DNA of 33,103 bases from Gammaproteobacteria bacterium (GCA_030589945.1 JAUUZN010000025.1:1-33103), one strand, 5' to 3'. Shown: positions 1 through 33,103, counted from the first letter of the stretch. The notes: generated from the sequence alone by a model not told the origin. Made by a program: numbers and translations.

Positions 1-706
1 AGAGTTATTTGAAATTCTTAAAAACTCGATCAAGATATCTGAACTAACTCAGGGTGCATTTGATATCACTTTTTCAAGTGTTGGCTATCTCTATGATTAT
101 AGAAATAAACTGAAACCAAATTCTGAACAGGTTAAAAAACGTCTAAAGTTAATTAATTATCAATCACTTGAACTCGACGATGTTAATCAAACGGTGTATT
201 TCTCCGAAAAGGGAGTCAGGATAGACCTTGGTGGAATTGCCAAGGGCTTGGCGGTTGACAACAGTATCAATATACTAAAATCATATCAGGTGACCGATGC
301 TTCTGTAACTGCAGGGGGTGATACCTTCGTACTCGGTGATAATGACGGTAAAATGTGGAATATCGGCATACAACATCCAAGGGCTGAATCAAAAATGATA
401 TCAATTCTGCCATTGGCAAACTCTGCTATTTCGACCTCTGGTGACTATGAACGATTTTTTATAGAAGATGGCCAACGCTATCATCACATCTTAAACCCTA
501 AAACGGGTCTTTCAGTTCATGAGGTCCAAAGCGTGACTATTTTAGCGAATAACAGCACCTATGCTGATGCATTATCGACCAGCGTCTTTGTGTTGGGTGT
601 TAAAAAGGGCCTAGAACTTGTTGAGAGTCTCGAAAATGTATCAGCGATCATTATCGATCAGTATGGAAAAATGTTTTATACCCGTGATCTCACATCGGCC
701 GAATAG
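1..706 (+). CDS. apbE: FAD:protein FMN transferase, ApbE family (5'-truncated)
   Basis: The reading frame is open from the first bases of the window, so the true start lies upstream; the first internal ATG (194) is not the start. ApbE enzymes attach FMN from FAD to Thr or Ser of periplasmic or membrane proteins. Visible family signatures, in order, are a 'TQGAFDITF' block, 'IDLGGIAKG' (the LGGIAKG nucleotide-binding signature), 'TAGGDTFVLGD', 'HHILNPKTG', and 'YADALSTSVFVLG', where the Asp and Thr of the AD-x-x-ST stretch match the usual metal-binding region. The protein ends normally at a TAG stop. About 235 residues are visible of a family usually 300-350 long. It is followed 69 bases later by a coiled-coil protein gene. 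ApbE often travels with TlpA, DUF4266 and DUF3570 genes, which are present at 16258-18242, so a functional link is possible. Family call is firm; substrate is unknown. Confidence 0.93.
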   Translation, partial: ELFEILKNSIKISELTQGAFDITFSSVGYLYDYRNKLKPNSEQVKKRLKLINYQSLELDDVNQTVYFSEKGVRIDLGGIAKGLAVDNSINILKSYQVTDASVTAGGDTFVLGDNDGKMWNIGIQHPRAESKMISILPLANSAISTSGDYERFFIEDGQRYHHILNPKTGLSVHEVQSVTILANNSTYADALSTSVFVLGVKKGLELVESLENVSAIIIDQYGKMFYTRDLTSAE

Positions 707-775
707 ATTGTGTCTCATAGCTTCTGGCATTACAATATGTACATTATTCTCAACCCACGAAGATAGGAAAATACA

Positions 776-1582
776 GTGCCGAAAAGATTCGAGCCAAAAC
801 TACCCAGTCTAGCACCCGAGCGTGATCAAATTGACGCATTCAGGAAGACTCAAGGTACGGGAAATAGAACTCGTACAGCAACCAGTCCAAGTGATAACAA
901 ACGAACTCAAAAACCAAAGCTTGAAAAATCTTCCTCTGGTTTTACTTCATTTGTAGTACTGCTGTTACTTGTTGCTGTTGGTGGTGGTGGATGGTGGTTG
1001 TTTGATCAAAATAAAAAAATGAATATAGCCTTAACCTCTGCCGAAAAAAGAATTCATAATTTAGAGCAACAACTCTCTGTGACCGGTGAAGAGATGGGAG
1101 AATCGACAGTCGCAATGCAAGCACGATTAGCATTGTTGGGTCAAAAAACAGAGGAACTCTGGACTCAAATGGATAAATTATGGGCATCAGCATGGCGTAA
1201 AAACCAAGCCGACATTATAAAATTATCCACTCAAGTAAGCAGTCAGTCAAAGGCAGTTTCAAACCAATCCTCTGAAACCAATAAACTTCGTGCTTCGTTC
1301 AAAGCAGTCACTCAAAAACTAGACGAAGGTGAAATTAATATTGGCATTCTTTCAGAACAGGTCGCAGAAGCTCAGACACTTAAAAATCAACTGGAACAAG
1401 TCAGAAATGATATGGCAACAATAAAATCAAAATCATTTTCCGGTGATCAACAACAAATTGAATTAGCAAGTTCAGTCACTCAGAACAATGAAACATTGAA
1501 AGCTTTATTAGGACGATTAAAAAGTCTTGAAACAAAAGTTTCTTCTGGAGAAACAGTCATCAAGGAATTTGACGGCAGTTAA
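776..1582 (+). CDS. Membrane-anchored coiled-coil protein, unknown function
   Basis: I do not recognise the family. The start is a GTG 69 bases after the ApbE stop. The first 55 residues are basic and Pro/Thr/Ser-rich, probably disordered and cytoplasmic. One transmembrane segment follows (about residues 57-76, Leu/Val then a Gly run and WW). The rest, about residues 77-268, is rich in Gln, Glu, Lys and Ser with heptad-like spacing, as in a long periplasmic coiled coil. There are no catalytic motifs. The layout is that of a type II single-pass protein with an extended periplasmic rod. The gene is close enough to apbE to be co-transcribed. A tandem repeat lies just after the stop. The coding call is firm because the frame is long and the composition coherent; function is unknown. 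Confidence 0.8.
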   Translation: MPKRFEPKLPSLAPERDQIDAFRKTQGTGNRTRTATSPSDNKRTQKPKLEKSSSGFTSFVVLLLLVAVGGGGWWLFDQNKKMNIALTSAEKRIHNLEQQLSVTGEEMGESTVAMQARLALLGQKTEELWTQMDKLWASAWRKNQADIIKLSTQVSSQSKAVSNQSSETNKLRASFKAVTQKLDEGEINIGILSEQVAEAQTLKNQLEQVRNDMATIKSKSFSGDQQQIELASSVTQNNETLKALLGRLKSLETKVSSGETVIKEFDGS

Positions 1583-1587
1583 CTGTA

Positions 1588-1651
1588 CTTTATCTTAACA
1601 ATGCTTTATTTCAACAGCACTTTATTACAACAGCACTTTATTTCAACAAGA
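1588..1651. repeat. 16-bp tandem repeat, about four copies
   Basis: The unit CTTTATTTCAACAGCA occurs at 1604-1619, with one mismatch at 1620-1635, as a shortened copy at 1636-1650, and as a diverged copy at 1588-1603. It fills most of the 92-base gap between the coiled-coil gene and the M20 peptidase gene. It has no hairpin or T-run typical of a terminator. Confidence 0.85.
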
Positions 1652-1674
1652 AAGCCGGAATAGGAAATAGTTTC

Positions 1675-3033
1675 ATGAGAATTGTTCAACAACGTTCAGT
1701 AATATCTTTACAGATAATGAGTATTATCTTCAGTCTAATGGCTACTAGCAGTCTATTCTCTGAAACTAAATTACAAGAGCTTTCTATCATCGAACAGCAA
1801 ATTGTTGATTCCGTTGATCTGTCTTTCGCTGCTGAGGTTAAGTTCTTAGAAAAGATTGTCAATATCAATAGCGGCACTCGTAATAAGAAGGGCGTCAAAG
1901 CTGTTGCTGATGTCTTCATGAATGAATTTAGTCAGCTTGGTTTCAATAATCAATGGCTTGAAATGCCTGCAGATATGGATAGAGCCGGCCATCTGCTCAG
2001 TGAACAAACATTTGGTTCGGACACTCACAATAATAAAGGTAAAAAGCTTTTGTTGATGGGACATATCGATACCGTGTTTCCCACAGATAGCCCTTTTCAA
2101 ACATTTACCCGAACCGATGAACTCGATGGACATAAAGTATTAGGCCCTGGAATTACCGATATGAAGGATGGCGACACTGTCATCCTTTATGCTCTAAAGG
2201 CACTTATCAATGGCGGTTATATTAAACAGGGAACCATTAGTATTTTCTTTACCGGTGATGAAGAGTCTGCTGGAAAGCCAATATCCATAAGCCGTGGTGA
2301 ACTCATCAAGGTTGCAAAACGTAGTGATCTAGCCCTCAATTTTGAAAGCGGTTCCCCCGATAAGGCCGTAGTTGGTCGGCGCGGATCGAGTAATTGGAAA
2401 TTAACAGTCAGCGGTAAACGAGCACATTCCAGTATTATTTTTTCAGAAAATGTCGGAGCTGGAGCCATCTTTGAAACCAGTAGGATCCTCAATGAATTCT
2501 ATCAAACTGTTCGAGGAGAACATGGCCTCACCTTTAATCCAGGTGTTATCTCTGGAGGAACCTTTGTCAGTGAAGCTGAAGATGGAGCAACTTTTGAATC
2601 CTTTGGCAAAACCAATGTAGTCGCACAAAAGGTTATCGTGAAGGGCGGCTTAAGATTCTTAAACGAAGATCAAAAAGAACGAGCACGCATCAAGATGCGT
2701 GAAATAGTAAACAATAATCGACCCCTCACCCAGGCAATTATTGAGTTTGAAGACAGTTATACTGCAATGACAGCGACTGTGGAAAACTATGCCGCAATGG
2801 CTAAACTCAGTGATGTGGGTATTGCCCTGGGTATGCCTGAACTCACGGCCTATGACCCAACAAAAAGAGGTGCAGCAGACATATCCTTCGTAGCCCCTTA
2901 TGTCACCAGTCTTGACGCTCTAGGAGCTTGGGGTGGCAATGGCCACACTCCCAATGAGTGGCTTGATTTGAGAACATTAAATTTATCTACAAAACGCGCG
3001 GCCGTTTATCTCTATCGTCTTCTCAATGAATAA
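1675..3033 (+). CDS. M20 family metallopeptidase, exported (glutamate carboxypeptidase-like)
   Basis: This is a zinc-dependent M20 exopeptidase of the carboxypeptidase G2-like type. The N-terminus has a basic start and a hydrophobic stretch (about residues 8-28) that looks like a signal peptide, so it probably acts in the periplasm. Expected metal ligands and catalytic residues are visible: H130 and D132 in 'MGHIDTVFP', bridging D162 in 'GPGITDMKDG', E196/E197 in 'TGDEESAG', and a C-terminal His in 'GNGHTPNEW'. A dimerisation domain lies between about 240 and 350 ('AHSS' region). At 452 residues its length is slightly above the family norm, which the signal peptide explains. The ATG start fits the signal peptide. 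The downstream DUF1684 gene begins 5 bases after the stop, so the two are likely co-transcribed. The substrate cannot be read from the sequence. Confidence 0.93.
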   Translation: MRIVQQRSVISLQIMSIIFSLMATSSLFSETKLQELSIIEQQIVDSVDLSFAAEVKFLEKIVNINSGTRNKKGVKAVADVFMNEFSQLGFNNQWLEMPADMDRAGHLLSEQTFGSDTHNNKGKKLLLMGHIDTVFPTDSPFQTFTRTDELDGHKVLGPGITDMKDGDTVILYALKALINGGYIKQGTISIFFTGDEESAGKPISISRGELIKVAKRSDLALNFESGSPDKAVVGRRGSSNWKLTVSGKRAHSSIIFSENVGAGAIFETSRILNEFYQTVRGEHGLTFNPGVISGGTFVSEAEDGATFESFGKTNVVAQKVIVKGGLRFLNEDQKERARIKMREIVNNNRPLTQAIIEFEDSYTAMTATVENYAAMAKLSDVGIALGMPELTAYDPTKRGAADISFVAPYVTSLDALGAWGGNGHTPNEWLDLRTLNLSTKRAAVYLYRLLNE

Positions 3034-3038
3034 AATGA

Positions 3039-3899
3039 ATGGGCTTTAAAATCTCTAGACTAGCGGTAATTATTTTAATAATATTATTACTTGCTGGTAA
3101 ATCTTTCGCTGCCAAAGCCATCGACCACTCAAAATCCGCATGGGATGAGTGGGCCAAGGATGGTTCAGCTGAACAAATCAGTTGGCTTAGTCTTGCAGGT
3201 TTGTATTGGTTAAATCCTGGCATGAATACTATTGGCTCTGCTCCTAGTAATGATCACGTTCTACCCAAAGAATTGCCAGCAACAATGGGACGCATTGAAG
3301 TGATTGGATCATCGGTTATCTATCACCCTGTTGATAATTCAATTAGCATACAATTAGTTGCAGACTCCGCTTCAAAAGTTCTATTTAAAAATTATTCTTT
3401 AAGCATTATCAATCGAGAAAGTACATTTGCTTTACGATTACAAGATATGAAAAACCCAGCCATTAGAAATTTTAAAGGCAGGCATTTTTTCAACTGGCAA
3501 GATTCGATGGTCATTGATGCAAAATTTATCCCAGAAAACAAACCTAATCAGCTAATGATACAAACTGTATACGGAACCTTAAGGCCTATGGCTGCTGTTG
3601 GTTGGGTCGAGTTTAGTATTGATGGAAAAACTTATCGGTTACATGCTGTAGATGGTGGCAAGGATCAACCCATGTTTATCATGTTTAAGGATAAAACCAG
3701 TGAGTACTCAACCTACGGATCGGGTCGTTACCTTTATGTTGATAAAGCCGATGCTAACGGCAATTTGCTGATCGACTTCAATCGAGCACATAATCCACCC
3801 TGTGCGATTACTGAATTTGCCACCTGTCCCCTGCCCCCTCCATCGAACCGGCTACCCATTGAAATTCGTGCTGGTGAACAATACTCTATCCAAGATTAA
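3039..3899 (+). CDS. DUF1684 domain protein, exported
   Basis: The family is recognised by the opening block with 'WLSLAGLYWLNPGMNTIGS' followed by 'LPKELPATMGRIEV', and by the C-terminal 'DFNRAHNPPCAIT' and 'CPLPPPSNRLPIEIRAGE' blocks that mark DUF1684. The N-terminus (residues 5-25) is a signal peptide or anchor, ending near 'GKSFAAKA'. The biochemical role of DUF1684 is not established. The ATG at 3039 is used; an out-of-frame ATG at 3035 is ignored. The gene follows the M20 peptidase after 5 bases, suggesting one transcript. It ends tail-to-tail with the DJ-1/PfpI gene, overlapping it by four bases. Length (286 aa) is normal for exported members. Confidence 0.88.
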   Translation: MGFKISRLAVIILIILLLAGKSFAAKAIDHSKSAWDEWAKDGSAEQISWLSLAGLYWLNPGMNTIGSAPSNDHVLPKELPATMGRIEVIGSSVIYHPVDNSISIQLVADSASKVLFKNYSLSIINRESTFALRLQDMKNPAIRNFKGRHFFNWQDSMVIDAKFIPENKPNQLMIQTVYGTLRPMAAVGWVEFSIDGKTYRLHAVDGGKDQPMFIMFKDKTSEYSTYGSGRYLYVDKADANGNLLIDFNRAHNPPCAITEFATCPLPPPSNRLPIEIRAGEQYSIQD

Positions 3900-4654
3900 C
3901 TCGAATGGATCATTTTAATAAATTCTGTTGATAGGTTATAAATATCACCCGGCCAGCGTGCAGACAAATAATGACCATCTTTGACTGTAAAACCTCTTTC
4001 TAAATGCTTCATATCGTCTCTGAAAATGGGTGTGGGCCCCTCTATAAATTGTTCAGAATTTGAAAGTGCCTCGGTAACTTCTTTTTGTACCGTTATCTCT
4101 GGGTAGGTGAGGTAATAATCTTTTAACCAAAGCCGTGTGAGGTTGTACGCAGTAAGTTCCTGCGATTGAAGCAGCGCAGTGGTTTTATAATTATGGATGA
4201 CCGATTGTTTAGTCAGCGGATCAATGCTTCGAGCAACCAGCACCACGCCATGACAAACGGCAGCAACAGGTTTACCCTGTTGGAAAAAATCAACGACCAG
4301 TCTTTGTAAGATCTTTGATTCTAAATATTCACGAACGCCCTTGTCATGACCTCCGGGTAAATAGAGAGCATCAAAATCATTAGCCTGAACGGCTTGATAT
4401 TTTATAGGATTACAAAATTCTTCAGATAACTCCATTTCCTGACAGGCATTAACACTGTCTGCTCTAGCGCTTAATACCGTTTTTAATATTCCTAAGCTCT
4501 TACCACTGAGCATGACGTTATCGACGCGACCTAACTTTCCATCGGGTGTAATAAAACGAATATCAAAGCCTTCTTCTTTAAGCATTTTCCATGGGATAGC
4601 AATTTCTGTGGGATCAGCACCATAAGAAGGCATGGGGATCAGTATTTTTTTCAT
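3896..4654 (-). CDS. DJ-1/PfpI family protein (Hsp31-like glutamine amidotransferase fold)
   Basis: Flavodoxin-like class I glutamine amidotransferase fold of the DJ-1/PfpI superfamily. Members include Hsp31-type chaperone/glyoxalase and protease-like proteins. The nucleophile elbow is visible as 'AVCHG' with its Cys. The acidic partner is in 'PTEIAIPW' near the N-terminus. The 'LYLPGGHDKG' loop is typical of the Hsp31-like branch. The C-terminal extension 'FTVKDGHYLSARWPGDIYNL' also matches that branch. The ATG at 4654 (MKKIL) is preferred; a GTG at 4663 would add three residues. It overlaps the DUF1684 gene tail by four bases and is followed upstream by a GNAT gene on the same strand, 49 bases away. 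The exact activity cannot be decided from sequence. Confidence 0.9.
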   Translation of the reverse strand: MKKILIPMPSYGADPTEIAIPWKMLKEEGFDIRFITPDGKLGRVDNVMLSGKSLGILKTVLSARADSVNACQEMELSEEFCNPIKYQAVQANDFDALYLPGGHDKGVREYLESKILQRLVVDFFQQGKPVAAVCHGVVLVARSIDPLTKQSVIHNYKTTALLQSQELTAYNLTRLWLKDYYLTYPEITVQKEVTEALSNSEQFIEGPTPIFRDDMKHLERGFTVKDGHYLSARWPGDIYNLSTEFIKMIHSS

Positions 4655-4703
4655 ATCTGTCACTCTGATTTGTTAATTCTTATATATGCAGGAAACCTTT
4701 AAG

Positions 4704-5240
4704 TTACAAAGCGAGTTCGTAGTAAACAACATCCAAATCTAGAAGTGGGTCAACGTGACGATAACTTTTAATATAACGCATCCCTAATTTTTTCATGATG
4801 TTCACGGATGCAACATTTTCCTCTTGAGCTATTGCTGATATTTTTTTCACACCGTCCACATTTTTAAAACGACTTACCAACTGTTGAGCGGCTTCAGTCG
4901 CATAACCACATCCCCACACATCTCGATAAAAGCGCCAGCCAATCTCTAAATTATCAAACTCGGGATTATCACTAAACATATTCATCGGGCGAATTAACAT
5001 CCAACCAATGTCACGATTATTGGCAAGCTCCGTCACTTTCCATAAGCCCCAACCTTTAATTGGATTTCGATAGACTTCCATCCTAGGAATTAATACATTA
5101 ATTATTTGCTCCATATCATTGGGTTGTCCACCGTTGATATATTTCATCACTAAGGGATCTTGATCGAGATCGAATAGAAACTGCGTTTCTGTACTATCAA
5201 TGAGTTTGTAGCTTAAACGTATAGAATTTGGGATGTTCAT
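4704..5240 (-). CDS. GNAT family N-acetyltransferase (RimJ/RimL type)
   Basis: The whole 178-residue protein fits a RimJ/RimL-like GNAT domain. The N-terminus carries the typical ligand-binding beta strand. The centre has 'IGWMLIRP' and 'LEIGWRFYRDVWGCGYATEAAQQLV', the acetyl-CoA-binding motif A region, where the usual Q/RxxGxG/A reads as WGCGYA. 'VASVNIMKKLGMRYI' is the C-terminal motif B. It would transfer acetyl from acetyl-CoA to an amine of a protein, antibiotic or metabolite. It lies 13 bases downstream of the NTF2-like lipoprotein gene and probably shares its transcript. The Shine-Dalgarno sequence is weak. The substrate is unknown. Confidence 0.9.
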   Translation of the reverse strand: MNIPNSIRLSYKLIDSTETQFLFDLDQDPLVMKYINGGQPNDMEQIINVLIPRMEVYRNPIKGWGLWKVTELANNRDIGWMLIRPMNMFSDNPEFDNLEIGWRFYRDVWGCGYATEAAQQLVSRFKNVDGVKKISAIAQEENVASVNIMKKLGMRYIKSYRHVDPLLDLDVVYYELAL

Positions 5241-5253
5241 AGGTTGTTTGACT

Positions 5254-5721
5254 TTAATTAGACCAATGAATATGAGTGATTAACCAGGTTGAGTTGTGAC
5301 CTTCTTTTCGTCGCAATACAATAGTTTCCATGGTTTCCATATCAATGGTCTTATCTTTGTAGCTTCCATTTAATTTAGAACGAGAGGTTGATACTGCGGT
5401 TTTGCCACTTTCATTTACCTGATGCTCTAAAATCTCTACTTTCATCTTTGACATAAATTTAATGTCGGCACTGAGATGATGTGAAGCGTATTCTTTTGCT
5501 GAACGTTCAACACCACCGCCTTCATAAATCAAAACGGACTCATCAAGAAGTTTTAATACCTCGCTAGCCTGCCCGGTGTTTAATGCATGATGGAATGCAA
5601 CCACCGTTTGCTTCGCACTAAGCTGAGTACTGGATTGATTGCTTTTATTCTCAGTGCCTAGGCCACAGGCACTCAACAATAAAGTAATGATAATTAAATG
5701 GAATCTCGTGATTGTTTTCAT
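5254..5721 (-). CDS. NTF2/SnoaL-like lipoprotein (DUF4440-type)
   Basis: The N-terminus is a lipoprotein signal with lipobox LLSAC, giving lipidated Cys19. The mature domain (about residues 35-155) matches the small alpha+beta cone fold of NTF2/SnoaL/DUF4440 proteins: 'VVAFHHALNTGQASEVLKLLDESVLIYEGGG' followed by strands ending in 'WLITHIHWS', the typical terminal 'W-x-I-x-x-x-H-W-S' of DUF4440. Such domains bind small ligands or are enzymes; no activity can be assigned here. It is the first gene of a three-gene minus-strand run (lipoprotein, GNAT, DJ-1). Its start faces the MAPEG gene across a 129-base divergent gap. Confidence 0.82.
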   Translation of the reverse strand: MKTITRFHLIIITLLLSACGLGTENKSNQSSTQLSAKQTVVAFHHALNTGQASEVLKLLDESVLIYEGGGVERSAKEYASHHLSADIKFMSKMKVEILEHQVNESGKTAVSTSRSKLNGSYKDKTIDMETMETIVLRRKEGHNSTWLITHIHWSN

Positions 5722-5850
5722 ACATTTATAATAAACAACAACTCAGTTTGAGTAAATGCTAAGATGAATATGAATCAAAATTATTGTACTCAACGATTTA
5801 ATTGTTTTTGATTAAAATAGCTTATTAAAAGAATAAAAAGGACTCAGCTC

Positions 5851-6285
5851 ATGACCGATACTCTCTTAGCACTGATTTTATATTCTACTTGGATGATTAT
5901 TCTCTTGGTAGTCATCGCTTCATATCGAAGCTTTTACACACTTGCTGGTAAAAAAGCAGCGAATAGTTTTGATCCTGATGGAAGTGATGTTTCAAAACTT
6001 TCAGGGCGACTTTGCCGCGCTCATGCTAACTGCTATGAATTTTTCCCAATTGCCGGGGGATTATTACTTGCTGCTCTCGCTACGGGAAATACAGGTTTGA
6101 CCGACCCACTTGCCATGTATTTTATTGAGGCGAGATTGCTGCAATCTGCAATACATATCATATCCACTTCGGTCATCGCTGTTTATGTGCGTTTTGCATT
6201 ATTTTTAGCTCAGGCAATCATTTGTGCCTATTGGGTCATGCAATTTTTGCAATTACCTGAAGGTCTAACGAGCATTTTAGGCTAA
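5851..6285 (+). CDS. MAPEG family membrane protein
   Basis: A 144-residue, four-helix membrane protein of the MAPEG family (microsomal glutathione S-transferase and eicosanoid enzymes in eukaryotes; often unassigned in bacteria). The diagnostic block is 'RLCRAHANCYEFFPIAGGLLLAA', containing the conserved R-x-x-R-A-H-x-N-x-x-E pattern. Helices lie near residues 6-26, 60-77, 95-112 and 115-135. An AAAAGGA ribosome-binding site lies about 9 bases before the ATG. The gene stands alone on the plus strand, divergent from the NTF2-like lipoprotein gene and convergent with the DUF1501-like gene, with a 13-base gap and no clear terminator. A glutathione substrate is possible but not shown. Confidence 0.85.
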   Translation: MTDTLLALILYSTWMIILLVVIASYRSFYTLAGKKAANSFDPDGSDVSKLSGRLCRAHANCYEFFPIAGGLLLAALATGNTGLTDPLAMYFIEARLLQSAIHIISTSVIAVYVRFALFLAQAIICAYWVMQFLQLPEGLTSILG

Positions 6286-6298
6286 TTGTGCTTGTTAA

Positions 6299-7276
6299 CT
6301 AGATTACGCCATTAACAATCGGTTCAAAGGCGGTAATATTGTCCAGTAACACTGAATTACCTAAACCATGATTGGGGAATAGGGTTGAAAACTGGCCCTG
6401 CTCTCCATGTAATGCCATGTAATTTAATATCACCGTTTCCACCAGTAGATTGACGTTATTCGCAGCTGGTGAAGAAGCTGTCTCAACTGAAGCATCTGAG
6501 CGCATGTAACCTATTTGTTGGCTCATTGCTTGCTGAGACTGGGTTCCACCGATTAATTGGGCTTTGCCATTTGGATTGAAAACTAAGAAAAAGGAAGCGG
6601 CCGTAGAAGAATTATCACCGGTCCACTGACCTTTTCCTCGACCATTAGTACTGTTGTCTATCTGACCATTACTGGCTACAGAGCCGTCACTAAAGACGTA
6701 CATCATTAATGGAACACCGACTCTTTGAGCATATTCAAGACAGGCTCCCATACAACGACCTGCTCTAAGATCTCTTACTTCACCCGTTGCTCGGTCTCCG
6801 GTGTGATAATCAAATCCACCCATGGTAATGGTACCGGCACCGGCAAATCCGTTAATGACTAATTTCATTACCGCTGCTGTTTTTCTGAATTCACTCTCAT
6901 TATCAAATTCTGTCTGACTGAAAATTCCTGAGGCACCAACAATATTTGGATCAATTGCAGGGTTTAAAGTCGTTGGATCACCAAAACGATCGGCTAAATC
7001 GGCACTTTTAACATAACCACAATTTACCAAATCTTTAATAACAGCATCTGTGCTCACCTTGGTGTCAATTTTACCAATCTTATTCGAGCTTATACGCTGC
7101 ATAGACTCCATAACAGCCACAGCATCCTGTTGACTAAGAAGGCTAAGAAGATCACCAACATCAACAAGTCCTGTCACATCGGAAGGTCTATCAATTTTAA
7201 CAGGTCGATTTGCAGGGTCGATCATGGACGCCGGCGACATAGAGTTACCGCCAGAATCAGTAGGTCTTGAGCCCAC
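6299..7276 (-). CDS. DUF1501-like protein, C-terminal part (frameshifted from the upstream ORF)
   Basis: This frame continues the protein that begins at 7905. The annotated GTG at 7276 is probably not a real start: the same frame is open back to about 7297 and reads '...SLLTLVGSRPTDSGGNS', which joins naturally to the '...INKVGADG' end of the upstream frame. Visible blocks include 'ASMIDPANRP', 'DRPSDVTGLVDVGDLLSLLSQQDA', 'GAGTITMGGFDYHTG', 'RDLRAGRCMGACLEYAQRVGVPLMMYVFSDGS' and 'NHGLGNS'. These match the exported DUF1501-related family often mislabelled as a general secretion protein. The usual partners are c-type cytochromes, as here. Enzymatic function is unknown. If the shift is real, the gene is broken; if it is a sequence error, one protein of about 535 residues is made. 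Confidence 0.75.
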   Translation of the reverse strand: MGSRPTDSGGNSMSPASMIDPANRPVKIDRPSDVTGLVDVGDLLSLLSQQDAVAVMESMQRISSNKIGKIDTKVSTDAVIKDLVNCGYVKSADLADRFGDPTTLNPAIDPNIVGASGIFSQTEFDNESEFRKTAAVMKLVINGFAGAGTITMGGFDYHTGDRATGEVRDLRAGRCMGACLEYAQRVGVPLMMYVFSDGSVASNGQIDNSTNGRGKGQWTGDNSSTAASFFLVFNPNGKAQLIGGTQSQQAMSQQIGYMRSDASVETASSPAANNVNLLVETVILNYMALHGEQGQFSTLFPNHGLGNSVLLDNITAFEPIVNGVI

Positions 7277-7281
7277 AAGAG

Positions 7282-7905
7282 TCAGTAATGACCATCGGCT
7301 CCAACCTTATTAATACCAAACATAGGGTTATGAGGATTATTGCCAGTGTCGTTATCTGAACGAGCGGGTATTACTGCACCATTAATATTCGCAGCTGTTG
7401 AGGGGCCTAATTTTTCAGTAATGCCTCTCAAAAAAGCACTATCTGAATGAAAGGCCAAACCTAGATCGGTATTGATAAAATCATTGGTCCCTGTTTGATT
7501 ATTGACAACCGATGGGATCACATCTCCAGGTAAACCCAACTTACTGTATCCAGCCGTGCTGAGAAAATCCATCTGCCCGCCCTGCTGACCGACTAGGACG
7601 TTTGAGCCAGAAATATTAGCACCACCAGCTAGATCAAAACAAATGAAAGGAATTTTACCTGCGCCCTGAGTGGCAATATTACAGGCAATTTTTAATGCCT
7701 CAAGATCGGCTGAAAGAGCTGCATTAACCGGCGTTGAAAGTAGGCTATTAACAAAGGAGCCTCCCATAACCGTAGCTGCACCCGTTGCAAAGCCTTGGGA
7801 AATAAACTCTCGTCGACTTACTGGTCGCGCATGATCGCGATGCTTTAGAGGCTCATTGATTCCTAATGGTTTATTTGGCTTTGAACCATGTTTTCTTCTA
7901 GTCAT
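7282..7905 (-). CDS. DUF1501-like Tat-exported protein, N-terminal part (frameshifted)
   Basis: The N-terminus has a twin-arginine signal: Ser30-Arg31-Arg32-Glu-Phe followed by an Ala/Gly-rich hydrophobic stretch (about residues 37-60), so the folded protein is exported by Tat. The mature part opens with 'IPFICFDLAGGANISGS' and 'LGLAFHSDSAFLRGI', blocks of the DUF1501-related family. The frame ends abruptly at a TGA after '...GADGHY'; the conserved continuation is in the neighbouring frame. Inserting one base near 7292-7294 restores a continuous protein. The start ATG has AGG about 9 bases upstream. The gene lies 96 bases downstream of the LamG heme protein gene and is the last of three genes in that operon. 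Confidence 0.78.
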   Translation of the reverse strand: MTRRKHGSKPNKPLGINEPLKHRDHARPVSRREFISQGFATGAATVMGGSFVNSLLSTPVNAALSADLEALKIACNIATQGAGKIPFICFDLAGGANISGSNVLVGQQGGQMDFLSTAGYSKLGLPGDVIPSVVNNQTGTNDFINTDLGLAFHSDSAFLRGITEKLGPSTAANINGAVIPARSDNDTGNNPHNPMFGINKVGADGHY

Positions 7906-7950
7906 ATTATTTACCTATTGGCCCTAATAATTTTACTGCATTCAATTCAT

Positions 7951-7995
7951 TGTCTAATTAAGTGTCTAATTAAGTGTCTAATTAAGTGTCTAATT
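7951..7995. repeat. 12-bp tandem repeat, 3.75 copies
   Basis: The unit TGTCTAATTAAG repeats exactly at 7951, 7963 and 7975, with a partial fourth copy from 7987. It sits in the 95-base gap between the stop of the LamG heme protein gene (8001) and the start of the DUF1501-like gene (7905). No stable hairpin is evident. It could alter spacing or translation coupling between the two genes. Confidence 0.9.
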
Positions 7996-8000
7996 CGATC

Positions 8001-10511
8001 TTATTGCAGCAACATTCCTGCATTTCCAACTGCCGCCGCACAGACAGCTTTCACGACGGTTTCTGTTCGGTCAACTGAACAACTATTTGTTGCATCACAA
8101 ACGGTTAATATATCAATTAAGCTACTCAATTCTGTCTCAACTTCAACATTGGTTGGCTGGTTAGCAATATTAATGTTCATTGATCTGTTGTAGAGAGGTG
8201 TCGTTATTAATGAATGGTCTCCAATGATAAAAGCATCAAAGACCGAAGCATTAAAATCAAATCCTGGAAAGAAACTTTGTCGCAAGCTTGAGTCATTCAC
8301 CATTGCATTACAGTACTCAATAGCCATTTGAGTGACAGCCATCTGTTGTGCAGATACAAAGGTATTGATATCACTGACCGTGGGTAGAGCCTGTTTGACG
8401 TTATCAAATGTTGCAGCAACTCCAGGGTCGGCCATGCTGACTCCAGTTATTGCCGACAGGGTGGCATGAATATTTTCAAATGTTTTCAGGCCAATATCTG
8501 ATTGTGGTGCAATATCAACCGGCGCAGGAGGTGCAGGTGGTGCCGGTTCAATAACCACATTGGTATTGTTACCAATCTTTTCAAAGGTTAAAAAGAACTC
8601 ATCAATGGTTGGACCTTTTTCTAGATTTATAATGGTACCCAACGAGGAGAGAGGCTGACCCGTTTCTGTACTATATTCAGTGGTATTGAGTATCTTATCA
8701 ACATTCTTAAACGCTTGACCCACTGTGACTTCACGGCCATTTAAACCAAGTCGTATACCCTCAATATCAATACCCTCAATCTGAGCAGCACTGTCAAGAC
8801 TAATAAAATAAGGCTCATTGAATAAATAACTATAATTGTCATATTGACTTGCTTCGTAAACGATAAAGGCGTCACTGACATTAATTAGATCCGAGACGCT
8901 GAACAGTAATAAAAACTTTTCACCAACGCTGGCATCAAAGTTTTCAGTAATCTGTTGATCCGTCAAGACTCGATTATGAATGGCAACCATACGTAAGATA
9001 CCTTGCCAAAGTCTATCGCCCGACACTTCGTTACCCAGTACTAGGGCAAAACTATCATCCCAGTCACTGAGACTACCCGCCTCCACTGGATCGAGCTCGC
9101 CCGTATAGATACCATTGATATAAATTTTACGCCCCTCTGTAGGGCTGTACGTCAATACCACATGTTGTAGAGCAGCTTGCAGACGCTCTGCATTATCATC
9201 GGTAGATAATGCGGGCTGACCATTAGCATCGGTGGTGCTGCTACGATTTAAGAAATCATAATTATAAAGCGTTTGCCCAAGTGTAAAGTTACGTGTGGTT
9301 GTGCCACCTGAATAACTGATGATTCTTGCGGGACCTTCCTGAGTCACATTACCCGGAACCACCCAAGCTTCTATTGTAAATTCGCCGGTACCGGTCATTA
9401 GATCATATAATTTTTTACTTGATGTGGTATTCGCTTGAGCTTTGCCATCGATGATACGAATGCCCCAACCACCCACCCAATCGACCTGACCACTTAAGGT
9501 CAAATCCATAGCGGGATTAACACCACTGGTATCAAATGCTGTAGTACCAGAACCTGTTTTAAATTCCCACTTGGCGATAACATTGGTTTCATGTCGTCCA
9601 CCACTGTTAGCCAGAATTCCATCAAATAGAGTCAGTGCTTTACTGGGAACCAGTTCAGCAGGAAGAGTCGTTAAAGGAATACTATCGGCTAGGGCTATAA
9701 TCTGAGTTTCCACCTCTGCGGCATTGCTGGTGCAATCTGACCAACAATTATGAAATTCGTTTCTAAGACGCAGAACTAATCGTGAGTTTGAAGGTGTTTC
9801 CAAGTCTATTTTAGATTGAGCTGCCAAATAAGCGACCTCAACATCATCACTAGCGAAATGTGGTGATTGAGGTGAAGCGGCTGTCTCTTTGTGACAATTC
9901 GCACAATTGGCTGTCAACAAAGGATAGACCGTTGTCTCAAAAACCGACGAATCAGCAGGAAAATTTTTGCTTGAACCCGGATCTTTAATCACTGGTGGGA
10001 ACAGTTGCACCGTACTGGAACCTCCACCCAAAGCAGTACCTGCCCAAGACGTAATATATCCTTCGATAATATCTGCACAGGCCTGATTACTGGTTAGCCA
10101 ACAGTTGTGACCGTCCAGGACCTTTTGAACCATACGTGACTCACTCGGATTGCTTAAATTAACAATGGTATTTGCTGACGCATACGCTAAATTAATATCA
10201 TCTGTTCGCACAAATTCGGGCGATTGAACGCCAACAACGTGGCAAGAACCACAACGATTGTCTGGTGCCAGATTATTCCATACATTTATTTTAAAAGACT
10301 GGATATCATCACTTGATGGAGGTGGTCCACTGTAGTTTGGTATTCCTGAGCTGGTGCCTCCTCCAGTATTTATATTTGGTAGAGGTACTGTATCTGCACC
10401 GCCACCACTACAGGCTGAAACAGTGAGTATAAGCAGCAGAGATAATGTTCTCGTCAGTCTATTCATAATAACTTCTTTTAATAGGGTGTTTTTTAATATA
10501 TTCGTCATCAT
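8001..10511 (-). CDS. Diheme c-type lipoprotein with LamG/concanavalin A-like domain
   Basis: A large (836 aa) exported protein. A lipobox 'LTVSAC' gives lipidated Cys34. The ATG at 10511 has a good GGGAG ribosome-binding site; an internal ATG at 10466 would give a more ordinary signal length, so the exact start is uncertain. Two heme-c motifs are present, C87-x-x-C90-H91 and C203-x-x-C206-H207. Each is followed by a similar block ('TDDINLAYASANTIVNLSNPSESRMVQKVLDGHNCW' resembles 'SDDVEVAYLAAQSKIDL...SRLVLRLRNEFHNCW'), so the N-terminal half contains a duplicated monoheme unit. A LamG-like jelly roll spans about residues 310-520 ('GEFTIEAWVVPG', 'YINGIYTGEL'). The C-terminal 300 residues are not recognised. 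The gene lies 9 bases after the upstream heme gene, in one operon. Likely a periplasmic or surface electron-transfer or binding protein. Confidence 0.87.
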   Translation of the reverse strand: MMTNILKNTLLKEVIMNRLTRTLSLLLILTVSACSGGGADTVPLPNINTGGGTSSGIPNYSGPPPSSDDIQSFKINVWNNLAPDNRCGSCHVVGVQSPEFVRTDDINLAYASANTIVNLSNPSESRMVQKVLDGHNCWLTSNQACADIIEGYITSWAGTALGGGSSTVQLFPPVIKDPGSSKNFPADSSVFETTVYPLLTANCANCHKETAASPQSPHFASDDVEVAYLAAQSKIDLETPSNSRLVLRLRNEFHNCWSDCTSNAAEVETQIIALADSIPLTTLPAELVPSKALTLFDGILANSGGRHETNVIAKWEFKTGSGTTAFDTSGVNPAMDLTLSGQVDWVGGWGIRIIDGKAQANTTSSKKLYDLMTGTGEFTIEAWVVPGNVTQEGPARIISYSGGTTTRNFTLGQTLYNYDFLNRSSTTDANGQPALSTDDNAERLQAALQHVVLTYSPTEGRKIYINGIYTGELDPVEAGSLSDWDDSFALVLGNEVSGDRLWQGILRMVAIHNRVLTDQQITENFDASVGEKFLLLFSVSDLINVSDAFIVYEASQYDNYSYLFNEPYFISLDSAAQIEGIDIEGIRLGLNGREVTVGQAFKNVDKILNTTEYSTETGQPLSSLGTIINLEKGPTIDEFFLTFEKIGNNTNVVIEPAPPAPPAPVDIAPQSDIGLKTFENIHATLSAITGVSMADPGVAATFDNVKQALPTVSDINTFVSAQQMAVTQMAIEYCNAMVNDSSLRQSFFPGFDFNASVFDAFIIGDHSLITTPLYNRSMNINIANQPTNVEVETELSSLIDILTVCDATNSCSVDRTETVVKAVCAAAVGNAGMLLQ

Positions 10512-10520
10512 CAGCTCCCT

Positions 10521-11789
10521 CTAATCGCCCATGCAGTAAACAGCTGTTTCTGCAAAGACCTGTTTAAGATTGTACTGACTAGACTTGAAAGAACTAATCA
10601 TCGAATTTATTTGGTTTCTATCGGTTGCATCAACAGCTGGACGCAAACAAATCTGTTGAAATACTTTCTTCACCTGACAACTGGCAAAGGCCTCTGAATT
10701 GGCAAGTTCCTCACCCATAGATTTAGCACCCTGACCATTACCTGTGAGTGAACTACTCCATCCTAAATTTGCATTTTGACCTGCTCGCCAGTAATTTTCC
10801 CAGCTATCATCCTGAGTAATAAATCCGTACTCAAAATTTGTACTGTTAATTTGGTATTTCTTTTTAACGCGAGAGCCTGTGGTCGCATCAACTGCTCCAG
10901 GACCATTGTATGAAAGGCTGCCATTAACACCTGAAGGATCATTGTCCACATCATGTTCAAAATCATAATAAGCATAGGCCTGCGCAAGCGGATCCATTCC
11001 CGTATGACAACCAATACAATTATTCATATAGATGCGACTATCGCCACCTGGACTTCTTGATACATCCTGTCGAATACGATCCGGTGATAGACTAATATCC
11101 TTTAGTGTCTCAAGATCGGTACACATCTGATTTTTAAGGGTAAAACGAAACATTGCCCGATTAGTACCGTCAATGAAAAATGATTGAGCCGCAGCACGGG
11201 TTGTGGTCACCCCAGCGGTTGCCTCTGCTGGTAATCCGGTTACCGAGGATTGTGTGGTTTGTACCAAATTGTCTTTTAAATCAATGCGCTGATCTTCCAG
11301 AGCTTCATAATGTGCATTATTACTGTTTGAGTAATTGGGTAAGCCTAGATTTGATGCACCAACATATAAAATATCCGCTGAAAGAATTTCGCGAAAATCA
11401 ATATCGTCACGAATTATTCCGATAACCGTTGCCGAGTAATCATTGAGTGGTACAAATACAGTCTCATCCTCATTGGTCCAAGGTGAGACAAAATTCTTTA
11501 AAGTCACTGTATAAAAATCAGAGTTATCCATGGCGAGCATTGCAGCGTCAACACCATTTCCACCGGCTATATCCGATTCCATGGTCGTTAATACTGTCTC
11601 CGTGGGTGGAGTTCCTGCAAGTCGTTCATGTATTCTCTTAGCTTGCTCTCGTGAGCCCGCCTCAATATTTGAGGTTGAAATAATCAGCAGCAGACCAGTC
11701 ATTAGAGCTGAAAATGCAATCCAACTCTGCTGGTTCTTATGATGATTTGACGGCTGGCAACTCGATGTTATTTGCTTATGAAGATTCAT
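10521..11789 (-). CDS. Monoheme protein with planctomycete-type (DUF1588/DUF1585-like) C-terminus
   Basis: The first gene of the minus-strand heme operon. A hydrophobic segment (about residues 24-42, 'IAFSALMTGLLLIIST') acts as signal or anchor. The only heme-c motif is C258-x-x-C261-H262, directly followed by 'TGMDPLAQAYAYYDFEHD'. This 'CxxCH-x-x-M-D-P-L' arrangement is the hallmark of the C-terminal blocks of planctomycete-type cytochrome proteins, which are typically encoded next to DUF1501 proteins, as here. The N-terminal region has 'RIHERLAGTPP' and 'DFREILSADILYVG', also seen in that group. The start has AGGATAATAAAT before ATG. Its promoter should lie in the 165-base gap shared with the hydrazine-synthase-like gene. 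Reaction unknown. Confidence 0.82.
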   Translation of the reverse strand: MNLHKQITSSCQPSNHHKNQQSWIAFSALMTGLLLIISTSNIEAGSREQAKRIHERLAGTPPTETVLTTMESDIAGGNGVDAAMLAMDNSDFYTVTLKNFVSPWTNEDETVFVPLNDYSATVIGIIRDDIDFREILSADILYVGASNLGLPNYSNSNNAHYEALEDQRIDLKDNLVQTTQSSVTGLPAEATAGVTTTRAAAQSFFIDGTNRAMFRFTLKNQMCTDLETLKDISLSPDRIRQDVSRSPGGDSRIYMNNCIGCHTGMDPLAQAYAYYDFEHDVDNDPSGVNGSLSYNGPGAVDATTGSRVKKKYQINSTNFEYGFITQDDSWENYWRAGQNANLGWSSSLTGNGQGAKSMGEELANSEAFASCQVKKVFQQICLRPAVDATDRNQINSMISSFKSSQYNLKQVFAETAVYCMGD

Positions 11790-11954
11790 ATTTATTATCC
11801 TAAGAGCTCATTTATAGCTAATTCACGCGACTATCATGCTACTTTCACGAATCTATACTACAGTGTTACTGCTGCTATTTCGTGAATTCTGTCACAGATT
11901 TCACAAGTTCAAAAAGGTGATAATACTTGCTATGAATATAGGTATAAATCGAAT
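11790..11954. promoter_or_regulatory. Divergent promoter region with an inverted repeat
   Basis: This 165-base gap separates the two divergent heme-protein operons and must carry both promoters. An inverted repeat TTCACGAA (11844-11851) and TTCGTGAA (11879-11886) is separated by 27 bases; a related half-site TTCACG begins at 11822. These could be an operator for coordinated control. I cannot assign -35 and -10 boxes with confidence. Confidence 0.45.
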
Positions 11955-14693
11955 ATGGTGTCTTCTATGAAATTACTAACTGCTTTACTAAAAGCTAGTC
12001 GAAAAATGAACCCTGATACTTTTCAAAATTCATTAAATCGGGGTCCGGTAATTCTAAGCTCAATGATAGGTTCAATTTTTTTACTCGCCGCCTGTGGTGG
12101 TGGAACGACAAGCTCAAGCAGTAATCAAGCACCCGATGCCGTAGTTCAAGATTTACCCATTGCTTTTGTTAAACGTATTTTACCCATTGATGATCAGGGC
12201 GATCTAGTGGTTCAGGATTTACGAGAACCCAGTTTATTTAACCCCGGCGCCGATCTCATCATTCTCAACAGAGCATCCCCTGGCGCAACACAGGTTGTGT
12301 TGACCTCACAATTGTTCCCAAGTGGGGAACTGTATGACGTAAAAGATTTAGAAGTCTCAAGCGATGGCAATCTTATGGTTTTTGCATTGCGCGCACCAGA
12401 ACTTGAGAATGTCGACGAGGATGAGCAACCCACTTGGAATATATGGCAATATCAGCATGATACCAAGGAACTTAAGCGCCTCATCAGTTCTGATTTGGTC
12501 GCTGAACAGGGTCAGGATGTTGGACCTGCCTATCTACCCGATGGACGAATCGTTTTTTCATCAACAAGGCAGCGCTCGAATAAGTCAACATTGCTCGATG
12601 AAGGCAAACCCCAATATTCAGGACTCGAAGAGGACCGGCAAGTCGAAGCTTCTGTGCTGCATATTATGGACGAGGATGGTAACAATATTCGACAGCTGAC
12701 TTTCAACCAGAGTCATGATCTCGACCCTTATATTATGTCCTCTGGAAAAATTGTATTTTCACGTTGGGATAATATGGGAAACCGCAGCGGTTTCAATCTA
12801 TACAGTATTGATCCTGATGGTAGAAACTTAGAATTCATGTATGGTAATCACAGTCATTCCACAGGAACCAATGGCAACTTTATACAATTTTCACAGCCCA
12901 GAGAAATGCCCAATGGACAGCTTCTCAGCAGAACTAGAGCCACTCAATCTATTAAATTTGGTGGCGACCTAACCCAAATTGATGTCCAAAACTTTACCGA
13001 GAATGACCAATCTGTAGTTTCTGGAGCCGGTGGCATTGCACAGTTGTCTCTGACCCCCACTGATGTCACCAATGATGAGTCAACCATCTCGGCTGGTGGT
13101 TACTATGGTTCAGCCTTTCCACTATGGGATGGAACTAATCGATTATTAGTTAGTTGGAGCCTTTGTCGCCTCATTGAACTAGATGTAAACAATAACCCTA
13201 ATGTCGTATCCTGTACCGATGAACGATTGGCCGCGACTAATCCTGTTGAAGCCGATCCTCTCTTTGGAATTTGGATGCTCAGCCTAGATGCACAAACTAT
13301 TTTACCCATCGTCAATGGCGAAGAAGGGGTCATGTATGATGATGTGGTCGCACTGCAACCTCGTACTCCACCTTTATTTATTGCCGATGGAATTCCTGGT
13401 GTTGATTTAGAGCAAACCTTGGTGGATGAAAAACTTGGCGTCGTTCATATTCGCAGTGTCTATGATTTTGATGGCATTGATGTTTCACCCACTGGGATTA
13501 CTAATCTAGCGGACCCGCTTCAAACGACATCAGCAGAGCGTCCGGCTCGTTTTGTCAGAATTGTCAAAGCCGTCTCTATTCCTGATAGAGATCTTGTAAT
13601 GCTTGATGGTAGTGCCTTTGGTAGAAGCAGTGGGCAGTTGATGCGTGAAATATTAGGCTATGTACCCATTGAACCCGATGGCTCTGTAAAATTCAAAGTT
13701 CCTTCAAATGTCGCATTTGCAATTAGCATTGTTGATGAACGGGGACGACGCATTACTGGCCGTCATCAAAATTGGTTGCAGGTCACCGCTGGGCAAGAAC
13801 TCGAATGCAAGGGTTGCCATACTGGAACCAGTGAGCTACCACACGGTAGATCTGATGCGGAAGCACCATCAATAAACTTAGGCGCCAACACCACTGGATT
13901 GCCCTTTCCCAATACTAATCCTGCGCTCTTTGCCGACTCTGGTGAAACCATGGCTGAAACCTATGCGCGCATCAATGGTGTGCGGTCACTATCGGTGGAT
14001 GTCAACTTCACTGATGATTGGACCGACGAAACCCTAAGGGCTAAAGATTTGAGTTTTGACTATCAATATTCAGATTTACTCAGTGCCGCACCTACAAGCC
14101 TCGGTTGCATGACAACCTGGGTAGCCAATTGCCGAATCACCATTAACTATGTGGATGTCATCCAACCCATTTGGGAGTTGAGTCGAATTACCTTTGATGT
14201 GGATGGCGTGACCATTCTGTCTGATAACACCTGTACTGGGTGTCACAGCCCAACCGATATTGACGGACTTACTCAGATACCCGCTGCACAGCTTGATCTC
14301 AGCTCGACCCAGTCAACCAATAATCCAGACCATTTGACCTCTTATCAGGAACTCATGTTTGCCGATGTAGAGCAGGAAATCAGTAACACTATTTTGGTCG
14401 ATCGACTGATTCCGCTCATTGATGCCAATGGAGATCCTGTCTTTGAGCTCGACATCGACGGCAATTTAATTCTCGATGTTAATGGTGATCCTATTCCGGT
14501 GTTTGTAACTGTGGGGATCAACGCAGCATTAAGTGTTTCAGGTGCAATTGCTAGTTCTAGATTATTTGACTTATTGGAGCCTAGTGGGTCACACTTTGGT
14601 AGGTTATCAGATTCAGAAAGAAAATTGATCGCAGAGTGGCTTGATATCGGTGCTCAGTACTATAATAACCCTTTTGATGTTCCACAAAACTAG
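11955..14693 (+). CDS. Diheme beta-propeller lipoprotein, hydrazine synthase alpha subunit-like
   Basis: A 912-residue exported lipoprotein: lipobox 'FLLAAC' gives Cys47, though the long N-region suggests the true start could be an internal Met. The first half contains PD40/WD40-like propeller blades ('AYLPDGRIVFSSTRQ', 'MDEDGNNIRQLTFNQSHDLDPYI', 'GKIVFSRWDN', 'LYSIDPDG'). The second half has a beta domain followed by heme-c motif C618-K-G-C621-H622 in 'LECKGCHTGTSELPHGR', and a second at C760-T-G-C763-H764. A propeller plus middle domain plus two hemes is the layout of the HzsA-related family. Only this subunit-like protein is present and no anammox genes are visible, so hydrazine synthesis is not implied. 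It starts a six-gene operon with spacings of 17 bases or less for most junctions. Confidence 0.83.
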   Translation: MVSSMKLLTALLKASRKMNPDTFQNSLNRGPVILSSMIGSIFLLAACGGGTTSSSSNQAPDAVVQDLPIAFVKRILPIDDQGDLVVQDLREPSLFNPGADLIILNRASPGATQVVLTSQLFPSGELYDVKDLEVSSDGNLMVFALRAPELENVDEDEQPTWNIWQYQHDTKELKRLISSDLVAEQGQDVGPAYLPDGRIVFSSTRQRSNKSTLLDEGKPQYSGLEEDRQVEASVLHIMDEDGNNIRQLTFNQSHDLDPYIMSSGKIVFSRWDNMGNRSGFNLYSIDPDGRNLEFMYGNHSHSTGTNGNFIQFSQPREMPNGQLLSRTRATQSIKFGGDLTQIDVQNFTENDQSVVSGAGGIAQLSLTPTDVTNDESTISAGGYYGSAFPLWDGTNRLLVSWSLCRLIELDVNNNPNVVSCTDERLAATNPVEADPLFGIWMLSLDAQTILPIVNGEEGVMYDDVVALQPRTPPLFIADGIPGVDLEQTLVDEKLGVVHIRSVYDFDGIDVSPTGITNLADPLQTTSAERPARFVRIVKAVSIPDRDLVMLDGSAFGRSSGQLMREILGYVPIEPDGSVKFKVPSNVAFAISIVDERGRRITGRHQNWLQVTAGQELECKGCHTGTSELPHGRSDAEAPSINLGANTTGLPFPNTNPALFADSGETMAETYARINGVRSLSVDVNFTDDWTDETLRAKDLSFDYQYSDLLSAAPTSLGCMTTWVANCRITINYVDVIQPIWELSRITFDVDGVTILSDNTCTGCHSPTDIDGLTQIPAAQLDLSSTQSTNNPDHLTSYQELMFADVEQEISNTILVDRLIPLIDANGDPVFELDIDGNLILDVNGDPIPVFVTVGINAALSVSGAIASSRLFDLLEPSGSHFGRLSDSERKLIAEWLDIGAQYYNNPFDVPQN

Positions 14694-14710
14694 CAAACAA
14701 AGGATCATTT

Positions 14711-15526
14711 TTGACGCTCATCAGACTTTTAAAAAGTAGCCTGCAAGCCGTTACCATTGTCGTCGCTTTTGCTAGCCTCGATAACGCTTTAAAGATGGAC
14801 AGCCTGCAGGCTGCTGAAGAGTCTGCGCAAGTTAGGATTATTGATCCTTATATTGAATTACATACTGGACCAGGTAGAGGTTTTCCAATTTTTTTCGTCG
14901 CGGAAGAAGGCGAATGGATTGAGATCCTTAAGAGCAAAACCAGTTGGTACAAGGTCAGGTTAAAAAATGAAAAGTTGGGTTGGGTTAATAAAAGACAGCT
15001 CAAAAAAACACTGAATGTTGATAACGAAATAGTGGTACTTGATGATCCTGATTTCGATGAGTATCTAAACCGAGATTGGGAAATAGGTGTATTAAGCGGT
15101 GATTTTGAAGGCGCTTCGGTCATTTCACTTTACGGTGGTTATCACTTTACCCAAAACCTATCAACAGAGATTTCGGTTTCTCAAGCATTAGGAAATTTTT
15201 CAGAGATCAGGATGGCGACCGTCAATGTCATCAATGAACCCTTTCCTGATTTAAAGCCATTAACATGGGTACCCTATCTCGAAGATGTACATGCCTCTCC
15301 CTTTTTTGGAATTGGCGCAGGCGTTATGGAAACATTACCAAGGGCAACTCTGGTGCAAACAATTGATCGTCAAGATGATTTATTATTTGTCACTGCAGGT
15401 GCGAAATTTTATTTAACCCGCAGGTTCTTACTACGAATGGAGTATCGACGTTTTGTCGTATTAACGGACCGCAATCAAAATGAAGATGTGGAAGAATGGA
15501 AACTAGGATTCAGCATATTTTTTTAA
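14711..15526 (+). CDS. SH3-domain outer-membrane beta-barrel protein
   Basis: Start is a TTG with AAAGGA about 7 bases upstream. After a signal peptide (about residues 5-35), residues 40-100 form a bacterial SH3 domain ('YIELHTGPGRGFPIFFVAEEGEWIEIL', 'WYKVRL', 'LGWVNKRQLKK'), usually a peptidoglycan- or peptide-binding module. From about residue 120 to the end are alternating strands of an eight-strand-type outer-membrane barrel, with 'GGYHFTQNLSTEISVSQALG' and a terminal aromatic strand ending in FF, the normal BAM recognition signal. It may tie the outer membrane to the wall or to a partner protein. It overlaps the next gene by 31 bases and follows the HzsA-like gene by 17, so it belongs to that operon. 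Confidence 0.82.
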   Translation: MTLIRLLKSSLQAVTIVVAFASLDNALKMDSLQAAEESAQVRIIDPYIELHTGPGRGFPIFFVAEEGEWIEILKSKTSWYKVRLKNEKLGWVNKRQLKKTLNVDNEIVVLDDPDFDEYLNRDWEIGVLSGDFEGASVISLYGGYHFTQNLSTEISVSQALGNFSEIRMATVNVINEPFPDLKPLTWVPYLEDVHASPFFGIGAGVMETLPRATLVQTIDRQDDLLFVTAGAKFYLTRRFLLRMEYRRFVVLTDRNQNEDVEEWKLGFSIFF

Positions 15527-16230
15527 AACTGAGAGCCGCTCTAGCAGTCTCTGGTCTCTCTTTATTGGTCATGTTGCCGCTGTCCGCTCAACAAGTGGAT
15601 GCCGAGCCTCAGGACACCGATTCTCAGAAGTCCGAAACTGAACTTGTTGAAGATGAAGTTCAACAGTGGGACGAAGCCTCAGTTATTGTGGAACCAGAAA
15701 TAAAGCGCAAGAAAATTGAGCTTTCTGAGATTGATGCAGAGGACATTGAAATCGGTATTTTTGTCGGTCAGATGAGCGTTGAAGACTTTGGAACAAACAT
15801 CCTCACTGGAGCCTCGATTGCCTATCATGTCACAGAAGACATTTTTGTTGCCGCAAGTTTTGGAGCAACGGACACTGACCAAACAAGTTTTGAAGTCATT
15901 AGTGGCGCTCGTTTACTCACCGATGATGAACGAGCTCTCAAATATTATGACTTGAGTGTTGGTCTTAATGTGTTACCTGGAGAAGGGTTTATTGGTTCAA
16001 GCTATGCCTTTAACAGTACCTTCTATGGACTACTGGGCATTGGTAGTACGGAATTTGCGGGTGACCAACGATTTACAGTGACCGGTGGTGCTGGTTACAA
16101 AGTGATCATGCAAGACTGGTTAGCCATTCACATTGAAGTCAAGGATCATCTGTTCGATATTGATATTCTTGGTACAAATAAATCGACTCACAATATTATT
16201 TATGATGTGGGCTTTACGTTTTTCTTTTGA
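15496..16230 (+). CDS. Outer-membrane beta-barrel protein
   Basis: The ATG at 15496 overlaps the preceding gene by 31 bases in another frame; it is preferred because the signal peptide (about residues 8-32, ending 'LPLSAQQ') requires it. An acidic linker (residues 35-80) precedes a barrel domain starting near 'IEIGIFVGQMSVEDFGTNILTGASIAYHVTED', typical of the small outer-membrane barrel family (OMP_myx_plus-like) also seen in the preceding protein. The C-terminus ends in 'GFTFFF', a BAM-type terminal strand. The two barrels appear to be paralogues with different N-terminal attachments. A structural or channel role in the heme-protein operon is likely but not shown. Confidence 0.8.
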   Translation: METRIQHIFLKLRAALAVSGLSLLVMLPLSAQQVDAEPQDTDSQKSETELVEDEVQQWDEASVIVEPEIKRKKIELSEIDAEDIEIGIFVGQMSVEDFGTNILTGASIAYHVTEDIFVAASFGATDTDQTSFEVISGARLLTDDERALKYYDLSVGLNVLPGEGFIGSSYAFNSTFYGLLGIGSTEFAGDQRFTVTGGAGYKVIMQDWLAIHIEVKDHLFDIDILGTNKSTHNIIYDVGFTFFF

Positions 16231-16257
16231 ACAAATTATAGGGCGTGGTGATCAATC

Positions 16258-16779
16258 ATGAAATTTCAGAATAACTCTACATCGACTTTCTTTCTATTGA
16301 AATTTTTCGTTTTCAGTTGCATTAGTGTTTCTACATTTTTAGCAAATGCCAGCTCAATGGAAGGCCCTGCATTTGATTTTACATTGAAAAGTCGCAGTGG
16401 TGAAAATGTTCGGCTAGCGGAATTGAGGGGGCAGGTGATACTGATTAATTTCTGGGCTTCATGGTGTGCACCTTGTCGCAAAGAACTACCCAAACTTGAA
16501 GATTTACATCAAAAATATAAAGATTTGGGTGTCACCATTTTGGGCATCAATATTGATGAAAATCCAGAACTGTCTAAAAAAATTCTCAAGGACGTTACGG
16601 TCACCTTCCCTGTACTTTTCGACACAGACAGTTCAGTCAGTGGCCAATATGAAATTGCTGCCATGCCCAGTACTTTTCTAGTGGATAAACATGGAAACTT
16701 TAGATTTAGACATAATGGCTACCTCGATGGTTACGAACATAAGTATGACAAGCAAATTAAAAAGCTACTTCGTGAATAA
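16258..16779 (+). CDS. TlpA-family thiol-disulfide oxidoreductase (thioredoxin fold)
   Basis: An exported thioredoxin-like protein of 173 residues. The N-terminal 30 residues are a signal peptide or anchor. The active site is 'WASWC70APC73RKELP', with 'GQVILINFWA' before it and the cis-Pro in 'AMPSTFLVDKHG', as in TlpA/ResA proteins. These reduce disulfides in the periplasm, for example in apocytochromes before heme attachment. That fits the heme-c proteins encoded upstream and the Cys-containing DUF4266 lipoprotein directly downstream. Its stop codon shares one base with the ATG of the DUF4266 gene (TAATG), so translation is probably coupled. Confidence 0.93.
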   Translation: MKFQNNSTSTFFLLKFFVFSCISVSTFLANASSMEGPAFDFTLKSRSGENVRLAELRGQVILINFWASWCAPCRKELPKLEDLHQKYKDLGVTILGINIDENPELSKKILKDVTVTFPVLFDTDSSVSGQYEIAAMPSTFLVDKHGNFRFRHNGYLDGYEHKYDKQIKKLLRE

Positions 16780-17066
16780 TGGTCACTTATATGAATAATA
16801 AAATGATTAATGACAACCTAAGATCAATTCGAATGACGACCAAGGCTCTAGCTAAAATTGTCTTTTTACTATCCATCGTTGCTTTATCGGGCTGCTCTAC
16901 GATAAAACCATGGGTCAAACCCTATGAACGTCAAAACTTAGCTGACCCAATTATGGCAGCAAACAGAGACCCTGTTTCAAGTGCTTATTTACACCACGTA
17001 TATGAAGCTCGAGAAGGTTCAAGAGGTGCTGCTGGAAGTGGTGGTGGCGGCTGTGGGTGTAACTAG
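16779..17066 (+). CDS. DUF4266 domain small lipoprotein with Gly/Cys C-terminal tail
   Basis: A lipobox 'ALSGC' gives lipidated Cys39 if translation starts at 16779; an ATG at 16791 would shorten the N-region by four residues. The mature protein is only about 57 residues. It contains 'WVKPYERQNLADPIM' and 'HHVYEAREGSRGA', the DUF4266 signature, and ends in 'AGSGGGGCGCN'. The two Cys near the C-terminus, in a Gly-rich setting, look like a metal site, a disulfide pair or a site of modification. The gene is sandwiched between TlpA (one-base overlap) and DUF3570 (3-base gap), an arrangement known for this family. Function is not established. Confidence 0.88.
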   Translation: MVTYMNNKMINDNLRSIRMTTKALAKIVFLLSIVALSGCSTIKPWVKPYERQNLADPIMAANRDPVSSAYLHHVYEAREGSRGAAGSGGGGCGCN

Positions 17067-17069
17067 GTC

Positions 17070-18242
17070 ATGAACCGTAATCAATGGACAGGCAATCGCA
17101 ACTCTAGGACGGATTATCAATTCGTTTTTCTATTTCTCATTAGTTTAGTACAACTAAATAGTACTGTGAATGCAGGTGTGCTCCCTGAAGATAGAGCAGA
17201 TGCCCTTTATCATTCCTATGAAGGTGGTGGCGTTACCGTTGATGGCCCTTCCATATTGGTTCGAAAACGTGTACTCGAAGATTTTTCTGTCTCAGCAAAC
17301 TATTATGTCGATATGGTTTCCAGTGCTTCCATTGATGTGATAACCACAGCAAGTAAATACTCTGAGGAACGCACCCAAGTTTCTGTTGGTGTCGATTATC
17401 TAACGAACAACACAACTCTTTCTTTAAATTTTACCAATAGCAGTGAAAGTGACTACGAGTCAGATACCGCAACCTTCACCGTTAGCCAAGACTTTTTTTC
17501 AAATCTAACCACTCTCGCCATCGGATATAGTCATGGCTCAGATGTTGTAATGAAAAATGGTCAGGATGATTTTATTGAAGATGTCAGTCGACAGAATTTC
17601 CGAGTCGATCTCACTCAAATTATCAGTAAAAACTTTCTAATGACCTTAGCCGTTGAAGGGATCACAGACGATGGTTTTTTAAATAATCCATATCGCTCGG
17701 TTCGATTTTTAGATCCATCAGTGGCCCTTGGCTTCAGTTATCAACCCGAAGTTTATCCTGAGACAAAAACCAGTACCGCTGCAGCCTTAGCAGGCCGTTA
17801 TTTTTTACCTTATCGAGCAGCATTGCACGCAGAATATAGGACCTATACCGATACCTGGGGTGTTGCTGGTCAAAGTTTTGAACTGGGTTATATTCACCCC
17901 TTTGATGAGCATTTAACGCTAGAAATTACTGCCCGCACCTATAGTCAGGATCAGGCCGATTTTTATAATGATTTATTTCCCTTTCAAAATGCTCAAAACT
18001 TTCTTGCCAGAGACAAGGAATTAAGTACCTTTGATTCTAATTCTGTTGGCTTTGGGATCAGTTACGAGTTTAAACTAGACTCCACAGTGATCGATAGGCT
18101 TAGTCTCAATCTATTTTATAATTACTTTAAGTTCAGTTATGAAGATTTTAGAGACTTAAGAATTGTTACAACAGCCGGTGATGAGCCCTTCTATGAGCTT
18201 GATGCAACAGTGATCAGAGCTTTTGTGACAATAAGGTACTAA
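17070..18242 (+). CDS. DUF3570 outer-membrane beta-barrel protein
   Basis: The family is recognised by 'ADALYHSYEGGGVTVDGPSILVRKRVLEDFSVSANYYVDMVSSASIDVITTAS' near the N-terminus, the DUF3570 hallmark. After a signal peptide (to about residue 36, '...STVNAGV') the remaining 350 residues are alternating amphipathic strands ('QVSVGVDYL', 'TLSLNFTNSSESDYES', 'TLAIGYSHGSD'), as in a large outer-membrane barrel. The last residues 'VIRAFVTIRY' form a terminal aromatic strand. DUF3570 genes commonly follow DUF4266 genes. It is the last gene of the six-gene operon and is convergent with the GTPase-like gene at 18284, with a 41-base gap lacking an obvious terminator. Confidence 0.88.
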   Translation: MNRNQWTGNRNSRTDYQFVFLFLISLVQLNSTVNAGVLPEDRADALYHSYEGGGVTVDGPSILVRKRVLEDFSVSANYYVDMVSSASIDVITTASKYSEERTQVSVGVDYLTNNTTLSLNFTNSSESDYESDTATFTVSQDFFSNLTTLAIGYSHGSDVVMKNGQDDFIEDVSRQNFRVDLTQIISKNFLMTLAVEGITDDGFLNNPYRSVRFLDPSVALGFSYQPEVYPETKTSTAAALAGRYFLPYRAALHAEYRTYTDTWGVAGQSFELGYIHPFDEHLTLEITARTYSQDQADFYNDLFPFQNAQNFLARDKELSTFDSNSVGFGISYEFKLDSTVIDRLSLNLFYNYFKFSYEDFRDLRIVTTAGDEPFYELDATVIRAFVTIRY

Positions 18243-18283
18243 CACCTATTAATCACTACTAATGAATCAAGGATGTAAATAGC

Positions 18284-19573
18284 TTATTCATCACCTGAGG
18301 GACGTGCATACTGATCATTGAGTGTCGCAATAGACTGATCAACATTTTTAATGATTGCTTCAATTCTTTTGCGACTAAAACGATTCCAGCCCACAACATC
18401 AGGTCTAAAGATACTGTGTATAAATTGAGAGTTTTTCTTCAACGCTTTCTTTAATGACTCTTTAGCCTCACCTTCAGGTTCATATTCAAGATCATTTAAA
18501 ACCGATTTCATCGATGATCGTCTCATCCATGAATGGGTTAACAGTAACAATAAAAAAGCGACTGTCGCACTGGCTATGGAACTCCAAATATTTTCATTGG
18601 AATTTTGAATCCAAAACTGCAGCCACTGAGCTTTCTCTCCCGTCTTTTCAAACATTCCAGCAAACATTAAAGTAATAAACCCAGCTCCGCTGAGTAAGCC
18701 AAAGGCAACGGTATCTCGCCATAAAACGCCTCGTTCCCAAACACGTATAAGTTTACTGAGCTTGGGAATTGTATATTGTTCTATCTCGCGAGCGCGGTCG
18801 TGTAGATTACCAAGAATACGATACTGTCGGTCAATATAAATTTGTTGGATACGCTCTATAAGCTCTGGTGATTGAGCTTCTGATTGATTAGCAACGATGA
18901 CAAATTTGTTCACCTGTTTTTGGGAGTCATCAGAAGCAATCATCTGCTCTAAAGCTTCCCGATGCGGTAAATTTTCTTGCTGTTTGTCATCCACAAAGAC
19001 AATTACCAAGTCTGAGATGTTAATGATATGTTCGGTGATTTGTGTTTCACAGACCGATGTAGAATCAAAGCTAGGCGCGTTGATAAACAAATAACCTTGA
19101 ATGAGTGGGCTTGGACAGGTCAATAGCTGTAAACAGCTATTGACACTGGAACGATCCGTAGCGGATGTTTTCTCAATCTCGTTAGCCATTTGATAAAATG
19201 GGAGTCGTGCATCAGCATCTAAAGCAATACCTGGAAGTATTCTAGATTGCTCTCCGTTGGCGTAGCAAATAACTGTAAATTTTTCTGTATCATTGTTGTC
19301 TGAATTGTTGTCTGAATGAGTCACTGAAGAACCAAGGTAACTCTCCAGAAAGTTGTTTTTAGTTTCCGTGTCAGTCCCCACAATTGAAATCAATGGCCAC
19401 CAGGGAATTTGTGTTACATAGGATTCGTTCTTATCTAATAAACCAAGACGATAAGCCTCTCTGTCCAGTTGCTTAAAACCTTTAACAGCATCAACTAATA
19501 ATGGGCTTTCATTTCGTAAATGCCTTTCTAAGTTTTTCAAATGCTGTTTAACAATTTTTTGTGTACCAATCAT
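18284..19573 (-). CDS. Degenerate dynamin-like GTPase-fold membrane protein
   Basis: I do not recognise a named family. The order of elements suggests a GTPase fold: 'PLISIVGTDTETKNNFLESYLG' (residues 60-81) sits where a P-loop should be but lacks the G-K-S/T triad; 'YLFINAPSFDS' is at the position of switch II; 'LVIVFVDD' and 'FVIVANQSE' resemble the strands carrying the N-K-x-D base-recognition motif, with NQSE in its place. Two transmembrane helices follow at about residues 287-307 and 330-349, then a basic helical tail. The layout is like dynamin-related or stress-type GTPases anchored in the membrane, but the key nucleotide-binding residues are missing, so it may be inactive. It is the last gene of the ParA/TPR/coiled-coil run, 37 bases after the previous gene. 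Confidence 0.6.
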   Translation of the reverse strand: MIGTQKIVKQHLKNLERHLRNESPLLVDAVKGFKQLDREAYRLGLLDKNESYVTQIPWWPLISIVGTDTETKNNFLESYLGSSVTHSDNNSDNNDTEKFTVICYANGEQSRILPGIALDADARLPFYQMANEIEKTSATDRSSVNSCLQLLTCPSPLIQGYLFINAPSFDSTSVCETQITEHIINISDLVIVFVDDKQQENLPHREALEQMIASDDSQKQVNKFVIVANQSEAQSPELIERIQQIYIDRQYRILGNLHDRAREIEQYTIPKLSKLIRVWERGVLWRDTVAFGLLSGAGFITLMFAGMFEKTGEKAQWLQFWIQNSNENIWSSIASATVAFLLLLLTHSWMRRSSMKSVLNDLEYEPEGEAKESLKKALKKNSQFIHSIFRPDVVGWNRFSRKRIEAIIKNVDQSIATLNDQYARPSGDE

Positions 19574-19610
19574 ATGGACTTGCCTAACCTTTATTAGCTA
19601 ACGAACAACA

Positions 19611-20138
19611 CTACCATGGTATAAAACTATTCATAAAATTCATAGGTCTAGTCACACTGTTGTTCATGATAGACATATCATAGCGTATTTGCCCCATAGA
19701 ATTATTCATACTGCGTATATGGTAAACCATTTCATACATGTAGGTTGATTGAGTATTCATGGTTTTTGTTATGCTGCTCATATCGGTCGTTAATTGACCC
19801 ACATTGTTGGAAATAGTGTTCATATTATCAGCAACACGTCCAACATCGTTGGTCAGTGTATAGATGAGGAAAAAACCATAGGCCGCCAACAAGATAAATG
19901 CGAACATTGCCATATAGATGATAGACTCAACACGTTTCGAACCTGTAGAGAAGGTGTTTGATAATGATTCAAGGCTGACGGCTAACCGGTCAGCTAATTG
20001 AGTGACACCTTCCTCTCTTCTGTCAGTTCCTGTATAAGTTTCGGTCTTGATGACAGATTTAGCTTTGCGCCGCCCCGCCTTTGTGCCAGATCTTGCAGTT
20101 GATTCTGCTGGCTTAGCTTCTGCTTTTGATTTGTTCAT
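19611..20138 (-). CDS. Single-pass membrane coiled-coil protein
   Basis: The ATG at 20138 is chosen because it has an excellent AGAGGAAATT ribosome-binding site; an earlier ATG at 20162 lacks one. The product is 175 residues: a basic Ala/Lys-rich cytoplasmic N-terminus (1-45), a transmembrane helix at about 72-94, then a periplasmic helix in which Asn, Met, Thr and Ser dominate ('NMNTISNNVGQLTTDMSSITKTMNTQ'), with spacing like a methyl-accepting or coiled-coil segment. It ends in 'NFMNSFIPW'. No family recognised. Its place between the TPR protein and the GTPase-like protein suggests a scaffold role. The basic tail could contact DNA or a ParA partner; that is a guess. Confidence 0.78.
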   Translation of the reverse strand: MNKSKAEAKPAESTARSGTKAGRRKAKSVIKTETYTGTDRREEGVTQLADRLAVSLESLSNTFSTGSKRVESIIYMAMFAFILLAAYGFFLIYTLTNDVGRVADNMNTISNNVGQLTTDMSSITKTMNTQSTYMYEMVYHIRSMNNSMGQIRYDMSIMNNSVTRPMNFMNSFIPW

Positions 20139-20171
20139 AATTTCCTCTAGTTTAATACTCATTTTTAGCTG

Positions 20172-20202
20172 GCTACACAGTTTATAAACTAAGCTGTATA
20201 GC
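20172..20202 (-). other. Intergenic stem-loop between TPR and coiled-coil genes
   Basis: Arms GCTACACAG (20172-20180) and CTGTATAGC (20194-20202) pair over nine positions in the minus-strand RNA, with one U-G pair, around a 13-base loop. The loop overlaps a perfect 12-base palindrome AGTTTATAAACT (20179-20190). No T-run follows on the minus strand, so this is more likely an RNA-processing or regulatory hairpin than an intrinsic terminator. Confidence 0.45.
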
Positions 20203-20218
20203 GAAATTTTTCAATTGA

Positions 20219-21187
20219 CTAATGACTCTCTATTTGTCTCAGTAATTTATCTGCCGTGTTCTTATCTAAACCATGGATCACCCGATACAGATGATAGAGT
20301 TGCTCTCTTCTTCCTAGCTTAATCAGTTGCTGTGCAGCACTATAAAATGACTCACTCGCCTGCTGCCACTGACCCTTACTGAAGTAAATATTCCCCAGCT
20401 CTCCGTGTACATTTGGATCTTCAGGGTATAACTCAGTCAATTCTAAATAAAGTTGTATTGATAACTCGCCCTTTCCTATCTGATGAGCAAGCCGTGCTTG
20501 ATTTAATAGGTCAAAGTGAGAAACTGAAACAAGTTCAACATTTGATTGTGCTGCTATTATTGATTCCATAGCGTCCGTTGAATCGTTATCTTCAATTGAG
20601 ATGGCATCATCAATCATTGCAGTTATATCAGTTTCAACTATTTCTTGTTCTGAATTATTTGATAGAACCGCTTCTGTATTCTCCAATTTGATTGCAGAGC
20701 TTTGTTCCTCATTTATAGCGCTATCTTGATCCTGTTCAGGGCTTTCTGTGAGTTCAATTATCTCGTTATTACTCTCAGCAGTTTTATTCTCCGTGTGACT
20801 GTTCTCTATGGCACCAGTAGTGTCACTCTCTTCAGTACTTCCTTCAACCGAACTTTCCGAAGATTCTATCTCTGTTGCCGTTTCTGAATCATCCGTCATT
20901 TCCACAACTTCCGTCAAAACAATAGACTTATCTATTTCAGACTTATCTAATTTAGAATTAGCAACATCAGAAATTTCGATATCTTCTATAACTTCATCTT
21001 CAGTCTTTATTACTGTCCTAGATTTAGGTGTAACACCAACCCACTCTAGGATTGGATTAACCTGACCATCGATCTGAATATTGATCTGTTCAGTGAACAA
21101 TTTTGACCGATAATAATAAGCAAATCCTAATAAAATAATTAATAGAATTGCTAAGACGTGGCTTAGTAGATGGCGAATGACTTTCAT
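20219..21187 (-). CDS. Membrane-anchored TPR protein with acidic linker
   Basis: The ATG at 21187 is preferred over an in-frame TTG at 21193 because GAGG lies 7 bases before the ATG. The product is 322 residues. A transmembrane helix (about 8-26) is followed by a positively charged 'YYYRSKL'. Residues about 55-235 form a very acidic, Ser/Thr/Glu-rich stretch, probably disordered. Residues about 240-320 hold TPR-like helix pairs ('LLNQARLAHQIGKGELSIQLYLELTELYPEDPNVHGELGNIYFSKGQWQQASESFYSAAQQL'). The linker plus TPR would reach from the membrane into the periplasm or cytoplasm to bind a partner. The gene is 23 bases after the ParA gene and probably translated from the same mRNA. Confidence 0.85.
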   Translation of the reverse strand: MKVIRHLLSHVLAILLIILLGFAYYYRSKLFTEQINIQIDGQVNPILEWVGVTPKSRTVIKTEDEVIEDIEISDVANSKLDKSEIDKSIVLTEVVEMTDDSETATEIESSESSVEGSTEESDTTGAIENSHTENKTAESNNEIIELTESPEQDQDSAINEEQSSAIKLENTEAVLSNNSEQEIVETDITAMIDDAISIEDNDSTDAMESIIAAQSNVELVSVSHFDLLNQARLAHQIGKGELSIQLYLELTELYPEDPNVHGELGNIYFSKGQWQQASESFYSAAQQLIKLGRREQLYHLYRVIHGLDKNTADKLLRQIESH

Positions 21188-21210
21188 GTTCAAACCTCAA
21201 TAAAATTTGT

Positions 21211-21873
21211 TTACGATTTTGCTTTGATTTTAGGGAAAATAGCTTTAGCAAATGTCGAAAACTCTTCCACTGCCTTGCCTGATCTTGATAGTTCAAATAT
21301 ACCTAACCCTTCACTCAATGAATGACGGTAAATTGTTCTCTGGCATAATCTGTGAGGAATAAGTGTAATGTTAGGTAATTGTCCCAACAGTTCCTCTGTT
21401 TCATCGGACTCGGTGACTGCATAATGTGTATCTGCACGATTCACAAAGGTATAAAGCTTTGGTCCCTTTTTCTTGCCTCTAACAGTATCAACTATTTGCA
21501 AAAACCGTTGAGTCGCCCAGACATCAGGCTGACTAGGAGGCACAGGAATAATGACTTGATTGGCAACACTAATCGCTTTTTTCATCGCTTCCATATTGGA
21601 TGCACCCACATCGACGAGAACCTGTCCTGAATGACTCTGTAGGTGTTTAATTAAATTTCTCTTATTCTGATATGCAGTAATTGCTGGCTCGTATTCTTCC
21701 TCAGCTCTAATCTCAGCAAGATCGGATAGAGTGCCTTGAGGATCAAGATCATAAACCACGACGTCCTGTCCCATATTCAATAGCCAGAGCCCTAGATTAA
21801 AGGTTACTGTACTTTTGCCAGAGCCACCTTTTAAGTTGGCTATTACTGTAATATTTGGTTTTTTTGTGCTCAT
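21211..21873 (-). CDS. ParA/MinD-family ATPase, orphan
   Basis: A 220-residue deviant-Walker ATPase of the ParA/MipZ/McdA group. The Walker A motif is 'K15GGSGK20ST', with both the signature Lys15 and the catalytic Lys20. The A' motif is 'VVVYDLDPQGTL' with D42 and D44. 'VLVDVGASN' matches Walker B, where the usual Gly/Pro region is 'VGAS'. 'QVIIPVPPSQPDVWATQRFLQIV' is the conserved segment after it. Such proteins dimerise on ATP, bind the nucleoid or membrane and position cargo. No ParB gene or parS-like site is in the window, so chromosomal or plasmid partition is unlikely; cargo positioning is the better hypothesis. The downstream TPR gene begins 23 bases later; the upstream periplasmic-protein gene ends 9 bases before it. 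Confidence 0.93.
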   Translation of the reverse strand: MSTKKPNITVIANLKGGSGKSTVTFNLGLWLLNMGQDVVVYDLDPQGTLSDLAEIRAEEEYEPAITAYQNKRNLIKHLQSHSGQVLVDVGASNMEAMKKAISVANQVIIPVPPSQPDVWATQRFLQIVDTVRGKKKGPKLYTFVNRADTHYAVTESDETEELLGQLPNITLIPHRLCQRTIYRHSLSEGLGIFELSRSGKAVEEFSTFAKAIFPKIKAKS

Positions 21874-21882
21874 CTGTAAAGT

Positions 21883-22686
21883 CTACTGTCCTGGTTGAGA
21901 TTGATCATTAAAAGTACCTAAATACTGTTGTAGATCATTAACCTTATTAAAGTCTTTGGGTATTTTAAAAAGACTTGCGGGTTGCTTTTCTATTTTAATC
22001 ATACGTAATTCACGAACATAACCACCTTCGATTTCTTCCCGAGTGGTTATCTTTAATTCTGGGTCATACCATTGTAGTGAAGTGCGTATTGGACCTTCAG
22101 CTCCTGATACTTGCCAAAGCCATTTTTCACTTTGGCGACCATTAATTGTTTCATTTCCCTGAGGTATTAATTCAGAAATAGTGCCATTGGGTAGAAATTC
22201 TCTAACGATCATTCGTCGTTCAACATCTATCCAGTGTAAGGAACGAAATTTTTGGTCATCAGCCAAAACGGTGAATTCCCATTTTTCAGCTGACCGACCG
22301 AATATTGTTTCTAGCCCAAGTAATAAGCAACTAGTATTTTCTAAACCATCACAAGGTTTCGTTGTTTCTGTTACTTCAACGGCTGGTGGGTCTGGGTGAT
22401 TGGTTTTCACTTCCATGTAAACTTTATGTTCAGGAACTAGGAAAAGTCTAACATTGTCTTTGGTTCTAACGATTTCAATGACATCAACATTATTTAATAT
22501 TGAGTCTGTACGAACACTATCTTTACCAATATACATCTGTGATCGATAATCTGGTTTTTCGGGTGCTTTTTGAATAGCAGTTGCAGAAAACTCTAAAGCA
22601 GCGTCTGCTGCTACCTGAGTTCCAGATGCTGGCTCATTAACTACAAAATTGAGTGATATGAATAAGCATATCGATATATAACGCAT
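21883..22686 (-). CDS. Periplasmic LolA/DUF4412-like protein
   Basis: A signal peptide occupies about residues 1-24. The mature protein is a series of beta strands: 'YRSQMYIGKDSVRTD', 'VRLFLVPEHKVYMEV', 'GRSAEKWEFTVLADDQ...LHWIDVERRMIVREFLPNG', then a second similar unit 'INGRQSEKWLWQVSG...LQWYDPELKITTREEIEGG', ending in 'PASLFKIPKDFNKV'. This pattern (a modified substrate protein line 'lWiD.e..ivre' and terminal 'F.iP..f') is typical of the LolA-like/DUF4412 periplasmic fold, and two internal repeats are visible. The start has AGGA 7 bases before ATG. It lies just downstream of the globule-like gene, beyond a strong hairpin. It could act as a carrier for a hydrophobic ligand or lipid; that is inferred. 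Confidence 0.72.
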   Translation of the reverse strand: MRYISICLFISLNFVVNEPASGTQVAADAALEFSATAIQKAPEKPDYRSQMYIGKDSVRTDSILNNVDVIEIVRTKDNVRLFLVPEHKVYMEVKTNHPDPPAVEVTETTKPCDGLENTSCLLLGLETIFGRSAEKWEFTVLADDQKFRSLHWIDVERRMIVREFLPNGTISELIPQGNETINGRQSEKWLWQVSGAEGPIRTSLQWYDPELKITTREEIEGGYVRELRMIKIEKQPASLFKIPKDFNKVNDLQQYLGTFNDQSQPGQ

Positions 22687-22730
22687 TTAATTATCCTGTT
22701 TTCTCAATTCTGTATAAAGGTTTATGGGAG

Positions 22731-22762
22731 TTGGTTGCACACTTCCCTGTGTTAGCAACCAA
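22731..22762 (-). other. Strong stem-loop after the Gly/Asn-rich gene
   Basis: TTGGTTGC (22731-22738) pairs with GCAACCAA (22755-22762), and ACAC (22739-22742) pairs with GTGT (22749-22752), with a two-base bulge and a six-base loop. It lies about 10 bases downstream of the stop of the repeat-protein gene on the minus strand. No T-run follows, so it is probably an mRNA-stabilising or processing hairpin, or a leaky terminator, between that gene and the LolA-like gene. Confidence 0.6.
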
Positions 22763-22772
22763 TTATCTTCTT

Positions 22773-23495
22773 CTACTTGGTGGTATCTACCGGTGGAGCT
22801 GGAGGAGGACCATAGGGACCATAGTTCGGATTAAACTGGCCATTATAACCGTTTCCATTTCCGTAACCATTGCCATTTCCGTAACCATTGCCATAGCCGT
22901 TTCCGTTTCCGTAACCATTGCCATAGCCGTTACCATTTCCGTAACCATTGCCATAGCCATTACCGTTTCCGTAACCATTGCCATAGGCATTACCGTTACC
23001 ATTGCCACGACCTGAGCTGCGCATGCTGAAATCCATGTCACCTACCATGTCTCCAAACATATCGCCAAAGCCATTGCCGTTGCCCCAGCCACTGCCATTG
23101 CCATTGCCATTGCCCCAGCCACTTCCATTGCCCCAGCCATTTCCATTACCGTTGCCCCAGCCATTGCCGTTGCCCCAGCCATTTCCATTACCGTTGCTCC
23201 AGCCATTGCCATTGCCATTGCCGTTGTTCCAACCATTGTTACCCCAAGGCATCATATTCCAAGGACCATTGTTCCCAGAATTATTCCATGGACCATTGTT
23301 CCAAGAATTATTATTCCAAGGACCATTGTTCCCAGAATTATTCCATGGACCATTGTTCCAAGAATTATTATTCCAAGGACCATTGTTCCAAGGTCCATTG
23401 TTCATTGGACCCCAGCCTGCAAATGTTGATTGCACAGGTAAAATAGTAACAGTTGCTAAAGCAGCAATGATGAACAGTTTTTTTAACTTAATCAT
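22773..23495 (-). CDS. Gly/Asn/Tyr/Trp-rich repeat protein, sulfur globule protein-like
   Basis: A secreted structural protein of 240 residues. A clear signal peptide ends at 'QSTFA26|GWGP'. Residues about 30-80 are repeats of 'NNGPWNNNSWNNGPWNNSG' type; 85-140 are G/N/W repeats ('NGNGWGNGNG'); about 143-160 read 'FGDMFGDMVGDMDFSMRSSG', a more ordered block; 165-222 are repeats of 'NGYGNGNGYG'; the tail is Pro-rich. The ordered Asp/Met block followed by a Gly-Tyr repeat tail resembles my recollection of the sulfur globule protein family of sulfur bacteria (CV1/SgpA type), which coats periplasmic sulfur globules; I could not check this by alignment. AAGGAG lies 6 bases before the ATG. Flanking hairpins suggest its mRNA is separately regulated. 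It could instead be another low-complexity surface protein. Confidence 0.75.
   Translation of the reverse strand: MIKLKKLFIIAALATVTILPVQSTFAGWGPMNNGPWNNGPWNNNSWNNGPWNNSGNNGPWNNNSWNNGPWNNSGNNGPWNMMPWGNNGWNNGNGNGNGWSNGNGNGWGNGNGWGNGNGNGWGNGSGWGNGNGNGSGWGNGNGFGDMFGDMVGDMDFSMRSSGRGNGNGNAYGNGYGNGNGYGNGYGNGNGYGNGYGNGNGYGNGYGNGNGYGNGNGYNGQFNPNYGPYGPPPAPPVDTTK
22857..23000. repeat. 30-bp coding tandem repeat (Gly-Tyr-Asn units)
   Basis: A 30-base unit with core TTTCCGTAACCATTGCCAT repeats about four to five times, with a few silent changes between copies, and encodes ten-residue NGYGNGNGYG units on the minus strand. It makes up the C-terminal repeat tail of the globule-like protein. Confidence 0.85.
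23261..23374. repeat. 57-bp identical tandem duplication in coding sequence
   Basis: Two adjacent 57-base copies (23261-23317 and 23318-23374) are identical by eye and encode 19-residue Asn/Gly/Pro/Trp units near the N-terminus of the globule-like protein. Identity at every base points to a recent duplication or ongoing homogenisation. Confidence 0.88.
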
Positions 23496-23571
23496 CTTAA
23501 ATCTCCTTGCTTACTGACTTATCATTCGGCATAAACCGCATGCCACGTCCACTCTAAAATTAAAAAACGAT

Positions 23572-23601
23572 ATAACGATTGTAGAGTGAAACAATCGTTA
23601 T
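23572..23601 (-). terminator. Candidate intrinsic terminator or attenuator
   Basis: ATAACGATTG (23572-23581) and CAATCGTTAT (23592-23601) are perfect inverted repeats of 10 bases with a 10-base loop. On the minus strand the hairpin is followed by ATCGTTTTTTAA, so a run of six T starts four bases after the stem. It lies between the Pro/Met-rich protein gene (stop at 23678) and the start of the globule-like gene (23495). The stem is AT-rich, so termination is probably partial. The globule-like gene may then have its own promoter downstream of it. Confidence 0.6.
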
Positions 23602-23677
23602 GACGTACAAACTAGTTAATAACTATATCTAGACATTAACTTTTCTTGTTCGCTTTGCCCGGTTTAAATCAAACGTT

Positions 23678-24259
23678 TTACCAGGGTGTAAACATTGGAT
23701 TCCACATACCCATAAACCCAGGAACTGCAAAGGGAAATCCGCCCATGGGTAAAGATCCTAATGGTGAAAAAGGTGTTCCGATCATTGGGTATGCGCCAAA
23801 TGGAGCACCATACATGCCGGGCATTGAGTTGCTGACAGGATATGGTGAAAAATTTGGTTGATAACCTGGGTAACCCAGCATTGGATGCTGCACCTGTTGA
23901 CTAATATTTTGCAACTGAGTCGCTCTATACGGATTTCCGTATGCATAGGCAGCTCCGCTATTAAAAGAACCTCTCATAGGCTGTGCTTGCCGAGGAGCCG
24001 CTAATGTATAAAATAGATCGTGCTCTGATACTTCTTTTGGCAAGTCAGGAGCGTCCACTGGATCGCGTTCTCGAGAAGGATATTTACCTGATTTTTGATG
24101 GATTGCAGAACTCCACCTATTTGGCCAATGATCAGTTGAATAACTCACTTTAGATTCTGAAGCACCGGCAAGCACTGTACTCGTCGATGAGATTGATACC
24201 ATCAACAAGAGTGCAGTCGTTAATTGCAGGTAAAGAAATCTCATTTTGTTGTCATTCAT
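23678..24259 (-). CDS. Secreted Pro/Met/Phe-rich protein, unknown function
   Basis: The ATG at 24259 is chosen: AAGGG lies about 7 bases upstream, whereas an in-frame TTG at 24289 would overlap the upstream gene. The product is 193 residues. A signal peptide (about residues 6-33) ends near 'TVLAGASES'. The first mature part is polar ('YSTDHWPNRWSSAIHQKSGKYPSRERDPVDAPDLPKE'). The C-terminal 70 residues are low complexity, rich in Pro, Met, Gly, Phe and Tyr ('PMLGYPGYQPNFSPYPVSNSMPG', 'FGAYPMIGTPFSPLG'), ending in 'MWNPMFTPW'. No family recognised. Its position between two other low-complexity secreted proteins suggests a shared structure. The ending resembles that of the coiled-coil protein at 19611. 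Confidence 0.75.
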   Translation of the reverse strand: MNDNKMRFLYLQLTTALLLMVSISSTSTVLAGASESKVSYSTDHWPNRWSSAIHQKSGKYPSRERDPVDAPDLPKEVSEHDLFYTLAAPRQAQPMRGSFNSGAAYAYGNPYRATQLQNISQQVQHPMLGYPGYQPNFSPYPVSNSMPGMYGAPFGAYPMIGTPFSPLGSLPMGGFPFAVPGFMGMWNPMFTPW

Positions 24260-24282
24260 GATTAGACCCTTATACAATTTTT

Positions 24283-25290
24283 TTACCAACGACGCTGTCG
24301 GTTAAACCAGGGAGGAGGATATGCACCTTGGTTCGGATTATTAAAACCAAATCCTAAAGCTTTTGGTTGTATATTCCGTGGCTGAGGTTGATTCGACTGC
24401 ATCCTGTTAAAATAGTCTTGACGTCTTCTTTCGTTGATCGCCATCTGCTCTTGCCAACGCTTTTTCGCGGCCTGCTGACGTTGTTGCATTTGTTGCATGA
24501 ACTGAGCATGATCAGGCTGGTTCATATTGGGGCCATTCATTCCCTGTTGATTCATATTTGGGCCGTTGAATTGAGGTGGAGCCCACTGTTGATTGTGCCT
24601 CTTCGACATTTGCTCCTGCCAGCGTCTTTGCGCATCCTGTTGGCGTTGCATCATCTGTTGTTGCTGCTGTTGCATATGTTGACGATAGCTCTCTTGATTA
24701 GCTTGAGATGGTCCACCTTGTGGCATTTGTTCTTGCCAATATTTCTGAGCTTGCTGTCGGCGTTTTTCCATTTCTAACTGATATTCATTTTGAGAATTTG
24801 GACCGTTACGATTTTGTTGTGGCTGCTGAGTTTGCTGAGCATTTTGACGTTGTGCCATCTGTTCTTGCCAGTATTTCTGTGCTGCCTGTTGACGTTTTTC
24901 CATATCAGTTTGAAATGACTGTCGCGCCTTCTCAGACTGTTGTTGGCGCTGCTTCAAAGCAGCCTGCTGTTTCTGCTGCCACTGATGTCTGGCAGATTTA
25001 CGGCTTTCTTGCTCTTTCTGCCAACGCTCTTGCCACTTTTTCTGAGCAGCGACTTGTTGTTGGCGCATTGATTCTTGATAATCACGCCATTGTTTTTGCA
25101 TCACTTGACGTTCAGCATTCTGAGGTACGTTAACATTCGAGCCATAGGACTGCTCTGAATCTGCTACGGTACTGTAAGGACCTGCAGGTGGTGTAGCAAT
25201 ATTAGCCTGAGCGAATAAATATCCACCAGTCCAGCCTATTACTAGCAATGCAACACTGCCCAATACTTTGAAAGAAAATAACCTATTCAT
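24283..25290 (-). CDS. Gln-rich WQEQM-repeat protein with N-terminal anchor
   Basis: A 335-residue protein: N-terminal hydrophobic segment (about residues 8-27, 'VLGSVALLVIGWTGGYLFA') that is a signal peptide or anchor, then a long Gln/Arg/Lys/Trp-rich stretch. The motif W-Q-E-Q-M occurs four times and W-Q-E-R-W once, each preceded by a 'RQQAAQKY/KR' helix. This implies a repeated amphipathic helix, probably an extended coiled coil. Asn/Pro/Gly-rich breaks separate the later repeats. The tail 'LGFGFNNPNQGAYPPPWFNRQRRW' is aromatic and Pro-rich, like that of the neighbouring secreted protein. No known family. It is 60 bases after the RND permease gene and 23 before the next gene, so it is likely co-transcribed. 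Confidence 0.75.
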   Translation of the reverse strand: MNRLFSFKVLGSVALLVIGWTGGYLFAQANIATPPAGPYSTVADSEQSYGSNVNVPQNAERQVMQKQWRDYQESMRQQQVAAQKKWQERWQKEQESRKSARHQWQQKQQAALKQRQQQSEKARQSFQTDMEKRQQAAQKYWQEQMAQRQNAQQTQQPQQNRNGPNSQNEYQLEMEKRRQQAQKYWQEQMPQGGPSQANQESYRQHMQQQQQQMMQRQQDAQRRWQEQMSKRHNQQWAPPQFNGPNMNQQGMNGPNMNQPDHAQFMQQMQQRQQAAKKRWQEQMAINERRRQDYFNRMQSNQPQPRNIQPKALGFGFNNPNQGAYPPPWFNRQRRW

Positions 25291-25350
25291 AACTCTTGTC
25301 CTCAGTTGACGTTTGTATGATTAATCTTACTCTGTTTTTTACTTCAGTCG

Positions 25351-28300
25351 TTAAATCTTCTTCAGGCTAATGCCTCTTCTTTTCTTACCTTTAGTTTTCT
25401 TGCTTTTGGGCTCATCTTTTTGAGTCTGCTGAGCCTTAGATTTTTTTATTACTGTTTTAGTCGTTTTACGCTTCCGTTTTGGAGCACTACTTGTTGATTT
25501 AACAGGAGCCTTTGAAACCTTTTTACTCGAAGCTTTCTTCGCAGTAACTTTTTTAGTAGGAGAAGCTTTAGCTTCTTTCTTAGTGATAGTCTTATTAACA
25601 ACTACACTAGTCTCATCTTTGCTTTCGTTGTTTACTTCTTCTGCAGGAACTGTCTTCTCTGATTTTTTCTTTGAAGAAAGTATTTTTGAAGCGTTATCAC
25701 CACCTTTTTGAAAAGCCGTGAAATAGCTTTTGAAGAAGTGAAACATGAAGGTTCCAGCAAATTGCATAACCTGGATAATTACTTTCCATAGAGGGAGCTT
25801 ATCTTTCTTTGGTTCTGGATCATTATCGTCATCATCTGATGGATTTCCGGCATTAACTCCACACAACTCGTAAAAGGTTGCACGATAAGAAATACATCCC
25901 AATGGGATAGCTACCAATGTCAGTATCGTAGAAACCAATGTGCCAAAGAATAGACTGGTTGCCATACCAATAAAGATTGGATCAGAAAATAGCATTGCCG
26001 CACCAACCATCAATGTCCCTGCTGTAATTAAGATGGGGCGCATTCTGATCTGACCAGCGGTTATTACCGCATCTTGAATATCCTTACCCGATTCAACTTC
26101 ATGCATGACAAACTCCACCAAGAGTATGGAGTTTCTGACAATGATCCCCGCGAGGGCGATAAACCCTATCATTGAAGTTGCAGTGAAGTCAGCACCGATG
26201 ATCAGATGACCTGGTATAATACCAATTAAAGTCAAAGGAATCGGTGCCATGATGAGTCCGGCTAAACTGAAGTTTTTAAATTCCCAAACAATCAACCCAT
26301 AAATGAGCAACAATGCCGCCATAAAGGCACCGCCCATATCTCTGAATGTTTCAAAGGTGACTGTCCACTCACCGGTCCATTCAAATCCGGATTTCACATC
26401 ATCTTCAGGAGCACCGTAGCGACCAATGGTGCCGCCTAACGTTAATGCCGTCATGGTTACACCGTCTGGTGTTACATAATCCTTGAGTGTATTTTCAACA
26501 CTGTGCATGCCATAAATAGGAGCGCCCAACATACCTTCCATTTCAGCGGTCACGTATTCAACCGGTCGTAAATCCTTGTGAAAAATAATGGGATCTTCAA
26601 TCACCTGTTCAAAACGACCTAACTCGCCAAGGGGTATAGTCGAGCCATTCTTAGACATGACAGGAATGGTGTACAGACGTTTTATTTGTGAACGTACCGC
26701 CATGGGTACTTGCATTACAATGTAGGTAGGTTCTCGTACTACACCCTGTTTAATATCGCCCAAGACGTAGCCACCCACAGCCATATTCATCTGTTGGTTA
26801 ATGGTATCAACCGATACTCCATAACGCGTAGATTTTTCAATATCGACTACAAATCGCCAGTACTTGTTTTCAGTGGCCATGTAATTATCCACATCGACCA
26901 TATCTTTAGTACTTTCAAAAATTTGAGTCATGTCCCGAGCAACCTGGCGACGAGTATTTGCATCGGGTCCATAGATTTCAGCAACAATGGTCGATAACAC
27001 AGGGGGCCCAGGAGGCATTTCAACAACTTGAGTTTTAACGCCCGTGGCAACAATCTCAGGATGCTTTAACATAAAATCTTTTATTCTATGGCGAGCGTCT
27101 ACAGCAATGTCATGACTACCCCTGTCCCTTTCCGTTTTATCAGTCAGCATCACTTGAATATCGGCATCCCACGGGTTCTGTCTTAAATAGTAATGACGGA
27201 CCATGCCGTTAAAATTAAAGGGAGATGCGGTACCTGAATAACTTTGTAATATTGTCACCTCAGGAATGACACGTAATACATTCACCAGTTGATGCGTTAC
27301 ATTAGCGGTAACCGGCAAAGCAGTTCCTTCAGGCATGTTGATAACAACATTGAATTCAGGCTTGTTATCAAATGGCAACATTTTTACCGCAACCCACTGA
27401 AAGTAAAACATGCTACAGGCAAAGAATGTGAGGCCGACAAGACCGGCCATAAAACCGTTTCTAAGCACAGCACTATGGCAGAGTTTATTCATCGCAGGAC
27501 GATAAAAGTTACCAATCACTTCCTCGAACCACTTTTCACGTTTTTCAGCTTTTTCAAGTGCTTCTAACTCTGGTCTCACCCGCATAGCAAACCAGGGCGC
27601 AAAAACAAATGCAGCAATTAGTGAGAAGAACATTGCAGCCGAACCAAGCACAGGGATGGGACGCATGTACGGCCCCATCAATCCACTGACCACACCCATG
27701 GGTAAGAGTGCAGAGATAATTGTTAGGGTAGCAAGTATGGTTGGATTTCCAACCTCTCGAACGGCATCAATTGCCACTTCTACAGTAGTCTTTCCAGCCT
27801 GTAACCAACGTCTGAATATATTTTCAACAACCACAGTAGCATCGTCTACTAAAATACCAATTGAAAATACCAGTGCGAATAAACTCACTCGGTCAATGGT
27901 GTAGTCGAGGATCAAAGCGGCCCAAATTGTTACCAAAATAACAATCGGGATAATCACCATAATGACCGATGCAGCACGTAATCCCATAAAGATTAGACAA
28001 AGAAAACTCACCGCCAATGCTGCTTCAAACAATGACATCAATAATTCATTGACCTTATCATTTGCTGTCTTTCCGTAGTTACGTGTTATTTCAACATGGA
28101 CATTATCGGGAATAATGTAACCTTTCAGCGACTCTAATTTGTTGATGATTGAATCAGCAATTTCAACACCATTAGTATCAATCTTCTTTGCAATAGCAAT
28201 GGTAACAGCCGCTTCGCCATTTGCCGCATTGGGATTTTCACTGGACGCTCCAGTGTAGAAACTGACAATATTCTTAGTTTCTTCCGCCGCTTTAAACACT

Positions 28301-29142
28301 TCGGCAACATCTCTTACATAAACCGGAGCGCCACCATGAACACCAATAACCAGCTGAGCAATTTCTTCAGCTGAGGTTAAAAAGGCGCCACTGTATACCT
28401 TAAACGATCGGTTGTTACCTTCAATATAGCCAATATCTTGTTCCGAATTCGCTGAACGAATGGTCTCGGCAACCTGAGCAAGAGAAATATCAAACCCGCT
28501 TAATCTTTCAGGTGAAACTTCAATTCTAATTTGATCGGATCTACCACCAACGATGGAGCTCTTACCTGTATTTGGTAGCGCCTTAAGATGCTGCAGTACA
28601 TCTAAAGCTAGCGTCCGTAATGTACCGTCATCAACCCCACCATCTTCAGGATTAGACCAAAAGGTAACCGATAAAATTGGGACATCATCAATTCCCACAG
28701 GCTTAATTAGCGGCAAAGAGACGCCTGGAGGAATAATATCGACATTAGATTGCATCTTATCGTGAACTTTCACAATTGACGAACCGAGTTCCTCACCTAC
28801 CTTAAATTGAACAGTGACCACCGCTGAACCACGCTGAGTAGCAGAGTACACATGGCGTATTCCCGGGATCTCACTGAGTAAACGCTCAAGTGGTTCGGTG
28901 AGTAGGCTAGTGACCTGCTCTACATTTGCTCCAGGATATTGTACAAAAATGTCGACCATGGGAACCGAAATTTTTGGGTCTTCTTGGCGCGGAGTCATCA
29001 TCAAACCCATGACGCCGAGAGCCAAAAATGCAAACATTAATAAAGGGGTTACGGGAGAATTAATAAATTGTTTGGCGATACCGCCAGCGATACCTAAGCT
29101 AACCTGATGATCAATTTCGTTATTATTGTTATCTGTCATCAT
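25351..29142 (-). CDS. RND efflux transporter permease with Lys-rich C-terminal tail
   Basis: An inner-membrane proton-driven RND permease of the AcrB/VexF type. The core is about 1094 residues; family members are usually 1000-1050. Visible: N-terminal cytoplasmic start and TM1, porter-domain block 'VFVQYPGANVEQVTSLLTEPLE'-like sequence ('VDIFVQYPGANVEQV'), TM4 'GILVDDATVVVEN' with D433 and D434 of the proton relay, and TM10 'IVRNSILLVEF' where Arg1003 replaces the AcrB Lys940. Residues 1095-1263 are an extra tail: 'PSDDDDNDPEPKKDK', a short amphipathic or membrane helix ('WKVIIQVMQFAGTFMFHFF'), then about 107 residues with roughly 33 Lys, plus Ala, Ser, Thr and Pro, like histone H1. Both RND termini face the cytoplasm. 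The adaptor gene lies 36 bases upstream. No outer-membrane channel gene is present in the window. Confidence 0.93.
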   Translation of the reverse strand: MMTDNNNNEIDHQVSLGIAGGIAKQFINSPVTPLLMFAFLALGVMGLMMTPRQEDPKISVPMVDIFVQYPGANVEQVTSLLTEPLERLLSEIPGIRHVYSATQRGSAVVTVQFKVGEELGSSIVKVHDKMQSNVDIIPPGVSLPLIKPVGIDDVPILSVTFWSNPEDGGVDDGTLRTLALDVLQHLKALPNTGKSSIVGGRSDQIRIEVSPERLSGFDISLAQVAETIRSANSEQDIGYIEGNNRSFKVYSGAFLTSAEEIAQLVIGVHGGAPVYVRDVAEVFKAAEETKNIVSFYTGASSENPNAANGEAAVTIAIAKKIDTNGVEIADSIINKLESLKGYIIPDNVHVEITRNYGKTANDKVNELLMSLFEAALAVSFLCLIFMGLRAASVIMVIIPIVILVTIWAALILDYTIDRVSLFALVFSIGILVDDATVVVENIFRRWLQAGKTTVEVAIDAVREVGNPTILATLTIISALLPMGVVSGLMGPYMRPIPVLGSAAMFFSLIAAFVFAPWFAMRVRPELEALEKAEKREKWFEEVIGNFYRPAMNKLCHSAVLRNGFMAGLVGLTFFACSMFYFQWVAVKMLPFDNKPEFNVVINMPEGTALPVTANVTHQLVNVLRVIPEVTILQSYSGTASPFNFNGMVRHYYLRQNPWDADIQVMLTDKTERDRGSHDIAVDARHRIKDFMLKHPEIVATGVKTQVVEMPPGPPVLSTIVAEIYGPDANTRRQVARDMTQIFESTKDMVDVDNYMATENKYWRFVVDIEKSTRYGVSVDTINQQMNMAVGGYVLGDIKQGVVREPTYIVMQVPMAVRSQIKRLYTIPVMSKNGSTIPLGELGRFEQVIEDPIIFHKDLRPVEYVTAEMEGMLGAPIYGMHSVENTLKDYVTPDGVTMTALTLGGTIGRYGAPEDDVKSGFEWTGEWTVTFETFRDMGGAFMAALLLIYGLIVWEFKNFSLAGLIMAPIPLTLIGIIPGHLIIGADFTATSMIGFIALAGIIVRNSILLVEFVMHEVESGKDIQDAVITAGQIRMRPILITAGTLMVGAAMLFSDPIFIGMATSLFFGTLVSTILTLVAIPLGCISYRATFYELCGVNAGNPSDDDDNDPEPKKDKLPLWKVIIQVMQFAGTFMFHFFKSYFTAFQKGGDNASKILSSKKKSEKTVPAEEVNNESKDETSVVVNKTITKKEAKASPTKKVTAKKASSKKVSKAPVKSTSSAPKRKRKTTKTVIKKSKAQQTQKDEPKSKKTKGKKRRGISLKKI

Positions 29143-29178
29143 TAATCTCTTATTAAATCGTCTATTGTCTGAGTTAGA

Positions 29179-30390
29179 TTAATTAGAATTAGAACCGACT
29201 TCACGATTCCAACCTGAGATTATTCCGGGTGACGGATTTATCAGGACCTGCTCTCCAGGATTTAAACCTGCAAGAATGGTAATGGTTCCTTCGGCATAAC
29301 TTGCCCCCAATCGAACAAGCCGTAACTCACGGCGGTTATTTTTAATCACATAAACAATGGGCAAACTGCCTCGTTTAATTACGGCACTTGAGGGGACCTC
29401 AATGAGCACCTCGTCATCTTCACCCGTATCAGGAAGCATGACTTCCGCATAGGTTCCGGGCCAAGCAGTGATTCCTACTGGTAGATCAAATTTAACAGTG
29501 ATGGTGTGACGTTTTGCATTTCCTATGGGGTAAATCTGCGCTAAGCGAACATCGACATATTGATTGTTAAAATCTAGCATCGCCGGAATTACCATGCCTT
29601 CATGAACGACTGAAATGAGTCTTGAGGGAACATCGACAGAAAGTTGAAGATTTCCAAGATCAGCGAATTTTAATAAGGGCTGACCCACTTGGACGGTATC
29701 TCCCGCTTCGACTAATTTTTCAACAATGACCCCATTAAATGTTGAGATGGTCCGAGTGTCCCTAATTCTAGCATCAACCTCACGTAATTTGGCGAGTGCA
29801 GCATTGTGCTGACCTTGGGCTTGACCCATTTGAGTGCCGGATGAGTAAAGATCTGAATATCGATCTAACCAAGGATTGCCCATACCCATGGAACTAGCAA
29901 TATTTTTGGTGAAGATTTGATCAAACATCGAAGGCATGCCCATGCCAGGCATTTTGTTGATGCTTTTTGATTGGGGTGACCACATTTCACGGCCGTACTG
30001 CATTTGAGAATTACGAAGACTTAAATACGAATTACTCAATTCTGCCAATACTTGAGCTCTTTTAGCAGACAACTCGTCAGTATCAAGAGCTACTAATACA
30101 TGGTTCTGCTCAAACTGATCACCTTCTCGGCCTGCGATAAACTCGACTCGTCCAGAGGTTTCTGCAGCAAATACTACTTCACGATAAGGAACAACACTGG
30201 CACTGAGGATATTAGAAATGCCTGTGCGTCTCTGACCCACGGTCACCGTTTGCCCCTGGTATCCACCATTATTTCCGTTGTTTGAATTATTATAAGAATT
30301 GTCGTAAGAAGTGCTTGATGATGCTTGAACTCCAGCCGTCATCGAAATTGATAACCCGAGTAAGAATAAACCCTGTGCTTTAATATTCAT
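29179..30390 (-). CDS. RND efflux periplasmic adaptor (MFP) with unusual insert
   Basis: A membrane fusion protein of 403 residues: signal peptide to about residue 23, a Ser/Asn/Gly/Tyr-rich stretch (about 24-48), a lipoyl/barrel-sandwich half ('AAETSGRVEFIAGREGDQFEQNHVLVALD'), a short hairpin domain, the second lipoyl half ('STFNGVIVEKLVEAGDTVQVGQPLLKFADLGNL'), then beta-barrel and membrane-proximal domains. Between residues about 134 and 187 is a Met/Pro/Gly/Trp-containing insert ('NKMPGMGMPSMFDQIF', 'GMGNPWLDRYSD') in the hairpin. The insert and N-terminal stretch echo the low-complexity composition of the secreted proteins in this locus. It would bridge the permease to an outer-membrane channel or to another partner. 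First gene of the run; the promoter is in 30391-30849. Confidence 0.9.
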   Translation of the reverse strand: MNIKAQGLFLLGLSISMTAGVQASSSTSYDNSYNNSNNGNNGGYQGQTVTVGQRRTGISNILSASVVPYREVVFAAETSGRVEFIAGREGDQFEQNHVLVALDTDELSAKRAQVLAELSNSYLSLRNSQMQYGREMWSPQSKSINKMPGMGMPSMFDQIFTKNIASSMGMGNPWLDRYSDLYSSGTQMGQAQGQHNAALAKLREVDARIRDTRTISTFNGVIVEKLVEAGDTVQVGQPLLKFADLGNLQLSVDVPSRLISVVHEGMVIPAMLDFNNQYVDVRLAQIYPIGNAKRHTITVKFDLPVGITAWPGTYAEVMLPDTGEDDEVLIEVPSSAVIKRGSLPIVYVIKNNRRELRLVRLGASYAEGTITILAGLNPGEQVLINPSPGIISGWNREVGSNSN

Positions 30391-30849
30391 ACTTGCCCCA
30401 TGTCGGTAGGATAAAATCCATTTAATACATAGATTTAATGAGTAATTTGATCCAACTATTTTTATTCACAACCATTGTTATACCCGTCATTGAAGCATAT
30501 AACAATCAGATCTTATAAAAGAGATGTCAATTCGAAACCATCATCTAAATATTTTGCTAATTAATTAAGTTTTAGACGTTGCAACCGTAAAATAAACAAC
30601 GCTAGCCATATGCAAAGACAGATAACTTAACCAGTTGATTTAACAACACTTTGTAAATTAACATGTTGCAATGCGTTGCACTTTAAATACTGGTTGCTGA
30701 CGCCCTATTTAATTGATTTTTAAAGACTTTGTTTGCAATATAGTTGCAAGTGCTGGCGTTGCATCAACATGAATATTGTGCAACACTAATTCACGGCAAA
30801 CTACCCACTTTTGGTAACCAATAATAAATTTTTGGGAAAAATATTTGAA
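30391..30849. promoter_or_regulatory. Divergent regulatory region with TTGCA/TGCAA box cluster
   Basis: This 459-base gap separates the RND operon from its probable regulator. The stretch 30391-30577 is AT-rich and I see nothing definite in it. From 30578 to 30784 seven TTGCA/TGCAA boxes occur: the palindrome GTTGCAAC at 30578-30585; TTGCAA at 30666-30671 facing TTGCA at 30676-30680; TTGCAA at 30733-30738 and 30744-30749, spaced 11 bases apart (one helical turn); GTTGCA at 30758-30763; and TGCAAC at 30779-30784. They probably form operators for the divergent Fis-type activator. No full sigma-54 promoter (GG at -24 paired with GC at -12) could be matched around these boxes on either strand. 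Confidence 0.65.
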
Positions 30850-32211
30850 ATGAAAAATAGTAAAGATGATTTAAACGATATTGATTCATTATTTCCAATG
30901 TTAGATGCCGTTATAAGTGTCATTGACGAAGGCGTTATCATCAGTGATAAAAAAGGTAATGTACTGTTTAATAATCCGTCAGTGATTAAATTGCTCGATC
31001 TTAAGCCAGGTAAGAAACTAACAAAATTACAACAGATTGGTGATCTAAATTTGCAACGAGAATTACTCAAACAATCGACCGACTGTCATGGTTATGATGA
31101 AACCTGTATGCCTTTGGGTGAATTCATCACATTTGATACTAAAATACTGCAGAATGACGGAATTCGATACATTGAATTTCACTCGGGCATTGTGAAATGC
31201 CAAATTAATGATAAGGATGTGCGCCTCATCCTCATTAGAGACAAGACCGAACAACGTATTTTAGAAGCAGCCTATAAAACAAAGTACACGGATATCATCA
31301 GTAACGATCCAAAGATGCTAGAGGTCGTTGAGAAGGTACATACTGTTGCAGCAAGCCATGCATCGGTGCTTGTGCAGGGAGAATCGGGAACCGGCAAAAC
31401 ACTTATCGCGAGCATGGTACATCAACTCAGTAGTCGTAGCTCTCAACCGTTTATAGAGGTTAATTGTGCAGCGATTCCTGAAGCCCTATTTGAATCTGAG
31501 CTATTTGGACATACAAAGGGTGCTGTATCTGGAGCTTCATCTGAGCAACAGGGACGAATTCAAGCCGCAAATAATGGCACATTGTTTCTTGATGAGGTGA
31601 GTGAGATACCCCTTCAACTTCAGACTAAGTTACTGCGCGCCATTCAAGAGCAAGAATATGTGATGGTAGGTTCAGATAAAACAATGAAGGTAAATGTTCG
31701 GATCATTTCAGCCTCTAATCAAAATATTCGTAAACTGGTTGATCAGGGCAAGTTTAGAGCTGATCTTTATTATCGGTTAGCCGTGATTCCACTAATTATA
31801 CCGCCACTCCGACATCGTCCAGGAGATATTCCTTTATTAACCAAACATTTTTGTGAACGACTAGTTGCCCGTGGTTACCCAACGGATGTGGAAGTTGACC
31901 CCCTGGCATTTAAGATGATGATGGACTATCCATGGCCGGGCAATGTCAGAGAGTTAGAAAATGCGGTTGAACATGGAGTCCTATGTGCTGTAGATAAAAC
32001 AATATTGGCTGAGAGTTTACCCCATGACATCACTCAAAAGATGTCTTCTACTATCACCAAAGATCGTACAAAAAGTACCCGACTTATTCAGAGTCATGAA
32101 ATTAATTCTGCTTTGGCACTCGCAAAAGGCTCTAAGTCAGAAGCAGCAAAAATAATTGGTATTGATAGGACAACTCTTTGGCGACGGATGCAGAAACTGG
32201 GGATAGATTAA
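30850..32211 (+). CDS. Sigma-54 interaction-domain transcriptional regulator (PAS-AAA-Fis)
   Basis: The ATG at 30850 is preferred; an in-frame TTG at 30811 lacks a ribosome-binding site, though the ATG site is also weak. The product is 453 residues: an N-terminal PAS-like sensor (about residues 10-135, 'LDAVISVIDEGVIISDKKGNVLFNNPSV'), a central AAA+ domain with Walker A 'G177ESGTGKT', 'ELFGHTKGAVSGA' at 217-229, Walker B 'GTLFLDEVSEI', sensor and R-finger region 'FRADLYYRLAVIPL', and a C-terminal Fis-type helix-turn-helix ('AAKIIGIDRTTLWRRMQKLG'). There is no receiver domain. The GAFTGA loop reads GAVSGA, so contact with sigma-54 may be altered or lost. It is divergent from the RND operon and is its likely regulator. 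Confidence 0.92.
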   Translation: MKNSKDDLNDIDSLFPMLDAVISVIDEGVIISDKKGNVLFNNPSVIKLLDLKPGKKLTKLQQIGDLNLQRELLKQSTDCHGYDETCMPLGEFITFDTKILQNDGIRYIEFHSGIVKCQINDKDVRLILIRDKTEQRILEAAYKTKYTDIISNDPKMLEVVEKVHTVAASHASVLVQGESGTGKTLIASMVHQLSSRSSQPFIEVNCAAIPEALFESELFGHTKGAVSGASSEQQGRIQAANNGTLFLDEVSEIPLQLQTKLLRAIQEQEYVMVGSDKTMKVNVRIISASNQNIRKLVDQGKFRADLYYRLAVIPLIIPPLRHRPGDIPLLTKHFCERLVARGYPTDVEVDPLAFKMMMDYPWPGNVRELENAVEHGVLCAVDKTILAESLPHDITQKMSSTITKDRTKSTRLIQSHEINSALALAKGSKSEAAKIIGIDRTTLWRRMQKLGID

Positions 32212-32246
32212 ATGAGAGACGAATTAGTTAAGGGAATTTAAATAAT

Positions 32247-33103
32247 ATGGGTATAAATCAACAAAGATACATGGGTCTCGATATGATCAGAGGAGTGGTC
32301 ATTCTTGCGATCCTCTTCATCAATATCAATTACATCTCCACACCGACAGTATTGCGGTATAACCCCCTCGCCTTTGGTGAGTTTACTTGGTTTGACCAAT
32401 GGGTCTGGGCATTTGAATATAGCTTTATAAAGCAACGATTTATGCCCATTTTATCTTTGTTGTTTGGTGCTGGCATTTACCTATTTAGCCTAAAATATAA
32501 ACGTAAAGGAATGAGCGCTACGATTCCTTATTTAAAAAGGAGTTTAGCCTTAGCCATCATCGGGTTAATTCATGCCTATACCATCTGGGATGGCGATATC
32601 TTATTTTCATATGCAATTTGTGGAGTCATTGCTTATTCTGTTCGTAACCTTTCTAATCGGTGGTTGGTAGGCATAGGTTCTGTTCTAGTCATTGCGCCTC
32701 TGCTCCCTGAAATCCTCCATTTGATACCTAATATCAATCAGCCCATAGAAACACCAGAATTTTGGCGGCCGACTGATTCAACCATTGTCACACTCCTCAG
32801 TGCTTATGATGGAAGTTGGTTGAGCTTATCCCCCAGCAGAATAGAAACGGCCATGGGTAGGCAAAGTATTGATCTCATCTATTTTACAGTGTGGCGAGTT
32901 ACTGGGCTGATGATGATCGGTATTGCTCTCATGCGAAACGGTTTTTTAAAGGGCGAAGGGAAATATAAAAATGGTTTAATCATTAGCCTAGCCATTGGTC
33001 TTCCAACCAGTTTAGTGGGTACCTACCTTTATATTGTGGGCGGGTATGATTACGGATTCTTCAGCACCTATTTAACCCTGTGTTTCTATATTGGAACACT
33101 CTG
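32247..33103 (+). CDS. DUF418 family membrane protein (3'-truncated)
   Basis: The reading frame opens at an ATG with AAGGGA upstream and stays open to the window edge (285 codons). Recognisable DUF418-type blocks are 'RYMGLDMIRGVVILAILFININYIS' (opening helix), 'RFMPILSLLFGAGIYLF', and 'GLIHAYTIWDGDILFSYAICG', the conserved H-x(3-6)-W-x-GDIL-x-YA segment. Several transmembrane helices are visible. DUF418 proteins are related to membrane acyltransferases, and their substrates are unknown. It lies 35 bases after the sigma-54-type regulator gene on the same strand. The C-terminal DUF418 domain proper would lie outside the window. Confidence 0.87.
   Translation, partial: MGINQQRYMGLDMIRGVVILAILFININYISTPTVLRYNPLAFGEFTWFDQWVWAFEYSFIKQRFMPILSLLFGAGIYLFSLKYKRKGMSATIPYLKRSLALAIIGLIHAYTIWDGDILFSYAICGVIAYSVRNLSNRWLVGIGSVLVIAPLLPEILHLIPNINQPIETPEFWRPTDSTIVTLLSAYDGSWLSLSPSRIETAMGRQSIDLIYFTVWRVTGLMMIGIALMRNGFLKGEGKYKNGLIISLAIGLPTSLVGTYLYIVGGYDYGFFSTYLTLCFYIGTL

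Follow-up and report, generated by a model that had tools for sequence, protein, structure and literature searches.

A conserved gammaproteobacterial gene block joins a sulfur globule coat protein homologue, an RND pump and a ParA-family ATPase

Ten minus-strand genes in a 33,103-nucleotide stretch of gammaproteobacterial DNA (hereafter, the window) form a block whose order recurs in dozens of genomes, and we consider it somewhat probable (roughly 0.58) that this block is one functional unit with which Dsr-type sulfur oxidizers make and place periplasmic sulfur globules. Based on gene content and genomic distribution, the locus very probably serves sulfur globule biology. Each part comes from a known family, and the block as a unit is apparently undescribed; a literature search for the gene set (sulfur globules in connection with any of RND, ParA, LolA, sigma-54 and sterol carrier), whose coverage stopped short of subscription journals, returned neither a description of the block nor an experiment on it.

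Gene content and conservation of the block

The window genome is a 3.27-Mb draft that is 92% complete. A first-pass annotation had reported ten genes with short gaps at 18284-30390, and we found all ten minus-strand ORFs there, separated by short gaps or overlapping. Family searches backed the labels it had given to the products: adaptor (PF16576), permease (PF00873), SGP-like, DUF4412/LolA-like, ParA, TPR, coiled coil and, with a weak match, Dynamin_N. The features of the locus are as follows.

30811..32211, plus strand: sigma-54 type activator (PAS-like N-terminus, AAA+, Fis HTH), divergent from the block, with GAVSGA for GAFTGA
30391..30810, minus strand: divergent intergenic region, where relatives carry a -24/-12 promoter (TGGCAC-N5-TTGC)
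29179..30390, minus strand: RND periplasmic adaptor (MFP), with a Met-rich stretch in the hairpin region
25351..29142, minus strand: RND permease of a distinct subfamily (52-80% identity within it, ~45% to other RNDs)
25354..25893, minus strand: basic C-terminal permease tail, residues 1084-1263, outside every solved RND structure
25360..25380, minus strand: terminal motif RRGISLK of the permease, proposed ParA-docking peptide
24283..25290, minus strand: Gln-rich helical-repeat protein with an N-terminal signal/anchor and the family motif PPxGPYR[ST]
23678..24289, minus strand: Pro/Gly/Met-rich secreted protein, with family marks YSxDxWPxRW and a W-terminated tail
23572..23601, minus strand: terminator-like hairpin and U tract in the gap that separates the Pro/Met-rich and SGP genes
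22773..23495, minus strand: sulfur globule coat protein homologue (SGP family), Gly/Asn/Tyr-rich
21883..22686, minus strand: LolA-superfamily-like periplasmic protein (DUF4412)
21211..21873, minus strand: ParA-family ATPase with intact Walker A, KGGSGKS (NF041546, 7.6e-41)
20219..21193, minus strand: membrane-anchored protein with a long acidic linker and C-terminal TPR (probable ATG at 21187)
19611..20162, minus strand: single-TM coiled-coil protein ending MNxSVxRPMxFMNxFxPW
18284..19573, minus strand: dynamin-like GTPase with a C-terminal hydrophobic hairpin, P-loop lost (weak Dynamin_N match)

With the RND permease as query, a scan of 84,980 species genomes yielded 56 loci at 52-80% identity, all of them in uncultured MAGs and mostly gammaproteobacterial; block order was then compared by translated searches and family HMMs. 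In relatives, the order begins with the divergent sigma-54 activator, an SCP2-like gene, the adaptor, the permease, and the Gln/Pro-rich and Pro/Gly-rich genes, and it continues with SGP, LolA-like, ParA, TPR, coiled coil and GTPase, often followed by a Pro-rich membrane protein and then a DUF302 protein. The divergent activator is thereby part of the unit in relatives. The window block lacks the SCP2-fold gene that precedes the adaptor in relatives, as well as the Pro-rich membrane protein and the DUF302 protein that follow their GTPase.

Among 21 distinct loci of the close tier, each with at least 8 kb downstream, SGP, LolA-like and TPR genes were found in all 21, ParA in 20, the coiled coil in 19, the Gln-rich gene in 15 and the GTPase in 13. 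In the distant tier (59 loci), ParA was retained in 38, the coiled coil in 34, the GTPase in 33 and SGP in 11. The expectation that the genes co-occur as a block was thus borne out, with colinearity across many gammaproteobacterial families; we did not find them independent of one another in unrelated contexts. By this comparison, the ten-gene locus is a conserved colinear unit, beyond chance adjacency.

Two features lie beyond the block's GTPase end, on the plus strand. A convergent unit at 14711-18242, which encodes two small beta-barrel-like proteins, a TlpA-like thioredoxin, DUF4266 and DUF3570, is outside the block in relatives. At 11955-14693, a 912-residue protein matches the hydrazine synthase alpha middle domain and PD40 repeats.

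A coat protein homologue and two further low-complexity families

The three consecutive low-complexity genes noted in the first-pass annotation are present; rather than fillers, they represent three distinct conserved families. The window SGP scored 25.7 bits against PF17228, just below the cut-off of 26.7, and homologues at the same position pass that cut-off (30.1 bits in locus L060, 56 bits in genome G174). Using an SGP HMM made from three sequences outside the block (Allochromatium vinosum SgpA, SgpB and one further SGP), we obtained 78.9 bits for the window protein, against 36.7 for the best of 500 shuffles; all 14 block SGPs tested outscored all 500 shuffles. A match by composition only is ruled out by these shuffles, and, judged by the HMM, the window Gly/Asn/Tyr-rich protein is genuinely homologous to A. 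vinosum SgpA and SgpB, whose role as globule coat proteins is known from experiment.

The shared core reads DMFGDMVGDMDFSMRSSGRG in the window and DMFGDGYGDFNMSMSGGGRG in SgpB. Like A. vinosum SgpA and SgpB (PF17228), the block SGP has a signal peptide, an AWWGP-type mature start and a Pro/Ala end, and they have in common a GD-x-[FM]-[ND]-[FM]-[SN]-M-type motif, after which come GRG and GY-rich repeats; the Sec signal peptide of the window SGP was read from the sequence and is conserved in the alignment. The coat gene lies inside the block here, whereas the A. vinosum sgp genes lie apart from the pump and ParA genes. The window genome also contains a second SGP-like gene with duplicated repeat halves (G000:C96:2321-2905, L176).

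Based on their fixed motifs, the Gln-rich and Pro/Met-rich proteins are classed as separate families, for which homology to known Sgp proteins is not claimed. In A. vinosum, SgpD (Alvin_2515) is the most abundant globule protein and is encoded beside an RND exporter; its make-up, with Gln-rich helical repeats and spaced prolines, is like that of the window Gln-rich protein (PMC10386293). The Gln-rich family model did not match SgpD, and the resemblance is one of make-up. The RND neighbor of SgpD was rejected as an orthologue of the block pump, as it belongs to another subfamily (254 bits vs 1752 for the block RND).

The hairpin before the SGP gene suggests separate transcription of the coat gene, or transcription at a different level. 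A sigma-54 site ahead of the SGP gene scored weakly above shuffles and is not claimed.

Association with sulfur oxidation

The first-pass annotation had proposed to look for dsr genes in carriers. We detected dsrA above cut-off in 33 of 45 locus-bearing genomes, with fragments in 2 more, and the window genome itself encodes dsrA (contig C116). In a class sample of 370 evenly drawn gammaproteobacterial genomes, 80 carry the permease subfamily; dsrA was present in 68 of these 80 carriers and in 56 of 290 non-carriers (odds ratio 23.7, Fisher p 1.8e-27, with kinship ignored). This strong enrichment comes with exceptions on both sides, namely 56 dsrA-positive genomes without the pump subfamily and 12 carriers without dsrA. 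According to these counts, the block goes with reverse-Dsr sulfur oxidation, and most of its carriers are bacteria that burn sulfur from their own stores. None of 50 genomes of the sample was phototrophic.

Within the family that includes A. vinosum, the pump was found in 188 of 210 genomes; the A. vinosum genome among them was recognized in part by its sgpD terminator, a 23-base sequence known from publication. A. vinosum, the sulfur globule model, has a cut-down block in which the coiled coil, ParA, LolA-like, RND and adaptor genes follow in order (read up to the adaptor); its sgp genes are elsewhere in the genome, and the RND beside sgpD is a different one. Many Chromatiaceae blocks likewise lack an in-block sgp gene. 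We rejected Alvin_1739, annotated as a cobyrinic acid synthase and strongly regulated in a transcriptome, as the block ParA, because the annotations of Alvin_1737-1741 pair such genes with "dinitrogenase cofactor" genes in a Mrp/NifX-type cluster.

Predicted structures of the putative carriers would fit a hydrophobic cargo. The LolA-like protein (model pLDDT 87) matched the LolA/LprG/RseB superfamily in Foldseek with E-values down to 4e-7, but its TM-scores are low (~0.3) and it has a longer two-part sheet. The SCP2-like protein of relatives (model pLDDT 93) matched sterol carrier protein 2 with an E-value of 5.8e-7 and a TM-score of 0.74. With carriers of SCP2 and LolA type on both sides of an RND that lacks an outer channel, a hydrophobic ligand may be exchanged across the inner membrane or along it; lipid and polysulfane sulfur would be the candidate ligands.

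In other systems, proteins with SCP2 and LolA-type folds carry lipids, and the pump and carriers could instead traffic envelope lipids, with ParA and the pump serving membrane organization (e.g. of intracytoplasmic membranes) and the globule genes sharing the locus. The 12 carriers without dsrA and the many Chromatiaceae blocks without an in-block sgp gene fit that reading; nevertheless, we regard it as unlikely, given that all 21 close loci have their SGP gene within the block, that the dsrA association is strong and that the low-complexity secreted families occur with the block.

The pump and its C-terminal tail

The permease subfamily is sharply set apart, as its members score at least 1066 bits and other RNDs at most 910 in the class sample. 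Its nearest solved relatives are multidrug RND pumps; the 12-TM core is common to TriC, MexK and MdtB, with which residues 30-1084 of the block permease align, whereas the block pump has in addition a long basic tail, fixed partners and a locus without an outer-membrane channel. Of a tripartite RND system, the permease and the adaptor are present in the window block. The earlier observation that no outer-membrane channel gene is present holds for the window block, and no recurring block family in relatives is a channel.

Generic RNDs scoring ~900 bits (L143-L147) were rejected as block members, having no block nearby, and tail-less second RND copies (L091, L122, L151, L156, L160 and others) were set aside as paralogues outside the block and served as motif-negative controls. 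Second copies of the subfamily without the motif and without block partners were observed at L151, L152, L156, L160, L164, L167, L080, L091 and L122.

The permease tail comprises roughly 200 residues. It varies in all but its richness in Lys and Arg and its end, where an almost invariant motif stands, K-R-R-G-I-[RKS]-L-[KN] (in short form, [R/K]GIxLK). Each of the 75 ParA-linked tails examined contains the pattern [RK]G[IV]x[LI], with its first residue 6-27 residues from the C-terminus; in shuffled tails, a similar motif appeared in 5 of 3750. For comparison with ParA, we used 91 loci with at least 6 kb downstream and scored ParA near the locus: RG[IV]x[LI] was present in 65 of 66 ParA-positive loci and in 6 of 25 ParA-negative loci. 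The single ParA-positive locus without it, L111, has KGIRLK instead. Locus L099, whose tail is frameshifted with the motif in the next frame, was scored as positive; the frameshift (genome G195, near 8420; RRGIKLK in the next frame) is probably an assembly or sequence error.

The motif is absent, with no ParA nearby and other block parts kept, in L013, L114, L137, three f96 loci and two f114 loci; L123, the sister of L137, has both motif and ParA. Exceptions are L086 and L101, in which the motif is present with no ParA nearby. On the permease tree, 5-6 of 8 independent pairs show motif and ParA changing in step, and almost none shows them changing in opposite directions; by sign test, this is borderline (median p 0.06, and 0.03 for the reverse direction). 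By these comparisons, the tail motif is mostly lost where ParA is lost.

The Walker A of the block ParA is kept throughout, with KGGxGKS in 85 of 85 block ParAs. Activators of ParA/MinD ATPases have the general form of a short basic peptide grafted onto a cargo-binding protein (PMC7993993). Because motif and ParA co-occur and short basic peptides are usual in ParA activators, we propose the pump as the ParA partner and the [R/K]GIxLK tail end as a ParA-docking peptide. The McdA-McdB, ParA-ParB and PomZ-PomX systems share with the block a deviant Walker A ParA ATPase, and they have a partner that combines a short basic peptide with a cargo-binding part (PMC7993993), for which the RND tail motif is the block candidate. 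In contrast to those systems, the proposed partner would be an integral-membrane RND pump and the cargo would be periplasmic; moreover, known ParA activators use N-terminal peptides, whereas the peptide in the pump tail is C-terminal.

The side of the membrane on which the tail lies bears on this proposal. In many tails, the motif is preceded by a hydrophobic stretch (19-mer hydropathy of at least 1.6 in 50 of 75 tails), possibly a thirteenth TM helix. Were this stretch to span the membrane, the tail would end up in the periplasm, out of reach of ParA. The motif is also kept in eight tails that lack a clear stretch of this kind, which argues for a cytosolic tail.

The tails are Lys/Arg-rich in the manner of histone H1, and one could suppose that they bind DNA nonspecifically while the ParA of a sulfur-linked block partitions other cargo, such as a cytosolic Dsr complex. 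A precise motif, which goes beyond charge, is kept 6-27 residues from the C-terminus and tends to disappear along with ParA, which makes this improbable in our judgment. We hold it very improbable that the locus is an ordinary drug or metal efflux operon with unrelated neighbors, to which the multidrug RNDs as nearest solved relatives and the Met-rich stretch of the adaptor might point, since there is no outer-membrane channel, non-efflux partners are kept across many families, dsrA is associated with the pump, and the conserved block order across relatives contradicts it. That independent genes are neighbors by chance is refuted by the colinear block in many genomes and retains next to no probability.

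GTPase, sigma-54 control and local decay in the window genome

The first-pass annotation had described the last gene of the block as a degenerate GTPase. This is correct for the window, where the P-loop is lost, but it is not a trait of the block: the P-loop is intact in 55 of 56 homologues, the window copy is the only broken one, and the degeneracy is specific to the window genome. A stand-alone GTPase homologue with an intact P-loop occurs outside such a block in a genome of the window's order (L005 of G089, 14956-16518).

In 44 of 47 loci compared, the gap that separates the activator from the block contains, on the block strand, a -24/-12 promoter that deviates at no more than one position; the rate in shuffles is 0.3%. 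We found no sigma-54 promoter at 30391-30810 in the window, where the best site has three mismatches, a chance-level match. GAFTGA is present in most activators of relatives; the window activator reads GAVSGA. The window genome has thus lost both the promoter and the GAFTGA loop of its sigma-54 control, together with the SCP2-like gene and the P-loop of the GTPase. Its sister locus L007 is also without SCP2 and has GAFTDA in its activator. As the window block is otherwise open and intact, control seems to have been rewired or relaxed in this lineage, and, given the lost sigma-54 site, SCP2 gene and P-loop, the window copy of the block may work differently.

Proposed role of the block and significance

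In the reading that we prefer, of a unit for making and placing globules, the RND pump and adaptor, acting without an outer channel, would shuttle a hydrophobic ligand, either envelope lipid or polysulfane sulfur, between two carriers, the SCP2-fold protein of the cytosol (in blocks that have one) and the LolA-like protein of the periplasm. The SGP and the two other low-complexity secreted proteins would coat the growing globule, the TPR and coiled-coil proteins would link the coat to the inner membrane, and the dynamin-like GTPase would shape or organize the inner-membrane patch at the coat. Nucleoid-bound ParA would bind the [R/K]GIxLK tail of the pump, which as ParA cargo adaptor would space the assembly sites. 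More tentatively, and at somewhat less than even odds, we suggest that nucleoid ParA reaches a periplasmic organelle through the RND tail, such that the pump would be a ParB-like adaptor that spaces globules and passes them on, while also feeding or draining the globule with hydrophobic material.

The literature searched contained no globule assembly or positioning factor beyond the Sgp coat proteins, and a 2025 review of organelle positioning leaves sulfur unmentioned (PMC13052382). The block would provide a first testable gene set, defined in A. vinosum, for building and placing sulfur granules; gene deletion by conjugation is established in that organism (PMC10386293). The pump, with its [R/K]GIxLK tail, is a candidate ParA partner of a new type. 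If this is true, ParA positioning would extend from cytosolic cargo to cargo across a membrane.
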